Shown: in pieces, positions 1 through 64,000 of the stretch
Position numbering within the stretch: position 1 is the first letter of the stretch
Layout: the number at the start of each line of letters is the position of its first letter
Assembly (NCBI GenBank): GCA_946699065.1
Contig: CAMPDV010001190.1
Location: forward strand, 62,001-126,000
Reading direction: 5' to 3'
Source of the DNA: Loxodes magnus
Lineage: Eukaryota > Ciliophora > Karyorelictea > Loxodida > Loxodidae
Length of the DNA stretch: 64,000 nucleotides
Position numbers and translations under genes: made by a program
Notes under the pieces: model-generated
Databases searched by the model: none
What the model was told of the DNA's origin: nothing
The model's input: only the letters and a program-made list of their open reading frames with translations

Positions 1-3000
1 GAAGTATTATGTATTAAGAAAAGTGAAAGAGTAGAGTAAGAAAAGAAGATAGAATTTCAGTTTTAAGTAGTATGCTTTGAGAATAAAGTTATTATTTAGA
101 AAAGTGAAGAAGTAGAGTAAGAAAAGAAGATAGAGATTCAGTTTTAAGGAGTATGATTTGAGAAGTAATAAGTATTAAGAAAAGTGAAGAAGTAGATAAG
201 AAAAGAAGATAGAATTTCAGTTTTAAGTAGTATGCTTTGAGAATAAAGTTATTATTTAGAAAAGTGAAGAAGTAGAGTAAGAATAGTAGATAGAATTTCA
301 GTTTTAAGTAGAATACTTTGAGAAGTATCAAGTATTTAGAAAAGTGAAGAAGTAGAGTAAGAAAAGTAGATAGAATTTCAGTTTTAAGTAGTATGCTTTG
401 AGAATAAAGTTATTATTTAGAAAAGTGAAGAAGTAGAGTAAGAATAGTATATAGAATTTCAGTTTTAAGTAGAATACTTAGAAGTATCAAGTATTTAGAA
501 AAGTGAAGAAGTAGAGTAAGAACAGAAGATAGAATTTCAGTTTTAAGGAGTATGCTTTTAGAAGTATTAAGTATTTAGAAAAGTGAAGAAGTAGAGTAAG
601 AATAGTAGATAGAATTTCAGTTTTATGTAGAATACTTTGAGAAGTATTAAGTATTTAGAAAAGTGAAGAAGTAGAGTAAGAAAAGAAGATAGAATTTCAG
701 TTTTAAGTAGTATGCTTTGAGAATAAAGTTATTATTTAGAAAAGTGAAGAAGTAGAGTAAGAAAAGAAGATAGAATTTCAGTTTTAAGTAGTATGATTTG
801 AGAAGTATAAAGTATTTAGAAAAGTGAAGAAGTAGAGTAAGAATAGTAGATAGAATTTCAGTTTTAAGTAGAATACTTTGAGAAGTAATAAGTATTTAGA
901 AAAGTGAAGAAGTAGAGTAAGAAAAGAAGATAGAATTTCAGTTTTAAGTAGTATGCTTTGAGAATAAAGTTATTATTTAGAAAAGTGAAGAAGTAGAGTA
1001 AGAATAGTAGATAGAATTTCAGTTTTAAGTAGAATGCTTAGAAGTATCAAGTATTTAGAAAAGTGAAGAAGTAGAGTAAGAAAAGAAGATAGAATTTCAG
1101 TTTTAAGTAGTATGCTTTGAGAATAAAGTTATTATTTAGAAAAGTGAAGAAGTAGAGTAAGAAAAGAAGATAGAATTTCAGTTTTAAGGATTATGCTTTG
1201 AGAAGTAATAAGTATTAAGAAAAGTGAAGAAGTAGATAAGAAAAGAAGATAGAATTTCAGTTTTAAGTAGTATGCTTTGAGAATAAAGTTATTATTTAGA
1301 AAAGTGAAGAAGTAGAGTAAGAAAAGAAGATAGAATTTCAGTTTTAAGTAGTATGCTTTGAGAAGTATTATGTATTAAGAAAAGTGAAAGAGTAGAGTAA
1401 GAAAAGAAGATAGAATTTCAGTTTTGAGTAGTATGCTTTGAGAATAAAGTTATTATTTAGAAAAGTGAGGAAGTAGAGTAAGAAAAGAAGATAGAGATTC
1501 AGTTTTAAGGAGTATGATTTGAGAAGTAATAAGTATTAAGAAAAGTGAAGAAGTAGATAAGAAAAGAAGATAGAATTTCAGTTTTAAGTAGTATGCTTTG
1601 AGAATAAAGTTATTATTTAGAAAAGTGAAGAAGTAGAGTAAGAATAGTAGATAGAATTTCAGTTTTAAGTAGAATACTTTGAGAAGTATCAATTATTTAG
1701 AAAAGTGAAGAAGTAGAGTAAGAATAGTAGATAGAATTTCAGTTTTAAGTAGAATACTTTGAGAAGTATCAATTATTTAGAAAAGTGAAGAAGTAGAGTA
1801 AGAATAGTAGATAGAATTTCAGTTTTAAGTAGAATACTTAGAAGTATCAAGTATTTAGAAAAGTGAAGAAGTAGAGTAAGAACAGAAGATAGAATTTCAG
1901 TTTTAAGGAGTATGCTTTTAGAAGTATTAAGTATTTAGAAAAGTGAAGAAGTAAAGTAAGAATAGTAGATAGAATTTCAGTTTTAAGTAGTATGCTTTGA
2001 GAATAAAGTTATTATTTAGAAAAGTGAAGAAGTAGAGTAAGAAAAGAAGATAGAATTTCAGTTTTAAGTAGTATGCTTTGAGAATAAAGTTATTATTTAG
2101 AAAAGTGAAGAAGTAGAGTAAGAAAAGAAGATAGAATTTCAGTTTTAAGTAGTATGCTTTGAGAATAAAGTTATTATTTAGAAAAGTGAAGAAGTAAAGT
2201 AAGAAAAGAAGATAGAATTTCAGTTTTAAGGAGTATGCTTTTAGAAGTATTAAGTATTAAGAAAAGTGAAAGAGTAGAGTAAGAAAAGAAGATAGACCTT
2301 CAGTTTTAAGTAGTATGCTTTGAGAATAAAGTTATTATTTAGAAAAGTGAAGAAGTAGAGTAAGAAAAGAAGATAGAATTTCAGTTTTAAGGAGTATGAT
2401 TTGAGAAGTAATAAGTATTAAGAAAAGTGAAGAAGTAGATAAGAAAAGAAGATAGAATTTCAGTTTTAAGTAGTATGCTTTGAGAATAAAGTTATTATTT
2501 AGAAAAGTGAAGAAGTAGAGTAAGAACAGAAGATAGAATTTAAGTTTTAAGTAGAATACTTTGAGAAGTAATAAGTATTTAGAAAAGTGAAGAAGTAGAG
2601 TAAGAAAAGAAGATAGAATTTCAGTTTTAAGGAGTATGCTTTGAGAAGTAATAAGTATTTAGAAAAGTGAAGAAGTAAAGTAAGAAAAGAAGATAGAATT
2701 TCAGTTTTAAGGAGTATGCTTTGAGAAGTATTAAGTATTTAGAAAAGTGAAGAAGTAGAGTAAGAATAGTAGATAGAATTTCAGTTTTAAGTAGAATACT
2801 TTGAGAAGTAATAAGTATTTAGAAAAGTGAAGAAGTAGATAAGAAAAGAAGATAGAATTTCAGTTTTAAGTAGTATGCTTTGAGAATAAAGTTATTATTT
2901 AGAAAAGTGAAGAAGTAGAGTAAGAATAGTAGATAGAATTTCAGTTTTAAGTAGAATACTTTGAGAAGTATCAAGTATTTAGAAAAGTGAAGAAGTAGAG

Positions 3001-5668
3001 TAAGAAAAGAAGAAAGAATTTCAGTTTTAAGGAGTATGCTTTGAGAAGTATTATGTTATAAGAAAAGTGAAGAAGTAGAGTAAGAATAGTAGATAGAATT
3101 TCAGTTTTAAGTAGAATACTTTGAGAAGTATCAAGTATTTAGAAAAGTGAAGAAGTAGAGTAAGAAAAGAAGATAGAATTTCAGTTTTAAGTAGTATGCT
3201 TTGAGAATAAAGTTATTATTTAGAAAAGTGAAGAAGTAGAGTAAGAACAGAAGATAGAATTTCAGTTTTAAGGAGTATGCTTTGAGAAGTATTAAGTATT
3301 TCGAAAAGTGAAGAAGTAGAGTAAGAATAGTAGATAGAATTTCAGTTTTAAGTAGTATGCTTTGAGAAGTATTATGTATTAAGAAAAGTGAAGAAGTAGA
3401 GTAAGAAAAGAAGATAGAATTTCAGTTTTAAGTAGTATGCTTTGAGAAGTAATAAGTATTTAGAAAAGTGAAGAAGTAGAGTAAGAAAAGAAGATAGAGA
3501 TTCAGTTTTAAGGAGTATGATTTGAGAAGTAATAAGTATTAAGAAAAGTGAAGAAGTAGAGTAAGAAAAGAAGATAGAATTTCAGTTTTGAGTAGTATGC
3601 TTTGAGAATAAAGTTATTATTTAGAAAAGTGAAGAAGTAGAGTAAGAAAAGAAGATAGAATTTCAGTTTTAAGTAGTATGCTTTGAGAATAAAGTTATTA
3701 TTTAGAAAAGTGAAGAAGTAGAGTAAGAATAGTAGATAGAATTTCAGTTTTAAGTAGAATACCTAGAAGTATCAAGTATTTAGAAAAGTGAAGAAGTAGA
3801 GTAAGAATAGTAGATAGAATTTCAGTTTTAAGTAGAATACTTTGAGAAGTAATAAGTATTTAGAAAAGTGAAGAAGTAGAGTAAGAAAAGAAGATAGAAT
3901 TTCAGTTTTAAGTAGTATGCTTTGAGAATAAAGTTATTATTTAGAAAAGTGAAGAAGTAGAGTAAGAATAGTAGATAGAATTTCAGTTTTAAGTAGAATA
4001 CTTAGAAGTATCAAGTATTTAGAAAAGTGAAGAAGTAGAGTAAGAAAAGAAGATAGAATTTCAGTTTTAAGGATTATGCTTTGAGAATAAAGTTATTATT
4101 TAGAAAAGTGAAGAAGTAGAGTAAGAACAGAAGATAGAATTTCAGTTTTAAGTAGTATGATTTGAGAAGTATAAAGTATTTAGAAAAGTGAAGAAGTAGA
4201 GTAAGAATAGTAGATAGAATTTCAGTTTTAAGTAGAATACTTTGAGAAGTAATAAGTATTTAGAAAAGTGAAGAAGTAGAGTAAGAAAAGAAGATAGAAT
4301 TTCAGTTTTAAGTAGTATGCTTTGAGAATAAAGTTATTATTTAGAAAAGTGAAGAAGTAGAGTAAGAATAGTAGATAGAATTTCAGTTTTAAGTAGAATA
4401 CTTAGAAGTATCAAGTATTTAGAAAAGTGAAGAAGTAGAGTAAGAAAAGAAGATAGAATTTCAGTTTTAAGGATTATGCTTTGAGAATAAAGTTATTATT
4501 TAGAAAAGTGAAGAAGTAGAGTAAGAACAGAAGATAGAATTTCAGTTTTAAGTAGTATGATTTGAGAAGTATAAAGTATTAAGAAAAGTGAAGAAGTAGA
4601 TAAGAAAAGAAGATAGAATTTCAGTTTTAAGTAGTATGCTTTGAGAATAAAGTTATTATTTAGAAAAGTGAAGAAGTAGAGTAAGAAAAGAAGATAGAAT
4701 TTCAGTTTTAAGTAGTATGCTTTGAGAAGTATTATGTATTAAGAAAAGTGAAGAAGTAGATAAGAAAAGAAGAAAGAATTTCAGTTTTAAGGAGTATGCT
4801 TTGAGAATAAAGTTATTATTTAGAAAAGTGAAGAAGTAGAGTAAGAAAAGAAGATAGAATTTCAGTTTTAAGTAGTATGCTTTGAGAAGTATTATGTATT
4901 AAGAAAAGTGAAAGAGTAGATAAGAAAAGAAGATAGAATTTCAGTTTTAAGTAGTATGCTTTGAGAATAAAGTTATTATTTAGAAAAGTGAAGAAGTAGA
5001 GTAAGAAAAGAAGATAGAGATTCAGTTTTAAGGAGTATGATTTGAGAAGTAATAAGTATTAAGAAAAGTGAAGAAGTAGATAAGAAAAGAAGATAGAATT
5101 TCAGTTTTAAGTAGTATGCTTTGAGAATAAAGTTATTATTTAGAAAAGTGAAGAAGTAGAGTAAGAATAGTAGATAGAATTTCAGTTTTAAGTAGAATAC
5201 TTTGAGAAGTATCAAGTATTTAGAAAAGTGAAGAAGTAGAGTAAGAAAAGAAGATAAAATTTCAGTTTTAAGTAGTATGCTTTGAGAATAAAGTTATTAT
5301 TTAGAAAAGTGAAGAAGTAGATAAGAAAAGAAGATAGAATTTCAGTTTTAAGTAGTATGCTTTGAGAATAAAGTTATTATTTAGAAAAGTGAAGAAGTAG
5401 AGTAAGAAAAGAAGATAGAATTTCAGTTTTAAGTAGTATGCTTTGAGAAGTAATAAGTATTTAGAAAAGTGAAGAAGTAAAGTAAGAAAAGAAGATAGAA
5501 TTTCAGTTTTAAGGAGTATGCTTTGAGAAGTATTAAGTATTTAGAAAAGTGAAGAAGTAGAGTAAGAATAGTAGATAGAATTTCAGTTTTAAGTAGAATA
5601 CTTTGAGAAGTAATAAGTATTTAGAAAAGTGAAGAAGTAGAGTAAGAAAAGAAGATAGAATTTCAGTT

Positions 5669-7140
5669 TTAAGGATTATGCTTTGAGAAGTAATAAGTAT
5701 TAAGAAAAGTGAAGAAGTAGAGTAAGAAAAGAAGATAGAATTTCAGTTTTAAGTAGTATGCTTTGAGAATAAAGTTATTATTTAGAAAAGTGAAGAAGTA
5801 GAGTAAGAATAGTAGATAGAATTTCAGTTTTAAGTAGAATACTTTGAGAAGTATCAAGTATTTAGAAAAGTGAAGAAGTAGAGTAAGAAAAGAAGAAAGA
5901 ATTTCAGTTTTAAGGAGTATGCTTTGAGAATAAAGTTATTATTTAGAAAAGTGAAGAAGTAGAGTAAGAACAGAAGATAGAATTTCAGTTTTAAGGAGTA
6001 TGCTTTGAGAAGTATTATGTTATAAGAAAAGTGAAGAAGTAGAGTAAGAATAGTAGATAGAATTTCAGTTTTAAGTAGAATACTTTGAGAAGTATCAAGT
6101 ATTTAGAAAAGTGAAGAAGTAGAGTAAGAAAAGAAGATAGAATTTCAGTTTTAAGGATTATGCTTTGAGAAGTAATAAGTATTAAGAAAAGTGAAGAAGT
6201 AGAGTAAGAAAAGAAGATAGAATTTCAGTTTTAAGTAGTATGCTTTGAGAATAAAGTTATTATTTAGAAAAGTGAAGAAGTAGAGTAAGAATAGTAGATA
6301 GAATTTCAGTTTTAAGTAGAATACTTTGAGAAGTATCAAGTATTTAGAAAAGTGAAGAAGTAGAGTAAGAAAAGAAGAAAGAATTTCAGTTTTAAGGAGT
6401 ATGCTTTGAGAATAAAGTTATTATTTAGAAAAGTGAAGAAGTAGAGTAAGAACAGAAGATAGAATTTCAGTTTTAAGGAGTATGCTTTGAGAAGTATTAT
6501 GTTATAAGAAAAGTGAAGAAGTAGAGTAAGAATAGTAGATAGAATTTCAGTTTTAAGTAGAATACTTTGAGAAGTATCAAGTATTTAGAAAAGTGAAGAA
6601 GTAGATAAGAAAAGAAGATAGAATTTCAGTTTTAAGTAGTATGCTTTGAGAATAAAGTTATTATTTAGAAAAGTGAAGAAGTAGAGTAAGAAAAGAAGAT
6701 AGAATTTCAGTTTTAAGTAGTATGCTTTGAGAAGTAATAAGTATTTAGAAAAGTGAAGAAGTAAAGTAAGAAAAGAAGATAGAATTTCAGTTTTAAGGAG
6801 TATGCTTTGAGAAGTATTAAGTATTTAGAAAAGTGAAGAAGTAGAGTAAGAATAGTAGATAGAATTTCAGTTTTAAGTAGAATACTTTGAGAAGTAATAA
6901 GTATTTAGAAAAGTGAAGAAGTAGAGTAAGAAAAGAAGATAGAATTTCAGTTTTAAGGATTATGCTTTGAGAAGTAATAAGTATTAAGAAAAGTGAAGAA
7001 GTAGAGTAAGAAAAGAAGATAGAATTTCAGTTTTAAGTAGAATACTTTGAAAATAAAGTTATTATTTAGAAAAGTGAAGAAGTAGAGTAAGAATAGTAGA
7101 TAGAATTTCAGTTTTAAGTAGAATACTTTGAGAAGTATCA
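5669..7140. repeat. Higher-order block: tandem 6-mer of the 80-bp unit
   Basis: A segment of about 482 bp (six units) starting near 5669 is repeated directly at 6151, with the same order of joint types, including the rare GTATTATGTTATAAG joint (about 6013 and 6495). A related segment follows at 6953, 802 bp further on. It carries a one-base change (TTGAAAATAAAG instead of TTGAGAATAAAG). This shows that blocks of several units, not single units, have been duplicated here. Confidence 0.75.
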
Positions 7141-10100
7141 AGTATTTAGAAAAGTGAAGAAGTAGAGTAAGAAAAGAAGAAAGAATTTCAGTTTTAAGGA
7201 GTATGCTTTGAGAATAAAGTTATTATTTAGAAAAGTGAAGAAGTAGAGTAAGAACAGAAGATAGAATTTCAGTTTTAAGGAGTATGCTTTGAGAAGTATT
7301 ATGTTATAAGAAAAGTGAAGAAGTAGAGTAAGAATAGTAGATAGAATTTCAGTTTTAAGTAGAATACTTTGAGAAGTATCAAGTATTTAGAAAAGTGAAG
7401 AAGTAGAGTAAGAAAAGAAGATAGAATTTCAGTTTTAAGGAGTATGCTTTGAGAATAAAGTTATTATTTAGAAAAGTGAAGAAGTAGAGTAAGAAAAGAA
7501 GATAGAATTTCAGTTTTAAGTAGAATACTTTGAGAAGTATCAAGTATTTAGAAAAGTGAAGAAGTAGAGTAAGAACAGAAGATAGAATTGCAGTTTTAAG
7601 GAGTATGCTTTGAGAAGTATTAAGTATTTAGAAAAGTGAAGAAGTAGAGTAAGAATAGTAGATAGAATTTCAGTTTTAAGTAGAATACTTTGAGAAGTAT
7701 CAAGTATTTAGAAAAGTGAAGAAGTAGAGTAAGAAAAGAAGATAGAATTTCAGTTTTAAGTAGAATACTTTGAGAAGTATCAAGTATTTAGAAAAGTGAA
7801 GAAGTAGAGTAAGAAAAGAAGATAGAATTTCAGTTTTAAGTAGTATGCTTTGAGAATAAAGTTATTATTTAGAAAAGTGAAGAAGTAGAGTAAGAATAGT
7901 AGATAGAATATCTATTTTAAGTAGTATGCTTTGAGAAGTATTATGTATTAAGAAAAGTGAAGAAGTAGAGTAAGAAAAGAAGATAGAATTTCAGTTTTAA
8001 GTAGTATGCTTTGAGAAGTGGCAAGTATTTAGAAAAGTGAAGAAGTAGAGTAAGAATAGTAGATAGAATTTCAGTTTTAAGTTGAATACTTTGAGAAGTA
8101 ATAAGTATTAAGAAAAGTGAAGAAGTAGAGTAAGAAAAGAAGATAGAATTTCAGTTTTAAGTAGAATACTTTGAGAATAAAGTTATTATTTAGAAAAGTG
8201 AAGAAGTAGAGTAAGAATAGTAGATAGAATTTCAGTTTTAAGTAGTATGCTTTGAGAATAAAGTTATTATTTAGAAAAGTGAAGAAGTAGAGTAAGAAAA
8301 GAAGATAGAATTTCAGTTTTAAGTAGTATGCTTTGAGAATAAAGTTATGTATTAAGAAAAGTGAAGAAGTAGAGTAAGAATAGTAGATAGAATTTCAGTT
8401 TTAAGTAGAATACTTTGAGAAGTATCAAGTATTTAGAAAAGTGAAAAAGTAGAGTAAGAATAGTAGATAGAATTTCAGTTTTAAGTAGAATACTTTGAGA
8501 AGTATCAAGTATTTAGAAAAGTTAAGAAGTAGAGTAAGAAAAGAAGATAGAGATTCAGTTTTAAGGAGTATGCTTTGAGAATAAAGTTATTATTTAGAAA
8601 AGTGAAGAAGTAGAGTAAGAATAGTAGATAGAATTTCAGTTTTAAGTAGAATACTTTGAGAAGTATCAAGTATTTAGAAAAGTGAAGAAGTAGAGTAAGA
8701 AAAGAAGATAAAATTTCAGTTTTAAGTAGTATGCTTTGAGAATAAAGTTATTATTTAGAAAAGTGAAGAAGTAGAGTAAGAATAGTAGATAGAATTTCAG
8801 TTTTAAGTAGAATACTTTGAGAAGTATCAAGTATTTAAAAAAGTGAAGAAGTAGAGTAAGAAAAGAAGATAGAATTTCAGTTTTAAGTAGTATGCTTTGA
8901 GAATAAAGTTATTATTTAGAAAAGTGAAGAAGTAGAGTAAGAAAAGAAGATAGAATATCTATTTTAAGTAGTATGCTTTGAGAAGTATTATGTATTAAGA
9001 AAAGTGAAGAAGTAGAGTAAGAAAAGAAGATAGAATTTCAGTTTTGAGTAGTATGCTTTGAGAAGTGGCAAGTATTTAGAAAAGTGAAGAAGTAGAGTAA
9101 GAAAAGAAGATAGAATTTCAGTTTTAAGTAGAATACTTTGAGAAGTATCAAGTATTTAGAAAAGTGAAGAAGTAGAGTAAGAAAAGAAGATAGAGATTCA
9201 GTTTTAAGGAGTATGCTTTGAGAATAAAGTTATTATTTAGAAAAGTGAAGAAGTAGAGTAAGAATAGTAGATAGAATTTCAGTTTTAAGTAGAATACTTT
9301 GAGAAGTATCAAGTATTTAGAAAAGTGAAGAAGTAGAGTAAGAAAAGAAGATAAAATTTCAGTTTTAAGGAGTATGCTTTGAGAATAAAGTTATTATTTA
9401 GAAAAGTGAAGAAGTAGAGTAAGAAAAGAAGATAGAATTTCAGTTTTAAGTAGAATACTTTGAGAAGTATCAAGTATTTAGAAAAGTGAAGAAGTAGAGT
9501 AAGAAAAGAAGATAGAGATTCAGTTTTAAGGAGTATGCTTTGAGAATAAAGTTATTATTTAGAAAAGTGAAGAAGTAGAGTAAGAATAGTAGATAGAATT
9601 TCAGTTTTAAGTAGAATACTTTGAGAAGTATCAAGTATTTAGAAAAGTGAAGAAGTAGAGTAAGAAAAGAAGATAGAGATTCAGTTTTAAGGAGTATGCT
9701 TTGAGAATAAAGTTATTATTTAGAAAAGTGAAGAAGTAGAGTAAGAATAGTAGATAGAATTTCAGTTTTAAGTAGAATACTTTGAGAAGTATCAAGTATT
9801 TAGAAAAGTGAAGAAGTAGAGTAAGAAAAGAAGATAGAGATTCAGTTTTAAGGAGTATGCTTTGAGAATAAAGTTATTATTTAGAAAAGTGAAGAAGTAG
9901 ATAAGAATAGTAGATAGAATTTCAGTTTTAAGTAGAATTCTTTGAGAAGTATCAAGTATTTAAAAAAGTGAAGAAGTAGAGTAAGAAAAGAAGATAGAAT
10001 TTCAGTTTTAAGTAGTATGCTTTGAGAATAAAGTTATTATTTAGAAAAGTGAAGAAGTAGAGTAAGAAAAGAAGATAGAATATCTATTTAAAGTAGTATG

Positions 10101-10249
10101 CTTTGAGAAGTATTATGTATTAAGAAAAGTGAAGAAGTAGAGTAAGAAAAGAAGATAGAATTTCAGTTTTAAGGAGTATGCTTTGAGAAGTAATAAGTAT
10201 TTAGAAAAGTGAAGAAGTAGAGTAAGAAAAGAAGATAGAGATTCAGTTT

Positions 10250-13200
10250 TTAAGGAGTATGATTTGAGAAGTAATAAGTATTAAGAAAAGTGAAGAAGTA
10301 GAGTAAGAAAAGAAGATAGAATTTCAGTTTTAAGTAGAATACTTTGAGAATAAAGTTATTATTTAGAAAAGTGAAGAAGTAGAGTAAGAATAGTAGATAG
10401 AATTTCAGTTTTAAGTAGAATACTTTGAGAAGTATCAAGTATTTAGAAAAGTGAAGAAGTAGAGTAAGAAAAGAAGATAAAATTTCAGTTTTAAGGAGTA
10501 TGCTTTGAGAATAAAGTTATTATTTAGAAAAGTGAAGAAGTAGAGTAAGAAAAGAAGATAGAATTTCAGTTTTAAGTAGAATACTTTGAGAAGTATCAAG
10601 TATTTAGAAAAGTGAAGAAGTAGAGTAAGAAAAGAAGATAGAGATTCAGTTTTAAGGAGTATGCTTTGAGAATAAAGTTATTATTTAGAAAAGTGAAGAA
10701 GTAGAGTAAGAATAGTAGATAGAATTTCAGTTTTAAGTAGAATACTTTGAGAAGTATCAAGTATTTAGAAAAGTGAAGAAGTAGAGTAAGAAAAGAAGAT
10801 AGAATTTCAGTTTTAAGTAGAATACTTTGAGAAGTATCAAGTATTTAGAAAAGTGAAGAAGTAGAGTAAGAAAAGAAGATAAAATTTCAGTTTTAAGTAG
10901 TATGCTTTGAGAAGTATTAAGTATTTAGAAAAGTGAAGAAGTAGAGTAAGAATAGTAGATAGAATTTCAGTTTTAAGTAGAATACTTTGAGAAGTATCAA
11001 GTATTTAGAAAAGTGAAGAAGTAGAGTAAGAAAAGAAGATAGAATTTCAGTTTTAAGGAGTATGATTTGAGAAGTAATAAGTATTAAGAAAAGTGAAGAA
11101 GTAGAGTAAGAAAAGAAGATAGAATTTCAGTTTTAAGTAGTATGCTTTGAGAATAAAGTTATTATTTAGAAAAGTGAAGAAGTAGAGTAAGAAAAGAAGA
11201 TAGAATTTCAGTTTTAAGTAGTATGCTTTGAGAATAAAGTTATTATTTAGAAAAGTGAAGAAGTAGAGTAAGAATAGTAGATAGAATTTCAGTTTTAAGT
11301 AGAATACTTAGAAGTATCAAGTATTTAGAAAAGTGAAGAAGTAGAGTAAGAAAAGAAGATAGAATTTCAGTTTTAAGGATTATGCTTTGAGAAGTAATAA
11401 GTATTAAGAAAAGTGAAGAAGTAGAGTAAGAAAAGAAGATAGAATTTCAGTTTTAAGTAGTATGCTTTGAGAATAAAGTTATTATTTAGAAAAGTGAAGA
11501 AGTAGAGTAAGAATAGTAGATAGAATTTCAGTTTTAAGTAGAATACTTTGAGAAGTATCAAGTATTTAGAAAAGTGAAGAAGTAGAGTAAGAAAAGAAGA
11601 AAGAATTTCAGTTTTAAGGAGTATGCTTTGAGAATAAAGTTATTATTTAGAAAAGTGAAGAAGTAGAGTAAGAACAGAAGATAGAATTTCAGTTTTAAGG
11701 AGTATGCTTTGAGAAGTATTATGTTATAAGAAAAGTGAAGAAGTAGAGTAAGAATAGTAGATAGAATTTCAGTTTTAAGTAGAATACTTTGAGAAGTATC
11801 AAGTATTTAGAAAAGTGAAGAAGTAGAGTAAGAAAAGAAGATAGAATTTCAGTTTTAAGTAGAATACTTTGAGAAGTATCAAGTATTTAGAAAAGTGAAG
11901 AAGTAGAGTAAGAAAAGAAGATAGAATTTCAGTTTTAAGTAGAATACTTTGAGAAGTATCAAGTATTTAGAAAAGTGAAGAAGTAGAGTAAGAACAGAAG
12001 ATAGAATTTCAGTTTTAAGGAGTATGCTTTGAGAAGTATTAAGTATTTAGAAAAGTGAAGAAGTAGAGTAAGAATAGTAGATAGAATTTCAGTTTTAAGT
12101 AGAATACTTTGAGAAGTATCAAGTATTTAGAAAAGTGAAGAAGTAGAGTAAGAAAAGAAGATAGAATTTCAGTTTTAAGTAGAATACTTTGAGAAGTATC
12201 AAGTATTTAGAAAAGTGAAGAAGTAGAGTAAGAAAAGAAGATAGAATTTCAGTTTTAAGTAGTATGCTTTGAGAATAAAGTTATTATTTAGAAAAGTGAA
12301 GAAGTAGAGTAAGAAAAGAAGATAGAATTTCAGTTTTAAGTAGTATGCTTTGAGAATAAAGTTATTATTTAGAAAAGTGAAGAAGTAGAGTAAGAAAAGA
12401 AGATAGAATTTCAGTTTTAAGTAGTATGCTTTGAGAATAAAGTTATTATTTAGAAAAGTGAAGAAGTAGAGTAAGAATAGTAGATAGAATTTCAGTTTTA
12501 AGTTGAATACTTTGAGAAGTAATAAGTATTAAGAAAAGTGAAGAAGTAGAGTAAGAAAAGAAGATAGAATTTCAGTTTTAAGTAGAATGCTTTGAGAATA
12601 AAGTTATTATTTAGAAAAGTGAAGAAGTAGAGTAAGAATAGTAGATAGAATTTCAGTTTTAAGTAGTATGCTTTGAGAATAAAGTTATTATTTAGAAAAG
12701 TGAAGAAGTAGAGTAAGAAAAGAAGATAGAATTTCAGTTTTAAGTAGTATGCTTTGAGAATAAAGTTATGTATTAAGAAAAGTGAAGAAGTAGAGTAAGA
12801 ATAGTAGATAGAATTTCAGTTTTAAGTAGAATACTTTGAGAAGTATCAAGTATTTAGAAAAGTGAAAAAGTAGAGTAAGAATAGTAGATAGAATTTCAGT
12901 TTTAAGTAGAATACTTTGAGAAGTATCAAGTATTTAGAAAAGTGAAGAAGTAGAGTAAGAAAAGAAGATAGAGATTCAGTTTTAAGGAGTATGCTTTGAG
13001 AATAAAGTTATTATTTAGAAAAGTGAAGAAGTAGAGTAAGAATAGTAGATAGAATTTCAGTTTTAAGTAGAATACTTTGAGAAGTATCAAGTATTTAGAA
13101 AAGTGAAGAAGTAGAGTAAGAAAAGAAGATAAAATTTCAGTTTTAAGTAGTATGCTTTGAGAATAAAGTTATTATTTAGAAAAGTGAAGAAGTAGAGTAA

Positions 13201-16200
13201 GAATAGTAGATAGAATTTCAGTTTTAAGTAGAATACTTTGAGAAGTATCAAGTATTTAGAAAAGTGAAGAAGTAGAGTAAGAAAAGAAGATAGAATTTCA
13301 GTTTTAAGTAGTATGCTTTGAGAATAAAGTTATTATTTAGAAAAGTGAAGAAGTAGAGTAAGAAAAGAAGATAGAATATCTATTTTAAGTAGTATGCTTT
13401 GAGAAGTATTATGTATTAAGAAAAGTGAAGAAGTAGAGTAAGAAAAGAAGATAGAATTTCAGTTTTGAGTAGTATGCTTTGAGAAGTGGCAAGTATTTAG
13501 AAAAGTGAAGAAGTAGAGTAAGAAAAGAAGATAGAGATTCAGTTTTCAAGGAGTATGATTTGAGAAGTAATAAGTATTAAGAAAAGTGAAGAAGTAGAGT
13601 AAGAAAAGAAGATAGAATTTCAGTTTTAAGTAGAATACTTTGAGAATAAAGTTATTATTTAGAAAAGTGAAGAAGTAGAGTAAGAATAGTAGATAGAATT
13701 TCAGTTTTAAGTAGAATACTTTGAGAAGTATCAAGTATTTAGAAAAGTGAAGAAGTAGAGTAAGAAAAGAAGATAAAATTTCAGTTTTAAGGAGTATGCT
13801 TTGAGAATAAAGTTATTATTTAGAAAAGTGAAGAAGTAGAGTAAGAAAAGAAGATAGAATTTCAGTTTTAAGTAGAATACTTTGAGAAGTATCAAGTATT
13901 TAGAAAAGTGAAGAAGTAGAGTAAGAAAAGAAGATAGAGATTCAGTTTTAAGGAGTATGCTTTGAGAATAAAGTTATTATTTAGAAAAGTGAAGAAGTAG
14001 AGTAAGAATAGTAGATAGAATTTCAGTTTTAAGTAGAATACTTTGAGAAGTATCAAGTATTTAGAAAAGTGAAGAAGTAGAGTAAGAAAAGAAGATAGAA
14101 TTTCAGTTTTAAGTAGAATACTTTGAGAAGTATCAAGTATTTAGAAAAGTGAAGAAGTAGAGTAAGAAAAGAAGATAAAATTTCAGTTTTAAGTAGTATG
14201 CTTTGAGAAGTATTAAGTATTTAGAAAAGTGAAGAAGTAGAGTAAGAATAGTAGATAGAATTTCAGTTTTAAGTAGAATACTTTGAGAAGTATCAAGTAT
14301 TTAGAAAAGTGAAGAAGTAGAGTAAGAAAAGAAGATAGAATTTCAGTTTTAAGGAGTATGATTTGAGAAGTAATAAGTATTAAGAAAAGTGAAGAAGTAG
14401 AGTAAGAAAAGAAGATAGAATTTCAGTTTTAAGTAGTATGCTTTGAGAATAAAGTTATTATTTAGAAAAGTGAAGAAGTAGAGTAAGAAAAGAAGATAGA
14501 ATTTCAGTTTTAAGTAGTATGCTTTGAGAATAAAGTTATTATTTAGAAAAGTGAAGAAGTAGAGTAAGAATAGTAGATAGAATTTCAGTTTTAAGTAGAA
14601 TACTTAGAAGTATCAAGTATTTAGAAAAGTGAAGAAGTAGAGTAAGAAAAGAAGATAGAATTTCAGTTTTAAGGATTATGCTTTGAGAAGTAATAAGTAT
14701 TAAGAAAAGTGAAGAAGTAGAGTAAGAAAAGAAGATAGAATTTCAGTTTTAAGTAGTATGCTTTGAGAATAAAGTTATTATTTAGAAAAGTGAAGAAGTA
14801 GAGTAAGAATAGTAGATAGAATTTCAGTTTTAAGTAGAATACTTTGAGAAGTATCAAGTATTTAGAAAAGTGAAGAAGTAGAGTAAGAAAAGAAGAAAGA
14901 ATTTCAGTTTTAAGGAGTATGCTTTGAGAATAAAGTTATTATTTAGAAAAGTGAAGAAGTAGAGTAAGAACAGAAGATAGAATTTCAGTTTTAAGGAGTA
15001 TGCTTTGAGAAGTATTATGTTATAAGAAAAGTGAAGAAGTAGAGTAAGAATAGTAGATAGAATTTCAGTTTTAAGTAGAATACTTTGAGAAGTATCAAGT
15101 ATTTAGAAAAGTGAAGAATTAGAGTAAGAAAAGAAGATAGAATTTCAGTTTTAAGTAGAATACTTTGAGAAGTATCAAGTATTTAGAAAAGTGAAGAAGT
15201 AGAGTAAGAAAAGAAGATAGAATTTCAGTTTTAAGTAGAATACTTTGAGAAGTATCAAGTATTTAGAAAAGTGAAGAAGTAGAGTAAGAACAGAAGATAG
15301 AATTTCAGTTTTAAGGAGTATGCTTTGAGAAGTATTAAGTATTTAGAAAAGTGAAGAAGTAGAGTAAGAATAGTAGATAGAATTTCAGTTTTAAGTAGAA
15401 TACTTTGAGAAGTATCAAGTATTTAGAAAAGTGAAGAAGTAGAGTAAGAAAAGAAGATAGAATTTCAGTTTTAAGTAGAATACTTTGAGAAGTATCAAGT
15501 ATTTAGAAAAGTGAAGAAGTAGAGTAAGAAAAGAAGATAGAATTTCAGTTTTAAGTAGTATGCTTTGAGAATAAAGTTATTATTTAGAAAAGTGAAGAAG
15601 TAGAGTAAGAATAGTAGATAGAATATCTATTTTAAGTAGTATGCTTTGAGAAGTATTATGTATTAAGAAAAGTGAAGAAGTAGAGTAAGAAAAGAAGATA
15701 GAATTTCAGTTTTAAGTAGTATGCTTTGAGAAGTGGCAAGTATTTAGAAAAGTGAAGAAGTAGAGTAAGAATAGTAGATAGAATTTCAGTTTTAAGTTGA
15801 ATACTTTGAGAAGTAATAAGTATTAAGAAAAGTGAAGAAGTAGAGTAAGAAAAGAAGATAGAATTTCAGTTTTAAGTAGAATGCTTTGAGAATAAAGTTA
15901 TTATTTAGAAAAGTGAAGAAGTAGAGTAAGAATAGTAGATAGAATTTCAGTTTTAAGTAGTATGCTTTGAGAATAAAGTTATTATTTAGAAAAGTGAAGA
16001 AGTAGAGTAAGAAAAGAAGATAGAATTTCAGTTTTAAGTAGTATGCTTTGAGAATAAAGTTATGTATTAAGAAAAGTGAAGAAGTAGAGTAAGAATAGTA
16101 GATAGAATTTCAGTTTTAAGTAGAATACTTTGAGAAGTATCAAGTATTTAGAAAAGTGAAAAAGTAGAGTAAGAATAGTAGATAGAATTTCAGTTTTAAG

Positions 16201-16839
16201 TAGAATACTTTGAGAAGTATCAAGTATTTAGAAAAGTGAAGAAGTAGAGTAAGAAAAGAAGATAGAGATTCAGTTTTAAGGAGTATGCTTTGAGAATAAA
16301 GTTATTATTTAGAAAAGTGAAGAAGTAGAGTAAGAATAGTAGATAGAATTTCAGTTTTAAGTAGAATACTTTGAGAAGTATCAAGTATTTAGAAAAGTGA
16401 AGAAGTAGAGTAAGAAAAGAAGATAAAATTTCAGTTTTAAGTAGTATGCTTTGAGAATAAAGTTATTATTTAGAAAAGTGAAGAAGTAGAGTAAGAATAG
16501 TAGATAGAATTTCAGTTTTAAGTAGAATACTTTGAGAAGTATCAAGTATTTAGAAAAGTGAAGAAGTAGAGTAAGAAAAGAAGATAGAATTTCAGTTTTA
16601 AGTAGTATGCTTTGAGAATAAAGTTATTATTTAGAAAAGTGAAGAAGTAGAGTAAGAAAAGAAGATAGAATATCTATTTTAAGTAGTATGCTTTGAGAAG
16701 TATTATGTATTAAGAAAAGTGAAGAAGTAGAGTAAGAAAAGAAGATAGAATTTCAGTTTTGAGTAGTATGCTTTGAGAAGTGGCAAGTATTTAGAAAAGT
16801 GAAGAAGTAGAGTAAGAAAAGAAGATAGAGATTCAGTTT
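10250..16839. repeat. Higher-order repeat of about 3,295 bp, two copies in tandem
   Basis: The order of variant units starting at 10250 recurs at 13546 and the pattern starts again at 16840, giving periods of 3,296 and 3,294 bp (about 41 units). Marker variants keep the offset: the ATTATGCTTTGAGAAGTAAT joint at 11378 and 14674, the TTATAAG joint near 11723 and 15019, and the rare AAGTTGAATAC at about 12501 and 15794. The copies are not perfect. Units around 12300-12480 differ from those at 15595-15770, and the latter match 7890-8070 instead, suggesting conversion-like patching. Part of the block is also related to 6953-9900 at an offset of about 4,420 bp. Confidence 0.8.
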
Positions 16840-19800
16840 TCAAGGAGTATGATTTGAGAAGTAATAAGTATTAAGAAAAGTGAAGAAGTAGAGTAAGAAA
16901 AGAAGATAGAATTTCAGTTTTAAGTAGAATACTTTGAGAATAAAGTTATTATTTAGAAAAGTGAAGAAGTAGAGTAAGAATAGTAGATAGAATTTCAGTT
17001 TTAAGTAGAATACTTTGAGAAGTATCAAGTATTTAGAAAAGTGAAGAAGTAGAGTAAGAAAAGAAGATAAAATTTCAGTTTTAAGGAGTATGCTTTGAGA
17101 ATAAAGTTATTATTTAGAAAAGTGAAGAAGTAGAGTAAGAAAAGAAGATAGAATTTCAGTTTTAAGTAGAATACTTTGAGAAGTATCAAGTATTTAGAAA
17201 AGTGAAGAAGTAGAGTAAGAAAAGAAGATAGAGATTCAGTTTTAAGGAGTATGCTTTGAGAATAAAGTTATTATTTAGAAAAGTGAAGAAGTAGAGTAAG
17301 AATAGTAGATAGAATTTCAGTTTTAAGTAGAATACTTTGAGAAGTATCAAGTATTTAGAAAAGTGAAGAAGTAGAGTAAGAAAAGAAGATAGAGATTCAG
17401 TTTTAAGGAGTATGCTTTGAGAATAAAGTTATTATTTAGAAAAGTGAAGAAGTAGAGTAAGAATAGTAGATAGAATTTCAGTTTTAAGTAGAATACTTTG
17501 AGAAGTATCAAGTATTTAGAAAAGTGAAGAAGTAGAGTAAGAAAAGAAGATAGAGATTCAGTTTTAAGGAGTATGCTTTGAGAATAAAGTTATTATTTAG
17601 AAAAGTGAAGAAGTAGAGTAAGAATAGTAGATAGAATTTCAGTTTTAAGTAGAATTCTTTGAGAGTATCAAGTATTTAAAAAAGTGAAGAAGTAGAGTAA
17701 GAAAAGAAGATAGAATTTCAGTTTTAAGTAGTATGCTTTGAGAATAAAGTTATTATTTAGAAAAGTGAAGAAGTAGAGTAAGAAAAGAAGATAGAATATC
17801 TATTTAAAGTAGTATGCTTTGAGAAGTATTATGTATTAAGAAAAGTGAAGAAGTAGAGTAAGAAAAGAAGATAGAATTTCAGTTTTAAGGAGTATGCTTT
17901 GAGAAGTAATAAGTATTTAGAAAAGTGAAGAAGTAGAGTAAGAAAAGAAGATAGAGATTCAGTTTTTAAGGAGTATGATTTGAGAAGTAATAAGTATTAA
18001 GAAAAGTGAAGAAGTAGAGTAAGAAAAGAAGATAGAATTTCAGTTTTGAGTAGTATGCTTTGAGAAGTGGCAAGTATTTAGAAAAGTGAAGAAGTAGAGT
18101 AAGAAAAGAAGATAGAGATTCAGTTTTCAAGGAGTATGATTTGAGAAGTAATAAGTATTAAGAAAAGTGAAGAAGTAGAGTAAGAAAAGAAGATAGAATT
18201 TCAGTTTTAAGTAGAATACTTTGAGAATAAAGTTATTATTTAGAAAAGTGAAGAAGTAGAGTAAGAATAGTAGATAGAATTTCAGTTTTAAGTAGAATAC
18301 TTTGAGAAGTATCAAGTATTTAGAAAAGTGAAGAAGTAGAGTAAGAAAAGAAGATAAAATTTCAGTTTTAAGGAGTATGCTTTGAGAATAAAGTTATTAT
18401 TTAGAAAAGTGAAGAAGTAGAGTAAGAAAAGAAGATAGAATTTCAGTTTTAAGTAGAATACTTTGAGAAGTATCAAGTATTTAGAAAAGTGAAGAAGTAG
18501 AGTAAGAAAAGAAGATAGAGATTCAGTTTTAAGGAGTATGCTTTGAGAATAAAGTTATTATTTAGAAAAGTGAAGAAGTAGAGTAAGAATAGTAGATAGA
18601 ATTTCAGTTTTAAGTAGAATACTTTGAGAAGTATCAAGTATTTAGAAAAGTGAAGAAGTAAAGTAAGAAAAGAAGATAGAGATTCAGTTTTAAGGAGTAT
18701 GCTTTGAGAATAAAGTTATTATTTAGAAAAGTGAAGAAGTAGAGTAAGAATAGTAGATAGAATTTCAGTTTTAAGTAGAATACTTTGAGAAGTATCAAGT
18801 ATTTAGAAAAGTGAAGAAGTAGAGTAAGAAAAGAAGATAGAGATTCAGTTTTAAGGAGTATGCTTTGAGAATAAAGTTATTATTTAGAAAAGTGAAGAAG
18901 TAGAGTAAGAATAGTAGATAGAATTTCAGTTTTAAGTAGAATTCTTTGAGAAGTATCAAGTATTTAAAAAAGTGAAGAAGTAGAGTAAGAAAAGAAGATA
19001 GAATTTCAGTTTTAAGTAGTATGCTTTGAGAATAAAGTTATTATTTAGAAAAGTGAAGAAGTAGAGTAAGAAAAGAAGATAGAATATCTATTTAAAGTAG
19101 TATGCTTTGAGAAGTATTATGTATTAAGAAAAGTGAAGAAGTAGAGTAAGAAAAGAAGATAGAATTTCAGTTTTAAGGAGTATGCTTTGAGAAGTAATAA
19201 GTATTTAGAAAAGTGAAGAAGTAGAGTAAGAAAAGAAGATAGAGATTCAGTTTTTAAGGAGTATGATTTGAGAAGTAATAAGTATTAAGAAAAGTGAAGA
19301 AGTAGAGTAAGAAAAGAAGATAGAATTTCAGTTTTAAGTAGAATACTTTGAAAATAAAGTTATTATTTAGAAAAGTGAAGAAGTAGAGTAAGAATAGTAG
19401 ATAGAATTTCAGTTTTAAGTAGAATACTTTGAGAAGTATCAAGCATTTAGAAAAGTGAAGAAGTAGAGTAAGAAAAGAAGATAAAATTTCAGTTTTAAGG
19501 AGTATGCTTTGAGAATAAAGTTATTATTTAGAAAAGTGAAGAAGTAGAGTAAGAATAGTAGATAGAATTTCAGTTTTAAGTAGAATACTTTGAGAAGTAT
19601 CAAGTATTTAGAAAAGTGAAGAAGTAGAGTAAGAAAAGAAGATAGAGATTCAGTTTTAAGGAGTATGCTTTGAGAATAAAGTTATTATTTAGAAAAGTGA
19701 AGAAGTAGAGTAAGAATAGTAGATAGAATTTCAGTTTTAAGTAGAATACTTTGAGAAGTATCAAGTATTTAGAAAAGTGAAGAAGTAGAGTAAGAAAAGA

Positions 19801-22800
19801 AGATAGAATTTCAGTTTTAAGTAGAATACTTTGAGAAGTATCAAGTATTTAGAAAAGTGAAGAAGTAGAGTAAGAAAAGAAGATAAAATTTCAGTTTTAA
19901 GTAGTATGCTTTGAGAAGTATTAAGTATTTAGAAAAGTGAAGAAGTAGAGTAAGAATAGTAGATAGAATTTCAGTTTTAAGTAGAATACTTTGAGAAGTA
20001 TCAAGTATTTAGAAAAGTGAAGAAGTAGAGTAAGAAAAGAAGATAGAATTTCAGTTTTAAGGAGTATGATTTGAGAAGTAATAAGTATTAAGAAAAGTGA
20101 AGAAGTAGAGTAAGAAAAGAAGATAGAATTTCAGTTTTAAGTAGTATGCTTTGAGAATAAAGTTATTATTTAGAAAAGTGAAGAAGTAGAGTAAGAAAAG
20201 AAGATAGAATTTCAGTTTTAAGTAGTATGCTTTGAGAATAAAGTTATTATTTAGAAAAGTGAAGAAGTAGAGTAAGAATAGTAGATAGAATTTCAGTTTT
20301 AAGTAGAATACTTAGAAGTATCAAGTATTTAGAAAAGTGAAGAAGTAGAGTAAGAAAAGAAGATAGAATTTCAGTTTTAAGTAGTATGCTTTGAGAATAA
20401 AGTTATTATTTAGAAAAGTGAAGAAGTAGAGTAAGAACAGAAGATAGAATTTCAGTTTTAAGGAGTATGCTTTGAGAAGTATAAAGTATTTAGAAAAGTG
20501 AAGAAGTAGAGTAAGAAAAGAAGATAGAATTTCAGTTTTAAGGAGTATGCTTTGAGAATAAAGTTATTATTTAGAAAAGTGAAGAAGTAGAGTAAGAATA
20601 GTAGATAGAATTTCAGTTTTAAGTAGAATACTTAGAAGTATAAAGTATTTAGAAAAGTGAAGAAGTAGAGTAAGAAAAGAAGATAGAGATTCAGTTTTTA
20701 AGGAGTATGATTTGAGAAGTAATAAGTATTAAGAAAAGTGAAGAAGTAGAGTAAGAAAAGAAGATAGAATTTCAGTTTTAAGTAGAATACTTTGAGAATA
20801 AAGTTATTATTTAGAAAAGTGAAGAAGTAGAGTAAGAATAGTAGATAGAATTTCAGTTTTAAGTAGAATACTTTGAGAAGTATCAAGCATTTAGAAAAGT
20901 GAAGAAGTAGAGTAAGAAAAGAAGATAAAATTTCAGTTTTAAGGAGTATGCTTTGAGAATAAAGTTATTATTTAGAAAAGTGAAGAAGTAGAGTAAGAAT
21001 AGTAGATAGAATTTCAGTTTTAAGTAGAATACTTTGAGAAGTATCAAGTATTTAGAAAAGTGAAGAAGTAGAGTAAGAAAAGAAGATAGAGATTCAGTTT
21101 TAAGGAGTATGCTTTGAGAATAAAGTTATTATTTAGAAAAGTGAAGAAGTAGAGTAAGAATAGTAGATAGAATTTCAGTTTTAAGTAGTATGCTTTGAGA
21201 AGTATTAAGTATTTAGAAAAGTGAAGAAGTAGAGTAAGAATAGTAGATAGAATTTCAGTTTTAAGTAGAATACTTTGAGAAGTATCAAGTATTTAGAAAA
21301 GTGAAGAAGTAGAGTAAGAAAAGAAGATAGAATTTCAGTTTTAAGGAGTATGATTTGAGAAGTAATAAGTATTAAGAAAAGTGAAGAAGTAGAGTAAGAA
21401 AAGAAGATAGAATTTCAGTTTTAAGTAGTATGCTTTGAGAAGTATTAAGTATTTAGAAAAGTGAAGAAGTAGAGTAAGAATAGTAGATAGAATTTCAGTT
21501 TTAAGGAGTATGCTTTGAGAAGTATCAAGTATTTAGAAAAGTGAAGAAGTAGAGTAAGAAAAGAAGATAGAATTTCAGTTTTAAGGAGTATGATTTGAGA
21601 AGTAATAAGTATTAAGAAAAGTGAAGAAGTAGAGTAAGAAAAGAAGATAGAATTTCAGTTTTAAGTAGTATGCTTTGAGAATAAAGTTATTATTTAGAAA
21701 AGTGAAGAAGTAGAGTAAGAAAAGAAGATAGAATTTCAGTTTTAAGTAGTATGCTTTGAGAATAAAGTTATTATTTAGAAAAGTGAAGAAGTAGAGTAAG
21801 AATAGTAGATAGAATTTCAGTTTTAAGTAGAATACTTAGAAGTATCAAGTATTTAGAAAAGTGAAGAAGTAGAGTAAGAAAAGAAGATAGAATTTCAGTT
21901 TTAAGTAGTATGCTTTGAGAATAAAGTTATTATTTAGAAAAGTGAAGAAGTAGAGTAAGAACAGAAGATAGAATTTCAGTTTTAAGGAGTATGCTTTGAG
22001 AAGTATAAAGTATTTAGAAAAGTGAAGAAGTAGAGTAAGAAAAGAAGATAGAATTTCAGTTTTAAGGAGTATGATTTGAGAAGTAATAAGTATTTAGAAA
22101 AGTGAAGAAGTAGAGTAAGAATAGTAGATAGAATTTCAGTTTTAAGTAGAATACTTAGAAGTATAAAGTATTTAGAAAAGTGAAGAAGTATAGTAAGAAA
22201 AGAAGATAGAGATTCAGTTTTTAAGGAGTATGATTTGAGAATAAAGTTATTATTTAGAAAAGTGAAGAAGTAGAGTAAGAATAGTAGATAAAATTTCAGT
22301 TTTAAGTAGTATGCTTTGAGAAGTATTAAGTATTTAGAAAAGTGAAGAAGTAGAGTAAGAATAGTAGATAGAATTTCAGTTTTAAGTAGAATACTTTGAG
22401 AAGTATCAAGTATTTAGAAAAGTGAAGAAGTAGAGTAAGAAAAGAAGATAGAATTTCAGTTTTAAGGAGTATGATTTGAGAAGTAATAAGTATTAAGAAA
22501 AGTGAAGAAGTAGAGTAAGAAAAGAAGATAGAATTTCAGTTTTAAGTAGTATGCTTTGAGAATAAAGTTATTATTTAGAAAAGTGAAGAAGTAGAGTAAG
22601 AAAAGAAGATAGAATTTCAGTTTTAAGTAGTATGCTTTGAGAATAAAGTTATTATTTAGAAAAGTGAAGAAGTAGAGTAAGAATAGTAGATAGAATTTCA
22701 GTTTTAAGTAGAATACTTAGAAGTATCAAGTATTTAGAAAAGTGAAGAAGTAGAGTAAGAAAAGAAGATAGAATTTCAGTTTTAAGTAGTATGCTTTGAG

Positions 22801-23049
22801 AATAAAGTTATTATTTAGAAAAGTGAAGAAGTAGAGTAAGAACAGAAGATAGAATTTCAGTTTTAAGGAGTATGCTTTGAGAAGTATAAAGTATTTAGAA
22901 AAGTGAAGAAGTAGAGTAAGAAAAGAAGATAAAATTTCAGTTTTAAGGAGTATGCTTTGAGAATAAAGTTATTATTTAGAAAAGTGAAGAAGTAGAGTAA
23001 GAATAGTAGATAGAATTTCAGTTTTAAGTAGAATACTTAGAAGTATAAA

Positions 23050-26000
23050 GTATTTAGAAAAGTGAAGAAGTAGAGTAAGAAAAGAAGATAGAGATTCAGT
23101 TTTTAAGGAGTATGATTTGAGAAGTAATAAGTATTAAGAAAAGTGAAGAAGTAGAGTAAGAAAAGAAGATAGAATTTCAGTTTTAAGTAGAATACTTTGA
23201 GAATAAAGTTATTATTTAGAAAAGTGAAGAAGTAGAGTAAGAATAGTAGATAGAATTTCAGTTTTAAGTAGAATACTTTGAGAAGTATCAAGCATTTAGA
23301 AAAGTGAAGAAGTAGAGTAAGAAAAGAAGATAAAATTTCAGTTTTAAGGAGTATGCTTTGAGAATAAAGTTATTATTTAGAAAAGTGAAGAAGTAGAGTA
23401 AGAATAGTAGATAGAATTTCAGTTTTAAGTAGAATACTTTGAGAAGTATCAAGTATTTAGAAAAGTGAAGAAGTAGAGTAAGAAAAGAAGATAGAGATTC
23501 AGTTTTAAGGAGTATGCTTTGAGAATAAAGTTATTATTTAGAAAAGTGAAGAAGTAGAGTAAGAATAGTAGATAGAATTTCAGTTTTAAGTAGAATACTT
23601 TGAGAAGTATCAAGTATTTAGAAAAGTGAAGAAGTAGAGTAAGAAAAGAAGATAGAATTTCAGTTTTAAGTAGTATGCTTTGAGAATAAAGTTATTATTT
23701 AGAAAAGTGAAGAAGTAGAGTAAGAATAGTAGATAGAATTTCAGTTTTAAGTAGTATGCTTTGAGAAGTATTAAGTATTTAGAAAAGTGAAGAAGTAGAG
23801 TAAGAATAGTAGATAGAATTTCAGTTTTAAGTAGAATACTTTGAGAAGTATCAAGTATTTAGAAAAGTGAAGAAGTAGAGTAAGAAAAGAAGATAGAATT
23901 TCAGTTTTAAGGAGTATGATTTGAAAAGTAATAAGTATTAAGAAAAGTGAAGAAGTAGAGTAAGAAAAGAAGATAGAATTTCAGTTTTAAGTAGTATGCT
24001 TTGAGAAGTATTAAGTATTTAGAAAAGTGAAGAAGTAGAGTAAGAATAGTAGATAGAATTTCAGTTTTAAGTAGAATACTTTGAGAAGTATCAAGTATTT
24101 AGAAAAGTGAAGAAGTAGAGTAAGAAAAGAAGATAGAATTTCAGTTTTAAGGAGTATGATTTGAGAAGTAATAAGTATTAAGAAAAGTGAAGAAGTAGAG
24201 TAAGAAAAGAAGATAGAATTTCAGTTTTAAGTAGTATGCTTTGAGAAGTATTAAGTATTTAGAAAAGTGAAGAAGTAGAGTAAGAATAGTAGATAGAATT
24301 TCAGTTTTAAGTAGAATACTTTGAGAAGTATCAAGTATTTAGAAAAGTGAAGAAGTAGAGTAAGAAAAGAAGATAGAATTTCAGTTTTAAGGAGTATGAT
24401 TTGAGAAGTAATAAGTATTAAGAAAAGTGAAGAAGTAGAGTAAGAAAAGAAGATAGAATTTAAGTTTTAAGTAGAATACTTTGAGAAGTATCAAGTATTT
24501 AGAAAAGTGAAGAAGTAGAGTAAGAAAAGAAGATAGAATTTCAGTTTTAAGTAGTATGCTTTGAGAATAAAGTTATTATTTAGAAAAGTGAAGAAGTAGA
24601 GTAAGAATAGTAGATAGAATTTCAGTTTTAAGTAGTATGCTTTGAGAAGTATTAAGTATTTAGAAAAGTGAAGAAGTAGAGTAAGAATAGTAGATAGAAT
24701 TTCAGTTTTAAGTAGAATACTTTGAGAAGTATCAAGTATTTAGAAAAGTGAAGAAGTAGAGTAAGAAAAGAAGATAGAATTTCAGTTTTAAGGAGTATGA
24801 TTTGAGAAGTAATAAGTATTAAGAAAAGTGAAGAAGTAGAGTAAGAAAAGAAGATAGAATTTCAGTTTTAAGTAGTATGCTTTGAGAATAAAGTTATTAT
24901 TTAGAAAAGTGAAGAAGTAGAGTAAGAAAAGAAGATAGAATTTCAGTTTTAAGTAGTATGCTTTGAGAATAAAGTTATTATTTAGAAAAGTGAAGAAGTA
25001 GAGTAAGAAAAGAAGATAGAATTTCAGTTTTAAGTAGAATACTTAGAAGTATCAAGTATTTAGAAAAGTGAAGAAGTAGAGTAAGAAAAGAAGATAGAAT
25101 TTCAGTTTTAAGTAGTATGCTTTGAGAATAAAGTTATTATTTAGAAAAGTGAAGAAGTAGAGTAAGAACAGAAGATAGAATTTCAGTTTTAAGGAGTATG
25201 CTTTGAGAAGTATAAAGTATTTAGAAAAGTGAAGAAGTAGAGTAAGAAAAGAAGATAGAATTTCAGTTTTAAGGAGTATGCTTTGAGAATAAAGTTATTA
25301 TTTAGAAAAGTGAAGAAGTAGAGTAAGAATAGTAGATAGAATTTCAGTTTTAAGTAGAATACTTTGAGAAGTATCAAGTATTTAGAAAAGTGAAGAAGTA
25401 GAGTAAGAAAAGAAGATAGAATTTCAGTTTTAAGGAGTATGATTTGAGAAGTAATAAGTATTAAGAAAAGTGAAGAAGTAGAGTAAGAAAAGAAGATAGA
25501 ATTTCAGTTTTAAGTAGTATGCTTTGAGAATAAAGTTATTATTTAGAAAAGTGAAGAAGTAGAGTAAGAAAAGAAGATAGAATTTCAGTTTTAAGTAGTA
25601 TGCTTTGAGAATAAAGTTATTATTTAGAAAAGTGAAGAAGTAGAGTAAGAATAGTAGATAGAATTTCAGTTTTAAGTAGAATACTTAGAAGTATTAAGTA
25701 TTTAGAAAAGTGAAGAAGTAGAGTAAGAAAAGAAGATAGAATTTCAGTTTTAAGTAGTATGCTTTGAGAATAAAGTTATTATTTAGAAAAGTGAAGAAGT
25801 AGAGTAAGAACAGAAGATAGAATTTCAGTTTTAAGGAGTATGCTTTGAGAAGTATAAAGTATTTAGAAAAGTGAAGAAGTAGAGTAAGAAAAGAAGATAG
25901 AATTTCAGTTTTAAGGAGTATGCTTTGAGAATAAAGTTATTATTTAGAAAAGTGAAGAAGTAGAGTAAGAATAGTAGATAGAATTTCAGTTTTAAGTAGA

Positions 26001-29000
26001 ATACTTAGAAGTATAAAGTATTTAGAAAAGTGAAGAAGTAGAGTAAGAAAAGAAGATAGAGATTCAGTTTTTAAGGAGTATGATTTGAGAAGTAATAAGT
26101 ATTAAGAAAAGTGAAGAAGTAGAGTAAGAAAAGAAGATAGAATTTCAGTTTTAAGTAGAATACTTTGAGAATAAAGTTATTATTTAGAAAAGTGAAGAAG
26201 TAGAGTAAGAATAGTAGATAGAATTTCAGTTTTAAGTAGAATACTTTGAGAAGTATCAAGCATTTAGAAAAGTGAAGAAGTAGAGTAAGAAAAGAAGATA
26301 AAATTTCAGTTTTAAGGAGTATGCTTTGAGAATAAAGTTATTATTTAGAAAAGTGAAGAAGTAGAGTAAGAATAGTAGATAGAATTTCAGTTTTAAGTAG
26401 AATACTTTGAGAAGTATCAAGTATTTAGAAAAGTGAAGAAGTAGAGTAAGAAAAGAAGATAGAATTTCAGTTTTAAGGAGTATGATTTGAGAAGTAATAA
26501 GTATTAAGAAAAGTGAAGAAGTAGAGTAAGAATAGTAGATAGAATTTCAGTTTTAAGTAGTATGCTTTGAGAAGTATTAAGTATTTAGAAAAGTGAAGAA
26601 GTAGAGTAAGAATAGTAGATAGAATTTCAGTTTTAAGTAGAATACTTTGAGAAGTATCAAGTATTTAGAAAAGTGAAGAAGTAGAGTAAGAAAAGAAGAT
26701 AGAATTTCAGTTTTAAGGAGTATGATTTGAGAAGTAATAAGTATTAAGAAAAGTGAAGAAGTAGAGTAAGAAAAGAAGATAGAATTTCAGTTTTAAGTAG
26801 TATGCTTTGAGAAGTATTAAGTATTTAGAAAAGTGAAGAAGTAGAGTAAGAATAGTAGATAGAATTTCAGTTTTAAGTAGAATACTTTGAGAATAAAGTT
26901 ATTATTTAGAAAAGTGAAGAAGTAGAGTAAGAAAAGAAGATAGAATTTCAGTTTTAAGGAGTATGCTTTGAGAAGTAATAAGTATTAAGAAAAGTGAAGA
27001 AGTAGAGTAAGAAAAGAAGATAGAATTTCAGTTTTAAGTAGTATGCTTTGAGAATAAAGTTATTATTTAGAAAAGTGAAGAAGTAGAGTAAGAAAAGAAG
27101 ATAGAATTTCAGTTTTAAGTAGTATGCTTTGAGAATAAAGTTATTATTTAGAAAAGTGAAGAAGTAGAGTAAGAATAGTAGATAGAATTTCAGTTTTAAG
27201 TAGAATACTTAGAAGTATCAAGTATTTAGAAAAGTGAAGAAGTAGAGTAAGAAAAGAAGATAGAATTTCAGTTTTAAGTAGTATGCTTTGAGAATAAAGT
27301 TATTATTTAGAAAAGTGAAGAAGTAGAGTAAGAATAGTAGATAGAATTTCAGTTTTAAGTAGAATACTTAGAAGTATAAAGTATTTAGAAAAGTGAAGAA
27401 GTAGAGTAAGAAAAGAAGATAGAGATTCAGTTTTTAAGGAGTATGATTTGAGAAGTAATAAGTATTAAGAAAAGTGAAGAAGTAGAGTAAGAAAAGAAGA
27501 TAGAATTTCAGTTTTAAGTAGAATACTTTGAGAATAAAGTTATTATTTAGAAAAGTGAAGAAGTAGAGTAAGAATAGTAGATAGAATTTCAGTTTTAAGT
27601 AGAATACTTTGAGAAGTATCAAGCATTTAGAAAAGTGAAGAAGTAGAGTAAGAAAAGAAGATAAAATTTCAGTTTTAAGGAGTATGCTTTGAGAATAAAG
27701 TTATTATTTAGAAAAGTGAAGAAGTAGAGTAAGAATAGTAGATAGAATTTCAGTTTTAAGTAGAATACTTTGAGAAGTATCAAGTATTTAGAAAAGTGAA
27801 GAAGTAGAGTAAGAAAAGAAGATAGAGATTCAGTTTTAAGGAGTATGCTTTGAGAATAAAGTTATTATTTAGAAAAGTGAAGAAGTAGAGTAAGAATAGT
27901 AGATAGAATTTCAGTTTTAAGTAGAATACTTTGAGAAGTATCAAGTATTTAGAAAAGTGAAGAAGTAGAGTAAGAAAAGAAGATAGAATTTCAGTTTTAA
28001 GTAGTATGCTTTGAGAATAAAGTTATTATTTAGAAAAGTGAAGAAGTAGAGTAAGAATAGTAGATAGAATTTCAGTTTTAAGTAGTATGCTTTGAGAAGT
28101 ATTAAGTATTTAGAAAAGTGAAGAAGTAGAGTAAGAATAGTAGATAGAATTTCAGTTTTAAGTAGAATACTTTGAGAAGTATCAAGTATTTAGAAAAGTG
28201 AAGAAGTAGAGTAAGAAAAGAAGATAGAATTTCAGTTTTAAGGAGTATGATTTGAAAAGTAATAAGTATTAAGAAAAGTGAAGAAGTAGAGTAAGAAAAG
28301 AAGATAGAATTTCAGTTTTAAGTAGTATGCTTTGAGAAGTATTAAGTATTTAGAAAAGTGAAGAAGTAGAGTAAGAATAGTAGATAGAATTTCAGTTTTA
28401 AGTAGAATACTTTGAGAAGTATCAAGTATTTAGAAAAGTGAAGAAGTAGAGTAAGAAAAGAAGATAGAATTTCAGTTTTAAGGAGTATGATTTGAGAAGT
28501 AATAAGTATTAAGAAAAGTGAAGAAGTAGAGTAAGAAAAGAAGATAGAATTTCAGTTTTAAGTAGTATGCTTTGAGAATAAAGTTATTATTTAGAAAAGT
28601 GAAGAAGTAGAGTAAGAATAGTAGATAGAATTTCAGTTTTAAGTAGAATACTTTGAGAAGTATCAAGTATTTAGAAAAGTGAAGAAGTAGAGTAAGAAAA
28701 GAAGATAGAATTTCAGTTTTAAGGAGTATGATTTGAGAAGTAATAAGTATTAAGAAAAGTGAAGAAGTAGAGTAAGAAAAGAAGATAGAATTTCAGTTTT
28801 AAGTAGAATACTTTGAGAAGTATCAAGTATTTAGAAAAGTGAAGAAGTAGAGTAAGAAAAGAAGATAGAATTTCAGTTTTAAGTAGTATGCTTTGAGAAT
28901 AAAGTTATTATTTAGAAAAGTGAAGAAGTAGAGTAAGAATAGTAGATAGAATTTCAGTTTTAAGTAGTATGCTTTGAGAAGTATTAAGTATTTAGAAAAG

Positions 29001-29700
29001 TGAAGAAGTAGAGTAAGAATAGTAGATAGAATTTCAGTTTTAAGTAGAATACTTTGAGAAGTATCAAGTATTTAGAAAAGTGAAGAAGTAGAGTAAGAAA
29101 AGAAGATAGAATTTCAGTTTTAAGGAGTATGATTTGAGAAGTAATAAGTATTAAGAAAAGTGAAGAAGTAGAGTAAGAAAAGAAGATAGAATTTCAGTTT
29201 TAAGTAGTATGCTTTGAGAATAAAGTTATTATTTAGAAAAGTGAAGAAGTAGAGTAAGAAAAGAAGATAGAATTTCAGTTTTAAGTAGTATGCTTTGAGA
29301 ATAAAGTTATTATTTAGAAAAGTGAAGAAGTAGAGTAAGAAAAGAAGATAGAATTTCAGTTTTAAGTAGAATACTTAGAAGTATCAAGTATTTAGAAAAG
29401 TGAAGAAGTAGAGTAAGAAAAGAAGATAGAATTTCAGTTTTAAGTAGTATGCTTTGAGAATAAAGTTATTATTTAGAAAAGTGAAGAAGTAGAGTAAGAA
29501 CAGAAGATAGAATTTCAGTTTTAAGGAGTATGCTTTGAGAAGTATAAAGTATTTAGAAAAGTGAAGAAGTAGAGTAAGAAAAGAAGATAGAATTTCAGTT
29601 TTAAGGAGTATGCTTTGAGAATAAAGTTATTATTTAGAAAAGTGAAGAAGTAGAGTAAGAATAGTAGATAGAATTTCAGTTTTAAGTAGAATACTTAGAA
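23050..29700. repeat. Long-range duplication within the 80-bp array, offset about 4.33 kb
   Basis: The unit order of about 23050-25350 is repeated at about 27380-29690. Rare markers keep the distance: the AAGCATTTAG joint at 23290 and 27621, the single-base variant TTGAAAAGTAATAAG at 23921 and 28252 (4,331 bp), and the AGTAAGAACAGAAG unit at 25161 and 29493 (4,332 bp). Inside the first copy a three-unit block of exactly 240 bp is repeated in tandem (about 23761, 24001, 24241). The two copies differ by swaps of individual unit types. Confidence 0.75.
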
Positions 29701-30600
29701 GTATAAAGTATTTAGAAAAGTGAAGAAGTAGAGTAAGAAAAGAAGATAGAATTTCAGTTTTAAGTAGTATGCTTTGAGAATAAAGTTATTATTTAGAAAA
29801 ATTAAGAAGTAGAGTAAGAACAGAAGATAGAGATTCAGTTTTAAGGAGTATGCTTTGAGAATAAAGTTATTATTTAGAAAAGTGAAGAAGTAGAGTAAGA
29901 ATAGTAGATAGAATTTCAGTTTTAAGTAGAATACTTAGAAGTATCAAGTATTTAGAAAAGTGAAGAAGTAGAGTAAGAAAAGAAGATAGAATTTCAGTTT
30001 TAAGTAGTATGCTTTGAGAATAAAGTTATTATTTAGAAAAGTAAAGAAGTAAAGTAAGAAAAGAAGATAGAATTTCAGTTTTAAGTAGAATACTTTGAGA
30101 AGTATCAAGTATTTAGAAAAGTGAAGAAGTAGAGTAAGAAAAGAAGATAGAATTTCAGTTTTAAGGAGTATGCTTTGAGAATAAAGTTATTATTTAGAAA
30201 AGTGAAGAAGTAGAGTAAGAATAGTAGATAGAATTTCAGTTTTAAGTAGAATACTTTGAGAAGTATCAAGTATTTAGAAAAGTGAAGAAGTAGAGTAAGA
30301 AAAGAAGATAGAATTTCAGTTTTAAGGAGTATGCTTTGAGAATAAAGTTATTATTTAGAAAAGTGAAGAAGTAGAGTAAGAACAGAAGATAGAGATTCAG
30401 TTTTAAGGAGTATGCTTTGAGAATAAAGTTATTATTTAGAAAAGTGAAGAAGTAGAGTAAGAATAGTAGATAGAATTTCAGTTTTAAGTAGAATACTTTG
30501 AGAAGTATCAAGTATTTAGAAAAGTGAAGAAGTAGAGTAAGAAAAGAAGATAGAATTTCAGTTTTAAGTAGTATGCTTTGAGAATAAAGTTATTATTTAG

Positions 30601-31080
30601 AAAAGTGAAGAAGTAGAGTAAGAAAAGAAGATAGAATATCTATTTTAAGTAGTATGCTTTGAGAAGTATTATGTATTAAGAAAAGTGAAGAAGTAGAGTA
30701 AGAAAAGAAGATAGAATTTCAGTTTTAAGGAGTATGCTTTGAGAAGTAATAAGTATTTAGAAAAGTGAAGAAGTAGAGTAAGAATAGTAGATAGAATTTC
30801 AGTTTTAAGTAGAATACTTTGAGAAGTATCAAGTATTTAGAAAAGTGAAGAAGTAGAGTAAGAAAAGAAGATAGAATATCTATTTTAAGTAGTATGCTTT
30901 GAGAAGTATTATGTATTAAGAAAAGTGAAGAAGTAGAGTAAGAAAAGAAGATAGAATTTCAGTTTTAAGGAGTATGCTTTGAGAAGTAATAAGTATTTAG
31001 AAAAGTGAAGAAGTAGAGTAAGAATAGTAGATAGAATTTCAGTTTTAAGTAGAATACTTTGAGAAGTATCAAGTATTTAG
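30601..31080. repeat. Exact 240-bp three-unit tandem duplication
   Basis: Bases 30601-30840 and 30841-31080 read the same throughout. Each contains one unit with the variant AGAATATCTATTTTAAG in place of AGAATTTCAGTTTTAAG. Perfect identity suggests a recent duplication. A similar recent duplication of four units (320 bp) is seen at about 33541-34180, marked by the rare CTTTGTGAAGTATTATG at 33621 and 33941. Confidence 0.85.
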
Positions 31081-34000
31081 AAAAGTGAAGAAGTAGAGTA
31101 AGAAAAGAAGATAGAATTTCAGTTTTAAGGAGTATGATTTGAGAAGTAATAAGTATTAAGAAAAGTGAAGAAATAGAGTAAGAAAAGAAGATAGAATTTC
31201 AGTTTTAAGTAGTATGCTTTGAGAATAAAGTTATTATTTAGAAAAGTGAAGAAGTAGAGTAAGAATAGTAGATAGAATTTCAGTTTTAAGTAGAATACTT
31301 TGAGAAGTATCAAGTATTTAGAAAAGTGAAGAAGTAGAGTAAGAAAAGAAGATAAAATTTCAGTTTTAAGTAGTATGCTTTGAGAATAAAGTTATTATTT
31401 AGAAAAGTGAAGAAGTAGAGTAAGAATAGTAGATAGAATTTCAGTTTTAAGTAGAATACTTTGAGAAGTATCAAGTATTTAGAAAAGTGAAGAAGTAGAG
31501 TAAGAAAAGAAGATAAAATTTCAGTTTTAAGTAGTATGCTTTGAGAATAAAGTTATTATTTAGAAAAGTGAAGAAGTAGAGTAAGAAAAGAAGATAGAAT
31601 TTCAGTTTTAAGTAGTATGATTTGAGAAGTATCAAGTATTTAGAAAAGTGAAGAAGTAGAGTAAGAAAAGAAGATAGAATTTCAGTTTTAAGTAGTATGA
31701 TTTGAGAAGTATCAAGTATTTAGAAAAGTGAAGAAGTAGAGTAAGAAAAGAAGATAGAATTTCAGTTTTAAGTAGTATGCTTTGAGAATAAAGTTATTAT
31801 TTAGAAAAGTGAAGAAGTAGAGTAAGAAAAGAAGATAGAATTTCAGTTTTAAGTAGTATGCTTTGAGAAGTATCAAGTATTTAGAAAAGTGAAGAAGTAG
31901 AGTAAGAAAAGAAGATAGAATTTCAGTTTTAAGAAGAATACTTTGAGAAGTATCAAGCATTTAGAAAAGTGAAGAAGTAGAGTAAGAAAAGAAGATAAAA
32001 TTTCAGTTTTAAGGAGTATGCTTTGTGAAGTATTATGTTATAAGAAAAGTGAAGAAGTAGAGTAAGAATAGTAGATAGAATTTCAGTTTTAAGTAGAATA
32101 CTTTGAGAAGTATCAAGTATTTAGAAAAGTGAAGAAGTAGAGTAAGAAAAGAAGATAGAATTTCAGTTTTAAGGAGTATGCTTTGAGAATAAAGTTATTA
32201 TTTAGAAAAGTGAAGAAGTAGAGTAAGAAAAGAAGATAAAATTTCAGTTTTAAGTAGTATGCTTTGAGAATAAAGTTATTATTTAGAAAAGTGAAGAAGT
32301 AGAGTAAGAATAGTAGATAGAATTTCAGTTTTAAGTAGTATGATTTGAGAAGTATCAAGTATTTAGAAAAGTGAAGAAGTAGAGTAAGAAAAGAAGATAG
32401 AATTTCAGTTTTAAGGAGTATGATTTGAAAAGTAATAAGTATTAAGAAAAGTGAAGAAGTAGAGTAAGAAAAGAAGATAGAATTTCAGTTTTAAGTAGTA
32501 TGCTTTGAGAAGTATTAAGTATTTAGAAAAGTGAAGAAGTAGAGTAAGAATAGTAGATAGAATTTCAGTTTTAAGTAGAATACTTAGAAGTATAAAGTAT
32601 TTAGAAAAGTGAAGAAGTAGAGTAAGAAAAGAAGATAGAATTTCAGTTTTAAGGAGTATGATTTGAGAAGTAATAAGTATTAAGAAAAGTGAAGAAGTAG
32701 AGTAAGAAAAGAAGATAGAATTTCAGTTTTAAGTAGTATGCTTTGAGAATAAAGTTATTATTTAGAAAAGTGAAGAAGTAGAGTAAGAATAGTAGATAGA
32801 ATTTCAGTTTTAAGTAGAATACTTTGAGAAGTATCAAGTATTTAGAAAAGTGAAGAAGTAGAGTAAGAAAAGAAGATAAAATTTCAGTTTTAAGTAGTAT
32901 GCTTTGAGAATAAAGTTATTATTTAGAAAAGTGAAGAAGTAGAGTAAGAATAGTAGATAGAATTTCAGTTTTAAGTAGAATACTTAGAAGTATCAAGTAT
33001 TTAGAAAAGTGAAGAAGTAGAGTAAGAAAAGAAGATAGAATTTCAGTTTTAAGTAGTATGCTTTGAGAAGTATTAAGTATTTAGAAAAGTGAAGAAGTAG
33101 AGTAAGAATAGTAGATAGAATTTCAGTTTTAAGTGGTATGATTTGAGAAGTATAAAGTATTTAGAAAAGTGAAGAAGTAAAGTAAGAATAGTAGATAGAA
33201 TTTCAGTTTTAAGTAGTATGCTTTGAGAAGTATCAAGTATTTAGAAAAGTGAAGAAGTAGAGTAAGAAAAGAAGATAGAATTTCAGTTTTAAGGAGTATG
33301 CTTTGAGAAGTATTAAGTATTTAGAAAAGTGAAGAAGTAGAGTAAGAATAGTAGATAGAATTTCAGTTTTAAGTAGAATACTTTGAGAAGTATCAAGTAT
33401 TTAGAAAAGTGAAGAAGTAGAGTAAGAAAAGAAGATAGAATTTCAGTTTTAAGTAGTATGCTTTGAGAAGTATCAAGTATTTAGAAAAGTGAAGAAGTAG
33501 AGTAAGAATAGTAGATAGAATTTCAGTTTTAAGTAGAATACTTTGAGAAGTATCAAGTATTTAGAAAAGTGAAGAAGTAGAGTAAGAAAAGAAGATAGAA
33601 TTTCAGTTTTAAGGAGTATGCTTTGTGAAGTATTATGTTATAAGAAAAGTGAAGAAGTAGAGTAAGAAAAGAAGATAGAATTTCAGTTTTAAGTAGAATA
33701 CTTTGAGAAGTATCAAGTATTTAGAAAAGTGAAGAAGTAGAGTAAGAAAAGAAGATAGAATTTCAGTTTTAAGTAGTATGATTTGAGAAGTATAAAGTAT
33801 TTAGAAAAGTGAAGAAGTAGAGTAAGAATAGTAGATAGAATTTCAGTTTTAAGTAGAATACTTTGAGAAGTATCAAGTATTTAGAAAAGTGAAGAAGTAG
33901 AGTAAGAAAAGAAGATAGAATTTCAGTTTTAAGGAGTATGCTTTGTGAAGTATTATGTTATAAGAAAAGTGAAGAAGTAGAGTAAGAAAAGAAGATAGAA

Positions 34001-34140
34001 TTTCAGTTTTAAGTAGAATACTTTGAGAAGTATCAAGTATTTAGAAAAGTGAAGAAGTAGAGTAAGAAAAGAAGATAGAATTTCAGTTTTAAGTAGTATG
34101 ATTTGAGAAGTATAAAGTATTTAGAAAAGTGAAGAAGTAG

Positions 34141-37100
34141 AGTAAGAATAGTAGATAGAATTTCAATTTTAAGGAGTATGCTTTGAGAAGTATAAAGTAT
34201 TTAGAAAAGTGAAGAAGTAGAGTAAGAAAAGAAGATAAAATATCTATTTTAAGGAGTATGCTTTGAGAAGTATTGAGTATTTAGAAAAGTAAAGAAGTAA
34301 AGTAAGAAAAGAAGATAAAATTTCAGTTTTAAGGAGTATGATTTGAGAAGTAATAAATATTTTGAAAAGTGAAGAATTAAAGTAAGAAAAGAAGATAGAA
34401 TTTCAGTTTTAATGAGTATGATTTCAGAAGTAATAAGTATTTAGAAAAGTGAAGAAGTAGAGTAAGAAAAGAAGATAGAATTTCAGTTTTAAGTAGTATG
34501 ATTTGAGAAGTATAAAGTATTTAGAAAAGTGAAGAAGTAGAGTAAGAATAGTAGATAGAATTTCAGTTTTAAGTAGAATACTTTGAGAAGTATCAAGTAT
34601 TTAGAAAAGTGAAGAAGTAGAGTAAGAAAAGAAGATAGAATTTCAGTTTTAAGGAGTATGATTTGAGAAGTAATAAGTATTTAGAAAAGTGAAGAAGTAG
34701 AGTAAGAAAAGAATATAAAATATCTGTTTTAAGTAGTATGCTTTGAGAATAAATTTATTATTTAGAAAAGTAAAGAAGTAAAGTAAGAAAAGAAGATAAA
34801 ATTTCAGTTTTAAGGAGTATGCTTTGAGAATAAAGTTATTATTTAGAAAAGTGAAGAAGTAGAGTAAGAATAGTAGATAGAATTTCAGTTTTAATGAGTA
34901 TGATTTGAGAAGTAATAAGTATTTAGAAAAGTGAAGAAGTAAAGTAAGAAAAGAAGATAGAATTTCAATTTTAAGGAGTTTGCTTTGAGAAGTATTAAGT
35001 ATTTAGAAAAGTGAAGAAGTAGAGTAAGAAAAGAAGATAGAATTTCAGTTTTAAGTAGAATACTTTGAGAAGTATTAGTATTTAGAAAAGTTAAGAAGTA
35101 AAGTAAGAAAAGAAGATAAAATTTCAATTTTAAGTAGAATACTTTGAGAAGTAATAAGTATTTTGAAAAGTGAAGAAGTAGAGTAAGAAAAGAAGATAGA
35201 ATTTCAATTTTAAGGAGTATGCTTTGAGAAGTATTAAGTATTTAAAAAAGCTAAGAAGTAGAGTAAGAAAAGAAGATAGAATTTCAGTTTTAAGTAGAAT
35301 ACTTTGAGAAGTATCAAGTATTTAGAAAAGTGAAGAAGTAGAGTAAGAAAAGAAGATAGAATTTCAGTTTTAAGTAGTATGCTTTGAGAATAAAGTTATT
35401 ATTTAGAAAAGTGAAGAAGTAGAGTAAGAAAAGAAGATAGAATTTCAGTTTTAAGTAGTATGCTTTGAGAAGTATCAAGTATTAAGAAAAGTGAAGAAGT
35501 AGAGTAAGAACAGAAGATAGAATTTCAGTTTTAAGGAGTATGCTTTGAGAAGTATAAAGTATTTAGAAAAGTGAAAAAGTAAAGTAAGAAAAGAAGTTAG
35601 AATTTCAGTTTTAAGTAGAATACTTTGAGAAGTGGCAAGTATTTAGAAAAGTGAAGAAGTAGAGTAAGAAAAGAAGTTAGAATTTCAGTTTTAAGGAGTA
35701 TGCTTTGAGAAGTATTAAGTATTTAGAAAAGTGAAAAAGTAAAGTAAGAAAAGAAGATAGAATTTCAGTTTTAAGGATTATACTTTGAGAAGTGGCAAGT
35801 ATTTAGAAAAGTGAAGAAGTAGAGTAAGAAAAGAAGTTAGAATTTCAGTTTTAAGGAGTATGCTTTGAGAAGTATTAAGTATTTAGAAAAGTGAAAAAGT
35901 AAAGTAAGAAAAGAAGATAGAATTTCAGTTTTAAGGATTATACTTTGAGAAGTATTAAGTATTTAGAAAAGTGAAGAAGTAAAGTAAGAAAAGAAGTTAA
36001 AATTTCAGTTTTAAGGAGTATGCCTTGAGAAGTAATAAGTATTTAGAAAAGTGAAGAATTAAAGTAAGAAAAGAAGATAGAATTTCAGTTTTAATGAGTA
36101 TGATTTGAGAAGTAATAAGTATTTAGAAAAGTGAAGAAGTAAAGTAAGAAAAGAAGAAGAATATCTTTTTAAGTAGTATGCTTTGAGAATAAAGTTATTA
36201 TTTAGAAAAGTGAAGAAGTAGAGTAAGAAAAGAAGATAGAATTTCAATTTTAAGGAGTATGCTTTGAGAAGTAATAAGTATTTAGAAAAGTGAAAAAGTA
36301 AAGTAAGAAAAGAAGATAGAATATCTATTTAAAGTAGTACGCTTTGAGAATAAAGTTATTATTTAGAAAAGTGAAGAAGTAGAGTAAGAAAAGAAGATAG
36401 AATTTCAGTTTTAAGGAGTATGCTTTGAGAAGTATTAATTATTTAGAAAAGTGAAGAAGTAGAGTAAGAAAAGAAGATAAAATATCTATTTTAATGAGTA
36501 TGCTTTGAGAAATAATAAGTATTTCGAAAAGTGAAGAAGTAGAGTAAGAAAAGAAGATAGAATTTCAGTTTTAAGGAGTATGCTTTGAGAAGTAATAAGT
36601 ATTTCGAAAAGTGAAGAAGTAGAGTAAGAAAAGAAGATAGAATATCTATTTAAGTAGTATGCTTTGAGAATAAAGTTATTATTTAGAAAGTGAAGAAGTA
36701 GAGTAAGAATAGTAGATAGAATTTCAGTTTTAAGGAGTATGCTTTGAGAATAAATTTATTATTTAGAAAAGTAAAGAAGTAAAGTAAGAAAAGAAGATAA
36801 AATTTCAGTTTTAAGTAGAATACTTTGAGAAGTATTAAGTATTTAGAAAAGTGAAGAAGTAGAGTAAGAAAAGAAGATAGAATTTCAGTTTTAATGAGTA
36901 TGATTTGAGAAGTATTAAGTATTTAGAAAAGTGAAGAAGTAGAGTAAGAATAGAAGATAGAATTTCAGTTTTAATGAGTATGATTTGAGAAGTATTAAGT
37001 ATTTAGAAAATTGAAAAAGTAGAGTAAGAAAAGAAGATAGAATTTCAGTTTTAAGGAGTATGCTTTGAGAAGTATTAAGTATTTAGAAAAGTGAAGAAGT

Positions 37101-39287
37101 AAAGTAAGAAAAGAAGATAGAATTTCAGTTTTAAGGAGTATGCTTTGTGAAGTATTATGTTATAAGAAAAGTGAAGAAGTAGAGTAAGAAAAGAAGATAG
37201 AATTTCAGTTTTAAGTAGAATACTTTGAGAAGTAATAAGTATTTAGAAAAGTGAAGAAGTAGAGTAAGAAAAGAAGATAGAATTTCAGTTTTAAGTAGTA
37301 TGCTTTGAGAATAAAGTTATTATTTAGAAAAGTGAAGAAGTAGAGTAAGAAAAGAAGATAGAATTTCAGTTTTAAGGAGTATGCTTTGAGAAGTAATAAG
37401 TATTTTGAAAAGTGAAGAAGTAAAGTAAGAAAGGAAGATAGAATTTCAGTTTTAAGGAGTATGCTTTGAGAAGTATTAAGTATTTAGAAAAGTGAAGAAG
37501 TAGAGTAAGAAAAGAAGATAGAATTTCAGTTTTAAGTAGAATACTTTGAGAAGTATAAGTATTTGGAAAAGTGAAGAAGTAGAGTAAGAAAAGAAGATAG
37601 AATTTCAGTTTTAAGTAGTATGCTTTGAGAAGTAATAATTATTTAGAAAAGTGAAGAAGTAAAGTAAGAAAAGAAGATAGAATTTCAGTTTTAAGGAGTA
37701 TGCTTTGAGAAGTAATAAGTATTTAGAAAAGTGAAGAAGTAAAGTAAGAAAAGTAGATAGAATATCTATTTAAGTAGTATGCTTTGAGAATAAAGTTATT
37801 ATTTAGAAAGTGAAGAAGTAGAGTAAGAAAAGAAGTTAAAATTTCAGTTTTAAGGAGTATGATTTGAGAAGTATTAGTATTTAGAAAAGTGAAGAAGTAA
37901 AGTAAGAAAAGAAGATAGAATTTCATTGTTAACGAGTATGCTTTAGAAGTATTAAGTATTAAGAAAAGTGAAGAAGTAAAGTAAGAATAGTAGATAGAAT
38001 TTCAGTTTTAAGGAGTATGCTTTGAGAAGTATTAAGTATTTAGAAAAGTGAAGAAGTAAAGTAAGAAAAGAAGATAAAATTTCAATTTTAAGGAGTATGC
38101 TTTGAGTAGTATTAAGTATTTAGAAAAGTGAAGAAGTAAAGTAAGAAAAGAAGATAGAATTTCAGTTTTAAGTAGTACGCTTTGAGAATAAAGTTATTAT
38201 TTAGAAAGTGAAGAAGTAAAGTAAGAAAAGAAGATAGAATTTCAGTTTTAAGGAGTATGCTTTGAGAAGTATTGAGTATTTAGAAAAGTGAAGAAGTAGA
38301 GTAAGAAAAGAAGATAGAATTTCAATTTTAATTAGAATACTTTTAGAAGTATTAAGTATTTAGAATAGTTAAGAAGTAGAGTAAGAAAAGAAGATAAAAT
38401 TTCAGTTTTAAGGAGTATGCTTTGGGAAGTATCAAGTATTAAGAAAAGTGAAGAAGTAGAATAAGAAAAGAAGATAGAATTTCAGTTTTAAGTAGTATGC
38501 TTTGAGAATAAAGTTATTATTTAGAAAAGTGAAGAAGTAGAGTAAGAAAAGAAGATAGAATTTCAATTTTAAGGAGTATGCTTTGAGAAGTATTAAGTAT
38601 TTAGAAAAGTTAAGAAGTAGAGTAAGAAAAGAAGATGGAATTTAAGTTTTAAGTAGTATGCTTTGAGAAGTAATAAGTATTTTGAAAAGTGAAGAAGTAG
38701 AGTAAGAAAAATAGATAGAATTTCAGTTTTAAGTAATATGCTTTAAGAAGTATTAAGTATTTAGAAAAGTTAAGAAGTAGAGTAAGAAAAGAAGATGGAA
38801 TTTCAGTTTTAAGTAGTATGCTTTGAGAAGTATCAAGTATTTAGAAAAGTGAAGAAGTAGAGTAAGAATAGTAGATAGAATTTCAGTTTTAAGGAGTATG
38901 CTTTGAGAAGTAATAAGTATTTAGAAAAGTGAAGAAGTAGAGTAAGAAAAGAAGATAGAATTTCAGTTTTAAGTAGAATACTTTGAGAAGTAATAAGTAT
39001 TTAGAAAAGTGAAGAAGTAAAGTAAGAATAGTAGATAGAATTTCAGTTTTAAGTAGAATACTTTGAGAAGTATCAAGTATTTAGAAAAGTGAAGAAGTAG
39101 AGTAAGAAAAGAAGATAGAATTTCAGTTTTAAGTAGTATGCTTTGAGAAGTAATAAGTATTTAGAAAAGTGAAGAAGTAGAGTAAGAAAAGAAGATAGAA
39201 TTTCAGTTTTAAGTAGTATGCTTTGAGAATAAAGTTATTATTTAGAAAAGTGAAGAAGTAGAGTAAGAATAGTAGATAAAATTTCAG
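34141..39287. repeat. Diverged right flank of the 80-bp array
   Basis: From about 34.14 kb the units carry many private changes that are rare or absent to the left: TTTCAATTTTAAG, AAATTTATTATTTAG, TATTTCGAAAAG or TATTTTGAAAAG, AAAGTAAG for GAGTAAG, GAAGTTAG for GAAGATAG, and single-base losses such as TTTAGAAAGTG. The tandem register is kept. This is the usual picture of the edge of a satellite array, where homogenisation is weaker. The edge extends to the junction with the second satellite at 41.6 kb. Confidence 0.75.
37680..38775. repeat. First copy of a duplicated 1.1-kb stretch of array (second copy 40530-41612)
   Basis: This stretch shares rare variants with 40530-41612 at an offset of about 2,850 bp. 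They are TTTCATTGTTAACGAG (37921 and 40771), AGTACGCTTTGAG (about 38175 and 41025), AATTAGAATACTTTTAG (38330 and 41181), TTTGGGAAGTATCAAG (38422 and 41273), GATGGAATTTAAG (38634 and 41486) and TAATATGCTTTAAG (38744 and 41584). If the 835-bp insert and one 16-bp flank are subtracted, the offset is about 2,000 bp, or 25 units. Confidence 0.85.
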
Positions 39288-39303
39288 TTTTAAGTAGAAT
39301 ACT
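39288..39303. repeat. Left 16-bp target-site duplication of the insert
   Basis: The sequence TTTTAAGTAGAATACT at the left edge of the insert is repeated exactly at its right edge (40139-40154). It is ordinary 80-bp-array sequence. Deleting the insert and one copy restores an intact unit (TTTTAAGTAGAATACT followed by TTGAGAAGT). The repeat therefore arose by insertion. The exact length is uncertain by a few bases because of a T run on the right and a shared T next to the (TAA)n tail on the left. Confidence 0.85.
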
Positions 39304-39317
39304 AATAATAATAATAA
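39303..39317 (-). repeat. (ATT)5 3' tail of the retroelement
   Basis: Five TAA triplets on the plus strand read as ATT repeats on the minus strand, lying between the end of the open frame and the left target-site duplication. Short-period tails of this kind replace poly(A) in several non-LTR retrotransposon lineages. Confidence 0.7.
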
Positions 39318-39322
39318 TATAC

Positions 39323-40132
39323 TTAAAGTTAGTAGAGTTTTGCATTCTCTGGAATTGCAACCAGTTCCTGCGGACAGTTTTTTTAACGTGAGTGTGATCC
39401 ACGACATTTTTATTAAGTGGAAGGTTACCACTGTAACCGTTCAAGTGGTCTTGCAAAAAGCTTTTATTTGTAGATCCCTGTTGGAGTTATTCATAGTTTA
39501 TTGAGTTGTCTCCATGTTCTTTTCTGCTCTTATTCGTTTATTTTCTTTCATTATCAACAGTTTTTTAAAATATGTTGATTTGATTTGCAACATCAACAAA
39601 GTTTGTATTATTGTCTTTATTTCGTTCTTTTTTATGATAATTTATTTTCTATGTTTTCTAATCTTTTAATGAAACTTGTAGCAATCATTTCTTTTTCTGG
39701 ATTCAATTCTGTTTTTAATTCTATTGGTATTTTTTCTATTTCCATTTTCGTGTCATATTTAAAGTTTTATTGTGACTAAGTTCAGAGTTGTTCTTCCGTT
39801 ATCAAATTGCTTTGAATGAGCTGTCTTCTGAGTATTAATAATTCGTTGTTTTAATCCTCTATGCTATTCATTAATTCCCTTATTTTTTCTCCTTAGTTAT
39901 AAGCTATTTCTTCATACTTTGAAATTAATTTTTACATTTGATCTAGTTAAATTTAAAGTTTTTGATCAGATTCGTTCTTAGGTTATCTTATCTCTATAGA
40001 TCCTACCATCACTTTACCTTCTGATGACGAACTTGACTCCTCTCGTTGCTATTGTTTTTTCTAAATTTCTTTTGCCGTTTTTCTCTTTAGGTTTTTAAGT
40101 TAATTCTTTGAGAGTCGAAGAGATTAATCCAT
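39323..40132 (-). CDS. Gag/ORF1-like zinc-knuckle protein read with a reassigned code (TAA/TAG Gln, TGA Trp)
   Basis: The ATG is at 40132-40130. The frame runs about 270 codons without an indel but contains 24 TAA/TAG and 5 TGA codons (residues 117, 180, 193, 195, 214). Read as Gln and Trp they give a coherent protein. TAA/TAG sit beside CAA at residues 27-29, 121-122 and 174-175, as in Gln runs. Residues 1-32 are basic; 33-38 are a Ser/Glu run. Residues 58-107 look like a coiled coil (leucines and isoleucines in heptads). Residues 129-176 are charged and helical-looking. Residues 179-192 (CWCCKSNQHILKNC) form a CCHC zinc knuckle whose second residue, usually aromatic, is a TGA. A C-terminal tail has another Cys/His cluster (Cys243, His247, Cys253). 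Third codon positions are AT-rich, as expected here. Such proteins coat element RNA. No clear stop precedes the tail. Under a TGA-stop code it would be a pseudogene ending at residue 116. Confidence 0.72.
39557..39598 (-). other. CCHC zinc-knuckle motif within the ORF
   Basis: Residues 179-192 of the minus-strand frame have Cys179, Cys182, His187 and Cys192 in exact C-X2-C-X4-H-X4-C spacing, with the HIxKNC ending common in retroelement nucleocapsid and copia- or LINE-type Gag knuckles. This motif class binds single-stranded nucleic acid through zinc. One TGA lies inside it (residue 180) and two more follow directly (193 and 195). Confidence 0.7.
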
Positions 40133-40138
40133 TTTTTT

Positions 40139-40154
40139 TTTTAAGTAGAATACT
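40139..40154. repeat. Right 16-bp target-site duplication of the insert
   Basis: This is the exact second copy of TTTTAAGTAGAATACT (left copy 39288-39303). It follows a T run (40132-40142) that corresponds to the A run upstream of the ORF's ATG, so the boundary is ambiguous by several bases. The 80-bp array resumes in register from here. Confidence 0.85.
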
Positions 40155-41612
40155 TTGAGAAGTAATAAGTATTTAGAAAAGTGAAGAAGTAGAGTAAGAA
40201 AAGAAGATAGAATTTCAGTTTTAATGAGTATGATTTGAGAAGTAATAAGTATTTAGAAAAGTGAATAAGTAAAGTAAGAAAAGAAGATAGAATATCTATT
40301 TAAGGAGTATGCCTTGAGAAATTATAAGTATTTAGAAAAGCGAAGAAGTAGAGTAAGAAAAGAAGATAGAGATTCAGTTTTAAGGAGTAATCTTTGAGAA
40401 GTAATAAGTATTTAGAAAAGTGAAAAAGTAAAGTAAGAAAAGAAGATAGAATTTCAGTTTTAAGGAGTATGCTTTGAGAAGTATCAAGTATTTAGAAAAG
40501 TGAAGAAGTAAAGTAAGAAAAGAAGATAGAATTTCAGTTTTAAGGAGTATGCTTTGAGAAGTAATAAGTATTTAGAAAAGTGAAGAAGTAAAGTAAGAAA
40601 AGTAGATAGAATATCTATTTAAGTAGTATGCTTTGAGAATAAAGTTATTATTTAGAAAGTGAAGAAGTAGAGTAAGAAAAGAAGTTAAAATTTCAGTTTT
40701 AAGGAGTATGCTATGTGAAGTAATAAGTATTTTTAAAAGTGAAGAAGTAAAGTAAGAAAAGAAGATAGAATTTCATTGTTAACGAGTATGCTTTAGAAGT
40801 ATTAAGTATTAAGAAAAGTGAAGAAGTAAAGTAAGAATAGTAGATAGAATTTCAGTTTTAAGGAGTATGCTTTGAGAAGTATTAAGTATTTTGAAAAGTG
40901 AAGAAGTAAAGTAAGAAAAGAAGATAGAATTCCAGTTTTAAGTAGTATGCTTTGAGAATAAAGTTATTATTTAGAAAAGTGAAAAAGTAGAGTAAGAAAA
41001 GAAGATAGAATTTCAGTTTTAAGTAGTACGCTTTGAGAATAAAGTTATTATTTAGAAAGTGAAGAAGTAAAGTAAGAAAAGAAGATAGAATTTCAGTTTT
41101 AAGGAGTATGCTTTGAGAAGTATTGAGTATTTAGAAAAGTGAAGAAGTAGAGTAAGAAAAGAAGATAGAATTTCAATTTTAATTAGAATACTTTTAGAAG
41201 TATTAAGTATTTAGAATAGTTAAGAAGTAGAGTAAGAAAAGAAGATAAAATTTCAGTTTTAAGGAGTATGCTTTGGGAAGTATCAAGTATTAAGAAAAGT
41301 GAAGAAGTAGAATAAGAAAAGAAGATAGAATTTCAGTTTTAAGTAGTATGCTTTGAGAATAAAGTTATTATTTAGAAAAGTGAAGAAGTAGAGTAAGAAA
41401 AGAAGATAGAATTTCAATTTTAAGGAGTATGCTTTGAGAAGTATTAAGTATTTAGAAAAGTTAAGAAGTAGAGTAAGAAAAGAAGATGGAATTTAAGTTT
41501 TAAGTAGTATGCTTTGAGAAGTAATAAGTATTTTGAAAAGTGAAGAAGTAGAGTAAGAAAAATAGATAGAATTTCAGTTTTAAGTAATATGCTTTAAGAA
41601 GTATTAAGTATT
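40139..41612. repeat. 80-bp satellite array, right block after the insert
   Basis: About 18 further units of the same satellite continue from the interrupted unit. They are of the diverged edge type. From 40530 to 41612 they are a second copy of 37680-38775 (see that entry for shared rare variants). The last recognisable unit breaks up at about 41612, where TATTTAGAAAAG becomes TATTTAAAAAAGTAAAG and then a simple A/G run. Confidence 0.93.
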
Positions 41613-41675
41613 TAAAAAAGTAAAGAAAAAAGAAAGAAAAGAAGAAATCTTTCTTTTTTTATTATTGCTTTTTTT
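41613..41675. other. Junction between the two satellites, with an 11-bp hairpin
   Basis: The 80-bp array dissolves into an A/G-only run (41622-41647) that turns directly into a T-rich run. AAAAAAGAAAG at 41626-41636 is exactly complementary to CTTTCTTTTTT at 41649-41659 with a 12-base loop. The inverted repeat sits exactly where the plus strand changes from purine-rich to pyrimidine-rich. Recognisable 919-bp-unit sequence starts at about 41676. No target-site duplication or element end is visible. Confidence 0.7.
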
Positions 41676-41984
41676 ATCATTTTTTTTACATTTATCTGCT
41701 GTTTTTCGTATCTTTTAATCAATATTTACTATTTTCTTCATTTTCATGTTGTCAATTTATATACATATTACGCAGGTCACTTTTATTAACGTTTTTATTC
41801 TTTTTTTTCATTAAGCAAGCACTTTTATACTCTAATTTTAACATATCATTTTTATTGCTGTTTTATCAGTCCTCTAAAATTATTTATTATCTTTATTTTG
41901 TTTTTATTACTAATTTTGCACATTTATTCTTTTACTTTCTTTATTATTCCATTTAATATTTTAATTTTATTGTGTTTTCGTTTA

Positions 41985-41995
41985 TTAGACGCGGG
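41985..41995 (+). other. GC box 1 of the 919-bp unit (TTAGACGCGGG), first copy
   Basis: TTAGACGCGGG, in the context TTTATTAGACGCGGGAGTACCATT, stands out in an otherwise T-rich unit. It recurs in every full unit at the same place (about 42904, 43823 and so on). Only the first unit's copy is listed. Function unknown; invariance is partly explained by homogenisation of the whole unit. Confidence 0.85.
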
Positions 41996-42118
41996 AGTAC
42001 CATTATTTTTATTTCATTATCTTTTGTTGTCAATTTATTTGCGATATTTTATTTTATTCCAGTCGCATTACTTTTATTCGCAGCTTTTTTATGTCAATTT
42101 TATAGCAATTCATATATA

Positions 42119-42129
42119 TTAGACGCGGG
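42119..42129 (+). other. GC box 2 of the 919-bp unit, first copy
   Basis: This is the second TTAGACGCGGG, 134 bp after box 1, followed by GGTCCCATTTT. Its flanks (TATTAGACGCGGG, then GT, then CCATT) resemble those of box 1 beyond the 11-base core. In the last unit it has gained one G (about 63264-63276). Confidence 0.85.
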
Positions 42130-42186
42130 GGTCCCATTTTGTCTAAGCGGTTTATTTGGAAATATTTTTATGACAAGTCTTATCTA

Positions 42187-42197
42187 TTAGACGCGGG
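42187..42197 (+). other. GC box 3 of the 919-bp unit, first copy
   Basis: This is the third TTAGACGCGGG, 68 bp after box 2 and 202 bp after box 1, so the spacings are about one and two times 67-68 bp. It is followed by AACTATATTT. A weak resemblance (TATTCCAGTCGCATTAC, about 42055) lies near the midpoint between boxes 1 and 2. Confidence 0.85.
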
Positions 42198-42404
42198 AAC
42201 TATATTTATATTCTTTTTTGTCTTTTTTCAGTCATATTTATTATATTTACGAGACTCAGTTTCTTTTTCAATGCTTTTTTATATACAAATTATGACTTAT
42301 ATTTTAATCTTTTTTACCATTGCTCTTTATTTTTTATATTTCACTCTTTATAATGCTTATTTAACTTGTTTTTTATATTATTTTATATCATATTATATTA
42401 TTTA

Positions 42405-42414
42405 TTGCATGCAA
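42405..42414. other. 10-bp perfect palindrome TTGCATGCAA in each 919-bp unit
   Basis: TTGCATGCAA is self-complementary and present once per unit, about 220 bp after GC box 3. Its surroundings are AT-only. It could be a binding site or chance; nothing in the sequence decides. Confidence 0.4.
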
Positions 42415-45400
42415 GTTGCTCGTTTATACAATAATCTTTTTTGCTTTACTTTAATCAACTTCTATCACCTAATCAGATCCTATTACTCATACAGAAAAGT
42501 CACCCGTTCGTCCTCGTTTATCCTCTTTCATATCAGTTTTAGACTTTTTATTATCCTCATCCATTCAATTTTTATATTTATATCAGTACTTTTTATCATT
42601 TTTTTTACATTTATCTGCTGTTTTTCGTATCTTTTAATCAATATTTACTATTTTCTTCATTTTCATGTTGTCAATTTATATACATATTACGCAGGTCACT
42701 TTTATTAACGTTTTTATTCTTTTTTTTCATTAAGCAAGCACTTTTATACTCTAATTTTAACATATCATTTTTATTGCTGTTTTATCAGTCCTCTAAAATT
42801 ATTTATTATCTTTATTTTGTTTTTATTACTAATTTTGCACATTTATTCTTTTACTTTCTTTATTATTCCATTTAATATTTTAATTTTATTGTGTTTTCGT
42901 TTATTAGACGCGGGAGTACCATTATTTTTATTTCATTATCTTTTGTTGTCAATTTATTTGCGATATTTTATTTTATTCCAGTCGCATTACTTTTATTCGC
43001 AGCTTTTTTATGTCAATTTTATAGCAATTCATATATATTAGACGCGGGGGTCCCATTTTGTCTAAGCGGTTTATTTGGAAATATTTTTATGACAAGTCTT
43101 ATCTATTAGACGCGGGAACTATATTTATATTCTTTTTTGTCTTTTTTCAGTCATATTTATTATATTTACGAGACTCAGTTTCTTTTTCAATGCTTTTTTA
43201 TATACAAATTATGACTTATATTTTAATCTTTTTTACCATTGCTCTTTATTTTTTATATTTCACTCTTTATAATGCTTATTTAACTTGTTTTTTATATTAT
43301 TTTATATCATATTATATTATTTATTGCATGCAAGTTGCTCGTTTATACAATAATCTTTTTTGCTTTACTTTAATCAACTTCTATCACCTAATCAGATCCT
43401 ATTACTCATACAGAAAAGTCACCCGTTCGTCCTCGTTTATCCTCTTTCATATCAGTTTTAGACTTTTTATTATCCTCATCCATTCAATTTTTATATTTAT
43501 ATCAGTACTTTTTATCATTTTTTTTACATTTATCTGCTGTTTTTCGTATCTTTTAATCAATATTTACTATTTTCTTCATTTTCATGTTGTCAATTTATAT
43601 ACATATTACGCAGGTCACTTTTATTAACGTTTTTATTCTTTTTTTTCATTAAGCAAGCACTTTTATACTCTAATTTTAACATATCATTTTTATTGCTGTT
43701 TTATCAGTCCTCTAAAATTATTTATTATCTTTATTTTGTTTTTATTACTAATTTTGCACATTTATTCTTTTACTTTCTTTATTATTCCATTTAATATTTT
43801 AATTTTATTGTGTTTTCGTTTATTAGACGCGGGAGTACCATTATTTTTATTTCATTATCTTTTGTTGTCAATTTATTTGCGATATTTTATTTTATTCCAG
43901 TCGCATTACTTTTATTCGCAGCTTTTTTATGTCAATTTTATAGCAATTCATATATATTAGACGCGGGGGTCCCATTTTGTCTAAGCGGTTTATTTGGAAA
44001 TATTTTTATGACAAGTCTTATCTATTAGACGCGGGAACTATATTTATATTCTTTTTTGTCTTTTTTCAGTCATATTTATTATATTTACGAGACTCAGTTT
44101 CTTTTTCAATGCTTTTTTATATACAAATTATGACTTATATTTTAATCTTTTTTACCATTGCTCTTTATTTTTTATATTTCACTCTTTATAATGCTTATTT
44201 AACTTGTTTTTTATATTATTTTATATCATATTATATTATTTATTGCATGCAAGTTGCTCGTTTATACAATAATCTTTTTTGCTTTACTTTAATCAACTTC
44301 TATCACCTAATCAGATCCTATTACTCATACAGAAAAGTCACCCGTTCGTCCTCGTTTATCCTCTTTCATATCAGTTTTAGACTTTTTATTATCCTCATCC
44401 ATTCAATTTTTATATTTATATCAGTACTTTTTATCATTTTTTTTACATTTATCTGCTGTTTTTCGTATCTTTTAATCAATATTTACTATTTTCTTCATTT
44501 TCATGTTGTCAATTTATATACATATTACGCAGGTCACTTTTATTAACGTTTTTATTCTTTTTTTTCATTAAGCAAGCACTTTTATACTCTAATTTTAACA
44601 TATCATTTTTATTGCTGTTTTATCAGTCCTCTAAAATTATTTATTATCTTTATTTTGTTTTTATTACTAATTTTGCACATTTATTCTTTTACTTTCTTTA
44701 TTATTCCATTTAATATTTTAATTTTATTGTGTTTTCGTTTATTAGACGCGGGAGTACCATTATTTTTATTTCATTATCTTTTGTTGTCAATTTATTTGCG
44801 ATATTTTATTTTATTCCAGTCGCATTACTTTTATTCGCAGCTTTTTTATGTCAATTTTATAGCAATTCATATATATTAGACGCGGGGGTCCCATTTTGTC
44901 TAAGCGGTTTATTTGGAAATATTTTTATGACAAGTCTTATCTATTAGACGCGGGAACTATATTTATATTCTTTTTTGTCTTTTTTCAGTCATATTTATTA
45001 TATTTACGAGACTCAGTTTCTTTTTCAATGCTTTTTTATATACAAATTATGACTTATATTTTAATCTTTTTTACCATTGCTCTTTATTTTTTATATTTCA
45101 CTCTTTATAATGCTTATTTAACTTGTTTTTTATATTATTTTATATCATATTATATTATTTATTGCATGCAAGTTGCTCGTTTATACAATAATCTTTTTTG
45201 CTTTACTTTAATCAACTTCTATCACCTAATCAGATCCTATTACTCATACAGAAAAGTCACCCGTTCGTCCTCGTTTATCCTCTTTCATATCAGTTTTAGA
45301 CTTTTTATTATCCTCATCCATTCAATTTTTATATTTATATCAGTACTTTTTATCATTTTTTTTACATTTATCTGCTGTTTTTCGTATCTTTTAATCAATA

Positions 45401-48400
45401 TTTACTATTTTCTTCATTTTCATGTTGTCAATTTATATACATATTACGCAGGTCACTTTTATTAACGTTTTTATTCTTTTTTTTCATTAAGCAAGCACTT
45501 TTATACTCTAATTTTAACATATCATTTTTATTGCTGTTTTATCAGTCCTCTAAAATTATTTATTATCTTTATTTTGTTTTTATTACTAATTTTGCACATT
45601 TATTCTTTTACTTTCTTTATTATTCCATTTAATATTTTAATTTTATTGTGTTTTCGTTTATTAGACGCGGGAGTACCATTATTTTTATTTCATTATCTTT
45701 TGTTGTCAATTTATTTGCGATATTTTATTTTATTCCAGTCGCATTACTTTTATTCGCAGCTTTTTTATGTCAATTTTATAGCAATTCATATATATTAGAC
45801 GCGGGGGTCCCATTTTGTCTAAGCGGTTTATTTGGAAATATTTTTATGACAAGTCTTATCTATTAGACGCGGGAACTATATTTATATTCTTTTTTGTCTT
45901 TTTTCAGTCATATTTATTATATTTACGAGACTCAGTTTCTTTTTCAATGCTTTTTTATATACAAATTATGACTTATATTTTAATCTTTTTTACCATTGCT
46001 CTTTATTTTTTATATTTCACTCTTTATAATGCTTATTTAACTTGTTTTTTATATTATTTTATATCATATTATATTATTTATTGCATGCAAGTTGCTCGTT
46101 TATACAATAATCTTTTTTGCTTTACTTTAATCAACTTCTATCACCTAATCAGATCCTATTACTCATACAGAAAAGTCACCCGTTCGTCCTCGTTTATCCT
46201 CTTTCATATCAGTTTTAGACTTTTTATTATCCTCATCCATTCAATTTTTATATTTATATCAGTACTTTTTATCATTTTTTTTACATTTATCTGCTGTTTT
46301 TCGTATCTTTTAATCAATATTTACTATTTTCTTCATTTTCATGTTGTCAATTTATATACATATTACGCAGGTCACTTTTATTAACGTTTTTATTCTTTTT
46401 TTTCATTAAGCAAGCACTTTTATACTCTAATTTTAACATATCATTTTTATTGCTGTTTTATCAGTCCTCTAAAATTATTTATTATCTTTATTTTGTTTTT
46501 ATTACTAATTTTGCACATTTATTCTTTTACTTTCTTTATTATTCCATTTAATATTTTAATTTTATTGTGTTTTCGTTTATTAGACGCGGGAGTACCATTA
46601 TTTTTATTTCATTATCTTTTGTTGTCAATTTATTTGCGATATTTTATTTTATTCCAGTCGCATTACTTTTATTCGCAGCTTTTTTATGTCAATTTTATAG
46701 CAATTCATATATATTAGACGCGGGGGTCCCATTTTGTCTAAGCGGTTTATTTGGAAATATTTTTATGACAAGTCTTATCTATTAGACGCGGGAACTATAT
46801 TTATATTCTTTTTTGTCTTTTTTCAGTCATATTTATTATATTTACGAGACTCAGTTTCTTTTTCAATGCTTTTTTATATACAAATTATGACTTATATTTT
46901 AATCTTTTTTACCATTGCTCTTTATTTTTTATATTTCACTCTTTATAATGCTTATTTAACTTGTTTTTTATATTATTTTATATCATATTATATTATTTAT
47001 TGCATGCAAGTTGCTCGTTTATACAATAATCTTTTTTGCTTTACTTTAATCAACTTCTATCACCTAATCAGATCCTATTACTCATACAGAAAAGTCACCC
47101 GTTCGTCCTCGTTTATCCTCTTTCATATCAGTTTTAGACTTTTTATTATCCTCATCCATTCAATTTTTATATTTATATCAGTACTTTTTATCATTTTTTT
47201 TACATTTATCTGCTGTTTTTCGTATCTTTTAATCAATATTTACTATTTTCTTCATTTTCATGTTGTCAATTTATATACATATTACGCAGGTCACTTTTAT
47301 TAACGTTTTTATTCTTTTTTTTCATTAAGCAAGCACTTTTATACTCTAATTTTAACATATCATTTTTATTGCTGTTTTATCAGTCCTCTAAAATTATTTA
47401 TTATCTTTATTTTGTTTTTATTACTAATTTTGCACATTTATTCTTTTACTTTCTTTATTATTCCATTTAATATTTTAATTTTATTGTGTTTTCGTTTATT
47501 AGACGCGGGAGTACCATTATTTTTATTTCATTATCTTTTGTTGTCAATTTATTTGCGATATTTTATTTTATTCCAGTCGCATTACTTTTATTCGCAGCTT
47601 TTTTATGTCAATTTTATAGCAATTCATATATATTAGACGCGGGGGTCCCATTTTGTCTAAGCGGTTTATTTGGAAATATTTTTATGACAAGTCTTATCTA
47701 TTAGACGCGGGAACTATATTTATATTCTTTTTTGTCTTTTTTCAGTCATATTTATTATATTTACGAGACTCAGTTTCTTTTTCAATGCTTTTTTATATAC
47801 AAATTATGACTTATATTTTAATCTTTTTTACCATTGCTCTTTATTTTTTATATTTCACTCTTTATAATGCTTATTTAACTTGTTTTTTATATTATTTTAT
47901 ATCATATTATATTATTTATTGCATGCAAGTTGCTCGTTTATACAATAATCTTTTTTGCTTTACTTTAATCAACTTCTATCACCTAATCAGATCCTATTAC
48001 TCATACAGAAAAGTCACCCGTTCGTCCTCGTTTATCCTCTTTCATATCAGTTTTAGACTTTTTATTATCCTCATCCATTCAATTTTTATATTTATATCAG
48101 TACTTTTTATCATTTTTTTTTACATTTATCTGCTGTTTTTCGTATCTTTTAATCAATATTTACTATTTTCTTCATTTTCATGTTGTCAATTTATATACAT
48201 ATTACGCAGGTCACTTTTATTAACGTTTTTATTCTTTTTTTTCATTAAGCAAGCACTTTTATACTCTAATTTTAACATATCATTTTTATTGCTGTTTTAT
48301 CAGTCCTCTAAAATTATTTATTATCTTTATTTTGTTTTTATTACTAATTTTGCACATTTATTCTTTTACTTTCTTTATTATTCCATTTAATATTTTAATT

Positions 48401-51400
48401 TTATTGTGTTTTCGTTTATTAGACGCGGGAGTACCATTATTTTTATTTCATTATCTTTTGTTGTCAATTTATTTGCGATATTTTATTTTATTCCAGTCGC
48501 ATTACTTTTATTCGCAGCTTTTTTATGTCAATTTTATAGCAATTCATATATATTAGACGCGGGGGTCCCATTTTGTCTAAGCGGTTTATTTGGAAATATT
48601 TTTATGACAAGTCTTATCTATTAGACGCGGGAACTATATTTATATTCTTTTTTGTCTTTTTTCAGTCATATTTATTATATTTACGAGACTCAGTTTCTTT
48701 TTCAATGCTTTTTTATATACAAATTATGACTTATATTTTAATCTTTTTTACCATTGCTCTTTATTTTTTATATTTCACTCTTTATAATGCTTATTTAACT
48801 TGTTTTTTATATTATTTTATATCATATTATATTATTTATTGCATGCAAGTTGCTCGTTTATACAATAATCTTTTTTGCTTTACTTTAATCAACTTCTATC
48901 ACCTAATCAGATCCTATTACTCATACAGAAAAGTCACCCGTTCGTCCTCGTTTATCCTCTTTCATATCAGTTTTAGACTTTTTATTATCCTCATCCATTC
49001 AATTTTTATATTTATATCAGTACTTTTTATCATTTTTTTTACATTTATCTGCTGTTTTTCGTATCTTTTAATCAATATTTACTATTTTCTTCATTTTCAT
49101 GTTGTCAATTTATATACATATTACGCAGGTCACTTTTATTAACGTTTTTATTCTTTTTTTTCATTAAGCAAGCACTTTTATACTCTAATTTTAACATATC
49201 ATTTTTATTGCTGTTTTATCAGTCCTCTAAAATTATTTATTATCTTTATTTTGTTTTTATTACTAATTTTGCACATTTATTCTTTTACTTTCTTTATTAT
49301 TCCATTTAATATTTTAATTTTATTGTGTTTTCGTTTATTAGACGCGGGAGTACCATTATTTTTATTTCATTATCTTTTGTTGTCAATTTATTTGCGATAT
49401 TTTATTTTATTCCAGTCGCATTACTTTTATTCGCAGCTTTTTTATGTCAATTTTATAGCAATTCATATATATTAGACGCGGGGGTCCCATTTTGTCTAAG
49501 CGGTTTATTTGGAAATATTTTTATGACAAGTCTTATCTATTAGACGCGGGAACTATATTTATATTCTTTTTTGTCTTTTTTCAGTCATATTTATTATATT
49601 TACGAGACTCAGTTTCTTTTTCAATGCTTTTTTATATACAAATTATGACTTATATTTTAATCTTTTTTACCATTGCTCTTTATTTTTTATATTTCACTCT
49701 TTATAATGCTTATTTAACTTGTTTTTTATATTATTTTATATCATATTATATTATTTATTGCATGCAAGTTGCTCGTTTATACAATAATCTTTTTTGCTTT
49801 ACTTTAATCAACTTCTATCACCTAATCAGATCCTATTACTCATACAGAAAAGTCACCCGTTCGTCCTCGTTTATCCTCTTTCATATCAGTTTTAGACTTT
49901 TTATTATCCTCATCCATTCAATTTTTATATTTATATCAGTACTTTTTATCATTTTTTTTACATTTATCTGCTGTTTTTCGTATCTTTTAATCAATATTTA
50001 CTATTTTCTTCATTTTCATGTTGTCAATTTATATACATATTACGCAGGTCACTTTTATTAACGTTTTTATTCTTTTTTTTCATTAAGCAAGCACTTTTAT
50101 ACTCTAATTTTAACATATCATTTTTATTGCTGTTTTATCAGTCCTCTAAAATTATTTATTATCTTTATTTTGTTTTTATTACTAATTTTGCACATTTATT
50201 CTTTTACTTTCTTTATTATTCCATTTAATATTTTAATTTTATTGTGTTTTCGTTTATTAGACGCGGGAGTACCATTATTTTTATTTCATTATCTTTTGTT
50301 GTCAATTTATTTGCGATATTTTATTTTATTCCAGTCGCATTACTTTTATTCGCAGCTTTTTTATGTCAATTTTATAGCAATTCATATATATTAGACGCGG
50401 GGGTCCCATTTTGTCTAAGCGGTTTATTTGGAAATATTTTTATGACAAGTCTTATCTATTAGACGCGGGAACTATATTTATATTCTTTTTTGTCTTTTTT
50501 CAGTCATATTTATTATATTTACGAGACTCAGTTTCTTTTTCAATGCTTTTTTATATACAAATTATGACTTATATTTTAATCTTTTTTACCATTGCTCTTT
50601 ATTTTTTATATTTCACTCTTTATAATGCTTATTTAACTTGTTTTTTATATTATTTTATATCATATTATATTATTTATTGCATGCAAGTTGCTCGTTTATA
50701 CAATAATCTTTTTTGCTTTACTTTAATCAACTTCTATCACCTAATCAGATCCTATTACTCATACAGAAAAGTCACCCGTTCGTCCTCGTTTATCCTCTTT
50801 CATATCAGTTTTAGACTTTTTATTATCCTCATCCATTCAATTTTTATATTTATATCAGTACTTTTTATCATTTTTTTTACATTTATCTGCTGTTTTTCGT
50901 ATCTTTTAATCAATATTTACTATTTTCTTCATTTTCATGTTGTCAATTTATATACATATTACGCAGGTCACTTTTATTAACGTTTTTATTCTTTTTTTTC
51001 ATTAAGCAAGCACTTTTATACTCTAATTTTAACATATCATTTTTATTGCTGTTTTATCAGTCCTCTAAAATTATTTATTATCTTTATTTTGTTTTTATTA
51101 CTAATTTTGCACATTTATTCTTTTACTTTCTTTATTATTCCATTTAATATTTTAATTTTATTGTGTTTTCGTTTATTAGACGCGGGAGTACCATTATTTT
51201 TATTTCATTATCTTTTGTTGTCAATTTATTTGCGATATTTTATTTTATTCCAGTCGCATTACTTTTATTCGCAGCTTTTTTATGTCAATTTTATAGCAAT
51301 TCATATATATTAGACGCGGGGGTCCCATTTTGTCTAAGCGGTTTATTTGGAAATATTTTTATGACAAGTCTTATCTATTAGACGCGGGAACTATATTTAT

Positions 51401-52007
51401 ATTCTTTTTTGTCTTTTTTCAGTCATATTTATTATATTTACGAGACTCAGTTTCTTTTTCAATGCTTTTTTATATACAAATTATGACTTATATTTTAATC
51501 TTTTTTACCATTGCTCTTTATTTTTTATATTTCACTCTTTATAATGCTTATTTAACTTGTTTTTTATATTATTTTATATCATATTATATTATTTATTGCA
51601 TGCAAGTTGCTCGTTTATACAATAATCTTTTTTGCTTTACTTTAATCAACTTCTATCACCTAATCAGATCCTATTACTCATACAGAAAAGTCACCCGTTC
51701 GTCCTCGTTTATCCTCTTTCATATCAGTTTTAGACTTTTTATTATCCTCATCCATTCAATTTTTATATTTATATCAGTACTTTTTATCATTTTTTTTACA
51801 TTTATCTGCTGTTTTTCGTATCTTTTAATCAATATTTACTATTTTCTTCATTTTCATGTTGTCAATTTATATACATATTACGCAGGTCACTTTTATTAAC
51901 GTTTTTATTCTTTTTTTTCATTAAGCAAGCACTTTTATACTCTAATTTTAACATATCATTTTTATTGCTGTTTTATCAGTCCTCTAAAATTATTTATTAT
52001 CTTTATT

Positions 52008-55000
52008 TTGTTTTTATTACTAATTTTGCACATTTATTCTTTTACTTTCTTTATTATTCCATTTAATATTTTAATTTTATTGTGTTTTCGTTTATTAGAC
52101 GCGGGAGTACCATTATTTTTATTTCATTATCTTTTGTTGTCAATTTATTTGCGATATTTTATTTTATTCCAGTCGCATTACTTTTATTCGCAGCTTTTTT
52201 ATGTCAATTTTATAGCAATTCATATATATTAGACGCGGGGGTCCCATTTTGTCTAAGCGGTTTATTTGGAAATATTTTTATGACAAGTCTTATCTATTAG
52301 ACGCGGGAACTATATTTATATTCTTTTTTGTCTTTTTTCAGTCATATTTATTATATTTACGAGACTCAGTTTCTTTTTCAATGCTTTTTTATATACAAAT
52401 TATGACTTATATTTTAATCTTTTTTACCATTGCTCTTTATTTTTTATATTTCACTCTTTATAATGCTTATTTAACTTGTTTTTTATATTATTTTATATCA
52501 TATTATATTATTTATTGCATGCAAGTTGCTCGTTTATACAATAATCTTTTTTGCTTTACTTTAATCAACTTCTATCACCTAATCAGATCCTATTACTCAT
52601 ACAGAAAAGTCACCCGTTCGTCCTCGTTTATCCTCTTTCATATCAGTTTTAGACTTTTTATTATCCTCATCCATTCAATTTTTATATTTATATCAGTACT
52701 TTTTATCATTTTTTTTACATTTATCTGCTGTTTTTCGTATCTTTTAATCAATATTTACTATTTTCTTCATTTTCATGTTGTCAATTTATATACATGATTA
52801 CGCAGGTCACTTTTATTAACGTTTTTATTCTTTTTTTTCATTAAGCAAGCACTTTTATACTCTAATTTTAACATATCATTTTTATTGCTGTTTTATCAGT
52901 CCTCTAAAATTATTTATTATCTTTATTTTGTTTTTATTACTAATTTTGCACATTTATTCTTTTACTTTCTTTATTATTCCATTTAATATTTTAATTTTAT
53001 TGTGTTTTCGTTTATTAGACGCGGGAGTACCATTATTTTTATTTCATTATCTTTTGTTGTCAATTTATTTGCGATATTTTATTTTATTCCAGTCGCATTA
53101 CTTTTATTCGCAGCTTTTTTATGTCAATTTTATAGCAATTCATATATATTAGACGCGGGGGTCCCATTTTGTCTAAGCGGTTTATTTGGAAATATTTTTA
53201 TGACAAGTCTTATCTATTAGACGCGGGAACTATATTTATATTCTTTTTTGTCTTTTTTCAGTCATATTTATTATATTTACGAGACTCAGTTTCTTTTTCA
53301 ATGCTTTTTTATATACAAATTATGACTTATATTTTAATCTTTTTTACCATTGCTCTTTATTTTTTATATTTCACTCTTTATAATGCTTATTTAACTTGTT
53401 TTTTATATTATTTTATATCATATTATATTATTTATTGCATGCAAGTTGCTCGTTTATACAATAATCTTTTTTGCTTTACTTTAATCAACTTCTATCACCT
53501 AATCAGATCCTATTACTCATACAGAAAAGTCACCCGTTCGTCCTCGTTTATCCTCTTTCATATCAGTTTTAGACTTTTTATTATCCTCATCCATTCAATT
53601 TTTATATTTATATCAGTACTTTTTATCATTTTTTTTACATTTATCTGCTGTTTTTCGTATCTTTTAATCAATATTTACTATTTTCTTCATTTTCATGTTG
53701 TCAATTTATATACATATTACGCAGGTCACTTTTATTAACGTTTTTATTCTTTTTTTTCATTAAGCAAGCACTTTTATACTCTAATTTTAACATATCATTT
53801 TTATTGCTGTTTTATCAGTCCTCTAAAATTATTTATTATCTTTATTTTGTTTTTATTACTAATTTTGCACATTTATTCTTTTACTTTCTTTATTATTCCA
53901 TTTAATATTTTAATTTTATTGTGTTTTCGTTTATTAGACGCGGGAGTACCATTATTTTTATTTCATTATCTTTTGTTGTCAATTTATTTGCGATATTTTA
54001 TTTTATTCCAGTCGCATTACTTTTATTCGCAGCTTTTTTATGTCAATTTTATAGCAATTCATATATATTAGACGCGGGGGTCCCATTTTGTCTAAGCGGT
54101 TTATTTGGAAATATTTTTATGACAAGTCTTATCTATTAGACGCGGGAACTATATTTATATTCTTTTTTGTCTTTTTTCAGTCATATTTATTATATTTACG
54201 AGACTCAGTTTCTTTTTCAATGCTTTTTTATATACAAATTATGACTTATATTTTAATCTTTTTTACCATTGCTCTTTATTTTTTATATTTCACTCTTTAT
54301 AATGCTTATTTAACTTGTTTTTTATATTATTTTATATCATATTATATTATTTATTGCATGCAAGTTGCTCGTTTATACAATAATCTTTTTTGCTTTACTT
54401 TAATCAACTTCTATCACCTAATCAGATCCTATTACTCATACAGAAAAGTCACCCGTTCGTCCTCGTTTATCCTCTTTCATATCAGTTTTAGACTTTTTAT
54501 TATCCTCATCCATTCAATTTTTATATTTATATCAGTACTTTTTATCATTTTTTTTACATTTATCTGCTGTTTTTCGTATCTTTTAATCAATATTTACTAT
54601 TTTCTTCATTTTCATGTTGTCAATTTATATACATATTACGCAGGTCACTTTTATTAACGTTTTTATTCTTTTTTTTCATTAAGCAAGCACTTTTATACTC
54701 TAATTTTAACATATCATTTTTATTGCTGTTTTATCAGTCCTCTAAAATTATTTATTATCTTTATTTTGTTTTTATTACTAATTTTGCACATTTATTCTTT
54801 TACTTTCTTTATTATTCCATTTAATATTTTAATTTTATTGTGTTTTCGTTTATTAGACGCGGGAGTACCATTATTTTTATTTCATTATCTTTTGTTGTCA
54901 ATTTATTTGCGATATTTTATTTTATTCCAGTCGCATTACTTTTATTCGCAGCTTTTTTATGTCAATTTTATAGCAATTCATATATATTAGACGCGGGGGT

Positions 55001-58000
55001 CCCATTTTGTCTAAGCGGTTTATTTGGAAATATTTTTATGACAAGTCTTATCTATTAGACGCGGGAACTATATTTATATTCTTTTTTGTCTTTTTTCAGT
55101 CATATTTATTATATTTACGAGACTCAGTTTCTTTTTCAATGCTTTTTTATATACAAATTATGACTTATATTTTAATCTTTTTTACCATTGCTCTTTATTT
55201 TTTATATTTCACTCTTTATAATGCTTATTTAACTTGTTTTTTATATTATTTTATATCATATTATATTATTTATTGCATGCAAGTTGCTCGTTTATACAAT
55301 AATCTTTTTTGCTTTACTTTAATCAACTTCTATCACCTAATCAGATCCTATTACTCATACAGAAAAGTCACCCGTTCGTCCTCGTTTATCCTCTTTCATA
55401 TCAGTTTTAGACTTTTTATTATCCTCATCCATTCAATTTTTATATTTATATCAGTACTTTTTATCATTTTTTTTACATTTATCTGCTGTTTTTCGTATCT
55501 TTTAATCAATATTTACTATTTTCTTCATTTTCATGTTGTCAATTTATATACATGATTACGCAGGTCACTTTTATTAACGTTTTTATTCTTTTTTTTCATT
55601 AAGCAAGCACTTTTATACTCTAATTTTAACATATCATTTTTATTGCTGTTTTATCAGTCCTCTAAAATTATTTATTATCTTTATTTTGTTTTTATTACTA
55701 ATTTTGCACATTTATTCTTTTACTTTCTTTATTATTCCATTTAATATTTTAATTTTATTGTGTTTTCGTTTATTAGACGCGGGAGTACCATTATTTTTAT
55801 TTCATTATCTTTTGTTGTCAATTTATTTGCGATATTTTATTTTATTCCAGTCGCATTACTTTTATTCGCAGCTTTTTTATGTCAATTTTATAGCAATTCA
55901 TATATATTAGACGCGGGGGTCCCATTTTGTCTAAGCGGTTTATTTGGAAATATTTTTATGACAAGTCTTATCTATTAGACGCGGGAACTATATTTATATT
56001 CTTTTTTGTCTTTTTTCAGTCATATTTATTATATTTACGAGACTCAGTTTCTTTTTCAATGCTTTTTTATATACAAATTATGACTTATATTTTAATCTTT
56101 TTTACCATTGCTCTTTATTTTTTATATTTCACTCTTTATAATGCTTATTTAACTTGTTTTTTATATTATTTTATATCATATTATATTATTTATTGCATGC
56201 AAGTTGCTCGTTTATACAATAATCTTTTTTGCTTTACTTTAATCAACTTCTATCACCTATTCAGATCCTATTACTCATACAGAAAAGTCACCCGTTCGTC
56301 CTCGTTTATCCTCTTTCATATCAGTTTTAGACTTTTTATTATCCTCATCCATTCAATTTTTATATTTATATCAGTACTTTTTATCATTTTTTTTACATTT
56401 ATCTGCTGTTTTTCGTATCTTTTAATCAATATTTACTATTTTCTTCATTTTCATGTTGTCAATTTATATACATGATACGCAGGTCACTTTTATTAACGTT
56501 TTTATTCTTTTTTTTCATTAAGCAAGCACTTTTATACTCTAATTTTAACATATCATTTTTATTGCTGTTTTATCAGTCCTCTAAAATTATTTATTATCTT
56601 TATTTTGTTTTTATTACTAATTTTGCACATTTATTCTTTTACTTTCTTTATTATTCCATTTAATATTTTAATTTTATTGTGTTTTCGTTTATTAGACGCG
56701 GGAGTACCATTATTTTTATTTCATTATCTTTTGTTGTCAATTTATTTGCGATATTTTATTTTATTCCAGTCGCATTACTTTTATTCGCAGCTTTTTTATG
56801 TCAATTTTATAGCAATTCATATATATTAGACGCGGGGGTCCCATTTTGTCTAAGCGGTTTATTTGGAAATATTTTTATGACAAGTCTTATCTATTAGACG
56901 CGGGAACTATATTTATATTCTTTTTTGTCTTTTTTCAGTCATATTTATTATATTTACGAGACTCAGTTTCTTTTTCAATGCTTTTTTATATACAAATTAT
57001 GACTTATATTTTAATCTTTTTTACCATTGCTCTTTATTTTTTATATTTCACTCTTTATAATGCTTATTTAACTTGTTTTTTATATTATTTTATATCATAT
57101 TATATTATTTATTGCATGCAAGTTGCTCGTTTATACAATAATCTTTTTTGCTTTACTTTAATCAACTTCTATCACCTAATCAGATCCTATTACTCATACA
57201 GAAAAGTCACCCGTTCGTCCTCGTTTATCCTCTTTCATATCAGTTTTAGACTTTTTATTATCCTCATCCATTCAATTTTTATATTTATATCAGTACTTTT
57301 TATCATTTTTTTTACATTTATCTGCTGTTTTTCGTATCTTTTAATCAATATTTACTATTTTCTTCATTTTCATGTTGTTAATTTATATACATGATACGCA
57401 GGTCACTTTTATTAACGTTTTTATTCTTTTTTTTCATTAAGCAAGCACTTTTATACTCTAATTTTAACATATCATTTTTATTGCTGTTTTATCAGTCCTC
57501 TAAAATTATTTATTATCTTTATTTTGTTTTTATTACTAATTTTGCACATTTATTCTTTTACTTTCTTTATTATTCCATTTAATATTTTAATTTTATTGTG
57601 TTTTCGTTTATTAGACGCGGGAGTACCATTATTTTTATTTCATTATCTTTTGTTGTCAATTTATTTGCGATATTTTATTTTATTCCAGTCGCATTACTTT
57701 TATTCGCAGCTTTTTTATGTCAATTTTATAGCAATTCATATATATTAGACGCGGGGGTCCCATTTTGTCTAAGCGGTTTATTTGGAAATATTTTTATGAC
57801 AAGTCTTATCTATTAGACGCGGGAACTATATTTATATTCTTTTTTGTCTTTTTTCAGTCATATTTATTATATTTACGAGACTCAGTTTCTTTTTCAATGC
57901 TTTTTTATATACAAATTATGACTTATATTTTAATCTTTTTTACCATTGCTCTTTATTTTTTATATTTCACTCTTTATAATGCTTATTTAACTTGTTTTTT

Positions 58001-59362
58001 ATATTATTTTATATCATATTATATTATTTATTGCATGCAAGTTGCTCGTTTATACAATAATCTTTTTTGCTTTACTTTAATCAACTTCTATCACCTATTC
58101 AGATCCTATTACTCATACAGAAAAGTCACCCGTTCGTCCTCGTTTATCCTCTTTCATATCAGTTTTAGACTTTTTATTATCCTCATCCATTCAATTTTTA
58201 TATTTATATCAGTACTTTTTATCATTTTTTTTACATTTATCTGCTGTTTTTCGTATCTTTTAATCAATATTTACTATTTTCTTCATTTTCATGTTGTTAA
58301 TTTATATACATGATACGCAGGTCACTTTTATTAACGTTTTTATTCTTTTTTTTCATTAAGCAAGCACTTTTATACTCTAATTTTAACATATCATTTTTAT
58401 TGCTGTTTTATCAGTCCTCTAAAATTATTTATTATCTTTATTTTGTTTTTATTACTAATTTTGCACATTTATTCTTTTACTTTCTTTATTATTCCATTTA
58501 ATATTTTAATTTTATTGTGTTTTCGTTTATTAGACGCGGGAGTACCATTATTTTTATTTCATTATCTTTTGTTGTCAATTTATTTGCGATATTTTATTTT
58601 ATTCCAGTCGCATTACTTTTATTCGCAGCTTTTTTATGTCAATTTTATAGCAATTCATATATATTAGACGCGGGGGTCCCATTTTGTCTAAGCGGTTTAT
58701 TTGGAAATATTTTTATGACAAGTCTTATCTATTAGACGCGGGAACTATATTTATATTCTTTTTTGTCTTTTTTCAGTCATATTTATTATATTTACGAGAC
58801 TCAGTTTCTTTTTCAATGCTTTTTTATATACAAATTATGACTTATATTTTAATCTTTTTTACCATTGCTCTTTATTTTTTATATTTCACTCTTTATAATG
58901 CTTATTTAACTTGTTTTTTATATTATTTTATATCATATTATATTATTTATTGCATGCAAGTTGCTCGTTTATACAATAATCTTTTTTGCTTTACTTTAAT
59001 CAACTTCTATCACCTAATCAGATCCTATTACTCATACAGAAAAGTCACCCGTTCGTCCTCGTTTATCCTCTTTCATATCAGTTTTAGACTTTTTATTATC
59101 CTCATCCATTCAATTTTTATATTTATATCAGTACTTTTTATCATTTTTTTTACATTTATCTGCTGTTTTTCGTATCTTTTAATCAATATTTACTATTTTC
59201 TTCATTTTCATGTTGTTAATTTATATACATGATTACGCAGGTCACTTTTATTAACGTTTTTATTCTTTTTTTTCATTAAGCAAGCACTTTTATACTCTAA
59301 TTTTAACATATCATTTTTATTGCTGTTTTATCAGTCCTCTAAAATTATTTATTATCTTTATT
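52008..59362. repeat. Subfamily of 919-bp units with shared diagnostic variants
   Basis: Most units read ACATATTACGCAGG at one site. Six units in this block read ACATGATTACGCAGG (about 52793, 55551, 59229) or ACATGATACGCAGG (about 56470, 57389, 58308). Three consecutive units also have GTTGTTAATTT for GTTGTCAATTT (about 57374, 58293, 59213). Two alternate units have CACCTATTCAG for CACCTAATCAG (about 56254, 58092). The clustering shows local spread of variants by unequal exchange or conversion. Confidence 0.8.
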
Positions 59363-62011
59363 TTGTTTTTATTACTAATTTTGCACATTTATTCTTTTAC
59401 TTTCTTTATTATTCCATTTAATATTTTAATTTTATTGTGTTTTCGTTTATTAGACGCGGGAGTACCATTATTTTTATTTCATTATCTTTTGTTGTCAATT
59501 TATTTGCGATATTTTATTTTATTCCAGTCGCATTACTTTTATTCGCAGCTTTTTTATGTCAATTTTATAGCAATTCATATATATTAGACGCGGGGGTCCC
59601 ATTTTGTCTAAGCGGTTTATTTGGAAATATTTTTATGACAAGTCTTATCTATTAGACGCGGGAACTATATTTATATTCTTTTTTGTCTTTTTTCAGTCAT
59701 ATTTATTATATTTACGAGACTCAGTTTCTTTTTCAATGCTTTTTTATATACAAATTATGACTTATATTTTAATCTTTTTTACCATTGCTCTTTATTTTTT
59801 ATATTTCACTCTTTATAATGCTTATTTAACTTGTTTTTTATATTATTTTATATCATATTATATTATTTATTGCATGCAAGTTGCTCGTTTATACAATAAT
59901 CTTTTTTGCTTTACTTTAATCAACTTCTATCACCTAATCAGATCCTATTACTCATACAGAAAAGTCACCCGTTCGTCCTCGTTTATCCTCTTTCATATCA
60001 GTTTTAGACTTTTTATTATCCTCATCCATTCAATTTTTATATTTATATCAGTACTTTTTATCATTTTTTTTACATTTATCTGCTGTTTTTCGTATCTTTT
60101 AATCAATATTTACTATTTTCTTCATTTTCATGTTGTCAATTTATATACATATTACGCAGGTCACTTTTATTAACGTTTTTATTCTTTTTTTTCATTAAGC
60201 AAGCACTTTTATACTCTAATTTTAACATATCATTTTTATTGCTGTTTTATCAGTCCTCTAAAATTATTTATTATCTTTATTTTGTTTTTATTACTAATTT
60301 TGCACATTTATTCTTTTACTTTCTTTATTATTCCATTTAATATTTTAATTTTATTGTGTTTTCGTTTATTAGACGCGGGAGTACCATTATTTTTATTTCA
60401 TTATCTTTTGTTGTCAATTTATTTGCGATATTTTATTTTATTCCAGTCGCATTACTTTTATTCGCAGCTTTTTTATGTCAATTTTATAGCAATTCATATA
60501 TATTAGACGCGGGGGTCCCATTTTGTCTAAGCGGTTTATTTGGAAATATTTTTATGACAAGTCTTATCTATTAGACGCGGGAACTATATTTATATTCTTT
60601 TTTGTCTTTTTTCAGTCATATTTATTATATTTACGAGACTCAGTTTCTTTTTCAATGCTTTTTTATATACAAATTATGACTTATATTTTAATCTTTTTTA
60701 CCATTGCTCTTTATTTTTTATATTTCACTCTTTATAATGCTTATTTAACTTGTTTTTTATATTATTTTATATCATATTATATTATTTATTGCATGCAAGT
60801 TGCTCGTTTATACAATAATCTTTTTTGCTTTACTTTAATCAACTTCTATCACCTAATCAGATCCTATTACTCATACAGAAAAGTCACCCGTTCGTCCTCG
60901 TTTATCCTCTTTCATATCAGTTTTAGACTTTTTATTATCCTCATCCATTCAATTTTTATATTTATATCAGTACTTTTTATCATTTTTTTTACATTTATCT
61001 GCTGTTTTTCGTATCTTTTAATCAATATTTACTATTTTCTTCATTTTCATGTTGTCAATTTATATACATATTACGCAGGTCACTTTTATTAACGTTTTTA
61101 TTCTTTTTTTTCATTAAGCAAGCACTTTTATACTCTAATTTTAACATATCATTTTTATTGCTGTTTTATCAGTCCTCTAAAATTATTTATTATCTTTATT
61201 TTGTTTTTATTACTAATTTTGCACATTTATTCTTTTACTTTCTTTATTATTCCATTTAATATTTTAATTTTATTGTGTTTTCGTTTATTAGACGCGGGAG
61301 TACCATTATTTTTATTTCATTATCTTTTGTTGTCAATTTATTTGCGATATTTTATTTTATTCCAGTCGCATTACTTTTATTCGCAGCTTTTTTATGTCAA
61401 TTTTATAGCAATTCATATATATTAGACGCGGGGGTCCCATTTTGTCTAAGCGGTTTATTTGGAAATATTTTTATGACAAGTCTTATCTATTAGACGCGGG
61501 AACTATATTTATATTCTTTTTTGTCTTTTTTCAGTCATATTTATTATATTTACGAGACTCAGTTTCTTTTTCAATGCTTTTTTATATACAAATTATGACT
61601 TATATTTTAATCTTTTTTACCATTGCTCTTTATTTTTTATATTTCACTCTTTATAATGCTTATTTAACTTGTTTTTTATATTATTTTATATCATATTATA
61701 TTATTTATTGCATGCAAGTTGCTCGTTTATACAATAATCTTTTTTGCTTTACTTTAATCAACTTCTATCACCTAATCAGATCCTATTACTCATACAGAAA
61801 AGTCACCCGTTCGTCCTCGTTTATCCTCTTTCATATCAGTTTTAGACTTTTTATTATCCTCATCCATTCAATTTTTATATTTATATCAGTACTTTTTATC
61901 ATTTTTTTTACATTTATCTGCTGTTTTTCGTATCTTTTAATCAATATTTACTATTTTCTTCATTTTCATGTTGTCAATTTATATACATATTACGCAGGTC
62001 ACTTTTATTAA

Positions 62012-64000
62012 CGTATTTATTCTTTTTTTTCATTAAGCAAGCACTTTTATACTCTAATTTTAACATATCATTTTTATTGCTGTTTTATCAGTCCTCTAAA
62101 ATTATTTATTATCTTTATTTTGTTTTTATTACTAATTTTGCACATTTATTCTTTTACTTTCTTTATTATTCCATTTAATATTTTAATTTTATTGTGTTTT
62201 CGTTTATTAGACGCGGGAGTACCATTATTTTTATTTCATTATCTTTTGTTGTCAATTTATTTGCGATATTTTATTTTATTCCAGTCGCATTACTTTTATT
62301 CGCAGCTTTTTTATGTCAATTTTATAGCAATTCATATATATTAGACGCGGGGGTCCCATTTTGTCTAAGCGGTTTATTTGGAAATGTTTTTATGACAAGT
62401 CTTATCTATTAGACGCGGGAACTATATTTATATTCTTTTTAGTCTTTTTTCAGTCATATTTATTATATTTACGAGACTCAGTTTTCTTTTTCAATGCTTT
62501 TTTTATATACAAATTATGACTTATATTTTAATCTTTTTTACCATTGCTCTTTATTTTTTATATTTCACTCTTTATAATGCTTATTTAACTTGTTTTTTAT
62601 ATTATTTTATATCATATTATATTATTTATTGCATGCAAGTTGCTCGTTTATACAATAATCTTTTTTGCTTTACTTTAATCAACTTCTATCACCTAATCAG
62701 ATCCTATTACTCATACAGAAAAGTCACCCGTTCGTCCTCGTTTATCCTCTTTCATATCAGTTTTAGACTTTTTATTATCCTCATCCATTCAATTTTTATA
62801 TTTATATCAGTACTTTTTATCATTTTTTTTACATTTATCTGCTGTTTTTCGTATCTTTTAATCAATATTTACTATTTTCTTCATTTTCATGTTGTCAATT
62901 TATATACATATTACGCAGGTCACTTTTATTAACGTATTTATTCTTTTTTTTCATTAAGCAAGCACTTTTATACTCTAATTTTAACATATCATTTTTATTG
63001 CTGTTTTATCAGTCCTCTAAAATTATTTATTATCTTTATTTTGTTTTTATTACTAATTTTGCACATTTATTCTTTTACTTTCTTTATTATTCCATTTAAT
63101 ATTTTAATTTTATTGTGTTTTCGTTTATTAGACGCGGGAGTACCATTATTTTTATTTCATTATCTTTTGTTGTCAATTTATTTGCGATATTTTATTTTAT
63201 TCCAGTCGCATTACTTTTATTCGCAGCTTTTTTATGTCAATTTTATAGCAATTAATATATATTAGACGCGGGGGGTCCCATTTTGTCTAAGCGGTTTATT
63301 TGGAAATGTTTTTATGACAAGTCTTATCTATTAGACGCGGGAACTATATTTATATTCTTTTTTGTCTTTTTTCAGTCATATTTATTATATTTACGAGACT
63401 CAGTTCTTTTTCAATGCTTTTTTTATATACAAATTATGACTTATATTTTAATCTTTTTTACCATTGCTCTTTATTTTTTATATTTCACTCTTTATAATGC
63501 TTATTTAACTTGTTTTTTATATTATTTTATATCATATTATATTATTTATTGCATGCAAGTTGCTCGTTTATACAATAATCTTTTTTGCTTTACTTTAATC
63601 AACTTCTATCACCTAATCAGATCCTATTACTCATACAGAAAAGTCACCCGTTCGTCCTCGTTTATCCTCTTTCATATCAGTTTTAGACTTTTTATTATCC
63701 TCATCCATTCAATTTTTATATTTATATCAGTACTTTTTATCATTTTTTTTACATTTATCTGCTGTTTTTCGTATCTTTTAATCAATATTTACTATTATTC
63801 TTCATTTTCATGTTGTCAATTTATATACATATTACGCAGGTCACTTTTATTAACGTTTTTATTCTTTTTTTTCATTAAGCAAGCACTTTTATACTCTAAT
63901 TTTAACATATCATTTTTATTGCTGTTTTATCAGTCCTCTAAAATTATTTATATCTTTATTTTGTTTTTATTACTAATTTTGCACATTTTATTCTTTTACT
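62012..64000. repeat. More diverged 919-bp units at the right edge of the window
   Basis: The last two units carry many changes not seen to the left: AACGTATTTATTC (62012, 62931), GGAAATGTTTTT (62382, 63302), TTTTTAGTCTTTT (62437), runs with one T more or less (CAGTTTTCTTTT, CAGTTCTTTTTC), AGCAATTAATATATATTAG (63247), an extra G after GC box 2, and small indels at about 63796, 63950 and 63988. This resembles the edge of the array, or reduced assembly accuracy. Confidence 0.7.

Follow-up and report, generated by a model that had tools for sequence, protein, structure and literature searches.

HAL1 elements, the half-LINEs of mammals, carry ORF1 only and are derived from L1. The element described here is likewise a short retroposon that is non-autonomous, lacks RT and has a single ORF1-like frame, but differs in its knuckle protein, its (TTA)n tail and its 5' A-run, and no parent LINE was found for it in the LINE copies read. 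Persaeus, a short derivative of a non-LTR retrotransposon, is comparable to our element; it comes from a known CR1 and is internally deleted (PMC6740152). The LINEs rnd-1_family-27 and -19 of the karyorelict ciliate Loxodes magnus (PMC11441545) share both genome and genetic code with our element; they are however 5-6 kb long with EN-RT. The LINE copies read here, whichever published family they represent, include two with a knuckle ORF upstream of EN-RT, and have no significant ORF1 similarity to the element and another 3' end. The L. magnus MAC assembly amounts to 706 Mbp, of which low-complexity tandem repeats make up 231 Mbp; over 30,000 of its elements are classified as LINEs, and its repeat families are mostly unclassified (PMC11441545). 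We found no description of the element in the available portions of the literature; it may be catalogued unnamed among the repeats of that assembly (PMC11441545).

The genetic code itself is already known. NCBI table 27, the karyorelict code assigned to L. magnus, makes the same assignments that our element calls for, TAA/TAG as Gln and internal TGA as Trp (PMC11441545, PMC4967479). The element shows no difference from this table, although TGA is much commoner in these mobile-element ORFs than the whole-transcriptome UGA usage published for three other ciliates. All three stop codons are also reported to be sense, as Gln and Trp, in Amoebophrya sp. ex Karlodinium veneficum, a dinoflagellate relative likened here by its published code only (PMC12005148, PMC6394959).

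The window analysed here, 64,000 nt of L. magnus DNA (C1190:62001-126000), is repeat DNA: an 80-bp satellite array (11-39297 and 40139-41645, or 1..39287 and 40155-41645 when the target-site duplication is set apart) followed by a 919-bp tandem array (~41650-64000, the window end). The satellite is broken by an 835-bp stretch for which it served as insertion target. On either side of it stands a perfect direct repeat of 16 bp, TTTTAAGTAGAATACT (left copy 39288..39303, right copy 40139..40154). Beyond the insert the satellite picks up again 16 bp before the point where it broke off, identifying the repeat as a target-site duplication (TSD). A tandem-repeat origin of the insert was considered and rejected, its direct repeats at spacing 194 being weak (p 0.056). 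Two further observations concern the repeats themselves. A 24-nt resemblance to the surrounding satellite lies within the insert at 40093-40115 and was equalled in 2 of 200 shuffles. The 919-bp array yielded 24 units through one motif, with 5 of the 23 spacings at 920-921, and in the part that was read each unit contains three TTAGACGCGGG motifs.

The 835-bp body (39304..40138, minus strand) consists of an A-run (40133..40138), an ATG immediately following it, a single ORF of 270 codons (P0001, 39323..40132) read with TAA/TAG as Gln and TGA as Trp, and a microsatellite-like 3' tail of (TTA)n (39304..39322), all on the minus strand. Elements of this type have ORFs of ~265-270 codons laid out as a basic N-terminal part, a coiled coil, a CX2CX4HX4C zinc knuckle and a conserved C-terminal part; here the heptad segment occupies residues ~63-112 (39797..39946) and the knuckle, a motif pattern, residues 179-192 (39557..39598). 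The A-run sits at the coding-strand 5' end, unlike that of a poly(A)-tailed retrocopy, and measures 3-13 nt, adjoining flank A included, in 21 copy rows of the first subfamily. The length of this oligo(A) varies, reaching 31 nt in one copy (L058) of the second subfamily. TSDs of variable length, a repeat tail, and the lack of LTRs or long terminal inverted repeats place the unit with non-LTR-type retroposons; its six frames gave no Pfam RVT/EN match, which sets it apart from an autonomous LINE.

We searched the whole assembly (705,730,643 bases in 7,843 contigs) for relatives. At the DNA level there were at least 40 matches of 99-100% identity over 810 nt among the best-scored of 2,904 candidates, and at the protein level at least 142 full-length matches (query 1-2 to 267-269) among the best-scored of 12,979 candidates, the window included in both. 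Only the best candidates were scored, so partial copies could be hidden behind these counts, and some rows may be duplicate contigs, flanks being shared among L023, L024 and L028 and between L037 and L038. Nine copies (L022-L029 and L006) align without gaps, end to end, over 835 nt. Direct repeats of at least 10 bp flank 16 of 21 copy rows (the window copy being one row, and L037/L038 sharing one flank); in the remaining five the repeats are 9 bp (L032), 8 bp (L024, L036) or absent (L023, L028). The 835-bp stretch is very probably a single insertion belonging to a family of short retroposons that is abundant in the karyorelict ciliate L. magnus.

A second subfamily is represented by a paralogue in L029, 53% identical with one gap over 235 residues and with the knuckle kept as CYYCKSKWHLLQNC. 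It has at least 150 near-identical matches among the best-scored of 12,766 candidates, and the ends of its members L056-L058, judged by eye, have repeats on both flanks, with an A-run preceding the ATG. An older copy, L012, is ~68% identical, the similarity being spread over more than one frame.

Because the unit has neither RT nor endonuclease, an outside enzyme must copy it, and we infer that it is probably moved in trans by LINEs of the host. Its protein would be read through NCBI table 27, with TAA/TAG as Gln and TGA as Trp away from the mRNA end, and is predicted to be a gag/ORF1-like RNA-binding protein that may coat its own RNA. That RNA would be copied in trans by target-primed reverse transcription, a host LINE giving the endonuclease and the reverse transcriptase, and individual copies, once inserted, would drift neutrally. 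Taken as a whole, we hold this explanation with high confidence: a short, high-copy, gag-like but RT-less retroposon, encoding a table 27 protein, probably moved by LINEs, with drifting copies. More tentatively, it may represent a gag-only retroposon lineage in Loxodes, with no RT of its own, a selected gene, a protein that would have to help the RNA encoding it (cis preference), subfamilies spreading in parallel and a code without a dedicated stop.

A possible objection to a separate gag-only lineage is that the element arose by internal deletion from a longer, autonomous LINE, of which it retains ORF1 and the 3' end. LINEs with EN-RT are present in this genome (for example L042), and one locus read with Trp and Gln gives an EN-RT protein matching RVT_1 (E 4.6e-36) and Exo_endo_phos_2 (2.9e-11). 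In favor of derivation, two LINE copies (L044, L047) each have one CX2CX4HX4C knuckle in the region preceding EN-RT, and the C97/C80 LINE likewise ends in a short repeat. That repeat is however (TTTA)n after a hairpin-like sequence, unlike the element's tail, and blastp of P0001 against the L044 and L047 upstream regions gave nothing better than E 4.6. The LINE copies read, which are a handful out of 3,403 RVT_1 candidates, included none with the 3' end or the ORF1 of the element. Two subfamilies 53% identical share the same short build. We regard such a derivation as unlikely, while granting it more weight than any of the other alternatives considered below.

Several side observations concern the LINEs and their surroundings. 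Just downstream of two of the five LINE copies read (C97 and C105, not C80, C333 or C910) there are further small ORFs whose products have a knuckle or a motif resembling one; they start with MASKKQQN in L052 (C97) and MSPKKQSTKNQQ in L048/L053 (C105), and one small downstream ORF is 32% identical to P0001 over 74 residues. Residues 261-364 of coding-strand frame 0 of L043 match P0001 residues 125-228 weakly (23% over 108, E 2.8e-5), at a location upstream of the part in which L043 aligns with L042. A search of the sampled stretches for RT motifs gave four matches, none convincing.

The case that the ORF is the copy of a real gene is made by its relatives. The most informative comparison is with the L006 copy (L006:2885-3719), 93% identical and with its own TSD. 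Between the two there are 58 substitutions and no gaps, distributed 18/9/31 over the codon positions, with 30 synonymous and 21 nonsynonymous codons where random placement expects 14.7 and 39.3 (0 of 5,000 placements were as extreme); the other two frames have 40 and 46 nonsynonymous codons. Of the 58 substitutions 52 lie within the ORF's first 390 nt, so that for the C-terminal half the sign of selection is the conservation of blocks shared with L012 and L029; the unevenness possibly reflects gene conversion or template switching between subfamilies. Nineteen younger copies, 12 of them picked for carrying 4 or 6 TGAs, look neutral: their 60 distinct changes divide 41 nonsynonymous to 19 synonymous against 44.3 to 15.7 expected (P 0.17). 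The L006 result together with these neutral young copies indicates that the source lineage was under purifying selection while single copies drift. Compared in this way, the family is a discrete unit with TSDs and many near-identical copies, in which purifying selection between subfamilies acts in the P0001 frame.

The same comparisons bear on the code. Against L006, stop codons take part in seven changes that are synonymous for Gln, CAA/CAG to TAA accounting for four of these, and TAR faces Arg, Ser, Leu and Tyr codons at four other sites. Assigning Gln to TAR leaves 21 nonsynonymous codons where other residues leave 24-25, and is the best of the 20 choices. Against the 53% paralogue, with cells counted from both sides, TAA faces Gln at 17 of 36 and TAG at 3 of 8, and Gln again yields the most identities (127, others at most 123). 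Of the 9 TGA cells, 4 face Trp, representing two shared sites that are each counted twice, and 2 face Tyr; here Tyr gives 128 identities and Trp, Asp and Gln 127 each, a near-tie that leaves the paralogue table undecided, so that the choice of Trp leans on TGG/TGA exchange and on the published code. That exchange is found at site 195, which is TGA in the window and in L055 and TGG in L056-L058. By alignment of relatives, then, Gln is the best residue for TAR, and TGG and TGA exchange at a conserved site.

To sample the host genome we took 210 kb of a single contig, in 21 pieces of 10 kb each. They contain no standard-code stop-to-stop ORF of at least 200 aa. With TGA as the only stop there are 373 ORFs, a partly trivial result because fewer stop codons lengthen ORFs. 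The TGA-free segments of at least 230 aa numbered 238, of which ten were submitted to Pfam, chosen by composition and length from the top 45 listed, with the numerous ones from L004 omitted. All ten matched Pfam families with TAR read through, among them glutamine synthetase, the E1 enzyme (two segments) and cyclophilin. With stops masked as X, the E1 and glutamine synthetase translations still align with PDB chains over most of their length; opposite the 55 masked positions stand Glu 12 times, Lys and Gln 6 times each, Arg 5 times and other residues for the rest, a polar but mixed set, so this test does not single out Gln.

Could TAA/TAG be Gln while TGA is the only stop, as in table 6, making the five TGAs of the window ORF marks of decay? 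In favor of this, UGA makes up 0.042-0.12% of codons in three other ciliates that read it as Trp (PMC4967479), far below 5 of 270 (P <=2.3e-5). However, 130 of the 142 scored protein matches have five TGAs; TGA at site 214 is common to both subfamilies, and residues past it are conserved, besides the exchange at site 195; and several TGAs occur in each RVT_1 domain, typically 6-9 TGA, 1-5 TAG and 6-9 TAA per ~262 codons in the 150 best-scored of 3,403 candidates. We therefore judge decay of the TGAs to be very improbable. TGA accounts for ~3% of RT-domain codons (L042, L043 and these 150 places), against the published UGA range just given, and its use in mobile elements may be much above that in host genes. 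The last in-frame TGA of the window ORF is codon 214, ~187 nt from the 3' end of the element, with none nearer to it. Gains and losses of TGA in the young copies fit drift and so say little on the code: of seven copies with one TGA lost, one has TGG there and six have Leu, Arg or Phe codons, and of five gains two arose from TGG.

These results agree on a frame that needs TAA/TAG as Gln and TGA as Trp, as the preliminary description proposed: selection, CAR/TAR swaps, the TGG/TGA exchange, the ten TAR-read ORFs and the EN-RT ORFs all point the same way. In relatives, site 195 has TGG, and at sites 117 and 180 TGA is partnered by Tyr, so that Tyr does as well as Trp in the paralogue table. It was right to name a ciliate, and very probably right in naming a karyorelict among the candidates. 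Its contention that a single relic would identify the code did not hold, since unaligned sequence cannot tell Gln, Glu and Lys or Trp and Tyr apart. The word relic fits the neutral-looking single copies, but not a high-copy family whose source lineage was under purifying selection; full-length copies, which it had looked to elsewhere in the assembly, exist in numbers (the 142 or more scored matches above).

A more skeptical view is that the frame is an accident of an A-rich noncoding retroposon and the CCHC pattern a product of chance; the stop counts, the weak period 3 and the young copies favor it. The preliminary description gave the minus-strand frame exactly (ATG at 40132; 24 TAA/TAG, namely 21 TAA and 3 TAG, plus 5 TGA in 270 codons), and its exact zinc knuckle is confirmed. 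Its appeal to continuity under the reassigned code carries no weight: when all three are read as Gln and Trp every codon is sense, any frame is continuous, and openness proves nothing. Stop counts lie close to the positional-composition expectation (TAA 21 vs 19.1, TAG 3 vs 5.1, TGA 5 vs 5.6), as they do in all three minus-strand frames. When all six frames of 20,000 order-2 shuffles were examined, 14 showed a CX2CX4HX4C pattern, and in 4 of these the second residue was aromatic. The coiled-coil-like segment it noticed is weak taken alone (p 0.044 if a single frame is considered and 0.118 if three are), although well conserved in the 53% paralogue, and its argument from GC at third positions over 39336-39470 is weak, the +1 frame there having no stop codon. 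Period 3 reaches p 0.014-0.017 when the entire ORF is taken, but no better than 0.065 in its first 540 or 620 nt, and control pieces of both tandem arrays gave 0.064 and 0.081. AlphaFold was rejected as support for the ORF, whose mean pLDDT of 50.3 is below the 73.3 of the control frame. From the window alone the coding claim is suggestive, the decisive evidence being comparison outside it. The neutral ratio in young copies also suits an accident. Against it stand the codon-position bias and synonymous excess relative to L006, and a 53% paralogue that keeps its knuckle and its alignment with one gap in 235 residues; on these grounds we consider an accidental frame scarcely credible.

Database searches added little. 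The Pfam check for zf-CCHC and gag families that the preliminary description had in mind came back empty, with no match to the ORF translation in Pfam (E up to 10) or NCBIfam. The best PDB hits were tektins (E 0.02 and 0.04), and a second PDB search gave none. Scans of viral contigs and genome contigs gave no match, except that one run returned two stretches, neither of them confirmed. A structured RNA in the element was likewise rejected (z 0.2 and 0.9); Rfam found nothing over window positions 39000-44000, and a tRNA scan nothing in the window and L001-L021.

Least credible of all, and barely conceivable, is a standard-code gene that decayed once inserted or suffered C-to-T hypermutation, by RIP or otherwise. 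Such a process would indeed turn CAA/CAG into TAA/TAG and TGG into TGA, but there is no RIP signature (TpA observed/expected 0.78, CpA and TpG near 1), stop counts are almost alike across the 142 or more matches, and the host sample combines no standard-code ORF of 200 aa with family matches for every TAR-read ORF submitted.

We return to the RT-less retroposon with a table 27 gene. In such a genome, scans by standard translation go blind, as the 210-kb sample illustrates. The young copies and the 53% paralogue form a clean natural test set in which stop reassignments can be read as synonymous swaps. They also raise a puzzle, that of a non-autonomous element keeping a selected gene, which the two abundant young subfamilies make testable. 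If the gag-only lineage is real, it would be a coding parasite of LINEs, unusual in beginning with oligo(A) at its 5' end.
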